Part shown: positions 1 to 35,917 of the stretch, piece by piece
Layout of the letters: each line of letters starts with the position of its first letter
How positions within the stretch are numbered: position 1 is the first letter of the stretch
NCBI GenBank assembly: GCA_009773355.1
Contig: WRPG01000058.1
Location: 1 to 35,917, forward strand
DNA from: Limisphaerales bacterium
GTDB taxonomy: Bacteria > Verrucomicrobiota > Verrucomicrobiia > Limisphaerales > SXTU01
DNA: 35,917 nucleotides
Reading direction: 5' to 3'
Translations under genes and position numbers: made by a program
Notes under the pieces: model-generated
Database searches by the model: none
What the model was told of the DNA's origin: nothing
The model's input: the letters and a program-made list of their open reading frames with translations, nothing else

Positions 1-84
1 GGTCAAGCGCGCGCAGCCCCAAAATCGGCGGAAGCCCTCGTCGGCACGGCCCGCAGAAGTCGGAGTTTGAAAATCAGCCTTTGT

Positions 85-426
85 TCAGCGTTTCCCTAGT
101 TCGATCTCGGGTGTCAGCTCATAAACTGGTTCATCTTCGCCATCGGGCTGGTGTCGGCGCAAATAGCCGTGCGCTGGATCGGTCCACTCCAGCAGGTAGT
201 CCTTTGCGCTTTTGCCTGTGGGCGCCTCGCCTGGGTCGCGCAGTTCCTCCAACTCCGCCTCCAACAGCGCACGCAGGCGGCTTTCATTGAGAACTGGTCG
301 GTGTTCGCGTTTGAAGGCGGTGGACAACACGGCCAAAACCAGCGGTGCATTGTCAGCTCGTAGCAGCCGCAACGATGCGGATTGGCTGAATTGCAGCAAT
401 AACTCGGCGTGGTTCACGGGTTCCAA
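85..426 (-). pseudogene. JetA (DUF3375) N-terminal remnant of a Wadjet system
   Basis: This 113-residue frame matches the start of DUF3375, the JetA kleisin-like subunit of Wadjet plasmid-defence complexes. The conserved opening reads LLRADNAPLVLAVL, then a segment with SAKDYLLEW, then YLRRHQPDGEDEPVYELTP, which is the usual order. DUF3375 proteins are normally around 480-500 residues, and this one hits a TGA directly after ELTPEIELGKR. No JetB, JetC or JetD frame follows in the 84 bases left. The likely start is the ATG at 426. I read it as a broken relic; the Wadjet assignment is from family memory, and only the N-terminal motif block is seen here. Confidence 0.6.
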
Positions 427-785
427 GGACAGAATCTCAACTCATTTCCGATCAGGCAATGGCGTAATCCGGTCTGGTCGGGAAGGCCGATCCGCTTGGC
501 ACAGGAGGCCGAACAACCCACTCCGTCAGGTTGCTGCTGGGTGATTGGGCCTTAAGCGGTAGAGAAACCGTCAGCCCCTCAAGGATGAACGGCTGCGATC
601 CCGGCGCAGCCCCACTTCTTAGCCAAACCAACGCAACATCCTCCGAGCAAGTGTTCCGGTTGATTTCCACGCGCTCAGACTTACGCAGTGGCTAGGACAA
701 CGGCTGTCCGTCCAGTCGTCAATCTCACCCTCCGCCATCGCCATCAGATCGTCGAGGTTCTGCGGGTTTGATGGTGGACGCGGTT
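427..785. other. Gap with weak coding remnants
   Basis: No convincing gene. On the minus strand a 72-codon frame (452-670) contains a protein-like stretch (SGAAPGSQPFILEGLTV) that I do not recognise. Further upstream (about 700-775, minus) a short frame reads NPQNLDDLMAMAEGEIDDW, which looks like real protein but has no start or continuation. The stretch lies between a truncated JetA and a GIY-YIG gene, so decayed mobile or phage DNA is a reasonable guess. Confidence 0.3.
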
Positions 786-1652
786 TCACGGAGCGATTCT
801 GTCGTTCATCGCAACAATCTCAAGCCTATCAACGGCGAGGAAGTCCACCAAAGTTTCCGGTTCCACCCAGTTGCTCCCCAAGTTCGCCTGCTGCTTCAAC
901 CGCTTCACCTTCTTTGGCCCACGCTCGAAGAATTCCTCTGCTGTGATCAAATCCGCCAGCATCAAGTTCTGCTCGAAAGGCGTCCGCATCTCCACCTGCG
1001 AGCAAACATCAGTCAGCGCTTCAACCAAGCTCACCGATTCGCCAGCCAAGTAGTCTTCCACCAGCACTGCTACCGATTCCTCCAAGCCAAAACCCTGTGT
1101 TCGCAAAGGAGCCGTGGTCAGCAACCGCGACGGGAATTGGCCCAGCTCAACGTCCCTGTGGCTGGCGATGAAGAGAAGCCGGCACAAGGAAGCGAAAGGC
1201 CAAGCAGCGCCCTTGAACGCACCGAACAGCTTTCCGCTCAACCTCGTGTCCCGCGTCAGCGCCAACCGGAGCAATCCACCATCCCGTTCTACGCCGATGA
1301 AGAAGCACGCCTTGGGATAGACGTTCATCCGGTTGAATCGGGGCCGTAGCGTGCGCAGCAGTTCGTTCTCCCTCAGCACAGCGCTTACCGTTGAATCACA
1401 CACCTCCCGGTCAATCCGCCGGACCAGATGCACCAGCCGGATGGTCTTCCTTGAGTCACGGTCAGGGTGGACGTGGCGGTAGCTGTTGAGCCGGTCGCGG
1501 AGATCGCTCGACTGGCCGACGTAAAGCAGCAGACCGGCCTCATCAAACATCCGATACACGCCAGGTGCTCTTGGAATGCCACGGAAGAAAGCCGCCCCGT
1601 GCCGTTCGGTCAGCGGCTTTGGCGCAGGCAGAAGGCGCAGTTGCAGGCTCAT
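786..1652 (-). CDS. GIY-YIG nuclease-domain protein
   Basis: A 288-residue protein with an N-terminal GIY-YIG nuclease domain at about residues 28-110. The core reads PGVYRMFDEAGLLLYVGQS, with the two expected tyrosines, followed by the DLRDRLNSYRH segment holding the catalytic-type arginine, and RENELLRTLRPRFN with the metal-binding-type glutamate. This resembles the UvrC/Cho N-terminal endonuclease domain. The remaining 170 residues match no domain I recognise, and UvrB-binding and helix-hairpin-helix regions are not seen. The ATG overlaps the stop of the upstream DnaE-tail frame by four bases (ATGA), indicating translational coupling. A DNA-repair or incision role is inferred from the domain only. 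Confidence 0.75.
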   Translation of the reverse strand: MSLQLRLLPAPKPLTERHGAAFFRGIPRAPGVYRMFDEAGLLLYVGQSSDLRDRLNSYRHVHPDRDSRKTIRLVHLVRRIDREVCDSTVSAVLRENELLRTLRPRFNRMNVYPKACFFIGVERDGGLLRLALTRDTRLSGKLFGAFKGAAWPFASLCRLLFIASHRDVELGQFPSRLLTTAPLRTQGFGLEESVAVLVEDYLAGESVSLVEALTDVCSQVEMRTPFEQNLMLADLITAEEFFERGPKKVKRLKQQANLGSNWVEPETLVDFLAVDRLEIVAMNDRIAP

Positions 1653-1996
1653 TGTGTCCTCGGCTTTCCCGCTCGATGCACTCTCAAGGAAAAGCCCCGG
1701 CCATTCTCGAAAGTCTCAACGGTGGCGGCAATTTCCAGCACCGGATAACGGACAGTAGCCAGCCCGTAGCTGCGGTAGGTTGAGGCGAAGAGCTCGGTTT
1801 CCACGATGCCGGTGCGATCCGCCAAGGTCAGGAACTTCATCGGCTCCCCGGTGATCTGGTGGTGGATGCGCTGCTCGATTACGAGGCCGCAAGCAGCAAC
1901 CTCCTGCCCGACAAACTCGCCTAAATCTCTCACGGCCCCGAGAGGCCCTTGCGAGAGCCGAAATTGTTCCGTCACCTCATACCGTTTCTGCGGAAA
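1649..1996 (-). pseudogene. C-terminal tail of DNA polymerase III alpha-type protein
   Basis: The last ~115 residues of this frame resemble the C-terminal OB-fold of DnaE-type polymerase alpha subunits. The segment GEFVGQEVAACGLVIEQR is followed by EPMKFLTLADRTGIVETELF, then RYPVLEIAATVETFENGRGF and a final RAGKP. A full DnaE is over 1,000 residues. Everything upstream is missing: the frame runs into the end of the CxLC-motif gene at about 1977-1996, and no polymerase, PHP or thumb sequence is present. Upstream codons in this frame (to 2086) do not look like DnaE. It is coupled by ATGA to the GIY-YIG gene. Most likely a deletion left only the tail. Confidence 0.6.
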
Positions 1997-2381
1997 CGGC
2001 GGCCGCCCCATTCCGTGACGAAACCTCCAGCTTCTCCTGCGTGGCCGCGATGAGACCCTCCACTGTGGCAGCGGAGGCGATTTCACCGGCGGTCAGCAGC
2101 ACCTCCGGCCCGCGGCCGAAGTCCGCCAGGATCACCGGCAGCGGCAGGTCGAGATGGGCGTAATGCTGTCCGAACTCGGGCCGATGGAGAAAGAGCACCG
2201 GACAGCCGAGCGATTCGAGATACTTTTTCCACGGGTGAAGCATCCCGCGCACATCGTAGGTAATCCGGCAGAGCGTGCACGGGTTTGAGTCCGGCCAGAG
2301 CAGCTTGCTCGCCCAGTCCTTCGCGGCGTTGAACAGGCCCGCGTCGGCATTGTAGGCGAGGATGATTTTGCGCGGTTGCAT
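1977..2381 (-). CDS. Uncharacterised CxLC-motif protein (copy 1)
   Basis: A 134-residue protein starting MQPRKIILAYNADAGLFNA. Conserved features are YNA-x2-GLFNA-x2-DWA, a CTLC pair near residue 34 in the segment PCTLCRITYD, GMLHPWKKYLESL and FLHRPEF. A clear paralog lies at 34684-35115. Similar proteins occur in several phyla but I know no proven function; the CxLC pair could bind metal or be redox active (inference). The ATG at 2381 was chosen because it matches the start of conservation; a longer frame to 2495 would overlap the MerA-like gene. It lies 68 bp after that gene, with a possible ECF promoter motif between them. Confidence 0.65.
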   Translation of the reverse strand: MQPRKIILAYNADAGLFNAAKDWASKLLWPDSNPCTLCRITYDVRGMLHPWKKYLESLGCPVLFLHRPEFGQHYAHLDLPLPVILADFGRGPEVLLTAGEIASAATVEGLIAATQEKLEVSSRNGAAAVSAETV

Positions 2382-2398
2382 GAGGCGATGCCCATGCT

Positions 2399-2426
2399 TG
2401 TGAAGCCGCACCAGGGACTCTATTCC
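2399..2426 (-). promoter_or_regulatory. Possible ECF promoter for CxLC copy 1
   Basis: Minus-strand GGAATA (2426-2421), then 14 bp, then GCTTCACA (2406-2399). It matches the motif in front of the local ECF sigma gene (GGAATA-N15-GTTTCGCA) with two mismatches and a spacer one base shorter. It sits in the 68-bp gap before the CxLC gene, 17 nt from its ATG. It is one of the weaker members of the set. Confidence 0.4.
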
Positions 2427-2449
2427 ATGCACCAAAATCGGCCGCGCTG

Positions 2450-3970
2450 CTAACGGGTCAGCCCCAGCCAAGTGCGGAAGAGTCCCTTGACCCATGGGGT
2501 GAGGCGCGTGCGGCTGTAAAGATCGCCCACTTTGCGGACCGCCTCGGTCTGCGTCGGGTAAGGATGAATGGCCGAACCGACGGTCTTCAGGCCCAGCCCG
2601 CCCTTCATGGCCAAGGACACCTCGCCGATCATGTCCCCGGCGTGCGCAGCCACGATGGTGGCGCCGAGGATTTCATCCGTGCCTTTGCGAACATGGACTC
2701 GCACGAAGCCTTCGGTTTCGCTATCGAGAATCGCGCGGTCCACCTTGCTCAAATCCTGCGTGAACGTGTCCACTGCGATGCTTCGTTGCTGCGCTTCTGC
2801 TGCGGAAAGCCCCACTTGCGCCAGTTCCGGCGAGGTGTAGGTGGCCCACGGGATGACCAGCGAACTGGCTTTGGCACGGCCCTGGAACAGTGCGTTTTGG
2901 ATGACAATGCGCGCCATGAAATCCGCCGCGTGCGTGAACTGATACGGCGAGCAGATGTCACCACAGGCAAAGATGCGGGGGTTGCTGGTCTGCAACCGGT
3001 CGTTGACCTTCACGCGTTTCTGGTCGAACTCGACGCCCACCGTTTCCAGACCCAACCCCTCCACATTCGGCGCACGGCCTACGGCGACGAGCAGTTGGTC
3101 CACGGCGAGGTCGTAGCCTTGGCCGTGGGACTCGACCTGCATCCGCACGCCGCGCGGGACGGGGGAGAGTTTGAGATCCTTGCCGCAACACAGCAGCTTC
3201 ACCCCGTCGCGCAGCAGGGCGGTCTGGACGATGCCGGCGGCGTCACGGTCCTCGCGCGGCAGGATGCCGTGCATCGCCTCGACGAGAAACACCTCCGAGC
3301 CGAAGCGCGCGAAGGCCTGTGCCATCTCACAGCCGATGGGGCCGGCTCCAATCACGCCAAGGCGCTGGGGCAGCTCGGCGAGCGAGAACAGGGTTTCGTT
3401 CGTGAGGTAGGAAACCTCCTTCAAGCCCCGCATCGGCGGCGCGGCGGCCCGCGCTCCGGTGGCGATGACCGCCTTGGCAAAGCGCAGGGCCTGGTCGCCT
3501 ACCCGCACCGTGTCGCGCCCGATGAACTTGGCGCTGCCGATGAACACGTCTATCCCCAGCTCGCGAAACCGCGCCGCCGAATCGTGCGGGCTGATGTCCG
3601 CGCGCAGCCGGCGCATCCGCTCCATGACGGCGGGAAAGTCCACGGAGATTTCGCCGCTCACGCGCACGCCGAATTCCCCGGCCGAGCGTGCTTCAGCCGC
3701 CGCGCGCGAGGCGCGCAGCAGCGCCTTGGAGGGCACGCAGCCTACGTTGAGGCAGTCGCCGCCGAGCAGGTGCTTCTCGACGAGGGCGACCTTCGCGCCG
3801 AGGCCAGCCGCGCCCGCCGCTGTCACCAAGCCCGCCGTGCCGCCACCGATGACGACGAGGTTGTAGCGTGGCGCAGGTGTGGGATTGACCCAATCAGGTG
3901 GATGGACGTGGGCGTAGAGCTTGCGGTTGTGCTCGTCCCAGGGCTGGAGTGGCGTTGGGTTCTCGCTCAT
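2450..3970 (-). CDS. MerA-like FAD/NAD(P)-dependent disulfide oxidoreductase
   Basis: A 506-residue class I pyridine nucleotide-disulfide oxidoreductase. The FAD-binding motif VVIGGGTAG is at residue ~40, the redox pair at C73/C78 (GGDCLNVGCVPSK), the NAD(P) motif GVIGAGPIGCEMAQ in the middle, the second FAD motif IFACGDI later, and the C-terminal dimer-interface HPYPTQTEAVRK. It lacks both the N-terminal heavy-metal domain and the C-terminal vicinal cysteine pair of true mercuric reductase (it ends FRTWLGLTR), so Hg(II) reduction should not be assumed; the substrate is unknown. The start at 3970 gives MSENPTP, five bases after the TVP38 gene's stop. Pairing with a TVP38 protein is a common arrangement for this subfamily. 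Confidence 0.88.
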   Translation of the reverse strand: MSENPTPLQPWDEHNRKLYAHVHPPDWVNPTPAPRYNLVVIGGGTAGLVTAAGAAGLGAKVALVEKHLLGGDCLNVGCVPSKALLRASRAAAEARSAGEFGVRVSGEISVDFPAVMERMRRLRADISPHDSAARFRELGIDVFIGSAKFIGRDTVRVGDQALRFAKAVIATGARAAAPPMRGLKEVSYLTNETLFSLAELPQRLGVIGAGPIGCEMAQAFARFGSEVFLVEAMHGILPREDRDAAGIVQTALLRDGVKLLCCGKDLKLSPVPRGVRMQVESHGQGYDLAVDQLLVAVGRAPNVEGLGLETVGVEFDQKRVKVNDRLQTSNPRIFACGDICSPYQFTHAADFMARIVIQNALFQGRAKASSLVIPWATYTSPELAQVGLSAAEAQQRSIAVDTFTQDLSKVDRAILDSETEGFVRVHVRKGTDEILGATIVAAHAGDMIGEVSLAMKGGLGLKTVGSAIHPYPTQTEAVRKVGDLYSRTRLTPWVKGLFRTWLGLTR

Positions 3971-3975
3971 GCAGT

Positions 3976-4719
3976 TCAGACGAGGGCGGCACTGGTGCGG
4001 CGGGCCAGCGCCTGCCGGGCAATGCGCGTGATGACCACGGTGACAGCAATCGTCGCCGCCAAGCCCACGCCGTAGAGCGCCCATTCCGCCGGGGATTTCT
4101 GCTGGCCGCCGGCCCCCGCGCGCGCCAGCGAGCCGAGATACACATACATCACCGTGCCCGGCATCATGCCGATCCATGAGGCGAGCACGTAGTCGCGCAA
4201 GCCTACTCGGGTGACTCCGAAGGCGTAGTTGAGCAGCGTGAATGGGAACACCGGCGAGAGGCGCGTCAGGCCGACAATTTTCCAACCCTCCGCCGCAACC
4301 GCCTGGTCAATCGCGGCGAAGGTCGCGTTGCCCGCAATCTTTCGGGCCACCCAGCGGCGCGCGAGATAACGCCCCACGAGGAAGGAGGCTGTCGCGCCCA
4401 AAGTGGACGCGAGGGACACATAAACCGAACCCCACACCACGCCGAACACCGCCCCCGCGCCCAGCGTGAGCACCGAGCCGGGGATGAACAGCACGCACGC
4501 CAGCACGTAGATCACCACGAACAGCACCGGCCCCCACGGGCCGAGTTGCTCAACGGCGACGAGGCCATCCCGCAACAGGCCGCGCACGTCGAACCCCGTG
4601 AACACGGTGGCGAGAGCGAGGACGACAACGGCGGTCACGGCCCACTTGCGCCACTGGCACGAGCCGCACACGGGCTTCGCGGCGGCGACCGACCGGGGAG
4701 TGGACTCGGGCGTGGTCAT
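3976..4719 (-). CDS. TVP38/TMEM64 family (VTT/SNARE-assoc) membrane protein
   Basis: A 247-residue inner-membrane protein. The N-terminal tail has a short CGSCQW pair, followed by a transmembrane segment (AVTAVVVLALATVF) and the VTT core: GPVLFVVIYVLACVLFIPG, then TLGAGAVFG, LGATASFLVGRYLARRWV, LSPVFPFTLLNYAFGV and the IGMMPGTVMYVYLG block typical of the family. The ATG at 4719 is preferred because a longer frame would overlap the DUF547 gene. It lies between DUF547 (10 bp upstream) and the MerA-like gene (5 bp downstream), so the three are probably co-transcribed. Family members are thought to act in membrane lipid or small-molecule traffic; the specific role here is unknown. Confidence 0.85.
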   Translation of the reverse strand: MTTPESTPRSVAAAKPVCGSCQWRKWAVTAVVVLALATVFTGFDVRGLLRDGLVAVEQLGPWGPVLFVVIYVLACVLFIPGSVLTLGAGAVFGVVWGSVYVSLASTLGATASFLVGRYLARRWVARKIAGNATFAAIDQAVAAEGWKIVGLTRLSPVFPFTLLNYAFGVTRVGLRDYVLASWIGMMPGTVMYVYLGSLARAGAGGQQKSPAEWALYGVGLAATIAVTVVITRIARQALARRTSAALV

Positions 4720-4729
4720 GGGCGGGAGA

Positions 4730-5503
4730 TTACTTCGCGGCCCCGTCGTTGAGCGACCAATCATAGTCGGTGAAACGGATGCTGAACTTGCCCCCGGTCA
4801 GCGCCCGGCGAGAGGCGTCGTCGAAGAACGGTGTCACGAACTTCAGCACGGAACCGGCGGGCTGCTCGAAGTCCTCGCTGAACCACTTGAAGATCGGGGA
4901 GAGATGGACGATGCGCTTGGCGGCTTCCACGCGGTTCTTGTGCGCCTGTGCGAGAAACCGCCGGCCCTGCTCGTTCAACTGCTCGTCCAGCCGCGCGGCG
5001 ATGTAAGCCTCGGCGCGCAGGGGCGGGCACCCCTTCGCGGCGCAGACCATTGCAAAGTGGGCGCGCGGCTCCGCGTAGCGCTTCCGAATGAGACCGTGCT
5101 CGACGTGCTCCAGTGTGGTGGTCTCGCCGAAGAGGCGGACGACCGGCTGTTTCCACGGGCCGCTGAGGAAGCCGCCGATGTCCTTGATGCTCTTCACCGG
5201 ATGGTGGTCCGTGACGAGTTTGAGCGTCGCGGCGTTGTAGAGGTTGAGCAGGAAGGCGAGGCGCTCTGGCTGCGGCCAGCGATTGAAGTCCGCTTCCGAC
5301 ACGGTGGCAAGGGCATCCAGATAATCTTTCAGTGGTTTGATGTCACGTCTCAGCGCCGCGTAATCCACCGCCGCGTCACGCACATGAGCCTTGAGCACGC
5401 GGTCGAACGGGGCGTGCGTATGGTCGAACCCGGCGGCGGGTGAATCAACCCCGGCAAGGCACGCCAGCAAGCAGCCGGCGGCCAGCAACAGCGCGCGTTT
5501 CAA
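4730..5503 (-). CDS. DUF547 exported protein
   Basis: A 257-residue protein with an N-terminal signal peptide (MKRALLLAAGCLLACLAG, possible lipoprotein cysteine near residues 11-15) and a DUF547 domain. Conserved blocks are the YAAL segment near the N-terminus, AFLLNLYNAATLKLV, a central FLSGPWKQPVVRL and the ARAHFAMVCAAKGCPPL-like region (residues ~149-163). The function of DUF547 is not established. The start overlaps the DUF5069 stop by four bases, so translation is coupled. In this operon it precedes a TVP38 membrane protein and a MerA-like flavoprotein, a combination that suggests an envelope redox or metal-related role (inference). Confidence 0.8.
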   Translation of the reverse strand: MKRALLLAAGCLLACLAGVDSPAAGFDHTHAPFDRVLKAHVRDAAVDYAALRRDIKPLKDYLDALATVSEADFNRWPQPERLAFLLNLYNAATLKLVTDHHPVKSIKDIGGFLSGPWKQPVVRLFGETTTLEHVEHGLIRKRYAEPRAHFAMVCAAKGCPPLRAEAYIAARLDEQLNEQGRRFLAQAHKNRVEAAKRIVHLSPIFKWFSEDFEQPAGSVLKFVTPFFDDASRRALTGGKFSIRFTDYDWSLNDGAAK

Positions 5504-5952
5504 ATGCGTTCCTCCTCCAGGTCATAGACATCGAACCAGACATACACCGGCCGGTTCTTCGGAATGAACTTCGGGATGTAATCCTCCAGGAACGCCTGTA
5601 GCTCCGGCGGCATGTCGCACGGGCGCGTGTAGCGCAGCTTGTTGTTCCAGACCGCGATTTGCGTGCGGTCCTTGACTTGGGATTGCCTCTCAATCCAAGC
5701 GGCCACCTCCGCATCCGTCGCACCGGTCGCCACCAGCGCCTTGAATTCCAGCGCGGAGATGCCGGTGAACGTAAGGAACTGCTGGTCGAGCGGACAGTCG
5801 AAGTGATACTCGCCGGCGGTCCCAGCGAGCACGGCTCGGCACTTGTCGAGGGTCCGGGCGGCGATGACGAATCCGCTCAGCGTCTCGCGCGGGCTGCGCG
5901 GATAGTCTTTGGTCAGGTCTTTGGCGAGGAGTTTCAGTTCAGTGGTGTTCAT
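5500..5952 (-). CDS. DUF5069 protein (copy 1)
   Basis: A 150-residue DUF5069 protein starting MNTTELKLLAKDL. Conserved features are the YPRSPRETL opening, CRAVLAGTAGEYHFDCPLD, the FTGISALEFKALVATGATD block and WIERQS. The domain is typical of Verrucomicrobia and Planctomycetes and has no known function. The window has another intact copy at 7217-7681 and a wrecked copy at 16555-16797. It is first in the operon running into DUF547, TVP38 and the MerA-like gene. Upstream (5953-6134) lie a tRNA-like element and a possible ECF promoter. Confidence 0.85.
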   Translation of the reverse strand: MNTTELKLLAKDLTKDYPRSPRETLSGFVIAARTLDKCRAVLAGTAGEYHFDCPLDQQFLTFTGISALEFKALVATGATDAEVAAWIERQSQVKDRTQIAVWNNKLRYTRPCDMPPELQAFLEDYIPKFIPKNRPVYVWFDVYDLEEERI

Positions 5953-5981
5953 GGTTTGTTCGACGGTTGCGATTGCCGGGC

Positions 5982-6055
5982 TGGAGCCTGCGGATCCGAA
6001 TTGAACGGACCACCTCGCCATGACTAATGGCGCACTCTCGTTAAGCTACGCAGGC
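5982..6055 (-). other. tRNA-like element, D-arm degenerate
   Basis: This 74-nt minus-strand stretch folds like a tRNA. A perfect 7-bp acceptor (GCCTGCG/CGCAGGC) is followed by T and an encoded CCA; T and A sit at positions 8-9. There is a perfect 5-bp anticodon stem (CGCCA/TGGCG) with a 7-nt loop TTAGTCA, and a T arm of GGTCCG/CGGATC with loop TTCAATT. The D arm is only GCTT-AACGA-GAGT with no GG in the loop, and position 37 is C rather than a purine, so it may not be a working tRNA. The nominal anticodon would be AGT. It could be a tRNA pseudogene, an attachment-site relic or an unusual tRNA. Confidence 0.45.
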
Positions 6056-6072
6056 ATCAACCGAGTCGCCGA

Positions 6073-6101
6073 TGGGAAGCGGAGGCAGGCCGGATTATTC
6101 C
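6073..6101 (-). promoter_or_regulatory. Possible ECF promoter upstream of the DUF5069/MerA-like operon
   Basis: Minus-strand GGAATA (6101-6096), 15 bp, then GCTTCCCA (6080-6073). Spacing is identical to the motif at the ECF sigma gene, with two mismatches in the -10-like half. It lies in the intergenic region, 18 nt before the tRNA-like element and about 120 nt before the DUF5069 ATG. Confidence 0.35.
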
Positions 6102-6134
6102 AAGGCAATGAAGAACGCGGCGAGCCAGCCGGAC

Positions 6135-6719
6135 TCACGCCTTGCCCTCCAGTTCGGCAATGCGCGTGCGGAGCGGGGCGATGGCTTCCTCGACCTCGGC
6201 GGCGGTGTAGCGCGGCGTGATGTATTTGGGGCAGTTCCAGTCGAACGACACGACCTCGATGAGAAACACGCGCTCGACGATGCTGCGCGCTTCCGGCTCG
6301 GCGAACTGCGCGACGAGTTCCGGGTGCTGGCGGGCGTCTTCCACACGGGCATGGCCAAGGATTTTCAGACGCTCGCGGCGCGGGTAGTCCATGAGGAACA
6401 GCGCCACGCGGTCGTTGGCGGCGAGGTTGCCGGTGGAGAGCATCTGGCGGTTGCCCTTGTAGTCGGCAAAGGCGAGCTGCGTCGGGCTGACGACGCGCAG
6501 GAAACCGGGACGCCCGCCGCGATGCTGCACGTAGGGCCAGCCATTCTCGCTCACGGTCGCCATGTAGAAAGAGTCACGCGCTTCGATGAAGGCGCGCTCG
6601 TCGTCGGTCAGCGCGTCGCGCTCGGGCTGGGGCGGGAGGTGCTGCGAACGCCCGAAGTAGTGTTGCTGGGCAGCCAGCACTTTCGGGGTGAAGCAGGTTT
6701 CGAGAAAGCGTCCGGCCAC
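6135..6719 (-). CDS. Pyridoxamine 5'-phosphate oxidase-family flavoprotein
   Basis: A 194-residue PPOX-fold protein. After VAGRFLETCFTPKVLAAQQH comes a substrate/flavin segment: ARDSFYMATVSENGWPYVQH, RGGRPGFLRV, LAFADYKGNRQMLSTGNL, then VALFLMDYPRRERLKILG. The C-terminal WNCPKYITPRY matches the subfamily that carries a short helical tail (AAEVEEAIAPLRTRIAELE). The chosen start is the GTG at 6719, because the in-frame ATG far upstream lies inside the DsrE gene and that sequence is unlike the family. It is last in the ten-gene sigma-54 operon. Probable FMN- or F420-dependent oxidoreductase; substrate unknown. Confidence 0.8.
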   Translation of the reverse strand: MAGRFLETCFTPKVLAAQQHYFGRSQHLPPQPERDALTDDERAFIEARDSFYMATVSENGWPYVQHRGGRPGFLRVVSPTQLAFADYKGNRQMLSTGNLAANDRVALFLMDYPRRERLKILGHARVEDARQHPELVAQFAEPEARSIVERVFLIEVVSFDWNCPKYITPRYTAAEVEEAIAPLRTRIAELEGKA

Positions 6720-6789
6720 GGTGGGTTGGAGGTGGAGAGTTAAGCGGAGCGCGGCTGACCCTGTGGGCACAACCGCGCTCCTGAACGGT

Positions 6790-7161
6790 TTAGAACACCA
6801 GCGTCTGCCAGCCCTCGGCGAGGTAGCGGCGGATGCTTGCGAGGCCGGGGGTGCCGGGCAGCGCGTGATCCTTGATTTCGGGCAGGCCGCACGCGGCGAC
6901 TTCCTTCGTCGTGCCAAAGACGGCGGAGCAACCGCACGAAGCACCGGTGATGACCGGGCGCACGGCGTTGTAGAGGCCGTTGGCCGGGTGCGTGAGTTTG
7001 GTCAGCTCGGCAGGCCAGCGCGTGCCGGCACCGGAGAAGACGACGTTGACTTCGTCGCCTTTCTCGTGGGCTTCGGCGGCAAGCGCGAGCGCGTTGAAGG
7101 CGCGTCCGAGTGCTTCTTCGCCGTTCTTCGGATCGGAGGTGATGATGATGGCTAGTTTCAT
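6790..7161 (-). CDS. DsrE/DsrF-like family protein
   Basis: A 123-residue protein beginning MKLAIIITSDPKNGEEALGR, a DsrE-like Rossmann-type fold with NALALAAEAHEKGDEV and VNVVFSGAGTRW. Cysteines occur in the GASCGCSAVFGT segment and in KEVAACGLPE, where sulfur-relay DsrE proteins carry their acceptor cysteine. Sulfur-trafficking or peroxide-related roles are known for relatives; none can be fixed here. The ATG at 7161 fits the family start. It lies between DUF5069 (55 bp upstream) and the PPOX gene in the sigma-54-type operon. Confidence 0.78.
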   Translation of the reverse strand: MKLAIIITSDPKNGEEALGRAFNALALAAEAHEKGDEVNVVFSGAGTRWPAELTKLTHPANGLYNAVRPVITGASCGCSAVFGTTKEVAACGLPEIKDHALPGTPGLASIRRYLAEGWQTLVF

Positions 7162-7216
7162 GTGTTTTGTTTTTGTTGTTGTCTGATGTTCGGGGAGAAA
7201 ATTCGCGAGCCGGGCT

Positions 7217-7681
7217 TCATGCTTGTCCGCCGAAGCTCGCGTGGTCGTCGGCATCGAGGTAATCCATGATGGTATGCAGGTCGGTGCGCGCGGGATTGAG
7301 GCGCTTCACCTGCGCGGCAAACCACTCGATGTCCTCGGCGTCGCCGATGGGCATGGTTTCGAGCCACGCGGACCAACTGCGAATCTCGTGCGGGAGTCGT
7401 CGCGGATTCGCCTGCGCATTCACCCAGAGGAGAATGTCCCAATCGCTCGCGCCGCTTTTCACCTGTTCCAGCAGCGCTTCCTGCGCGATGCCGGTGAAGG
7501 CGAAGAACTGCCGGTCCATCGGGTTGCCGAACTTGTAGTCGCCGGCCTGGCCGGCGAGCGACGCGCGGGCCTTGTCGAGGATGCGCGGCAGCATCGCGTA
7601 GCCGCCAAGGCGCACGCGCGGGCTGCGCGGCGGGCCTTGCGTGAGATTCGGGGCGGTGAGTTTTTGAGATGGTGTGCTCAT
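7217..7681 (-). CDS. DUF5069 protein (copy 2)
   Basis: A 154-residue DUF5069 protein (MSTPSQKLTAPNLTQG). The signature GPPRSPRVRLGGYAMLPRIL is followed by KARASLAGQAGDYKFGNPMD, RQFFAFTGIAQEALLEQV and GASDWDILLWVN. It differs from copy 1 in the first block (GGYAMLPRILDK instead of GFVIAARTLDK), so these are two distinct subfamilies rather than a recent duplication. It is embedded between nitroreductase (16 bp upstream) and DsrE. Function unknown. Confidence 0.85.
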   Translation of the reverse strand: MSTPSQKLTAPNLTQGPPRSPRVRLGGYAMLPRILDKARASLAGQAGDYKFGNPMDRQFFAFTGIAQEALLEQVKSGASDWDILLWVNAQANPRRLPHEIRSWSAWLETMPIGDAEDIEWFAAQVKRLNPARTDLHTIMDYLDADDHASFGGQA

Positions 7682-7697
7682 GGGTTTGCCTTTGGTC

Positions 7698-8312
7698 TCA
7701 GGCTCGCGCCGCAAACCGCTCCTCAATGACCACCTCGCTGTCGGGTAGGCGTTCGCCACGCGGCCAGACGGGTTTGGCCTGCTTGCCGATGGCGAGCATG
7801 AAGCTCAGGGCGTGGTCGGCGGGCAGGCGGATGAGTTTGGCGACGGCCTCGGCATCGAAGCCGACCATGGGGCAGGAGTCGTAGCCGAGTTCGCGTGCGG
7901 CCAGCATGAGCGTCATGCCGGCAAAGCCGGACGAGCGCATGGCTTCGTCGCGGATCAGTTGCGGCTTGCCGTCGTAAAACGGCGTGAGCGCAGGCACAAG
8001 GATGTCCTGCACTTCCTGCGGCGCGTGACTCCAGTAGCGTTGCGGGTTCTTGGCGTGAGCTTCGAGGTCGGCGCAGAGAACGACGAGCAGGGAGGCGTCG
8101 GTGACCTGGGATTGATCCCACGCGACGGCGCGGATCTGCTTCCGCAACTCCGGGTCGCGCACGAGCACGAAGCGGTAGTTCTGCATGTTGAAGGACGAGG
8201 GCGCGAGTTTGGCGAGGGTGATGAGCCGCGCGATTTCGGCGTCGGTCAGGCGATGGTTAGGATCGTAGTGTTTGACGGAACGGCGGGTTTCGATGGCTTC
8301 GATGGTGTTCAT
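7698..8312 (-). CDS. Nitroreductase-family FMN protein
   Basis: A 204-residue nitroreductase with the family opening AIETRRSVKHYDP, the APSSFNMQNYRFVLVRD cofactor/substrate block, and the later MTLMLAARELGYDSCPMVGFD segment. The C-terminal end (KPVWPRGERLPDSEVVIEER) is standard for NfsB/DrgA-like members. Such enzymes use FMN and NAD(P)H to reduce nitro compounds, quinones or other electron acceptors. The ATG at 8312 yields MNTIEAIETRR, the expected start. It belongs to the operon under the sigma-54 promoter at 11761-11776, consistent with a reductive-stress or detoxification job. Confidence 0.88.
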   Translation of the reverse strand: MNTIEAIETRRSVKHYDPNHRLTDAEIARLITLAKLAPSSFNMQNYRFVLVRDPELRKQIRAVAWDQSQVTDASLLVVLCADLEAHAKNPQRYWSHAPQEVQDILVPALTPFYDGKPQLIRDEAMRSSGFAGMTLMLAARELGYDSCPMVGFDAEAVAKLIRLPADHALSFMLAIGKQAKPVWPRGERLPDSEVVIEERFAARA

Positions 8313-8350
8313 GGAGTTCTGCTGGGTTGGTCTAGGTTGAATTACGGCGG

Positions 8351-8728
8351 TCAGGATTTCCGGTCTGCCTTCCAGTATTTCCACACGTCCACGATGTCGA
8401 AGGCCAGGGACACGGCGGTGAGGACGCACCACCCGATGAGGTAGGCGCGGAACGCCCCCTCAACGTGCGGCAGCCGCGCGAGGACATGGAGGAGCAGAGG
8501 AATCCACAGGACGTGGCCGCAGCCGAGTATCTTGGTGAAACCAAACCGTGCATACAGCCCCATCACCAACATCGAGGAAACCATGAAGGTGACGACAATG
8601 AGCCGGGCGACCGGTTCGCTCCAAAAGGCGATGCCGGCCAGGTTGGCGAGCATGAGGACGGACACCCAGAGTGGAATCCACAGGGGTTGTCGCATCAGTT
8701 CGAGGAAGAATTTGAGGGGGTTGTTCAT
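8351..8728 (-). CDS. Small four-helix membrane protein
   Basis: A 125-residue integral membrane protein with four hydrophobic segments: about residues 14-34 (LWIPLWVSVLMLANLAGIAF), 42-60 (LIVVTFMVSSMLVMGLYAR), 72-86 (HVLWIPLLLHVLARL) and 93-112. I recognise no named family, although similar proteins often sit beside alpha/beta hydrolases. Its ATG overlaps the hydrolase stop by four bases, so translation is coupled. It is in the middle of the detoxification operon. Function unknown. Confidence 0.72.
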   Translation of the reverse strand: MNNPLKFFLELMRQPLWIPLWVSVLMLANLAGIAFWSEPVARLIVVTFMVSSMLVMGLYARFGFTKILGCGHVLWIPLLLHVLARLPHVEGAFRAYLIGWCVLTAVSLAFDIVDVWKYWKADRKS

Positions 8729-9624
8729 CGTGTGTGTTGTTCGGTCGGGTTCTGGTTTGAAGCGGCGGCGGCTCCGGTATTCCCGCTGCCAGCGCCCAGG
8801 AACTGCTCGATGAGGCTCGCGAGATATACCGGCGTCTCGTGCATGGGGTAGTGGCCGGCGTCGGTGATGAAGGCGAACTGCACGCTCGCATACCACGCCC
8901 CGAAGGTTTTCCTCAGATGCTCCTCCTGGAAACCGGGCAGATCCTGGCGCCCGCCGATCACTTGGAACGGCGTCCCGACTCCGGCCTGGCGGACTTCCTG
9001 GGAGAAGTCGCTCTCCAGCCACATTCGATAATAGCCCTTGAGCGCCTCCTCAGTGGAGGTCTGGAAGTGCCGGTTCGTTTTGAATCGGCTCCAGGTCGGC
9101 GAGAGCCGCTGTCCGGTCAGCAACGAGAAACCCTGTTCCGACAGGTTGCGCTCGTGAATCAGGTTCCAGAGAAACTGCTTCGTGCCCTCATCCGCCGGAT
9201 AACCGTTCGCAGCCACCGGCGTGATCGCGACCACGCGCTTCAGCCGCCTTGCGCCGGAGGTCCAGTCATCCAGTGCCATGCGCTGCACCGCCATGCCCGT
9301 CATGGAATGGCCGATGAGATGAAAGTGCTGCCAGCCCAGCTTGTCGGCGAGGCGGAAACCGTCCGCCGCCACCTCGCCCGCCGAGTAGTCCCCCGTCAAG
9401 TGCCGGGATTTCCCATAGCCCCGCACGTCGGCGAATACATAGGTGAATGCGTTCGGATCAAGGTAGGGGAGCAACGGTTCGTAATTGGCCGCGTCGCCCA
9501 TCCAGTCGTGGAAAACGAGCACCTTCTCCGCGCCGTGGCCGAAGTGGCCGTGGCCGAGGATGGGGGCGTGCTCACTCGTGGCGACGGGTGCCGCAGGCGT
9601 GGTGTCGGATCGAGGTGATGGCAT
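8725..9624 (-). CDS. Alpha/beta hydrolase
   Basis: A 299-residue alpha/beta hydrolase. The oxyanion region is in LVFHDWMGDAANYEPLLPYL; FADVRGYGKS is a conserved strand/loop; the nucleophile elbow GHSMTG carries the catalytic serine; the acid is probably in GGRQDLPG; the catalytic histidine is in DAGHYPMHE. The final ~25 residues (GAGSGNTGAAAASNQ) look disordered. It resembles the haloalkane/epoxide-hydrolase and haloperoxidase-like branch, but the substrate cannot be set from sequence. It follows thioredoxin (39 bp) and is coupled to the downstream membrane-protein gene. Confidence 0.85.
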   Translation of the reverse strand: MPSPRSDTTPAAPVATSEHAPILGHGHFGHGAEKVLVFHDWMGDAANYEPLLPYLDPNAFTYVFADVRGYGKSRHLTGDYSAGEVAADGFRLADKLGWQHFHLIGHSMTGMAVQRMALDDWTSGARRLKRVVAITPVAANGYPADEGTKQFLWNLIHERNLSEQGFSLLTGQRLSPTWSRFKTNRHFQTSTEEALKGYYRMWLESDFSQEVRQAGVGTPFQVIGGRQDLPGFQEEHLRKTFGAWYASVQFAFITDAGHYPMHETPVYLASLIEQFLGAGSGNTGAAAASNQNPTEQHTR

Positions 9625-9663
9625 GGTTGATGGATGGTTTGCGGTTGGGAGTGCAGGCCCGGC

Positions 9664-9984
9664 TCAAGCCGCCGCAGCCAGGGCCATGGAGATTTCCCTC
9701 CGGGACTGAACGCCCCGCAGCGTCCGCACCGGCCTGCTGGCCTTGAACACGATGAGCGTGGGAATGGCGGTGATGCCGAAGCGCGCGGCCAGTGCGGGCG
9801 ACTCGTCAATGTTCACCTTGGCGATGACGGCCCTTCCCGCGTGCTCGCCAGCAACCTCCTCCAGCACGGGTGCCAGCATCTTGCACGGGCCGCACCACTC
9901 GGCCCAGAAATCCACGAGGACGGGCGAGTTGGTGCTGGCGAGGGTGGGGTCGAAGCTTTGTTGGTTCAGAGTCTGTGTTTTCAT
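9664..9984 (-). CDS. Thioredoxin
   Basis: A 106-residue thioredoxin with the classic WCGPCK active site (C31, C34), the conserved VLVDFWAEW before it, AVIAKVNIDESP, and the cis-proline loop FGITAIPTLIVFK. No signal peptide, so cytoplasmic. It probably supplies reducing power to partners in the same operon, such as the AhpD-like CMD protein, but that link is inferred. The ATG at 9984 gives the standard length. Confidence 0.92.
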   Translation of the reverse strand: MKTQTLNQQSFDPTLASTNSPVLVDFWAEWCGPCKMLAPVLEEVAGEHAGRAVIAKVNIDESPALAARFGITAIPTLIVFKASRPVRTLRGVQSRREISMALAAAA

Positions 9985-10047
9985 GGGGGATGAGTCGTTG
10001 AGTGGTTGAGAGAAAGCTCCGGCACCGCAGAATGGAGTCGCATCTGT

Positions 10048-10515
10048 TCAAAAATCCGTCTCGGCCAGATGGGGTTCACACGTGGGGCGCGGGCCTTGCG
10101 GCCAGCGGAATTTGCGATCAGCTTCGGCGATGGGCTGGTCGTTGATGCTGGCAAAGCGGCGGGCCATGTAGCCGTGCGCGTCGAACTCCCAGTTCTCGTT
10201 GCCGTGGGCGCGGAACCACTGGCCGCTGGCGTCGCGGTATTCGTATTCGAAGCGCACGGCGATGCGGTTGCCGGTGAAGGCCCAGAGCGTCTTTTGGAGG
10301 CGATAGTCGAGTTCGCGCGCCCACTTGCGTTTGAGGAACGCAACGACTTCAGCGCGACCGCGCAGGAACTCGGAGCGGTTGCGCCATTCGGTGTCTTCGG
10401 TGTAGGCGAGCGCGACGCGCTCGGGATCGCGGCTGTTCCAGGCGTCCTCGGCCATCTGGACTTTCTGGCGCGCGGTTTCCTCGGTGAAGGGCGGGAGTGG
10501 TGGGCGGGGATTCAT
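10048..10515 (-). CDS. DUF1348 (NTF2-like) protein
   Basis: A 155-residue DUF1348 protein with an NTF2/SnoaL-like fold. Diagnostic stretches are [55 protein letters not shown] and the later [19 protein letters not shown]. The C-terminal [12 protein letters not shown] is also typical. No enzymatic function is established for DUF1348. It sits between the YHS protein and thioredoxin genes in the sigma-54 operon. Confidence 0.88.
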
Positions 10516-10590
10516 CGGGAGATGAGTTGGGTGTGTAGAGGCAAGTTCTTGGGTCGCCCGGTGGACCCGGGCGACCCGGATCGTGAGTTG

Positions 10591-11046
10591 TCACTTGCCG
10601 TGTTCCGTCACGAGCTTGGGCCAGGCGGCGTCGGCCTTCTTGAGCGTGCCTTGCGGATCCTTGTTGAACATCTTCTGCACGTCGGCGCTGTAGTTCAACA
10701 CGAGGCGGTCGTTGACCACCTGCCACGTCGAGATGTCCACCGGGAGCAGGACGCCCAGCCCCGCTCCCACCGCGCAGTAGCCGCCATAGGCCGGCGCATA
10801 GCGGTCGGGGTTGGCCTGGAAGGCGTCCCGATTCTTCTTCGAGGCGAAGAAGTAGGTTGCGCCCTTGTGCGTGGCGGTGATTTTGAAATCGCCCTTCACC
10901 GGTTTCTTGTCCGTGAAGAACGCGACCGGGTCGTAGCCGTCGAGGGCGTGGCCGATGGCGCGGTCAATGTTGAGGAGTTCCCCGCCGAAGGAGAGCGTCG
11001 CGGACAACGCGAGCGCGGCGAGGGTGGTGGTGATGATTCGTTTCAT
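10591..11046 (-). CDS. Secreted YHS-domain protein
   Basis: A 151-residue protein with an N-terminal signal peptide (MKRIITTTLAALALSATLSF, cut near FGGE). The YHS-type domain includes IGHALDGYDPVAFFTDKKPV, KITATHKGATYFFASKKNRD and AFQANPDRYAPAYGGYCAVG. Many stand-alone YHS proteins are envelope proteins found near redox or metal genes; a proven function is lacking. The C-terminal part (LNYSADVQKMFNKDPQGTL) matches the usual extension. The ATG at 11046 was chosen because it begins the signal peptide. It is the second gene of the operon. Confidence 0.85.
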   Translation of the reverse strand: MKRIITTTLAALALSATLSFGGELLNIDRAIGHALDGYDPVAFFTDKKPVKGDFKITATHKGATYFFASKKNRDAFQANPDRYAPAYGGYCAVGAGLGVLLPVDISTWQVVNDRLVLNYSADVQKMFNKDPQGTLKKADAAWPKLVTEHGK

Positions 11047-11112
11047 GGTTTTGCTTTGTGTGATGTCTATTTGTGGGGCCACCATGCCGTTGGCGACGTG
11101 GTGGAAATCAGC

Positions 11113-11694
11113 TCAGTGGCCGCAGCCGCATCCCGTGGCGCAGGCTTCGGCGGCGGGTTCAACGGCTTTCACCTCGGGGAAATCCACCACCGTGCGGGCG
11201 ACGTGGTTGAGGTAGTTGGTGAGAATGTTCAGGGCGACGTTGGCGATGGTCTCGACGATCTCGGCGTCCGTCAGCTTGGCACTGCGCGCGGCCTGGAACT
11301 CCGCATCGCTCAGTTCGCCGCGTAGCACCACAAGGTTGCGCGCGAGACTCAGGATGGCGGCGGTGCGTTCATCGGTTGCCACGACCTTGCGGGCGTCGGC
11401 GATCTCACGGTCGTTCAACCCGACCTTGCCGCCGATGAAAGTATGCGCGCTGCGGCAGTATCCGCAGTCGTTGATCTCCGCGACGGCCAGGGCGATCTGC
11501 TCGCGCACCTTGGCATTGAGGACGCCGCCGGCGAGAGCGCCGCTGAAATTCAAATAACCTTCGAGCGCGGCCGGTGAATTCCCGAACACGCGGAGGATGT
11601 TGGGCACGAAGCCGAGCTTGGCCTGTGCGCCGTCAAAGAGTTGCTTGGTCTTGCCAGTCGCGTGAGCGGGGTCGAGTTGTGGGATGCGGTTCAT
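11113..11694 (-). CDS. AhpD/carboxymuconolactone decarboxylase-family protein
   Basis: A 193-residue all-helical CMD/AhpD-type protein. The redox motif NDCGYCRSAH carries C77 and C80 plus H84, the arrangement of AhpD-like peroxidases. Upstream is KLGFVPNILRVFGNSPAALE and downstream LNDREIADARK. The C-terminus ends ACATGCGCGH, an unusual cysteine/histidine cluster that may bind metal (inference). It is the first gene of the ten-gene leftward operon, 67 bp from a sigma-54 promoter and divergent from its likely activator. Probably a thiol-dependent peroxidase or disulfide exchanger. Confidence 0.88.
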   Translation of the reverse strand: MNRIPQLDPAHATGKTKQLFDGAQAKLGFVPNILRVFGNSPAALEGYLNFSGALAGGVLNAKVREQIALAVAEINDCGYCRSAHTFIGGKVGLNDREIADARKVVATDERTAAILSLARNLVVLRGELSDAEFQAARSAKLTDAEIVETIANVALNILTNYLNHVARTVVDFPEVKAVEPAAEACATGCGCGH

Positions 11695-11760
11695 AACGGT
11701 CGTGTTGTCTTTTGCTTGTCGTTATTCAGAGCTGCGTTGTGCAGCCGTGATCCTCCTAAC

Positions 11761-11776
11761 GCTCAAGTCGTGCCAG
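11761..11776 (-). promoter_or_regulatory. Sigma-54 promoter of the detoxification operon
   Basis: The minus strand reads CTGGCACGACTTGAGC. It has a perfect -24 box (TGGCACG) and the essential GC of the -12 box at the correct 10-bp GG-to-GC spacing, though the -12 TTGC is changed to GAGC. It points toward the CMD gene, whose ATG lies 67 bp downstream, and a sigma-54 activator gene starts divergently on the other side. Confidence 0.75.
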
Positions 11777-11844
11777 GGAGGGAGGCGCATCGAAATTCGA
11801 GCAATCTCCAATGATTCCAGTGTTTCCACGTTGGATTCTTCTCT

Positions 11845-11896
11845 ACGAATAGTCGTAATTTACGAATCCTCGTTGTGGATAGAGACGAAACCTCGT
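11845..11896. promoter_or_regulatory. Three ACGA-N4-TCGT operator-like repeats
   Basis: Three copies of a 12-bp palindromic half-site pair lie at 11845-11856, 11862-11873 and 11885-11896: ACGAATAGTCGT, ACGAATCCTCGT and ACGAAACCTCGT. The centre-to-centre steps are 17 and 23 bp. They sit 70-120 bp upstream of the sigma-54 promoter, the usual place for enhancer-binding protein sites, and end 12 bp before the regulator's own ATG. They may serve both activation of the operon and autoregulation. Confidence 0.7.
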
Positions 11897-11907
11897 AGCC
11901 TCCGGCC

Positions 11908-13506
11908 ATGAACTGCGCGAACCTCCCGCAGGTGATGGTTTCCATGGCCCAGAACCGGGTGCTGCCGGAGGTGTTGCGAGCCGTCGTCGGAGGCATCGCC
12001 CAATGTCCGAACGTCGTGCTCGCGCGCATCTGGCTGATCGAGCCGGGCGACATCTGCGAGCAGTGCCACCTCCGCGCCGAGTGCCCGGATCAGACGCGGT
12101 GCCTGCACCTCGTGGCGAGCGCCGGGAACTCCGCCGATCCGCAGGCGGATTACACGCGGCTGGACGGGAGGTTCCGGCGGTTCCCGATGGGCGTCCGCAA
12201 GATTGGCCATGTGGGGAAGACCAGCGAGCCGCTGCTTGTGCGTGAGCTGCGCGGAGACGAGGAGTGGATTGCGGACCCGGAATGGATCGCGCGGGAGGCC
12301 GTGAAGACGGTCGCCGCGCAACCGCTGGTTTTTCGCGGTGAAGTGCTCGGCGTGCTGGGCTTGTTCGATTGCGGCCACCTGAGCGACGACGACCTGCGCT
12401 GGGTGCGGGTCTTCGCCGATCACGCGGCGGTGAGCATCGCCAACGCACGGGCTTTCGAGGAGATCGAATACCTCAAGGCCCGTCTGGAGGAGGAAAACAG
12501 TTATCTGCGGCAGGAAGTCACCGAGGCCATCGGCGCGAGCGGCATCGTCGGCGGCAGCCCCGGTTTGAAGAAGGTGCTGCAACAGATCCAGCTCGTCGCG
12601 CCCACCGACGCCGCCGTGCTGGTGACCGGCGAGAGCGGCACGGGCAAGGAACTCGTCGCGCGCGCCATCCACGAGCACAGCCCGCGCAAGGACCGCGCGC
12701 TCATCAAGGTCAACTGCGGCGCGGTTCCGGAGACGTTGTTCGAGAGTGAATTCTTCGGGCACGTCAAAGGCTCCTTCACCGGCGCGTTGCGGGACAAGCC
12801 GGGGCGGTTCGAACTGGCCGACGGCGGCACGTTGTTCCTGGATGAAATCGGCGAGGTGCCGCTGGCCATGCAGGCGAAGCTGCTGCGCGTGTTGCAGGAA
12901 CAGGAGATCGAGCGCGTCGGCGACACCCGCACGCGCAAGATCAGCGTCCGAATCATCGCCGCGACCAACCGCGACTTGAAGCAGGAGGTCGAAGCCGGCC
13001 GTTTTCGGCAGGACTTGTTCTACCGGCTGAGCGTTTTCCCGATTGAAATCCCGCCCTTGCGCGAGCGCCGCGACGACATCCCGCCCTTGGCCGCCCATTT
13101 CGTGAAACAAAGCGCCCGGCGAATGAATCGCCCCGCTCCGCGCCTCACGCAGGGAGCGGTGACTCAGTTGACCACCCACGCCTGGCCTGGAAACGTGCGC
13201 GAACTCCAAAACGCCGTTGAACGCGCGGTCATCCTTGCCCAAGGCGGACCGCTGCGCTTTGAATTTGCGGCCTCAGCATCGGTGGAGTCGCCGCGCGCCA
13301 AGCCTCCGCCGTCCGAACCGTCCAAGTTTCTGACGCGTGACGACCTCAAGCGCCACGAACGGGAAAGCATCATCACCGCGCTTCAGCATACGGGCGGCAG
13401 GATCTTCGGCGCGGACGGAGCGGCGGAACTGCTCGGCATGAAGCCCACCACCCTTGCCTCGCGCATCAAGGCGCTCGGGCTGCAGCGGAAGGGTGCGCCC
13501 CGATGA
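11908..13506 (+). CDS. Sigma-54 activator with Cys4 GAF sensor
   Basis: A 532-residue bacterial enhancer-binding protein. Residues ~15-190 form a GAF-like sensor carrying C50-x2-C53-x5-C59-x5-C65. A coiled-coil linker follows (EEIEYLKARLEEENSYLRQE). The AAA+ domain (~215-450) has Walker A GESGTGKE, the sigma-54 contact loop in the variant form GSFTGA at ~288, and Walker B GGTLFLDEIGE. A Fis-type HTH (GAAELLGMKPTTLASRIKAL) ends the protein. The ATG overlaps no other gene and lies 12 bp after the third operator-like repeat. It most likely activates the divergent operon at 11761-11776. The cysteine set could hold an Fe-S cluster or metal, making the regulator redox, NO or metal responsive (inference). 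Confidence 0.93.
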   Translation: MNCANLPQVMVSMAQNRVLPEVLRAVVGGIAQCPNVVLARIWLIEPGDICEQCHLRAECPDQTRCLHLVASAGNSADPQADYTRLDGRFRRFPMGVRKIGHVGKTSEPLLVRELRGDEEWIADPEWIAREAVKTVAAQPLVFRGEVLGVLGLFDCGHLSDDDLRWVRVFADHAAVSIANARAFEEIEYLKARLEEENSYLRQEVTEAIGASGIVGGSPGLKKVLQQIQLVAPTDAAVLVTGESGTGKELVARAIHEHSPRKDRALIKVNCGAVPETLFESEFFGHVKGSFTGALRDKPGRFELADGGTLFLDEIGEVPLAMQAKLLRVLQEQEIERVGDTRTRKISVRIIAATNRDLKQEVEAGRFRQDLFYRLSVFPIEIPPLRERRDDIPPLAAHFVKQSARRMNRPAPRLTQGAVTQLTTHAWPGNVRELQNAVERAVILAQGGPLRFEFAASASVESPRAKPPPSEPSKFLTRDDLKRHERESIITALQHTGGRIFGADGAAELLGMKPTTLASRIKALGLQRKGAPR

Positions 13507-14360
13507 CTCCACCAGCCCAAGGTCAGCCTCGCATCCCGCCAGCCCCGCGCTCGATACAGAAGGGCAGCTCGCTCGCTGACCTGCTGGACCGGGAGGCTGT
13601 CGCGTGCCTAGCGCACAACCTCATACTCGCGCAGCCGGACTTTGACGCCAGTGCGTTCCAGCGTTCCGCGCTGGAAGGATTGGAGCCGCTGGCCATTCTC
13701 CAACGGGGCGAGCACCTCGCCCACGCGCTCCGTCGGCATCTTCCCGACTGCTACGCCGACGCGGTGCGGGTCGTGGTCCAGTCGTTGACGCCGCCGCTGA
13801 CACGCACGAATGAGCTGGGGTTGGGCGTTTTCTTTTATCTACCCCACGTTTGCTTCGTCGCAAACTACGGTCTGGACCCGGCGCACAACGGGGGAAACGA
13901 TCCTTTTGAAACCTCGATGGCGGCGCAATACGAGTTGACCCGACGTTTCAGCGCGGAGTTTTCCATGCGTCCGTTCCTCATCAAATGGCCGGAGCGCACG
14001 CTGGCCCGCCTGATGGAATGGACGCGCGACCCCGACCCGCATGTGCGGCGGCTGTGTTCGGAAGGCGCGCGCCCCCGTCTGCCGTGGGCCAGGCGAATCC
14101 CCGCCTTCATCCAGAACCCGCGTCCCGTGCTGCCGATTCTGGAGGCGCTCAAGGACGACCCGGACCTGTATGTGCGGCGCAGCGTGGCCAATCACGTCGG
14201 TGACATCGCGAAGGACCATCCGGCCCTCGCGTTTGACCTTTGTGAGAGTTGGTTGAAGGGAGCCTCACCGGAGCGGAAGTGGCTCATCCGCCATGCGGTG
14301 CGACATCCCGCCAAGCAGGGCGTGCAGGTCGCCTTGCGCCTGCGCGCGCTGGCGAAGTAG
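13503..14360 (+). CDS. DNA alkylation repair (AlkD-like HEAT) protein
   Basis: A 285-residue helical-repeat protein resembling the AlkC/AlkD branch of DNA alkylation-repair glycosylases. Informative stretches are RPFLIKWPERTLARLMEWTR, DPDPHVRRLCSEGARPRLPW, PVLPILEALKDDPDLYVRRS and VANHVGDIAKDHP. The two HVRR/YVRR repeats are HEAT-like helices that cradle DNA in the family. Its ATG overlaps the regulator stop by four bases, so translation is coupled, although the regulatory link is unexpected. Which alkylated base it removes cannot be told from sequence. Confidence 0.8.
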   Translation: MTPPAQGQPRIPPAPRSIQKGSSLADLLDREAVACLAHNLILAQPDFDASAFQRSALEGLEPLAILQRGEHLAHALRRHLPDCYADAVRVVVQSLTPPLTRTNELGLGVFFYLPHVCFVANYGLDPAHNGGNDPFETSMAAQYELTRRFSAEFSMRPFLIKWPERTLARLMEWTRDPDPHVRRLCSEGARPRLPWARRIPAFIQNPRPVLPILEALKDDPDLYVRRSVANHVGDIAKDHPALAFDLCESWLKGASPERKWLIRHAVRHPAKQGVQVALRLRALAK

Positions 14361-14369
14361 TCTGTGCCC

Positions 14370-14717
14370 ATGGCCTACAACGAGCAGCTCGCGGAACGAG
14401 TCCAGCGCCATTTCCATGCCCGGCAGGTGAAGCACGAGGCCAAGCGCATGATGGGCGGCCTGTGCTTCATGGTGAACGGCAAGATGTGCGTCGGGGTCGA
14501 GCAAAACCGGCTGATGGCGCGCATTGGCCCGGAGGCTTACGAGGACGCGCTCACGCGCAAAGGCTGTCGCCCGATGGATTTCACCGGGCGACCGATGCGT
14601 GGGTTTGTGTTCGTGGAGCCGGAGGGATTGAAGACGGAGAAGGACTTGGCTTGCTGGTTGGAATTGGCGCTGGTTTTCAATCCCACCGCGAAGAAATCAG
14701 TTTCGAGGAAGCGGTAG
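14370..14717 (+). CDS. TfoX N-terminal domain protein
   Basis: A 115-residue protein made of a TfoX/Sxy N-terminal domain: AYNEQLAERVQRHFHARQ, then KRMMGGLCFMVNGKMCVGVE and a C-terminal PMRGFVFVEPEGL. Competence regulator Sxy has an additional C-terminal domain that is missing here. Small stand-alone TfoX domain proteins are common and of unknown role. The ATG at 14370 is nine bases after the AlkD stop; an in-frame GTG at 14364 would add only two residues. It is probably co-transcribed with the two upstream genes. Confidence 0.85.
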   Translation: MAYNEQLAERVQRHFHARQVKHEAKRMMGGLCFMVNGKMCVGVEQNRLMARIGPEAYEDALTRKGCRPMDFTGRPMRGFVFVEPEGLKTEKDLACWLELALVFNPTAKKSVSRKR

Positions 14718-14781
14718 CGTTCCTCGTGATTACTGGCTAATCTTATGGTGCTCGGCCTTTGCGAATAAAACTGGCGATTGA

Positions 14782-14808
14782 TGTCGAAATCACTCCTCGT
14801 CGCCCGAC
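14782..14808 (+). promoter_or_regulatory. Candidate ECF42-type promoter for the DGPF gene
   Basis: TGTCGA (14782-14787) and CGAC (14805-14808) are 17 bp apart in the 150-bp gap before the DGPF gene. As I recall from published ECF42 work, the -35 is TGTCGA and the -10 is CGA/TC, and targets are DGPF genes. The ATG lies 63 bp downstream. This fits the ECF42 gene that follows. Confidence 0.5.
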
Positions 14809-14871
14809 ATGACTTGTGACGGGGCACGTTGCTCGCGTCTCCTAAACGCAAACCATCAACTGAAAAAAAGC

Positions 14872-15225
14872 ATGCAATACGCGATACTATTCTACGAAAG
14901 CGAAGCCGACTTCGCCGCCCGCTCCGGGCCTAACTCCGAGTCTTATTGGGGGGCGTGGATGGCTTACACCAAATCCATGCAGGAAGCCGGAGTCATGAAG
15001 GACGGCATGTGCCTCCAGCCGCCGGCGACCGGAACATCCGTTCGTATGAAGGGGGGAGCACGCAAAGTGCAGGACGGGCCGTTTGCTGACACGAAGGAGC
15101 AACTCGGCGGGCTGACCGTCATTGATGTGCCGAATCTCGATGCGGCTTTGGAATGGGCGGCTCGCGCGCCATCGGCCAGCACCGGCGGCGTGGAAGTTCG
15201 CCCGATGGTGGGCTGCGAAGGCTGA
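14872..15225 (+). CDS. DGPF (YCII-related) domain protein
   Basis: A 117-residue YCII/DGPF-domain protein starting MQYAILFYESEADFAARSG. The family signature DGPFADTKEQLGGLTVIDV is complete, and the C-terminal GGVEVRPMVG also fits. DGPF proteins are typically encoded next to ECF42 sigma factors, as here, and are thought to be their main targets. No catalytic activity is established. The preferred start is the ATG at 14872; upstream codons in the same frame (from 14809) lie across the candidate promoter and are unlike the family. Confidence 0.88.
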   Translation: MQYAILFYESEADFAARSGPNSESYWGAWMAYTKSMQEAGVMKDGMCLQPPATGTSVRMKGGARKVQDGPFADTKEQLGGLTVIDVPNLDAALEWAARAPSASTGGVEVRPMVGCEG

Positions 15226-15242
15226 AGTTGCTTACAAACCGG

Positions 15243-15285
15243 AAGCCACCTCGGGTCATCGCACGCGAGGTGGCTTTGTTTGTTG
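15243..15285 (+). terminator. Rho-independent terminator after the DGPF gene
   Basis: A perfect 11-bp stem AAGCCACCTCG (15243-15253) / CGAGGTGGCTT (15266-15276) with a 12-nt loop, followed by the T-rich tail TGTTTGTTG. It begins 17 bp after the DGPF stop and ends just before the ECF42 ATG, so it should separate or attenuate the two transcripts. Confidence 0.75.
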
Positions 15286-15291
15286 CGCTTT

Positions 15292-16542
15292 ATGGAGACG
15301 GAGTCTGCCATCCAGGAGATCGCGCGCGATGGCTATAGTCGCCTGCTGGCAATTGTGGCTTCGCGCACTTACGACCTTGCGGTTGCCGAGGACGCGCTGG
15401 GCGACGCTTTTCACGCGGCGCTGCGTCAATGGCCGAATGATGGCGTTCCCCAATCGCCGGAAGCCTGGTTGCTAGCCGTGGCCAAGCGTCGTCTCGTTGA
15501 TGAGCAACGACGAAAATCGACACGCGACGACGCCGAGCCGTTGCTTCGCGCAGCGGCTGAACTGGACGCTATTGAAGCGACCGGTAGACCCGACCCCAGC
15601 AGCGTCGTGCCGGATGAACGGCTCAAGCTGCTCTTTGTTTGCACGCATCCGGCGATTGATGTCGCCGCCCGGACGCCGCTCATGTTGCAGGTGGTTCTGG
15701 GGCTTGATGCCTTGAGGATTGCGTCGGCCTTTCTTGTTGCTCCCAGCGCCCTGAGTCAACGGTTGGTGCGGGCGAAGGCGAAGATTCGGTCTGCGCGAAT
15801 TCCATTCACCGTTCCCGAAAGCCCGGAATTGGCCGACCGCCTTGAGTCGGTGCTGGAAGCGATTTATGCCGCCTACGGTGCGGGCTGGGACGATGCCGTC
15901 ATTGCGGATAGTCCGCGCCGGGAATTGACGGCCGAGGCCATTTGGCTCGCGCGAGTGCTGATGCATCTCATGCCGGACGAGCCTGAATGTCTCGGCTTGC
16001 TCGCTCTGCTGCTTCACTGCGAAGCCCGGCAGTCTGCTCGTCGAGATAAGCAGGGGAACTACATTCCACTCGCGGAGCAAAACACTTCGCTTTGGTCACG
16101 ACCTTTGATGACAGAAGCCAAAACCTTTCTCGCACGCGCCAGCCGTCATCAACGACCTGGCCGATTTCAGTTGGAAGCTGCAATTCAATCTGCGCACGCG
16201 AGTCGCGCGTTCACCGGAGGCACACCTTGGAGCGGCATCGTTGAGCTATATCGAAAACTCCTGCGAATCGCCCCGACAATTGGCGGTCACGTCGCTTACG
16301 CCGGGGCGTTGCTCCAATCAGGAAACCCGCAGGCGGCTTTGTGCGAACTGGAGAGCCTTGCTGGAAACGAGGTCACGAACTACCAACCGTATTGGGCGGC
16401 AAAGGCGCAGACGCTGTTAGCGCTAGGGCATAACAGCGAAGCTTGTGTCGCAGCACAACATGCGGCGGGTCTGACGCAGGATGAAGCCGTCAGGCGATTC
16501 CTGATGAAGCTCGTGTCGTCGGGTGCTTCTCTCGCTCTCTGA
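15292..16542 (+). CDS. ECF42-group RNA polymerase sigma factor
   Basis: A 416-residue protein. The first ~160 residues carry ECF sigma regions 2 and 4: YSRLLAIVASRTYDLAVAED with PEAWLLAVAKRRLVDEQRR, then a region-4-like LRIASAFLVAPSALSQRLVR. The remaining ~230 residues form the large C-terminal helical extension with TPR-like character (VAYAGALLQSGNPQAALCEL) that defines this group. It probably directs transcription of the adjacent DGPF gene. The ATG at 15292 is used; a TTG at 15280 in the same frame lies in the terminator tail. A terminator separates it from the DGPF gene. Confidence 0.88.
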   Translation: METESAIQEIARDGYSRLLAIVASRTYDLAVAEDALGDAFHAALRQWPNDGVPQSPEAWLLAVAKRRLVDEQRRKSTRDDAEPLLRAAAELDAIEATGRPDPSSVVPDERLKLLFVCTHPAIDVAARTPLMLQVVLGLDALRIASAFLVAPSALSQRLVRAKAKIRSARIPFTVPESPELADRLESVLEAIYAAYGAGWDDAVIADSPRRELTAEAIWLARVLMHLMPDEPECLGLLALLLHCEARQSARRDKQGNYIPLAEQNTSLWSRPLMTEAKTFLARASRHQRPGRFQLEAAIQSAHASRAFTGGTPWSGIVELYRKLLRIAPTIGGHVAYAGALLQSGNPQAALCELESLAGNEVTNYQPYWAAKAQTLLALGHNSEACVAAQHAAGLTQDEAVRRFLMKLVSSGASLAL

Positions 16543-16554
16543 GCTTGGGGTTTT

Positions 16555-16797
16555 GACCGGTCCAAGTGGCGACCTCCGCATCAGTCGCGCCAGTGGCGAC
16601 GGACGCCTTGAACTGCTCCGCGCCAATCCCGGTGAACCCGAGGCACTGCGCATCGGCGGACGATTGAAATAGTATTCACCCCTGTTTCCGCAAGGACGGC
16701 ACGACACTTGTTCAGCATCCGCGCGGCGATGACGCAGCCGGCTAGAGCCTCGCGCGGGCTGCGGGGAGCTATTCTCGATTTCGCGCATTGCCCCAAC
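16555..16797 (-). pseudogene. DUF5069 remnant (copy 3), two frameshifts
   Basis: Fragments of a DUF5069 gene lie in three reading frames. The first is APRSPREALAGCVIAARM running to CRAVLAETG; after a shift GEYYFNRPPM; after another shift DAQCLGFTGIGAEQFKASVA followed by TGATDAEVATW. All align in order with copy 1 at 5500-5952. The N-terminal ~20 residues and the C-terminal half are missing. It follows the nrtS remnant on the same strand and ends against the 3' end of the convergent ECF42 gene. Confidence 0.75.
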
Positions 16798-16992
16798 GCT
16801 GGAGAGGGTCGAAACCACATAAGGCCCAAGCACGGTGAGGCCCATCCGAAACCACCGGGCGGCCAGCACGTCGCCGCGCAAAATTGCATCGCCGTGATTG
16901 ATGGTGATAAGGATCGCCTAGGCCACGATGGCGTATTTGAAGGCGCGTTTGACTACCAAGGGCTGCAATGCGATTCGGAGCGTTTGTTTCAT
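16798..16992 (-). pseudogene. nrtS-like pseudogene with internal amber codon
   Basis: Starting at the ATG at 16992, the frame reads MKQTLRIALQPLVVKRAFKY, AIVA, then a TAG stop (16920-16918). It continues AILITINHGDAILRGDVLAA and RWFRMGLTVLGPYVVSTLSS in the same frame. This is a close relative of the intact NrtS-like protein at 33042-33293. The 3' end (after SSVGAMREIENS) runs straight into the DUF5069 remnant, so the gene end has probably been lost by deletion. The start directly abuts the peroxiredoxin stop (TGAATG). Confidence 0.75.
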
Positions 16993-17544
16993 TCAGCGCC
17001 CTGCCGCCTGCACCGCCTCCACAATCTTCTTGGCTTCAAGCCGCACTTTGTAGTCAGGATTGACGTGGGCGAAGCGAATCTTGCCGCTCGTCTCCGCCAC
17101 AAACACCGCCGGGTGCGGTAGGATGCGGTGGTCGCGGCCCGAGGCGGCCTCTAGCTTGATGCCGAACCCCCGGTATTTCTCCACCGCCGCGTCGTCCACC
17201 TTGAACGCGATGCCAAACGCCTGCGCCGCAGCCGCGTCGCTGTCCGAGAGCAGGCGGTAGCCGAGCTGGTCGCGGTTGGGCGTCGCCTTGAGCTTTGCGG
17301 GTTGATCCATGCTGATGGCGAGCAACTGTGCGCCGGCCCGCGCCAAATCTTTCTCGATGCTGGCGAGTTCCTTCAAATGCCGCGTGCAGAAGGGGCACCA
17401 GCCGCCACGATAAAAAATCAGCACTGTGGGCCGGGCCGACAGAAGTTGGCGCAGCTTGACCTCTTTATCCTCCTCCGTGCGGAGGGCGACATCGGGAACG
17501 GCGTCTCCGGGAGCAAGTGGTTTGGTGGCCGGAGCGGCGACCAA
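16993..17544 (-). CDS. AhpC/TSA-family peroxiredoxin
   Basis: A peroxiredoxin of at least 183 residues with the active-site stretch VLIFYRGGWCPFCTRHLKEL (C50 and C53 from the listed start), LLAISMDQPAKLKATPNRDQ and a C-terminal ILPHPAVFVAETSGKIRFAH. The CPFC pair is typical of alkyl-hydroperoxide-reductase-like and BCP-like proteins. The listed start is the in-frame TTG at 17544. An ATG at 17593 begins MLPRILASLFFL in another frame; removing one G would join it to a signal peptide ending ASLLVAAPA, for a 199-residue exported protein. So there is either a 1-nt frameshift or a sequencing error. It follows arsS on the same strand by 45 bp. Confidence 0.8.
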   Translation of the reverse strand: MVAAPATKPLAPGDAVPDVALRTEEDKEVKLRQLLSARPTVLIFYRGGWCPFCTRHLKELASIEKDLARAGAQLLAISMDQPAKLKATPNRDQLGYRLLSDSDAAAAQAFGIAFKVDDAAVEKYRGFGIKLEAASGRDHRILPHPAVFVAETSGKIRFAHVNPDYKVRLEAKKIVEAVQAAGR

Positions 17545-17638
17545 CAGCGAAGCGCACGAGAAAGAACAGCGAGGCGAGGATTCGGGGAAGCATGATGGTG
17601 TATGATGGTGTGAATGGCAGGTTGGCGGACGGAGAATG

Positions 17639-18586
17639 TCAGGCCACCGCGCCGCCGCAACTGCTGCCGTGCCCGGCCGTGCAGGCGAGGCAGTGGACGC
17701 CGGTGAGAATCTCCCGTCCCGCGAGCGTGGCCGGCGTCACGTCCCACAGAAACTGCGGCCGGCCGTTGCGGAGCTGCATCCCGAGCATCTGGTTGAAGTC
17801 GCAGTCAAACACCTCGCCCTGCCAGCCCACGCTCAAAGTGCTGCGGCACATGAGGCCCGCGACCGTCGCCGGATTGAACGCGGTGGCGAGCAGTTCGAGA
17901 TACGCATCCCATTGCCCGGCGGCGCGCAGGTCTTCGGCAAAGCGCGCGATGGGCTGGTTGGTGATGGTGAAGAGCGAGGTGAATTCGATGCCAAATCGCG
18001 CGCGCAACTCGGTTTTGTAATCCACTTCCAACGCAGCCTGTGGCGGCGGGAGCTTCGGGCCTTGCGGATTAAAAACTAAGTTTAGCGGCAGCCGCGAGCC
18101 GTAGCCGACGGCGTTGAGTTTCCGCAGTGCGCGGATGCTTTTGTCGAACACACCGTCGCCGCGCTGCGCGTCCACGTTCTCGCCGAGATAGCACGGCAGC
18201 GACGCGACGACCTCCACCTCGTGCGCGGCGAGATACTCCGGCAGCCAGCCAAACGCCTCCGTCTCGATGATGGTGAGGTTGTTGCGGTCAATCACCTGGC
18301 AGCCACACGCGCGGGCCGTCTCGACCAGCAGTCTGAAATGCTCGCTCAACTCCGGCGCGCCACCCGTGATGTCCACGACCGCCGGACGGTGCTGGCAAAT
18401 CCACTCCACGATGCGCCAGGCGACGTCAGCGCTCATCATTTCCGTGCGCCACGGTGCGGCGTCCACATGGCAGTGGCGGCAGGTCTGGTTGCACTTGCGC
18501 CCGACGTTGATTTGCAGCGTGTGCAGTGGGCTGCGCCGCAGTGCGAGGCCGTGGGTGTGCAGGCGCGCGTCGAACAGGTTCGTCAT
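17639..18586 (-). CDS. arsS: Arsenosugar biosynthesis radical SAM protein ArsS
   Basis: A 315-residue radical SAM enzyme of the ArsS family. The iron-sulfur motif CNQTCRHCH is at C32/C36/C39, preceded by LHTLQINVGR. Later blocks are VDITGGAPELSEHFR, IIETEAFGWLPEYL, VASLPCYLGENVDAQRGDGV and LPLNLVFNPQGPKLPP. The C-terminal cysteine-rich part (CRSTLSVGWQGEVFDCDFNQ and HCLACTAGHGSSCGG) likely binds extra Fe-S clusters. ArsS attaches a 5'-deoxyadenosyl group to methylated arsenic, an early step to arsenosugars. It follows the SBP-PQQ gene by 27 bp; an ECF-like promoter motif overlaps that gene's stop. Confidence 0.92.
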   Translation of the reverse strand: MTNLFDARLHTHGLALRRSPLHTLQINVGRKCNQTCRHCHVDAAPWRTEMMSADVAWRIVEWICQHRPAVVDITGGAPELSEHFRLLVETARACGCQVIDRNNLTIIETEAFGWLPEYLAAHEVEVVASLPCYLGENVDAQRGDGVFDKSIRALRKLNAVGYGSRLPLNLVFNPQGPKLPPPQAALEVDYKTELRARFGIEFTSLFTITNQPIARFAEDLRAAGQWDAYLELLATAFNPATVAGLMCRSTLSVGWQGEVFDCDFNQMLGMQLRNGRPQFLWDVTPATLAGREILTGVHCLACTAGHGSSCGGAVA

Positions 18587-18592
18587 CGTGGT

Positions 18593-18620
18593 TGGGAAAC
18601 CTTGGGGCGAAGATTATTCC
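18593..18620 (-). promoter_or_regulatory. Possible ECF promoter for arsS
   Basis: Minus-strand GGAATA (18620-18615), 14 bp, then GTTTCCCA (18600-18593). The -10-like half differs from that of the ECF sigma gene (GTTTCGCA) by one base and the spacer is one base shorter. Its end lies 6 nt from the arsS ATG, the same close spacing seen at other members, so any mRNA would be leaderless. Confidence 0.5.
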
Positions 18621-20617
18621 CCCAGTCGCAGGCAGAGCAGCTCCTTCGGCGAGCGGAGGTAGAGGCGGTCTCCCACGAAGGCTGGGTGGGCCATCGAGTC
18701 CACCGCCTTGCCGGGAAAAGGGCGCAAATGCGAGATGACCTGATAGCGGTCCCCCGTGGCGTCGAGCAGCAGCAGGTCGCCGCCGATTGTCCAGACGAGC
18801 ACGCGGTCGGGGCCGGCGACGAGCGTGACGTGGTCGTGGAACATGTCGTTGGACACCCGCCAAAGAGTTTTCAAACCGGTGCTCAAATCGAGGCAGAACA
18901 TATCGCCGTAAGCCGTGGCGAAGACCTTGCCGTTCACCACGGCGGGCGTGCACGTGTCGGGTGCGAGGTCCTTGTTCTTCAGTGTCGGTGTGGCGACGAG
19001 CCGTCCCTGGCGATCAAACGCATGCAGGCGCGTCGCGTTGTTCTCGGCGGCGAGGAGCAACTGACTGCCCACCACGACGGGTGTCGTGACGTTGAAGTCC
19101 GCGCCGGCGGGCGGCACCAGTTCCCACAGGCGACGGCCCGTCTGCGGATCCCACCCGCCGAGGCTGGCCACGTCGTAGCCGATGACTTGCGCCACCCCAT
19201 CGAAGTTGCCGTGGATGAACGCCGAGTAAGCAGCCGCGTGGCCGGGTGTTTTCCAAATGACCTTGCCCGTGCGCCGGTCGAGCGCGACGACTGACGCCTC
19301 CTTTGCGCCGGGGGCGATGATGAGTTTGTCATCGAGCACCAGTGGCGAGACCGACGCGCCCCACGTCAGCCGCGGCGTGCGGAACTCGTCGAACAGGTGC
19401 GCCTTCCAGACCACCTTGCCGGTCGCCAACTCGACACAATGGAGGTGACCGAGCGCGCCTTGCAGGTAGGCCAGCCCGTCGTGAATCACCGGCGTCGCGC
19501 GCGGGGCGTTCGAGTAGTCCAGCTCGTCAGGCGCGGAGTATTCGAGCCGCCAGACTTCCTTGCCGTTGGTCGCCTTGAGGCAGCGGAACAAATCTCGCTT
19601 GGCGTCCGCGGTCTTGTCCGGCACGAGGACGAACTGCGTGGTCGCCGCCGGACCGGCCATCGCCGGACCTGTGAGTGGTGCTGACCAGAGGCGCTTCGGC
19701 TGGACCAGGAGCCGGCGGGGAAGCTGCGGCACGAAGCCCTTGCGGCCCGGCCCGCGCCAGTCCGCCCACTCCATCACCGGCTCCGGGCGGAGCGACACGA
19801 AGCCGGCCTTGCTCTCCAGCGCGGCGAGCAATGCCGGCGACTTGCTCACGGCCGCGAGCGCGTCGGCGATTTGTTTTTCCAGCGCGGCGTCCACTGCATC
19901 GGTGGCGAAGACGCGGCTGAAAGGCACGGCGTCGGTGGCGGCGAGCACGCGGACGGAACCTTTGTCGAGCTTGCCGCAACCTTCGAGCAACGGTGGGAGG
20001 AAGTCGGAGACCACCGCTGCGTCTGCTTCGCCGTCCGCGAGTGCAAGCGCCGCCGCATCCATGCTCCCGAAGCTTTTGACTTTCGCCTCGCTCTTCGCAG
20101 CAGCCAGCGCGCGCTGCGCGGCACCGTGGGTCTCTTCGTCCTCGACTGGGCCGAGGGCAATGATTTTTCCGGCCAGGTCGGCCAGTGATTTCGCGGTGCT
20201 GGTCTGGCGGACGAGGAAGACGCCTTTGAGTTCCGTCGCGCCAGCGCGGTCGGTCAACGCGGCAAGCGGGCGGACGGGGAGATTGCGCTTCCGGGCGTCG
20301 AAGCGCACCACCGAGTCCTTGCCGACGATGAGATGGGGCGGACCGGACACCAGTTCGAGCGCGAGCGCGAGGCTTTCTTCGAACGTGATGGTGACCGGAC
20401 GGCCGAGCACCTTTTTCAAGTGCACCGCAAGCTGGCTGTAGCGCCGCTGGCCTGTGCCCGGGACGCACGAGCACGAGAGCGGGAGCGCCAGCGGGTCCAT
20501 CACGATGAGTCGCACCGGCTCCTTCGTGGCTGCGAGGACGGGCCGCGCCAGCGCGAGCACCGCCCCGGCGATCAGACGGGTTCCCCAACGCCGGCGGGAG
20601 AGCGGTTCAGACGGCAC
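18614..20617 (-). CDS. Phosphonate-type binding protein fused to PQQ beta-propeller
   Basis: A 667-residue exported protein with two parts. After a signal peptide (SRRRWGTRLIAGAVLALARP, cut near VLAA), residues ~35-285 resemble PhnD-type substrate-binding proteins of the phosphate/phosphonate/arsenate class: QRRYSQLAVHLKKVLGRPVT, SLADLAGKIIALGPVEDEET, HGAAQRALAA and DAAVVSDFLPPLL. Residues ~300-667 are a PQQ-type beta-propeller with repeated ATGKVVWKA, RRTGKVIWKT and QTGRRLWEL blades. The fusion is unusual to me. Placed between the NHL protein (6 bp upstream) and arsS, it probably senses or captures an arsenic- or phosphorus-containing ligand in the periplasm (inference). Confidence 0.8.
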   Translation of the reverse strand: MPSEPLSRRRWGTRLIAGAVLALARPVLAATKEPVRLIVMDPLALPLSCSCVPGTGQRRYSQLAVHLKKVLGRPVTITFEESLALALELVSGPPHLIVGKDSVVRFDARKRNLPVRPLAALTDRAGATELKGVFLVRQTSTAKSLADLAGKIIALGPVEDEETHGAAQRALAAAKSEAKVKSFGSMDAAALALADGEADAAVVSDFLPPLLEGCGKLDKGSVRVLAATDAVPFSRVFATDAVDAALEKQIADALAAVSKSPALLAALESKAGFVSLRPEPVMEWADWRGPGRKGFVPQLPRRLLVQPKRLWSAPLTGPAMAGPAATTQFVLVPDKTADAKRDLFRCLKATNGKEVWRLEYSAPDELDYSNAPRATPVIHDGLAYLQGALGHLHCVELATGKVVWKAHLFDEFRTPRLTWGASVSPLVLDDKLIIAPGAKEASVVALDRRTGKVIWKTPGHAAAYSAFIHGNFDGVAQVIGYDVASLGGWDPQTGRRLWELVPPAGADFNVTTPVVVGSQLLLAAENNATRLHAFDRQGRLVATPTLKNKDLAPDTCTPAVVNGKVFATAYGDMFCLDLSTGLKTLWRVSNDMFHDHVTLVAGPDRVLVWTIGGDLLLLDATGDRYQVISHLRPFPGKAVDSMAHPAFVGDRLYLRSPKELLCLRLGE

Positions 20618-20623
20618 GGTGGG

Positions 20624-21730
20624 TCAGTCCTGCTTGGCCAGCACCCGGATGATGTGCGCGCGCACGTCCATCACGTAGATGCGGCTGGCGTCGTGGTTGA
20701 CCTCCATCGGGATGTAGCAGGATTGCGCGGCAAGCTGGCTGCCCTGGTCGAACTTGGTCGTGTCCACATACCCGACGAGCCCGAGGAAGGTGCCGTCCTG
20801 CGCGTATTTCTTCACGCGGCCCACGCCGGACTCGCATGTGTAGAGCACGCCACCGGGACCGAAGTCGAAGTTGCACGGATTGCAGCACGCGGCGAAACCG
20901 GCGAGGCTCTCGCGGTCGCGCCGGCCCCAGGTGCCGAGCGGTTTTCCGTCGAGGTCGAAGCGATTGACGCGGTGGCGGGAGTTCTCGGCGATGAGCAGCT
21001 CGCCCTTGGCCACGCGCAGGTCAATGTGGCTGCAACAGCCATATTGCCGCTCGACGATGAGCTTCGGCTCGGAGAGGTCGCGCTTGAAGCGGTAGAAATC
21101 CTCCGTGGCGCGCAGGCTGTTGCCCATGCCCAGCGCGAGATAGACGTGCGTGGCGTCGGCGCAAAGGCCGGCGGCCTGCGCCTTCTGGCCGGAGAGCTTG
21201 TCCGTGTCCAGCATCCGGACGAGCTTCCCCTCGGCGGTGAATTGCGCGAGCTGTCCGCCGCCCGCGACATACACCGTCCCGTCATCGCAGCCGAAAATCA
21301 TTTTGGGCTGAAGGCCGCCGGACATCGGCCAGGTGGCGAGGATTTTGCCCTCCGAGCTAACGACCTTGAGCGCGTAAGCGTGGCCCGCGCGGTCAATCGC
21401 CAGCGCCGGGTTGATGCCGCCGCGCGCGCTGGGGTCGTTCTGGCGGGGGTCCGTGCGCTTGCCGGGCGGCGGCGCAAGCACGCGGGGTGCGTGGGCCGAC
21501 ACGCCACCTTCGGCCCACGAAACGCCCACCAGCAGATTTCCCTTGGCGTCCATCGCGATAGTCTTGAGCAAACCCTCGGGGCCGATGGAAAAACGGATGG
21601 GCGCGATTTCCTTGTGCGTCGGCGTCTCCAGCGAGGCGGCTGGCACGCGGAGCGGGACGGAAAGGCCGGCCATCGCCAGCGCGGCCCAGGCTAGTGCGAA
21701 TCGGGGGAATGAGCTGGGGTTGGTCTTCAT
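20624..21730 (-). CDS. Exported NHL-repeat protein with vicinal cysteines
   Basis: A 368-residue protein with an N-terminal signal peptide (FALAWAALAMAGLSVPL) followed by a beta-propeller of NHL type: LLKTIAMDAKGNLLVGVSW, GELLIAENSRHRVNRFDLDG, GPGGVLYTCESGVGRVKKYA and SRIYVMDVRAHIIRV. It carries nine cysteines in the mature part, including two vicinal pairs, YGCCSH (C232/C233) and ACCNPC (C282/C283/C286). That pattern could bind soft metals or As(III) (inference). Its stop is 6 bp before the SBP-PQQ fusion, so the two are co-expressed. No enzymatic motif is visible. Confidence 0.82.
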   Translation of the reverse strand: MKTNPSSFPRFALAWAALAMAGLSVPLRVPAASLETPTHKEIAPIRFSIGPEGLLKTIAMDAKGNLLVGVSWAEGGVSAHAPRVLAPPPGKRTDPRQNDPSARGGINPALAIDRAGHAYALKVVSSEGKILATWPMSGGLQPKMIFGCDDGTVYVAGGGQLAQFTAEGKLVRMLDTDKLSGQKAQAAGLCADATHVYLALGMGNSLRATEDFYRFKRDLSEPKLIVERQYGCCSHIDLRVAKGELLIAENSRHRVNRFDLDGKPLGTWGRRDRESLAGFAACCNPCNFDFGPGGVLYTCESGVGRVKKYAQDGTFLGLVGYVDTTKFDQGSQLAAQSCYIPMEVNHDASRIYVMDVRAHIIRVLAKQD

Positions 21731-21764
21731 GGAAGTCCGGGAGGTTGATGGCTACGGAACTGTG

Positions 21765-21786
21765 ACGGACGGCACCGACCGTCCGT
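21765..21786. repeat. Perfect inverted repeat upstream of the NHL gene
   Basis: ACGGACGG (21765-21772) and CCGTCCGT (21779-21786) flank a 6-bp centre, in the 112-bp gap between arsM and the NHL gene. No T tract follows it in the minus direction, so an operator or an mRNA-processing hairpin is more likely than a terminator. Confidence 0.5.
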
Positions 21787-21842
21787 TACAATGGAGCCGC
21801 TGACAAGCACGGGAATGGTTCATCGCCAGGATGTGAAGGTGG

Positions 21843-23024
21843 TCACCCGCAGGCGCCATTGCCCCCGTCGCAGCACTGGCTGGCGGCGGTGGTGGCGTCG
21901 TAGTGCTGGCCCTTCGTCTCGCGCGGATGGCGCAGGCGCGGGCCGGTGCAGTCAAAGGGCTTCGCCTCGGACAGCGGCACTTCGCGCAGCGGCTCCACGA
22001 AGGCGAAGTGTGGACGATACGGCTCCTTCCGATAGAGCTGATACGTCTTGTCGCACACGGCGTAGCGGCGGCCGCGTTCCATCCGGTGCCCGTCGTCGTC
22101 GAGCACTTCCCGGAACGGCCCGAGGTAAATCACCGCCTGCTGCCGGTCGAAGCAGGGGCCTTGCTTGCCCTTGAACGCCTGCACGGTGACGCTGCGGAAC
22201 TCGATGCCCTCGACCGTGCGCCACGGCGCGTCGTCGCGCTTGAGCAACTGGATGCCGTAGAAGCCAGCGTCGGCGAAGGCCTTCAGAAAGCCTTCCTCCG
22301 TGAGCGCGCCGCTGAGGCAGCCGCTCCACAGTTCCGGGTTGTGCTGCAAGTGCTCCGGCACTTCCTCGTCGGCAACGATGTCCGAGATGACGGCGCGGCC
22401 GCCTTTCCGAAGCACGCGGAAAATCTCGCCGAACAACTGCCGCTTGGCGCGCGGCTCGACGAGGTTCAGCACACAGTTGGAGACGACCACGTCTACGGCG
22501 TCAGTGGCGACGAGGGGATGGCGCACGCGCAATTCCTCGGCCAGCTCGTCGGCGGCGAGGAAGGACGCGGCGTCCGTGATGGGATGCCGCTGCAACTCGC
22601 GGTCGAGCCGTTCGAGATCAAGCGCGAGGTCCTGGATGCGGCCTTTGCGGAACTCGACGTTCGCGAAGCCGACTCGCTCCGCCACGACGGGCGCGTTGCG
22701 GCGGGCGACTTCGAGCATGGCGTCAGTCATGTCCACGCCGATGACCTTGCCGGTCGCGCCGACGACCTGTGCGGCGATGAAGCAGATTTTCCCCGTGCCG
22801 CTGCCGAGGTCCAGGACGGTCTCGCCGGGCCGCAACCAGCGCGACGGGTCGCCGCAGCCGTAGTCCTTCTCGATGACCTCGGGCGGGATGATCGTGAGCA
22901 GATCGCGGTTGTATTCGACCGGACAGCACAAGGCGGCCTCGGGCGCGCGCGCGGCGCTGGCGTAGCGTTGCTTGACGATGGCCTCGGTGGAGGGGCGTGG
23001 GGCGGTGGCAGTCATGGTTTCCAA
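21843..23024 (-). CDS. arsM: ArsM-like arsenite S-adenosylmethyltransferase
   Basis: A 393-residue class I SAM-dependent methyltransferase of ArsM type. The SAM motif VLDLGSGTGKICF is at ~70-82. Cysteines fit the As(III)-binding set: C57 in KDYGCGDPS, C184 in VVSNCVLNL and C236 in WSGCLSGAL. Other family features are VIGVDMTDAMLEVAR and AVISDIVADEEVPEHLQ. The C-terminal ~100 residues follow the larger arsenosugar-cluster form, ending with a cysteine-rich QCCDGGNGACG tail. ArsM transfers methyl groups to arsenite. It comes 40 bp after the anti-sigma gene, and the downstream genes include arsS, so methylated arsenic is probably an arsenosugar intermediate. The ATG at 23015 is an alternative start. 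Confidence 0.88.
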   Translation of the reverse strand: METMTATAPRPSTEAIVKQRYASAARAPEAALCCPVEYNRDLLTIIPPEVIEKDYGCGDPSRWLRPGETVLDLGSGTGKICFIAAQVVGATGKVIGVDMTDAMLEVARRNAPVVAERVGFANVEFRKGRIQDLALDLERLDRELQRHPITDAASFLAADELAEELRVRHPLVATDAVDVVVSNCVLNLVEPRAKRQLFGEIFRVLRKGGRAVISDIVADEEVPEHLQHNPELWSGCLSGALTEEGFLKAFADAGFYGIQLLKRDDAPWRTVEGIEFRSVTVQAFKGKQGPCFDRQQAVIYLGPFREVLDDDGHRMERGRRYAVCDKTYQLYRKEPYRPHFAFVEPLREVPLSEAKPFDCTGPRLRHPRETKGQHYDATTAASQCCDGGNGACG

Positions 23025-23064
23025 AGCGTGGCTCGTGGTCGGTCGTGGTCGGAAGCTGGCGGCT

Positions 23065-23799
23065 TCACAGGTAGCGCTTCATCGCGTCCGGGTCCATGTG
23101 GCCGGCGAGCAGGAAAGTCTGGCCGCCCCGCGTCCACGCGGCGGTGTTCACGTCGCCGACCCGTGCGAATTGCGGCTGGCCGTCGGCCGGCAGACCGGGC
23201 AACTGGCCCGCGTCGAGCACGAACAAATCCACATGCTTCCCCTCCAGGCCGAGGCACATCATCGTGACGCGGCGGCCCTGCCATTCGAGGATGCGGCAGC
23301 CCTCGTAGCGCTGGCCTTTCAGTTGCTCCGAGAGCGCGAGTTCCGCCGGCTGCTGCCGGGCACGGAGCCACTGCTGAATCTCCGGGAAGCTGGCGGCCAT
23401 CACATTCACATGCGGTCCTTGCTCGGCAAGGCGGAGCAGCTCCGCCGGCTGGCTGCTGGCCAGCGCGGGGCCGGGGCGCAAGGCGCGAGGCAGAAGCACA
23501 ATGCCCAGCAGCACCACGATGGCCGCCGCCGCCGCGAGCCACACGGGCCGCCGTTGCCAGACCGGCACGACGATGACGCTGCGCGCCGCGAGCAGTTGGG
23601 TCTTCAAGTCCGGTGGCACGGGGAAGCTGCCGAAGCTCCGCGCCAGTCGCGTGTCCACGGCCTGTTCCTCGGCGAACCACCGCGCCAGCTCCGGGTCGCG
23701 CTTCAGCATGTCCAGCGCCTCGGCGAACTGCGGGTCGCTCTGGTCCTGCCCGTCCACGCGGCAGGCGCGCAGGATGAATTTGGCGGTTTCTCGGGTCAT
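23065..23799 (-). CDS. Putative anti-sigma factor
   Basis: A 244-residue single-span membrane protein. The N-terminal ~85 residues are cytoplasmic and helical (FILRACRVDGQDQSDPQFAE). A transmembrane segment follows (WLAAAAAIVVLLGIVLLP, about residues 87-104), then a ~130-residue outer domain with VTMMCLGLEGKHVDLFVLDA and a final AAWTRGGQTFLLAGHMDPDA, similar to anti-sigma C-terminal domains. No classical zinc-binding HxxxCxxC is present. It is 4 bp after the ECF sigma gene, the usual position for its regulator. A role in holding the sigma factor inactive until an envelope signal arrives is inferred. Confidence 0.75.
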   Translation of the reverse strand: MTRETAKFILRACRVDGQDQSDPQFAEALDMLKRDPELARWFAEEQAVDTRLARSFGSFPVPPDLKTQLLAARSVIVVPVWQRRPVWLAAAAAIVVLLGIVLLPRALRPGPALASSQPAELLRLAEQGPHVNVMAASFPEIQQWLRARQQPAELALSEQLKGQRYEGCRILEWQGRRVTMMCLGLEGKHVDLFVLDAGQLPGLPADGQPQFARVGDVNTAAWTRGGQTFLLAGHMDPDAMKRYL

Positions 23800-23803
23800 A
23801 CGG

Positions 23804-24355
23804 CTAATTCTGGTTGGCCTGGTCCTGGTCCAGCGCTTCCGGCTCGGCGGCGGACTTTTGGAGGCGGACCGCCAGGCGTTTGCGGAGCAGTTCCTTGCCC
23901 CGGGACAGCCGGGACATCACGGTGCCGATGGGGATGTCCAGCACCTCGGCGATGTCCTTGTAGGCGAGTCCCTGGAGGTAAAAGAGCACCAGCGGCGCGC
24001 GGAAGTGCTCCTCGATTTGCAGCGCGGTGTCCATCGCCAGGACGCCGTCCACCTCGTCCGCCATCTCGGGCGTGAAGTGCGGCAGCTCCGGTTCCACGGC
24101 GGAAATCTCAAAGTGCGGGAAGCGCGTCGCGTGCCGCCGCCAGCCGAGGAAGACGCGGTAAAGCGTGGTGAACAGCCAGGTCTTCACCTTGCTGCGGTCG
24201 CGGAGCTGGCCGCCCTTGGTGAGCAGGCGGACGTAGGTCTCCTGCGTCAGCTCGGCGGCATCGTCCGGGTTGCCCGCCAGGCTGAACGCGAACCGATACA
24301 GCGGCTCGTGATGCACCGCCACAATCTGCTCGTAGTCCAGGTCGTCCACGTTCAT
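23804..24355 (-). CDS. ECF-type RNA polymerase sigma factor
   Basis: A 183-residue extracytoplasmic-function sigma factor. Region 2 is YEQIVAVHHEPLYRFAFSLA with DDAAELTQETYVRLL and KVKTWLFTTLYRVFL; region 4 is RAPLVLFYLQGLAYKDIAEV with LDIPIGTVMSRLSRGKEL. The ATG at 24355 gives MNVDDLDYEQ; a GTG two codons later (24349) is an alternative and fits better if the mRNA starts just after the promoter motif at 24355-24383, which reaches the ATG. It likely directs its own operon (anti-sigma, arsM, NHL, SBP-PQQ, arsS) and other local sites sharing the motif. Confidence 0.9.
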   Translation of the reverse strand: MNVDDLDYEQIVAVHHEPLYRFAFSLAGNPDDAAELTQETYVRLLTKGGQLRDRSKVKTWLFTTLYRVFLGWRRHATRFPHFEISAVEPELPHFTPEMADEVDGVLAMDTALQIEEHFRAPLVLFYLQGLAYKDIAEVLDIPIGTVMSRLSRGKELLRKRLAVRLQKSAAEPEALDQDQANQN

Positions 24356-24816
24356 GCGAAACGGGTGGCAGGGAGTTTATTCCCGTCCGGATTCCGGGGC
24401 GAACCTTTCGTGCCGTTCAGGCGGAGTCGGCGCAAGCGGAGTCCGTGCAGCGTGCTGAAGCACTCACGCACCACGAAATCAACGGCATCGGCCAGCGGCA
24501 TGCGAATCAGCGAACGGGAAGGACGCACGGCCCCGTTGACGTGCGGCTGCTCCGGGATGCCCAGTTCGACCTCGTCGAGCAGCGAGCCAATCAACCGGTC
24601 CCCCGGCAGGGTGGCGATTTCATCGAGGGCAGATCGGCCATTGATGAGCAACACGGACGGGTCGGTGCGCGACTCCAGCAGGCTGCGGGCGTGGGCGATC
24701 GTCCAGCGGCTCAACTGCACGGGCGAGGGCAGCGCGTCGCTGGAAGTTTCCGACGGCGTGTGGGTGAACCGCGCGATGGCGGCGGACCAGTCTGGGAATG
24801 GCGGTGGGGTGTGCAT
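24352..24816 (-). CDS. Hypothetical protein
   Basis: A 154-residue frame starting MHTPPPFPDW, five bases after the upstream HEAT-TlpA stop; an ATG at 24834 would give six more residues and overlap it. The sequence has plausible protein character (SRWTIAHARSLLESRTDPSV, GDRLIGSLLDEVELGIPEQP) but I recognise no family and see no signal peptide or membrane segment. The end is basic (LRLRRLRLNGTK). It overlaps the sigma gene start by four bases (ATGA), and its 3' end hosts the sigma gene's ECF promoter motif. Confidence 0.55.
   Translation of the reverse strand: MHTPPPFPDWSAAIARFTHTPSETSSDALPSPVQLSRWTIAHARSLLESRTDPSVLLINGRSALDEIATLPGDRLIGSLLDEVELGIPEQPHVNGAVRPSRSLIRMPLADAVDFVVRECFSTLHGLRLRRLRLNGTKGSPRNPDGNKLPATRFA
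24355..24383 (-). promoter_or_regulatory. ECF promoter motif of the sigma gene (autoregulation)
   Basis: Minus-strand GGAATA (24383-24378), 15 bp, then GTTTCGCA (24362-24355). The same nine-base block GGAATAAAC and the same 12-bp spacer to the next block occur before bufA (29880-29908) and before tlpA (29789-29817). The motif runs into the ATG, so either translation begins at the GTG at 24349 or the mRNA is leaderless. Confidence 0.65.
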
Positions 24817-24820
24817 GGGT

Positions 24821-26044
24821 TCAACGGAGTTCATCGAGCATGGCTTCAAAGGCGGCGACCGAACGAGTGCCGAGGAAACGCCGGCGCACGCGGCCTTGCG
24901 GGTCGAGCAGGACGTTCGTGGGCAGCTCGTGGCCGAGGAAGCGCGCGCCCACTTCGCCCTGTGCATCGTGGAGCAGCAGATACGTCAGGCCCTTCTCTCG
25001 TGCGAACCGTTGGAGCTTGGCCCGGACTTTCGCCGGGTCCGCACCATGTTCGTGGTCGTCGTCCCCGTGGCTGTGGTCGTGGCCGTCGGGTGCGCCGTCC
25101 AGCGAGACGCCAACAACCGCGAGGTCGTCGGGTCGCTTGCGCTGCAAGGCGACGAGGTCGGGAATCTCCTGCACGCACGACGGGCACCACGTCGTCCAGA
25201 AGTTCAGGAGGACAACCTTGCCGCGAAACTGCGCCACGCTCACGGGCCTGCCCTCGACATCGCCCAGGCAGAATTCCACCGGCGGCCCCGGCAACGGCTG
25301 CGGAGCACGGCTCGTCGCCAGGTCCACGAGCGGCGGAACCTGGTCCGGGTTGGCCGCGTGCCACGCCTTCCAGCGCAGCACCCCCTCGCGCCGCTTCGCG
25401 GCCTCCTTCTCCGCCGCGTCTCCACCGCTGGTGAAATGGCCCGGTGCGCGGATGCCGAAGTCCTGCCCCGTCCAGTGACGCATGGCACCCGCCGTGGCGG
25501 CGACCACCTGCGGCTCCGGGTCGTCCAGCAGCGGGAACACCACCGCGATGGCTTGCGCGGACGGCAGGCGGCGAAGCTGGCTGATACCGAGCAGCCGAAC
25601 GTGTGGGTCCGCGTCGGACAACTGCCGCTGCGCCAGCACCACAAGGCCGGAGGACGGCACGCGACTCAACGCGCCGAATGCTAGTTCCCGCACCGCGAGG
25701 TCCGCGTCGAGCGTCGCCTCCCGGAGCAACGGCTCCGCGCGGGTGCGCCAGGCCGGTTCCTTGTCCGCAAGTTCCTTGAGCAGCCGCACGACCTCGAAGC
25801 GGTGCGGCACCTTGCCGGTCTCCCACAGCCGGCGGAGTTCCGCCATCGGGTCAGACGCGCCGAGGGTCACGGCCCTGATGGCATCGCCCGTCGTCGAATC
25901 GTTGCGCAGCACCAGCCACAAGCCCAGCCGCCGCTGGCCTTCCCGCCCGAACGTCACCGCCAGCACGCTGACGACGACCAGGGCGATGAGCAGCCGGCGC
26001 AGCAGGCGGGAGCGCGACGGGGATGGAGCCGAGGTGGGATTCAT
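24821..26044 (-). CDS. HEAT-repeat/TlpA thioredoxin-like membrane protein
   Basis: A 407-residue protein with three parts. An N-terminal transmembrane anchor (residues ~14-32) is followed by HEAT-like helical repeats at ~55-190 (AVRELAFGALSRVPSSGLVV, PHVRLLGISQLRRLP and PQVVAATAGAMRHW). A TlpA/ResA-like thioredoxin domain comes from ~252, with VVLLNFWTTWCPSCVQEIPD carrying C287/C290 and ELPTNVLLDPQGRVRRRF late. An inserted histidine/aspartate-rich loop at 319-334 (DGHDHSHGDDDHEHG) may bind metal. The ATG at 26044 starts MNPTSAPSPS; an upstream ATG would make a long unlike extension. A sigma-54 promoter and a structured leader lie upstream. Confidence 0.85.
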   Translation of the reverse strand: MNPTSAPSPSRSRLLRRLLIALVVVSVLAVTFGREGQRRLGLWLVLRNDSTTGDAIRAVTLGASDPMAELRRLWETGKVPHRFEVVRLLKELADKEPAWRTRAEPLLREATLDADLAVRELAFGALSRVPSSGLVVLAQRQLSDADPHVRLLGISQLRRLPSAQAIAVVFPLLDDPEPQVVAATAGAMRHWTGQDFGIRAPGHFTSGGDAAEKEAAKRREGVLRWKAWHAANPDQVPPLVDLATSRAPQPLPGPPVEFCLGDVEGRPVSVAQFRGKVVLLNFWTTWCPSCVQEIPDLVALQRKRPDDLAVVGVSLDGAPDGHDHSHGDDDHEHGADPAKVRAKLQRFAREKGLTYLLLHDAQGEVGARFLGHELPTNVLLDPQGRVRRRFLGTRSVAAFEAMLDELR

Positions 26045-26058
26045 CGAGTGTAAAGGGG

Positions 26059-26138
26059 CAGACCGGGGCCGTGCTCGGCGGGCACGGGGAAGGAGGGGTG
26101 CCACCTCACCGCAGGGGGCGGTTGCCGGCCCCGGTCTG
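26059..26138 (-). ncRNA. Candidate structured leader RNA (13-bp closing stem)
   Basis: In the transcript (minus) direction a 13-bp perfect stem, CAGACCGGGGCCG (26138-26126) pairing with CGGCCCCGGTCTG (26071-26059), encloses 54 nt. This holds three further hairpins: CCGC/GCGG, GGTG/CACC and GTGC/GCAC. The outer stem ends 14 nt before the HEAT-TlpA ATG, where it could mask the ribosome-binding region. I cannot match it to a known riboswitch class; it is inferred from pairing only. Confidence 0.45.
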
Positions 26139-26260
26139 AAAGGAATTGGGAGCAGCCCCGGTTGTGCGGGACCAGCCCGATCCGACCGCACATTGACCAC
26201 TCGAACCACAGCCGGAATCGAATTGAGTCAGTCAACCAGAACAGGAGCAGCAGCGATTCC

Positions 26261-26276
26261 GCCAGCAACGTGCCAG
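26261..26276 (-). promoter_or_regulatory. Sigma-54 promoter of the HEAT-TlpA gene
   Basis: The minus strand reads CTGGCACGTTGCTGGC: a perfect -24 box TGGCACG with GC of the -12 box at the correct spacing (TGGC instead of TTGC). Transcription would begin about 26250 and run through a ~205-nt leader to the ATG at 26044. No ACGA-N4-TCGT site was found nearby, so the activator may differ from that at 11908. Confidence 0.6.
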
Positions 26277-26303
26277 GAGTGAGCCGAGGGTGGGGGATTG
26301 CGC

Positions 26304-26729
26304 TCATGTTTCCAACGCCAGCCGCACGGCGGCGGTGAGCGACTCGATGGTGAATGGCTTGGCGAGCACCATGGGCTTCAACTCGCCCGTCTCGGCCGGT
26401 TCGAGGAGCGAGTGATGATGCCCGCTCATGAACAGCATGTCCGTGTTCGGCCAGCGCGTCCGCACTTCACGGAACAGCGCCCAGCCGTCTTGCTCCGGCA
26501 TCGTGATGTCGGACAACACCAGGTCCACCGCGCCCCGGCACCGCTCCAGCAGCGCCAATGCTTCGGCCACCGAACCCGCGGTGAGCACCGTGAGGTTCTC
26601 CCGGTCAAGCACCCGCCGGACAAGGTCGCGCACCTGGGATTCATCATCCACCACGAGGACGGTGTGACGGAGCGATGCTTCCGCCGCCGGGCTGCTGCCT
26701 TCATTGGGGGGTTGGTTGAGGTGGCTCAT
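26304..26729 (-). CDS. Orphan response regulator (receiver domain only)
   Basis: A 141-residue CheY-like receiver. The acidic pocket is in HTVLVVDDESQ (D28/D29), the phosphorylation site is D74 in VLSDITMPEQDG, and the conserved lysine is in VLAKPFTIESL. A ~20-residue N-terminal tail precedes it. No output domain is present, so it probably acts by binding a partner protein. The ATG at 26729 is preferred; a longer frame to 26909 would overlap the secreted protein. It ends the operon that starts with TlpA at 29781, 19 bp after the secreted-protein stop. The cognate histidine kinase is not in the window. Confidence 0.85.
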   Translation of the reverse strand: MSHLNQPPNEGSSPAAEASLRHTVLVVDDESQVRDLVRRVLDRENLTVLTAGSVAEALALLERCRGAVDLVLSDITMPEQDGWALFREVRTRWPNTDMLFMSGHHHSLLEPAETGELKPMVLAKPFTIESLTAAVRLALET

Positions 26730-26748
26730 CGAGAAATCGGCGGTGGGT

Positions 26749-27498
26749 TCAAGGCACGGCTCCGACGCGAAAGTAGCGTGCGCTCCCGGCAGGCATGGTG
26801 ACGGTGAGTTGAAACCGGCCCGCTGCGATGGGAGTGATGACCGGGACCTGCGTCTGCCAGGTCTGGCCGGCAAAGAGATTGGTCCGGCTCTCAACCAGGT
26901 GGTTGGCATCGGTAAACGGCGAGGTGACTTCCAGTTGAGCGGTCGTGCCCGTGACTTGGAGCTGGGTCACCCGCACTTCCGCCGTCGTGAAGTTTCCAAA
27001 GTTCGCCGGGCCGCTGAACCAGTTGGTCGTAACCGTGTCGGCCAGCTTGAACGGCTGCAGCGACTCGCCACTGCGCGGCAGCGGCAGGAAAGCAGCGGTG
27101 GATGGCCAGATGCCCGCCGCCACGGCGACACTCGTGCGCCCCAAGCTGGCTGAACTGCCAAATTTGATGCCCGTGATGATGGAGCCGGGACTGGCAAAAT
27201 TGCTGTCTCGGTATAGCCATACGTCGCTCGCCGTGGCGCTCAATCCGGATAGGGTGAAGGTCTTGGATTCGCCTGGACCGAAGCTGGTTCCCGCCGGAAT
27301 GCCCGAGCCGTAGTTGAAGCTGTGACAGAACGGCAGGAACGAGGCGACGGTGAAGCCTGCCGTGCCGGTGTGGGTGACCTCGACCTGGCTGGTCGCGGGA
27401 TTGACCTCGGTGATGCGCAGTTCACTCACGTCCGCGTGCAACGCGCCGGCCAGCGCCAGCAGCAGCGGCGCGGCGAAGAATGTGGCGCCGGGTTTCAT
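26749..27498 (-). CDS. Secreted protein of unknown function
   Basis: A 249-residue exported protein with a clear signal peptide (MKPGATFFAAPLLLALAGAL, cut near LHAD). The mature part is Gly/Ser/Thr-rich beta-type sequence: VSELRITEVNPATSQVEVTH, IPAGTSFGPGESKTFTLSG and SPFTDANHLVESRTNLFAGQ. It resembles lamin-tail-like secreted domains (inference) seen in Verrucomicrobiota and Planctomycetes. The final TMPAGSARYFRVGAVP is typical of such proteins. Its start overlaps the DUF3179 stop by four bases. Confidence 0.7.
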   Translation of the reverse strand: MKPGATFFAAPLLLALAGALHADVSELRITEVNPATSQVEVTHTGTAGFTVASFLPFCHSFNYGSGIPAGTSFGPGESKTFTLSGLSATASDVWLYRDSNFASPGSIITGIKFGSSASLGRTSVAVAAGIWPSTAAFLPLPRSGESLQPFKLADTVTTNWFSGPANFGNFTTAEVRVTQLQVTGTTAQLEVTSPFTDANHLVESRTNLFAGQTWQTQVPVITPIAAGRFQLTVTMPAGSARYFRVGAVP

Positions 27499-28511
27499 GG
27501 CTGCCAAAGCCGGGTCTCCGGGTAAAACGCCTGCCACGCAAACCAGTAGGCCAGCACATGGGGCGCGGGCCGCCCGTCCAGCGTGACGCTGGGGTGACGG
27601 GTGGTGGCTCGATAGAGAACTTCCAATCGCTGACCGGCGAACTCCGTGCTGGCACTCCGCGCTTCGGGCAATTGCGCGACCGGGAACGCGATGGCCTGAC
27701 CGTCCACCACCACGCCGAGCACCCACGCCTTGTTCGGCAGTTCCTTCCGTCGTGTCGGCACGGGGAAGATGGTTTCCGGCGCGTGCTCATAGCCGGCGTA
27801 AGGCAGGTTCTCGTAATCTCGCGCGAAGCCGGTGTCAATGGAGAGCACTTCACCGTCCGGATGCCGCTCCCGCCATGCGGCCCAGGTGAGGTGCTCGCTG
27901 ACGAGCAGGTTGAGCCGGGTGCGGACTTGTGACCCGCTGACCGCCTCCATCTTGAGCTGCGACCAGAGCGACTCGGTCTGCCGGTCATACATCAGCACGT
28001 CGCTTTGGTAGAGCAGCCCAGACACGCCGAAGCTCAAGACCCGCTCCCCGACGCGCCGGTCAAACACCATCGCCGTCCCGCACAGCGGACAGAAGGTCAC
28101 AGCGACGGCCGTGCCCCCCAGTTCGTCGTTGACGATTTCATGCCACACCAAGATGCGCAGCGGGTAGGCGCGGGTCACACCGTTCACCGTCATGCTGATG
28201 ACCACATCGTCGTCGCGCAGGAATCCGGCCCGCGCCGGGGCAACGAACTTGGGCCGGTCAATGGCCGGGATGCCGTCGCGCGGCGGGCCGCCCGAGAGAA
28301 TCTGTTCGCGGGGGATGGTGGCATTGCCGAGATCGAAGCCGTTGTTCGCACCAACTGCGGCGGGAGGCCGTTCGGCGGCCAAGACTTCGCAAACCTCCGG
28401 TGCCGCTTCGGGCAGGAAAGGAAATACCAGGCCAACAACGGCGGTCGCACCCAGGCCGAGGCCGAGGCAGACGCCCCAGCGAAGTTTTTTCTTGGGCTGG
28501 GCAGCGTTCAT
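27495..28511 (-). CDS. DUF3179 domain membrane/exported protein
   Basis: A 338-residue DUF3179 protein. An N-terminal hydrophobic segment (WGVCLGLGLGATAVVGLVFP) is followed by the domain: DGIPAIDRPKFVAPARAGFL, GVTRAYPLRILVWHEIVND, then the invariant VTFCPLCGTAMVFDRRV with its CxxCG pair. Later blocks include GLLYQSDVLMYDRQTESLWS and PYAGYEHAPETIFPV. Function is undescribed. It lies in the TlpA-led operon, overlapping both neighbours by ATGA (28508-28511 and 27495-27498). Confidence 0.9.
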   Translation of the reverse strand: MNAAQPKKKLRWGVCLGLGLGATAVVGLVFPFLPEAAPEVCEVLAAERPPAAVGANNGFDLGNATIPREQILSGGPPRDGIPAIDRPKFVAPARAGFLRDDDVVISMTVNGVTRAYPLRILVWHEIVNDELGGTAVAVTFCPLCGTAMVFDRRVGERVLSFGVSGLLYQSDVLMYDRQTESLWSQLKMEAVSGSQVRTRLNLLVSEHLTWAAWRERHPDGEVLSIDTGFARDYENLPYAGYEHAPETIFPVPTRRKELPNKAWVLGVVVDGQAIAFPVAQLPEARSASTEFAGQRLEVLYRATTRHPSVTLDGRPAPHVLAYWFAWQAFYPETRLWQP

Positions 28512-29191
28512 GGTGCATGCCGTTCTTTCGGCGCGGCAGCCTCCGCGAGGGTGAGTTGCACCTGCTCGACGACGACTCGAAAGGACGAGCCAGTGTCGTC
28601 GCCGTCCGCGTGCAACCAGAGGGCCGTCGTGAGCAGTGGCTCGGGCAAGTCCTGCGCAATCACGAAGTGCCCGTCCGGCTGTGGCGTGGCGGTGATGCGT
28701 TCGAGAAACAGGTCGCTGGCTGGATGCACGCGGACACGGCCCACCTGCTGCGCCTCCGTTGCGAGGTTGAACGAGTGGATGCGACGGACTCCACCCTTCG
28801 GGCCGAGCACGTCATCCATCTTCCGCAGCCATTCCGGGGCGGTGCGCCGCTCGACCAAGGTGAGCGCCTGTCCGCCCGGCTCCACCAACCCGACGCGCAG
28901 CAGCGCATCGTCGAAACCCTTGGTCCAATGCTTGTCAGGCGGCACGCGCAGGCTCCCTGTGAAACGGCCCCGCACTTCCAACCGCGTCACGCGGGCTGGT
29001 TCCCGCAACACATGCACCAGCGGCCCGGCTGACTTGCGGACCTCGAACTCCAATCCAGCGGCAGTATGCCGCACCACATTGGCCGGGATGCGGTCGAACT
29101 TCAGCAACTGCCATCCCTGCGGCTCCGCCACGGGGAGGATCAGCAGGGCGCACAGCGCGTCGGGGTTCCAACTGTCACGGAGGAAGGACAT
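28508..29191 (-). CDS. Hypothetical protein
   Basis: A 227-residue protein with no family I recognise. It starts MSFLRDSWNPDALCALLILP, which could be a weak signal/anchor segment. It contains a repeated-looking beta pattern (EGRVTRLEV-like at PARVTRLEVRGRFTGSLRVP), FDDALLRVGLVEPGGQALTL and SSFRVVVEQVQLTLAEA near the end. It follows TlpA by 26 bp and is coupled (ATGA) to DUF3179, so it belongs to that operon. Function unknown. Confidence 0.75.
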   Translation of the reverse strand: MSFLRDSWNPDALCALLILPVAEPQGWQLLKFDRIPANVVRHTAAGLEFEVRKSAGPLVHVLREPARVTRLEVRGRFTGSLRVPPDKHWTKGFDDALLRVGLVEPGGQALTLVERRTAPEWLRKMDDVLGPKGGVRRIHSFNLATEAQQVGRVRVHPASDLFLERITATPQPDGHFVIAQDLPEPLLTTALWLHADGDDTGSSFRVVVEQVQLTLAEAAAPKERHAP

Positions 29192-29217
29192 GGGTTTGGG
29201 GACGGCTTGGGGCTGAC

Positions 29218-29781
29218 TCAGTAACGAGCGGCAGGTTTCGCCGGCGCGGGGACCGGAGCCGCCGCCAGGAGCGGCTTGATGGCCTTCTCGAAGTCAGCCT
29301 TCGACACAACGCCGACGTGCCGGCCGGCGATTCTGCCGTCCCGACTGATGATGAACGTCGTCGGGATGCTGCGCACTCCGCCGAATGCCTGCGCGGTCTT
29401 CAGGTCTCCGAGCACCACCGGATAGTTGATGCCGAACTGCTTCATGAAGGGCTTGAGCACCCGGGCACCTTCCTCGTCGAGCGAAACGCCGACCACCACC
29501 AGGCCCTGGTCGCCGTAGGTTTTTTGCAGCTCAACGAAACTGGGAATTTCCGCTTTGCACGGCGGGCACCAGGTGGCCCAGAAATCCAGCAGCACCACCT
29601 TGCCCTTGAAGTCGGCGGACGAGACGGTCTTGCCGTCCACGTCCTTGAGCGACCACGCCGGGGCGGTGACACCAGCAATCGGCTTGGAGTCGGAGGCGCG
29701 GGTGGGAACAGTGAGCACCGCCAGCAGCACCGCTGCGGTCAGCGTGGAAAGAATTCGGGTAAGTGAGAGTTGAAGTTTCAT
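29218..29781 (-). CDS. TlpA-family thiol-disulfide protein
   Basis: A 187-residue exported thioredoxin-like protein. A signal peptide (ILSTLTAAVLLAVLTVPT) precedes the TlpA/ResA fold: SLKDVDGKTVSSADFKGKVV, the active site FWATWCPPCKAEIP with C72/C75, VVGVSLDEEG and the cis-proline loop VRSIPTTFIISRDGRIAG. It ends with a Pro/Ala-rich tail. It heads the leftward operon and is divergent from the bufferin precursor. An ECF motif ends 8 nt before its ATG, so its mRNA may be nearly leaderless. It likely reduces or exchanges disulfides in the envelope, possibly for the Cys-rich bufferin peptide (inference). Confidence 0.9.
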   Translation of the reverse strand: MKLQLSLTRILSTLTAAVLLAVLTVPTRASDSKPIAGVTAPAWSLKDVDGKTVSSADFKGKVVLLDFWATWCPPCKAEIPSFVELQKTYGDQGLVVVGVSLDEEGARVLKPFMKQFGINYPVVLGDLKTAQAFGGVRSIPTTFIISRDGRIAGRHVGVVSKADFEKAIKPLLAAAPVPAPAKPAARY

Positions 29782-29788
29782 ACACCGG

Positions 29789-29817
29789 TGCGAATGGCCT
29801 GCCCGGATGTTTATTCC
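29789..29817 (-). promoter_or_regulatory. ECF promoter motif of tlpA
   Basis: Minus-strand GGAATA (29817-29812), 15 bp, CATTCGCA (29796-29789). It shares the extended block GGAATAAAC and the terminal TTCGCA, at identical spacing, with the sigma-gene and bufA sites. The ATG begins 8 nt after the motif. Confidence 0.65.
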
Positions 29818-29879
29818 ACGCGCAGGCCGAAATTCTCGTTGGTCACATTGCCTCCAACAAGAGGCCCGCTGGAGGTGTG

Positions 29880-29908
29880 GGAATAAACCTCACGGCTGCC
29901 GGTTCGCA
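29880..29908 (+). promoter_or_regulatory. ECF promoter motif of the bufferin operon
   Basis: Plus-strand GGAATA (29880-29885), 15 bp, GGTTCGCA (29901-29908). It matches GGAATAAAC and TTCGCA of the sigma-gene site at identical spacing. The predicted start is ~29915, leaving a ~70-nt leader before the bufA ATG at 29985. It and the tlpA site form a divergent pair in a 203-bp intergenic region. Confidence 0.65.
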
Positions 29909-29984
29909 GCAGGGAACGGGCGTTCCGTGGTGCCGCGCTGTGCGGCTCCCGGACGCTCACAACCAGTCATCAGCTCACATCACC

Positions 29985-30278
29985 ATGAAACACACCACCA
30001 AAACCCTGCTCGTCACCGCCGCCATCACCGGCCTGCTGACGGGTGCCACCGCCTCCACCTCCCGCGCCGCCGACAAGGGCGAGAAGCCCGGCAAGCAGGC
30101 CGAGGGCAAGAAGCTGCCCAAGGTCCATGACTGCGCCGGCAAGAACGACTGCAAGGGCCTCGGCGGCTGCAAGACCGCCAAGAACGACTGCAAGTTCAAG
30201 AACGACTGCAAAGGCAAGGGCGGCTGCAAGGTCTCCCAGGCCGACATTGACAAGGCGTTCGGCAAGAAAAAGAAGTAA
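29985..30278 (+). CDS. bufA: Bufferin-type Cys-rich RiPP precursor
   Basis: A 97-residue precursor. A signal peptide (TLLVTAAITGLLTGATAS, cut near SRAAD) is followed by a Lys-rich spacer and a duplicated core. C50-x5-C56-x5-C62 and C69-x5-C75-x5-C81 repeat the pattern CxGKNDCKG-x-GGC, CKFKNDCKGKGGC. It ends with a lysine tail. The MNIO enzyme gene follows. In bufferins such cysteines are modified and the peptide binds copper in the periplasm; modification here is inferred. Symbol given by analogy to the bufA2-like group. The ATG at 29985 is preferred because upstream codons in this frame cross the promoter. Confidence 0.85.
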   Translation: MKHTTKTLLVTAAITGLLTGATASTSRAADKGEKPGKQAEGKKLPKVHDCAGKNDCKGLGGCKTAKNDCKFKNDCKGKGGCKVSQADIDKAFGKKKK

Positions 30279-30296
30279 GCCCGAAGCAACCCGCAC

Positions 30297-30344
30297 CCCA
30301 CCGGCGCGACGGCTTCCAGCAGCGGAACGCCGTCCGCCGGTGGG
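30297..30344 (+). promoter_or_regulatory. Intercistronic hairpin between bufA and bufB
   Basis: A 10-bp perfect stem CCCACCGGCG (30297-30306) / CGCCGGTGGG (30335-30344) continues with GACGG (30308-30312) / CCGTC (30330-30334) around one bulged C, with a 17-nt loop. It begins 18 nt after the bufA stop and ends 7 nt before the bufB ATG. There is no T tract. It could stabilise bufA mRNA or limit bufB translation, giving more precursor than enzyme. Confidence 0.65.
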
Positions 30345-30351
30345 CATTGCC

Positions 30352-31221
30352 ATGCCTGCCAATTCCTTCAACGGCTTCACCGACTACGGCGTCGGCATCG
30401 GCCTGCGCGTGCCGCACTACCGGCACATCCTCACCCGCAAGCCGGTGGTGGACTGGTTTGAAATCATCTCTGAGAACTTCATGGTGGACGGTGGGCGACC
30501 GCTCGAAGTGCTCGACCAGATTCTGGAGCAATACCGCGTCGTGCAGCACGGCGTCTCGCTCTACTTTGGCTCGGCGGACGAGCTGAACCGCGAGCAGCTC
30601 AAGAAGCTCAAGCGCCTCGTGCGCCGCACGAAAACGCCGTGGCTCTCCGACCATCTTTGCTGGGGCAGCGTGGATGGCCGCTACACGCACGACCTGCTGC
30701 CGGTGCCCTACACGCTGGCCGCCGCGAAGCACGCCGCGCGGAAGATTCGCGAGGCGCGCGACTTCCTCGAAGTGCCGCTCGCCATCGAGAACATCAGCAG
30801 CTACGCCGAGTTCCGCGCCTCCACGATGACGGAGTGGGAGTTCCTCACCGAGGTCGTGGAGCGCGCCGATTGCGGCATTCTGCTGGACGTGAACAACATT
30901 TACGTCAGCTCGCAGAACCACAGCTTCGACCCGTTCACGTATCTGGACCGCATCCCCGCGCACCGGGTCGCGCAAATCCACATCGCCGGGCACACGCGCT
31001 ACGACCGCTACATCCTCGACACGCACGACCATCCGGTGATTCCGCCGGTGTGGCGGCTATACACTCACGCCACAAGTCGGACGGGCCGCACCGCGACGTT
31101 GCTGGAGTGGGATGCGAACATCCCGTCGTTCGAGGAAGTCCATCGCGAGGCGCTCAAGGCGCGCCAGTTCATGGGGGAACTGGTCGAAGGGGCCGCCGGA
31201 AGCAATCCATCGTCATGCTGA
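30352..31221 (+). CDS. bufB: MNIO-family (DUF692) RiPP maturation enzyme
   Basis: A 289-residue DUF692 protein, now called multinuclear non-heme iron-dependent oxidative enzymes (MNIO). The TIM-barrel blocks are DYGVGIGLRVPHYRHIL, VDWFEIISENFM, VVQHGVSLYFGSADELN, WLSDHLCWGSVDGRYTHD and LPLAIENISSY-like (PLAIENISSYAEFRA). Metal-ligand segments are DVNNIYVSS, QIHIAGHTRYDR, DTHDHPV and LLEWDANIPSFEEVHRE. Members modify cysteines of the partner precursor, needing a DUF2063-type partner for binding, as encoded downstream. The ATG at 30352 follows the hairpin. It overlaps the FemAB-like gene by seven bases. Confidence 0.92.
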   Translation: MPANSFNGFTDYGVGIGLRVPHYRHILTRKPVVDWFEIISENFMVDGGRPLEVLDQILEQYRVVQHGVSLYFGSADELNREQLKKLKRLVRRTKTPWLSDHLCWGSVDGRYTHDLLPVPYTLAAAKHAARKIREARDFLEVPLAIENISSYAEFRASTMTEWEFLTEVVERADCGILLDVNNIYVSSQNHSFDPFTYLDRIPAHRVAQIHIAGHTRYDRYILDTHDHPVIPPVWRLYTHATSRTGRTATLLEWDANIPSFEEVHREALKARQFMGELVEGAAGSNPSSC

Positions 31222-32018
31222 CGTTTGAATTTCCCCTCCACCGCCTCCCCTTCGTGAAAGCCCGCCATCATTGGTTCCATGAGCGACCGGCCGCTGCGGA
31301 CGCACTGGGGTTGACCATCCACTACCACTGCCGCCTTACCGCGCCCGTGCCAGGCTTCCGGCGGACGCCGAAGTTCACGAAGCTCGTGGACCTGCGCCAG
31401 TCGGAGGAGGAAATCTTCAACGCCTTTGGCAAGGACACCCGCCACAAGCTCAAGCGTGGCATCGCCGAGGGGTTGCGCTTCAGCATCGTCGAAGACCGCA
31501 ACGAACTGCGGGACACCTACAACGAGTTCGCCTCGGCCAAACGGCTGCCCCTCATCGAGGAGCGCGTCCTAACCGCCTACTGGCCCAGGCTGCTCGCCAC
31601 GAAGCTGGCGCAGGATGGCAAGGTGCTCGTCATGCACGCCTACCTGCTGGACCGGCAGTGCCTGCGCGCCTGCCAGTCGCACGCGGCGGCGCTGTTCCGC
31701 TCGACCGATGACCGGCAGCAGCAAAACCTGATCGGCCGCGCAAACCGGCTGCTGCATTACCTCGACATGCTCGCCCTCAAGGAGCGGGGCTTCGAGGTGT
31801 TCGACATCGGCGGCTACGCGCTGAACACGACCGACCCCGAATTGCAGGAGGTGAACGCCTTCAAGGACAGCTTCGGCGGGCGGCTGGTCGAGGAAAGTGT
31901 TTACACCTCGCTGCCGTTGCTGGTGCTGCGCGGGTTCAGCGGCTGGTTGCGTGGCGTGCCGAAGCGCCAGCCGCTCCCCGCATCCTCCGAGCCACAGCGC
32001 GCGGATGGCACAGCTTGA
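31215..32018 (+). CDS. FemAB/GNAT-like protein in the bufferin cluster
   Basis: A 267-residue protein of the FemAB/GNAT-like acyl- or aminoacyl-transferase type. Features are IFNAFGKDTRHKLKRGIAEG, KRLPLIEERVLTAYWPRLLA, VLVMHAYLLDRQCLRACQSH, and the late IGRANRLLHYLDMLALKERG with FEVFDIGGYALNTTD, which match the family's WxxI-x-DxGG end region in form. It overlaps the MNIO stop by seven bases (31215-31221) and is nearly flush with the DUF2063 gene. FemAB-type genes are not standard bufferin-cluster members. It could add a group to the peptide or the envelope (inference). Confidence 0.75.
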   Translation: MLTFEFPLHRLPFVKARHHWFHERPAAADALGLTIHYHCRLTAPVPGFRRTPKFTKLVDLRQSEEEIFNAFGKDTRHKLKRGIAEGLRFSIVEDRNELRDTYNEFASAKRLPLIEERVLTAYWPRLLATKLAQDGKVLVMHAYLLDRQCLRACQSHAAALFRSTDDRQQQNLIGRANRLLHYLDMLALKERGFEVFDIGGYALNTTDPELQEVNAFKDSFGGRLVEESVYTSLPLLVLRGFSGWLRGVPKRQPLPASSEPQRADGTA

Positions 32019-32041
32019 GTATCTGCAACCCTCCCGTTCCC

Positions 32042-32998
32042 ATGTCCGCACCAGCCCCCAACTCTTCCCCGCGAGTCTCCCGTCGCCAGCCCACGCCGAA
32101 AGCACCCGACGCACGGACGGTGGCGAGCCTGAGCCGGCTCCAATTGCTCGTGGCCAGCGCGACGATGCGCGAGCTGAACGAAGATTTCGAGATGCGGCCC
32201 CGCTGGACGGATGGCCGCTCGATGCGTGCCCGGGCCAGCCGTTTCATCAAGCCCAACGACCGGCTCACGGCCTTCGAGCGGCTGGAAATCTACAACCGCC
32301 AATACTGGTTCCGCCTGCTGGAGAGCTTTCACGAGGACTTCCCGGGCTTGCGCGCGGTGCTCGGTCAGGAGCGTTTCGTGCGGCTCGCGGTCGCGTATCT
32401 GTCCGCGCATCCCTCGACCTCCTTCACGCTGCGCAACCTGGGCCGGCATCTGGTGCGGTTTCTGGAAACCCAGCCCAGCCACACGGCGTTCAACCCCCGG
32501 CTGGTGCTCGACCTCGCGCGCTTGGAATGGGCGCACATCGAGGCGTTCGACAATGCCGCCGAGCCGCCGGTGACGGCGGACGCGCTGCTGGACGCGAACC
32601 CGGCGGAACTCCGCCTGCGATTGCAGCCCCACGTCACACTGCTTCACCTCGCCTACCCGCTGGACGACTTCCTCATCGCGCTGCGCCATGTGGAGGACTC
32701 GCGCGCGGAGACGAGCAATGCGGTGGCGGCGCAACAGTCCCGGCGTGGCATTCATCCCGTGCGCTCACCCAAGCCGCAGCCCGTCTGGCTCGCCACCCAT
32801 CGGCATCGGAACTGCGTGCATTACAAGCGGCTGACCGTGGCGCAGTTTCAGTTGCTCGACGCGCTGCGCCAAGGGCTGCCGTTGGCCGAGGCGTGCGAAC
32901 TGGTCCTGCGCGACTGTTTCCGAACGAAGCCGGAACACTTGCGCCGTTGGTTTGGCGACTGGGCACTGCTCGGCTGGTTCTGGCTGCCCAAGGAGTGA
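32042..32998 (+). CDS. bufC: DUF2063 (BufC-like) partner protein
   Basis: A 318-residue protein. Residues ~20-130 form the DUF2063 domain: VASLSRLQLLVASATM, RASRFIKPNDRLTAFERLEI, YNRQYWFRLLESFHEDFPGL and RFVRLAVAYLSAHPSTSFTL. The C-terminal half contains CVHYKRLTVAQFQLLDALRQ and ends WALLGWFWLPKE. In known systems this protein binds the precursor and the MNIO enzyme. The ATG at 32042 is preferred; a TTG at 32015 overlaps the FemAB stop and would add nine residues. It is third after bufB. Confidence 0.85.
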   Translation: MSAPAPNSSPRVSRRQPTPKAPDARTVASLSRLQLLVASATMRELNEDFEMRPRWTDGRSMRARASRFIKPNDRLTAFERLEIYNRQYWFRLLESFHEDFPGLRAVLGQERFVRLAVAYLSAHPSTSFTLRNLGRHLVRFLETQPSHTAFNPRLVLDLARLEWAHIEAFDNAAEPPVTADALLDANPAELRLRLQPHVTLLHLAYPLDDFLIALRHVEDSRAETSNAVAAQQSRRGIHPVRSPKPQPVWLATHRHRNCVHYKRLTVAQFQLLDALRQGLPLAEACELVLRDCFRTKPEHLRRWFGDWALLGWFWLPKE

Positions 32999-33041
32999 AC
33001 TGGAACGCAACTGAAACTGACATCTCCGCCGTCCGACTCTC

Positions 33042-33293
33042 ATGCGTGAAACTTTGCGCCTCGCCCGCCAGCCCGCCATTGTCCGGCGCGCGCTTAAATA
33101 CGCCCTGGTCGTCGGGGCGATTCTGCTGGGCATCAACCACGGTGACGCGCTCTTGCGCGGCGAGGTGGACCGGACGCGGGCTTGGCGGATGGCGCTCACT
33201 GTGCTGGTGCCGTATGTGGTCTCGACGCTTTCGAGCGTCGGGGCCATCCAGCAGCTTTCGCAGGGCAAGGACGGGCCGCCGCCGTCCCGTTGA
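33042..33293 (+). CDS. NrtS-like small membrane protein
   Basis: An 83-residue two-span membrane protein matching NrtS, described as a nitrate/nitrite transporter in cyanobacteria. Segments are ALVVGAILLGINHGDALL and WRMALTVLVPYVVSTLSSVG. The signature NHGDALLRGE and the loop before WRMALTVL are conserved. The ATG lies 43 bp after bufC, so it is probably the last gene of this operon. A decayed paralog sits at 16798-16992. Known bufferin operons often end with DoxX-type membrane proteins instead, so its presence here is of interest. Transport of nitrate is not shown by sequence. Confidence 0.8.
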   Translation: MRETLRLARQPAIVRRALKYALVVGAILLGINHGDALLRGEVDRTRAWRMALTVLVPYVVSTLSSVGAIQQLSQGKDGPPPSR

Positions 33294-33324
33294 ATCGGGG
33301 AGCACCTCGACAAACGCGCGCTGG

Positions 33325-34687
33325 TCACCGCAACCGGGCCAGCGCCTGCGGCGACAAGCCCGCAGCGTAGCCGAGCAGTATCATCTGGTGCCGCGCGAAC
33401 GTGCGCAGCAGCCCGCCTTGCTGCCAGCGCCGCGCCGAGGTGAGGACGGACGGACGCAGCGTGACGACGCGGCCGACGCGCTTGAGCCGGTGCAGCAGCT
33501 CCAGGTCTTCGAGCACCGGCCAGGGCGGGAAACCACCGACGGCCTCGAACAGTTCGCGCCGCACAAACAGGCCCTGGTCACCATAGGGCAGACGGCCGTT
33601 GCGACTCCGCGCGTTGGTCAGCCACTCCACCATGCGGCCGCCCCGCATTCGCTCCCGGAGGGCGAAGGAGAACGCCCCGGCGACCACGCCGTCCCGGTCC
33701 AATGCTCCCGCCGCGAGCGCGGTGCAATCCTCCGGCGGCCAGGTGTCCGCATGGAGGAACAACAGCACCGCGCCGGCGGCCACTTCCGCCCCGGTGTTCA
33801 TCTGCCGGGCGCGCCCCGGTGGGGAAGTCAGCACGACGGCACCGCTATCCGCCGCAATGCGCGCCGTGGCATCGGTGCTGCCGCCGTCCACCACCAAAAT
33901 TTCCTTTGGCTGGGCGGCCTTGATGCGTTCCAAGGTCGCCGCGATCTGACCGGCTTCGTTCAAGGTGGGCACGACCACCGACACGGTCTGGCTCTCCCGC
34001 TGGCACTGCTCCCAGACGGCCAGGTCTTCCGCCACATCCACATCCTGCAAGTGCGGGAGCAGCGCGGCTTCACCCACCACCGCCCGGGCCGTCACCAGGG
34101 ACTGCGCCAGCACATTGGAAGTTCCCCACGCGATGCCGTGGAACAACTCCGGCGTGCTCCTCCGCAGTCCAACCAGATAATAACCTCCGTCCACGGCCGG
34201 TCCAAACACCACGGGCTGGGAATGCAACGCCGTGAACGCCCGGCGGAGAACCCGCTCGTCCACGCCCGGACAATCTGCTCCGATGGCCACGACGGAGGTC
34301 GCGCCGTGCGCGAAGTGCCACTCGAAGGCCCGGCTCAAGCGCTCGCCCAAGTCGCCCTCCCCTTGCGCCACCTGCCGGAGCTCCGGCCCCAGCCACTGGC
34401 ACATCTCGCCGTGAGTTCCTCCCGCGTGACGAATTTCCAATGCCACCCGATGCCGGACTACAAATGGCCGCACACGCGCGAGGACATGCTCGGTCAAGGC
34501 CCGTTGCAGGCGGGAGGCGGGCCGCGCCGGCCTTGCCCAGCGCCGGAATGAGCCGGGTCTTGGCCTGGCCCGGCTCCGGGAATTTGGTGAACAACAGCAG
34601 CACTTCGCGCCCTGGCCCGCAGGTTCGCTCCGTGGCGTCGCGGCCGCTCAAAGGCGGAAGGCGCGGCGGTTGAATCGTGGACCTCAC
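33325..34687 (-). pseudogene. Frameshifted TIGR04282-TIGR04283 arsenosugar glycosyltransferase
   Basis: A two-domain fusion. The first is DUF2064/TIGR04282: from the GTG at 34687 the frame holds VLLLFTKFPEPGQAKTRLIP and ends near GAARL. In the next frame are RLQRALTEHVLARV, SVVAIGADCPGVDERVLRRA, VVFGPAVDGGYYLVGLRR and HLQDVDVAEDLAVW. The second is a TIGR04283 family glycosyltransferase: VSVVVPTLNEAGQIAATLER, ILVVDGGSTDATARIA, LLFLHADTWPP and WPVLEDLELLHRLK. A 7-bp duplication at 34508-34521 breaks the frame; removing 7 of 1,363 nt gives 452 codons. The GTG start overlaps the CxLC stop (GTGA). Confidence 0.8.
34508..34521. repeat. 7-bp tandem duplication
   Basis: AGGCGGG occurs twice in tandem (34508-34514 and 34515-34521), reading CCCGCCT twice on the coding strand. 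It shifts the frame exactly where the TIGR04282 domain changes frame. Removing one copy restores GAARLQRALTEHV. Confidence 0.85.
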
Positions 34688-35115
34688 GGATGTGGCACGC
34701 CGACACTCCCCGAGACCGCGGCGGGAAGTGGTTCCAACCTGCCCTCGTCCCACAGCGCCAGCCGTTCCCGCATCAAGGCAATCAGTTGGTCGAGACTGCC
34801 CAGCGCCTCCAGTTCGCCCGCCGAGACCAGCAGGAAGACGCTTTCGCCGCGCACGGCGAGAATCGCCGGGAGCCGGACGCGCACGGCAGGATAGGCCCGG
34901 TGAAACTCGTTGCGATGGAGAAAGCGCTTCCCGTGGGGCACCGACTCCAGGAAGGCCTTCCACGGACGCAGCATCCCGGTCAGCCCGTAAGTGAAATGGC
35001 AGAGCCGGCACTCGTAGGTGGCCGGCGAGAAGATTTTGTGCGCCCAGTCGTTGAGCGCGTTGAACAGACCGTTCCCCGCGTTGTAGGCAATCACAAGATG
35101 AGCTGTGGGCGGCAC
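34684..35115 (-). CDS. Uncharacterised CxLC-motif protein (copy 2)
   Basis: A 143-residue paralog of the protein at 1977-2381. From the GTG at 35115 it reads VPPTAHLVIAYNAGNGLFNA, then LNDWAHKIFSPATYECRLCH with the CRLC pair, GMLRPWKAFLESV and FLHRNEFHRAYP. The longer frame to 35250 would overlap the divergent sterol desaturase start; the GTG gives a length matching copy 1 and places the ECF motif 6 nt upstream. ATGs at 35193 and 35205 are alternatives. It is coupled to the arsenosugar glycosyltransferase. Function unknown. Confidence 0.65.
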   Translation of the reverse strand: MPPTAHLVIAYNAGNGLFNALNDWAHKIFSPATYECRLCHFTYGLTGMLRPWKAFLESVPHGKRFLHRNEFHRAYPAVRVRLPAILAVRGESVFLLVSAGELEALGSLDQLIALMRERLALWDEGRLEPLPAAVSGSVGVPHP

Positions 35116-35120
35116 GCTGG

Positions 35121-35149
35121 AGAGAAACGCCAGCGGGGGAAAGTATTCC
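35121..35149 (-). promoter_or_regulatory. Possible ECF promoter for CxLC copy 2 and arsenosugar glycosyltransferase
   Basis: Minus-strand GGAATA (35149-35144), 15 bp, GTTTCTCT (35128-35121). Identical spacing to the sigma-gene site; the -10-like half keeps GTTTC and loses GCA. The GTG at 35115 lies 6 nt after it. Confidence 0.5.
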
Positions 35150-35211
35150 CGGAAATGCTGCCGGCCATTCCGCCGCTTGTCCGGCGGTGGCATCGGTGAA
35201 AGCATCCCGCC

Positions 35212-35778
35212 GTGTCCAGCGATGCTGTTGCCAATGCGGTGCTCCATCATGAGCCGACGGTGCGGTTGGCCATCTTCCTGGGCGTGCTCGTGGTGATGGC
35301 GGCGTGGGAAACCATCGCCGCCCGCCGCACCCGCGTCCTGCCCCGCGCGCGCCGGTGGCCGGGCAATTTCGGCATCGCGGTGCTGGATGCGCTACTCACG
35401 CGCCTCGTCGCGCCCGCCGGGGCGGTTGGCTTCGCGCACCTTGCAGAAGCGCGTGGCTGGGGACTGCGGCACTTCACAGACTGGCCGGTGTGGCTGGAGG
35501 GCATCGCTGCCGTCGTCGTCCTCGATTTCGCCATCTACGCGCAGCACCGCGTCTTCCATGCCGTGCCATTCCTTTGGCGCTTGCACCGGATGCACCACGC
35601 GGACGTGGACGTGGATGTCACCACGGGAGCGCGCTTCCACCCGGCGGAGATTTTGCTCTCGCTGGGCGTCAAGTTCCTCGTCATCGCCGCGCTGGGCGCT
35701 TCCCCGGGGAGCGTGCTGGTGTTCGAGGTGTTGCTCAACGCCACGGCCATGTTCATGGTCGGAATGGATTCGCGATGA
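35212..35778 (+). CDS. Sterol desaturase-family protein, C-terminally truncated
   Basis: A fatty-acid hydroxylase/sterol desaturase-type membrane protein. Transmembrane stretches are AIFLGVLVVMAAWETIAARR and GIAAVVVLDFAIYAQHRVFH. The di-iron histidine motifs HRVFH and HRMHHAD are present. The protein ends MFMVGMDSR at 188 residues; family members are ~250-300 and contain a last HRxHH-type motif, which is absent here. From about 35757 the sequence is unrelated to the family, so the 3' end has been replaced. The start is a GTG at 35212; no ATG is available nearby. Confidence 0.7.
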   Translation: MSSDAVANAVLHHEPTVRLAIFLGVLVVMAAWETIAARRTRVLPRARRWPGNFGIAVLDALLTRLVAPAGAVGFAHLAEARGWGLRHFTDWPVWLEGIAAVVVLDFAIYAQHRVFHAVPFLWRLHRMHHADVDVDVTTGARFHPAEILLSLGVKFLVIAALGASPGSVLVFEVLLNATAMFMVGMDSR

Positions 35779-35820
35779 TGCAACGCAAACCAGATGGTCG
35801 GCAACGCGTTTCTCCAAATG

Positions 35821-35917
35821 TGTCGTGAGGATTTCAAAGGCGGACAAAAGTGTGCGAGCAAAGGCGGACAGATTTACTGGGCGCGGATTTGGAGGAGGAG
35901 CGCGGGGCGTTCGCCGG
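35821..35917. mobile_element. Possible IS21-like element end
   Basis: The sequence begins TGTCGTGAGG and has two direct copies of CAAAGGCGGACA (35835-35846 and 35859-35870), 24 bp apart. Subterminal repeats behind a TG terminus are a feature of IS21-type ends. It lies just after the truncated sterol desaturase. The element would continue beyond the window, so this is tentative. Confidence 0.3.

Follow-up and report, generated by a model that had tools for sequence, protein, structure and literature searches.

Encoded at positions 24355–23804 of the 35,917-nucleotide stretch of DNA analysed here (the window), from an uncultured Verrucomicrobiota bacterium, is an extracytoplasmic function (ECF) sigma factor, and a two-part sequence block repeated in the window is, with a probability of about 0.84, its promoter. 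The sigma factor would be held by an anti-sigma factor, and the predicted regulon would comprise the sigma factor's own operon, which includes arsM, together with arsS, DUF5069, tlpA and bufABC.

A probable shared promoter block

Five predicted promoters carry the block or a close variant of it:

24355–24383, minus strand: sigma operon promoter, GGAATAAAC-N14-TTCGCA (block also found 5′ of orthologous sigma genes in many genomes)
29789–29817, minus strand: tlpA operon promoter, GGAATAAAC-N14-TTCGCA, 7 nt 5′ of the ATG (exact motif; sites at orthologues)
29880–29908, plus strand: bufABC promoter, GGAATAAAC-N14-TTCGCA, 76 nt 5′ of bufA (exact motif; weight matrix from sigma upstream regions)
18593–18620, minus strand: arsS promoter, GGAATAATCTTCGCCCCAAGGTTTCCCA, 6 nt 5′ of the ATG (weight matrix from sigma upstream regions only; genome-wide pattern)
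6073–6101, minus strand: promoter GGAATAATC-N14-TTCCCA, 5′ of a tRNA-like element and the DUF5069–DUF547 operon (weight matrix; genome-wide pattern)

An earlier, sequence-only reading had claimed three of these sites at identical spacing, and all three were confirmed: 24383–24355 (−; GGAATAAACTCCCTGCCACCCGTTTCGCA), 29817–29789 (−; GGAATAAACATCCGGGCAGGCCATTCGCA) and 29880–29908 (+; GGAATAAACCTCACGGCTGCCGGTTCGCA). It overlooked the two at 18620–18593 (arsS) and 6101–6073 (tRNA-like/DUF5069), and the sigma site overlaps the annotated ATG and is not purely intergenic. The 15 specified bases are identical across the sigma, tlpA and bufA sites, whereas the 14-base spacers are unrelated to each other.

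The case for the block proved stronger than the earlier reading had put it. The window holds three copies of GGAATAAAC-N14-TTCGCA and the rest of the genome (6,158,408 bp in 162 contigs overall) none, where 1.3e-5 copies would be expected in the window and 0.002 in the genome, and none of 100 dinucleotide shuffles of the window contains one; with two mismatches allowed, the genome yields a single extra match, 6101–6073, also inside the window. A looser pattern, built from the upstream regions of relatives of the sigma gene and controlled by its reversal, gave six matches genome-wide and none for the control. Five of the six lie in this 36-kb contig, at the sigma gene, tlpA, bufA, arsS and the tRNA-like/DUF5069 operon, and the sixth is upstream of a paralogous sigma gene (contig C96); the scatter of matches through coding DNA that would have spoken against a single ECF regulon was not seen in this genome. 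Over 13 genomes the pattern gave 87 matches, with 18 for the control. Chance or scattered coding matches are ruled out by these genome-wide counts and reversed-pattern controls. The family consensus is GGAATAA-N15/16-(C/T)TC(C/T/G)NA, of which GGAATAAAC-N14-TTCGCA is the form belonging to the window sigma factor; an exact 15-mer search in relatives gave one-mismatch matches that were mostly chance, the informative ones lying only at sigma, tlpA or bufA loci.

Positions, uniqueness and conservation of the sites are thus read from the sequence, and from them we infer promoter activity and the pairing of these sites with this sigma factor. A literature search for the promoter string retrieved nothing relevant, which does not show absence.

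The sigma factor and its membrane anti-sigma factor

23804–24355, minus strand: gene for the ECF sigma factor, 183 aa when counted from the annotated ATG at 24355 (Pfam Sigma70_r2 and Sigma70_r4_2 above cutoff)
23065–23799, minus strand: membrane anti-sigma factor gene (weak DUF3379 and anti-sigma HMM matches; conserved cysteine pair; AF2 model with fold match)

The sigma factor has sigma-70 regions 2 and 4 only, as for ECF (group 4) factors, and scores above cutoff for TIGR02937. TTCGCA at its site ends on the first base of the annotated ATG (24355); the start conserved among relatives is a GTG/ATG two codons downstream (24349), leaving 5 nt between the −10 element and the start codon, and the true start is probably the GTG at 24349–24347. 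Among the relatives the upstream block is conserved and the start codon falls 3–6 nt past the −10 element. Sequence comparison found the −35/−10 pair upstream of 46 of the 66 family members, and the promoter is predicted to be autoregulatory. At sigma and arsS the site stops a few bases 5′ of the start codon, which implies leaderless mRNAs; transcripts of sigma, tlpA and arsS are expected to have no leader or almost none.

Beginning 4 bp downstream of the sigma gene, the anti-sigma gene adjoins it in most of the 66 loci. The order sigma–anti-sigma–arsM occurs at nine sigma loci, and sigma–anti-sigma–bufABC at others, among them that of Methylacidiphilum; in these, sigma and bufA each have a site. 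The anti-sigma protein has an N-terminal cytoplasmic part, one predicted transmembrane helix and a periplasmic domain whose AF2 model matches the fold of the RseB/MucB C-terminal domain (Z-score of 8.5 over 87 residues, in a search covering mainly residues 135–244 and barely the N-terminal part). Cys168 and Cys182 are invariant, making up two of six invariant columns. NrsF (PF06532) was not matched, the Pfam scan returning only the weak DUF3379.

Sites were found at orthologues of the sigma gene in many genomes, of TlpA (8 of 9) and of arsS in several; sites at sigma, tlpA, bufA and arsS are also present in genomes of other families. In the same genus, genome G007 carries them at sigma, tlpA, arsS and the DUF5069/DUF547 locus, and, in a genus sample of fragmented draft genomes that are probably MAGs, the arsS site and the orthologues of TlpA and DUF5069 are confined to the two genomes that carry the orthologue of the window sigma factor. 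The sites in other genomes, and the way the arsS site goes together with the sigma orthologue within the genus, support the proposal that one ECF regulon links these genes.

The cognate factor could instead be the paralogous sigma factor on contig C96, alone or jointly, with the window sigma factor as one of several inputs. That paralogue is 54% identical, and the −35 element recurs in the GGAATAAGCC-N-CTCTAA upstream of it; this element is family-wide from Verrucomicrobiota to Planctomycetota. However, the AAC and TTCGCA common to the tlpA and bufA sites are both found only in the promoter of the window sigma factor, and the congeners G004, G005, G006 and G010 have a C96-type paralogue yet lack the arsS site, making this assignment improbable. 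As a similar −35 element is recognised by other ECF paralogues in the genome such as the C96 factor, crosstalk is possible, with the −10 element as the sole discriminator.

Genes for metals, metalloids and thiols, such as the targets here, are often controlled by regulators of the ArsR, CueR or CsoR type, which would suit an operator bound by a repressor or activator protein. This explanation is highly improbable given the asymmetric two-block structure with fixed 15–16 nt spacing, the constant gap of 5–7 nt before the sigma, arsS and tlpA start codons in this genome, and a conservation that is strongest upstream of the ECF genes themselves; at the loci inspected, no ArsR/CueR/CsoR-type regulator gene adjoined the sites. 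A non-functional sequence that had recently been duplicated, as a small repeat or mobile element, would explain 15 identical bases at three places within 6 kb, but is scarcely credible with unrelated spacers and flanks and the same arrangement at orthologues in other families.

Arsenic genes

21843–23024, minus strand: arsM-type arsenite methyltransferase gene, third in the sigma operon (NCBIfam ArsM-family matches)
20624–21730, minus strand: NHL-like secreted protein gene, probable operon member (placed by ORF position, without Pfam match; function from sequence only)
18614–20617, minus strand: gene for a phosphonate-binding-like and PQQ/BamB-like β-propeller protein (Pfam PF12974, PF13360)
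17639–18586, minus strand: arsS, arsenosugar biosynthesis radical SAM protein (TIGR04167, 425 bits, cutoff 300)
16993–17544, minus strand: peroxiredoxin-like (AhpC/TSA) gene downstream of arsS (Pfam PF00578)

The ArsM protein is nearest to NF040538 (331 bits, under the cutoff of 500) and reaches 135 bits with the arsenosugar-type NF038099, whose cutoff is 400. Serving as the −35 element of the arsS site is the GAA-TAA end of the preceding gene (18614–20617), so conservation of this site in G007 is partly due to coding; the site also precedes arsS in G140 and G194. In another relative, G090, an MTA-phosphorylase gene bears a site too. The link between arsenic genes and bufferin that had been suggested is borne out at the DNA level by the conserved sigma–arsM operon and by the site belonging to arsS; the signal may be arsenic, copper or thiol stress, and a joint response to arsenic and copper is a possible one. 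ECF regulation of arsenosugar genes did not turn up in a literature search, which likewise does not show absence.

The tlpA and tRNA-like/DUF5069 operons

29218–29781, minus strand: tlpA/resA-like periplasmic thiol-disulfide oxidoreductase gene (Pfam AhpC-TSA/Redoxin; ResA-like NF002854 below cutoff)
28508–29191, minus strand: unknown gene, second in the tlpA operon (without Pfam match)
27495–28511, minus strand: DUF3179 protein gene, third in the tlpA operon (Pfam PF11376)
5982–6055, minus strand: cloverleaf resembling tRNA-Thr(AGT) and ending in CCA, located between the promoter and DUF5069 (ARAGORN)
5500–5952, minus strand: DUF5069 gene (Pfam PF16798)
4730–5503, minus strand: DUF547 gene, same operon (Pfam PF04784)
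3976–4764, minus strand: VTT-domain (TVP38-like) membrane protein gene, probable operon member (Pfam PF09335)
2450–4129, minus strand: MerA-like FAD oxidoreductase gene, probable operon member (NF004991 above cutoff)

The second gene of the tlpA operon has a 40% homologue in the same position in L107. Sites orthologous to 6073–6101 occur in G140 and G007, and in G007 the DUF547 orthologue has a site of its own. The tRNA-like element is 99% conserved in G007 and folds at −29.3 kcal/mol (z of −2.1); the Rfam tRNA model did not match it, and an Rfam scan of the window at gathering thresholds returned no known RNA.

The bufferin operon

29985–30278, plus strand: bufA, probable BufA2-type bufferin precursor, 97 aa (NF050166, E of 5e-10, below cutoff)
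30352–31221, plus strand: bufB, MNIO bufferin maturase (NF050167, 346 bits, cutoff 310; PF05114, E of 7e-108)
31230–32018, plus strand: acyltransferase-like ORF between bufB and bufC (GNAT/FemAB-like by eye; without Pfam match)
32015–32998, plus strand: bufC, DUF2063 partner protein (PF09836 above cutoff; HvfC-like below cutoff)

By reading, BufA has six cysteines and an N-terminal hydrophobic leader, a probable signal peptide, with 39 bits for NF050166 against a cutoff of 60. Elsewhere in Verrucomicrobiota the promoter lies upstream of 20 of 29 BufA2-type (BufB) operons (control, 2), and at 6 loci a family sigma gene lies no more than 2 kb away. Control of bufferins by this ECF family is therefore predicted to be phylum-wide, though lineage-dependent: many Limisphaerales genomes combine a family sigma factor and bufferin genes with a siteless bufA, and the notion that every genome with a family sigma factor controls its bufferin found no support, as the site is missing from several Limisphaerales bufABC loci. 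G007 keeps just a bufC remnant, and bufferin is thus dispensable to the regulon.

Proposed circuit and relation to known systems

The membrane anti-sigma factor, cotranscribed with sigma, would keep it bound until a signal arrives, which the RseB-like domain may register as thiophilic-metal or disulfide stress through its invariant cysteine pair; as to signal and physiology, this is what we infer. Released sigma would then transcribe its own operon, including arsM, and also arsS, the tRNA-like/DUF5069/DUF547 operon, the tlpA/DUF3179 operon and bufABC. Bufferin control would be the widespread part of the family's role, and the arsenosugar genes a lineage-specific addition in Limisphaerales. Rather unlikely, in our estimate, is the broader proposal of a phylum-wide ECF/anti-sigma class sensing thiophilic metals or metalloids directly by the periplasmic cysteine pair on the RseB-like domain, where Limisphaerales would have brought both an ECF-driven tRNA-like RNA and the making of arsenosugars into the bufferin response, with a bufferin that buffers arsenic as well as copper.

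The Caulobacter SigF promoter probably differs from the promoter described here. In Caulobacter crescentus, the copper-induced SigF–NrsF regulon already places bufferin clusters under ECF control (PMC8224329); what appears to be new is an unrelated ECF/anti-sigma pair and its fusion with arsenosugar genes. Both systems pair an ECF sigma factor with a membrane anti-sigma factor to activate bufferin operons, one of those in Caulobacter being a DUF692 cluster controlled in trans (CCNA_02999-03001), and both regulons include a periplasmic thiol or oxidation repair system, MsrPQ there and TlpA here. They differ in the anti-sigma factor, here a single-transmembrane protein with an RseB-like domain instead of NrsF, and in the targets, here including arsM, arsS, DUF5069 and DUF3179 genes. 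The periplasmic domain resembles the RseB/MucB C-terminal domain of the RpoE–RseA–RseB and AlgU–MucA–MucB systems, but sensor domain and anti-sigma part form one polypeptide with an invariant cysteine pair. As in arsenosugar gene sets, ArsS passes TIGR04167 and an ArsM-family methyltransferase is present, in the sigma operon, although this ArsM stays under the arsenosugar-specific cutoff.

With this regulon, two questions on which little is understood, why bacteria make arsenosugars and which signals call bufferins, gain a regulatory setting that can be tested; it predicts their joint use and names transcripts, 5′ ends and sensor cysteines. In the bufferin survey, sigma genes occurred in Buf1 but not Buf2 clusters (PMC12452194), whereas here several Verrucomicrobiota have BufA2 clusters with a linked sigma–anti-sigma pair and ECF-type promoters on BufA2 operons are widespread in the phylum. 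The window operon resembles the published BufA2/BufBC clusters (PMC12452194) in its probable six-cysteine BufA2-type precursor, MNIO maturase, DUF2063 partner and bufABC order, and differs from them in the extra ORF between bufB and bufC.

The shared predicted promoter

The sequence-only reading placed one ECF promoter motif before the sigma gene, bufA and tlpA, and all three sites are present in the window just as it gave them. They have 15 bases in common at fixed spacing, with 14-base spacers and flanks unrelated to one another. By chance, at 65% GC, 1.3e-5 exact matches would be expected in the window and 0.002 genome-wide; a scan of the genome (6.16 Mb), proposed as a check in the same reading, finds the three window sites and none elsewhere. 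With up to two mismatches, the whole genome yields one extra match, also inside the window, and a weight matrix built from sigma upstream regions alone recovers the three known sites, this fourth one and a site before arsS, whose −35 element overlaps the stop codon of the gene upstream.

24383-24355 (-): site of the sigma gene
29817-29789 (-): site of tlpA
29880-29908 (+): site of bufA
18620-18593 (-): arsS site, 6 nt from the ATG
6101-6073 (-): site before a tRNA-like element and the DUF5069-DUF547 operon

The pattern GGAATAAN{15,16}YTCBNA has six genome matches against none for its reversed control, five of them on the window's contig and the sixth upstream of the gene for a sigma paralogue on contig C96; pooled over 13 genomes it has 87 against 18. 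Cross-talk of paralogous sigmas at these sites may occur.

Upstream regions of sigma relatives from other Limisphaerales align as GGAATAA, 15-16 bases, (C/T)TC(C/T/G)NA, 3-6 bases and GTG/ATG. In the window the conserved start is probably GTG 24349, which lies two codons downstream of the annotated ATG; the A of that ATG overlaps the −10 element. This layout is what autoregulation of an ECF gene and a leaderless transcript would be expected to show. In a wider set of 66 family members, 46 have a promoter block of this kind in front, and GGAATAA is found as well before more distant relatives in Planctomycetota and some Proteobacteria. The order was taken from a locus on PLHK01000125.1 (Limisphaerales bacterium bog_1402).

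Conservation of sites at orthologues

In G007, a sister species of the same genus, the sigma orthologue is 96% identical with a site in front, and further sites stand before tlpA, before arsS (on a separate contig) and at the DUF5069/DUF547 locus. Among 11 genus genomes examined, which are fragmented drafts, arsS occurs in all, and its site only in the window's genome and G007, the sole two with an orthologue of the window sigma (chance of this co-occurrence, 1 in 55); TlpA and DUF5069 orthologues within the genus are likewise confined to these two. Eight of nine TlpA orthologues carry the site. Blind pattern matches precede the arsS and tlpA orthologues of a further relative (G140) and, in another, a gene for S-methyl-5'-thioadenosine (MTA) phosphorylase (TIGR01694; G090:C176:155745-155773), an enzyme type that may act on the ArsS product and could supply a further step of arsenosugar synthesis.

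Predicted control of bufferin and arsenic genes

Sigma, anti-sigma and arsM are adjacent at nine sigma loci. The order sigma, anti-sigma, bufA, bufB, bufC occurs in another Limisphaerales genus and in Methylacidiphilum sp. Phi (CAMCSM010000003.1), and in both the promoter precedes sigma and bufA alike. The Methylacidiphilum precursor (L139 11273-11629), within a sigma-antisigma-bufABC-DoxX-like cluster, is BufA-like with CSGKDGC repeats and is unmatched by NF050166; the window BufA scores under its family cutoff.

At 29 BufB loci from other Verrucomicrobiota genomes, a loose pattern detects such a promoter in the 900 bp preceding bufB at 20, and its reversed form does so at 2 (p about 1.5e-6). 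A family sigma is found in 26 of the 29 genomes, and in six lies less than 2 kb from bufB on the same strand. From these promoter and sigma counts, bufferin control is predicted to be the widespread part of the window sigma's ECF family, and the arsenosugar genes seem to have been added later. In G007 only a C-terminal bufC remnant (L103 4625-4909) is left beside tlpA, which suggests that the bufferin operon was lost there, so the arsenic and thiol branch exists in G007 with no bufferin. In the window, an unrecognised acyltransferase-like ORF (31230-32018, +) separates bufB from bufC.

In Caulobacter, SigF-NrsF governs MsrPQ as well as bufferin clusters in the presence of copper (PMC8224329); it is alike in logic but built of unrelated parts. 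A survey of MNIO clusters reports sigma genes with Buf1 and none with Buf2 (PMC12452194), whereas in Verrucomicrobiota the ECF pair is here linked to clusters of BufA2 type. The literature searched gave no example of bufferin genes controlled together with ArsM and ArsS.

The anti-sigma factor

Six columns are invariant among 23 anti-sigmas from across the phylum, two of them cysteines (C168 and C182) in the predicted periplasmic part. An AlphaFold model (pLDDT 86) places these on neighbouring strands (164-173 and 176-185). In fold, this domain matches the RseB/MucB C-terminal domain (2.9 Å over 87 residues, Z 8.5; best hit other than RseB/MucB, Z 6.2), a Z near 8 being just moderately over background. 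A disulfide or metal site at C168/C182 would be a natural candidate for the sensor. In the C96 paralogue's anti-sigma, the second cysteine is missing.

The tRNA-like element and other genes

Directly behind the fourth site is a tRNA-like element.

6055-5982 (-): tRNA-Thr(AGT)-like cloverleaf with CCA end

The Rfam tRNA model does not match it, and copies were found in G007 (C49:2853-2926 and C167:2362-2435) and in none of 56 other relatives. The promoter stands in front of all three known copies (two genomes); at one of them no DUF5069 gene follows.

A second ECF-like sigma gene (15280-16542, +), ECF42/SigJ-like by eye, is unrelated to the shared motif. The window also encodes a NifA/NorR-like sigma-54 activator (11908-13506, +), relatives of which (53-81% identical) lie at several sigma or arsenosugar loci elsewhere.
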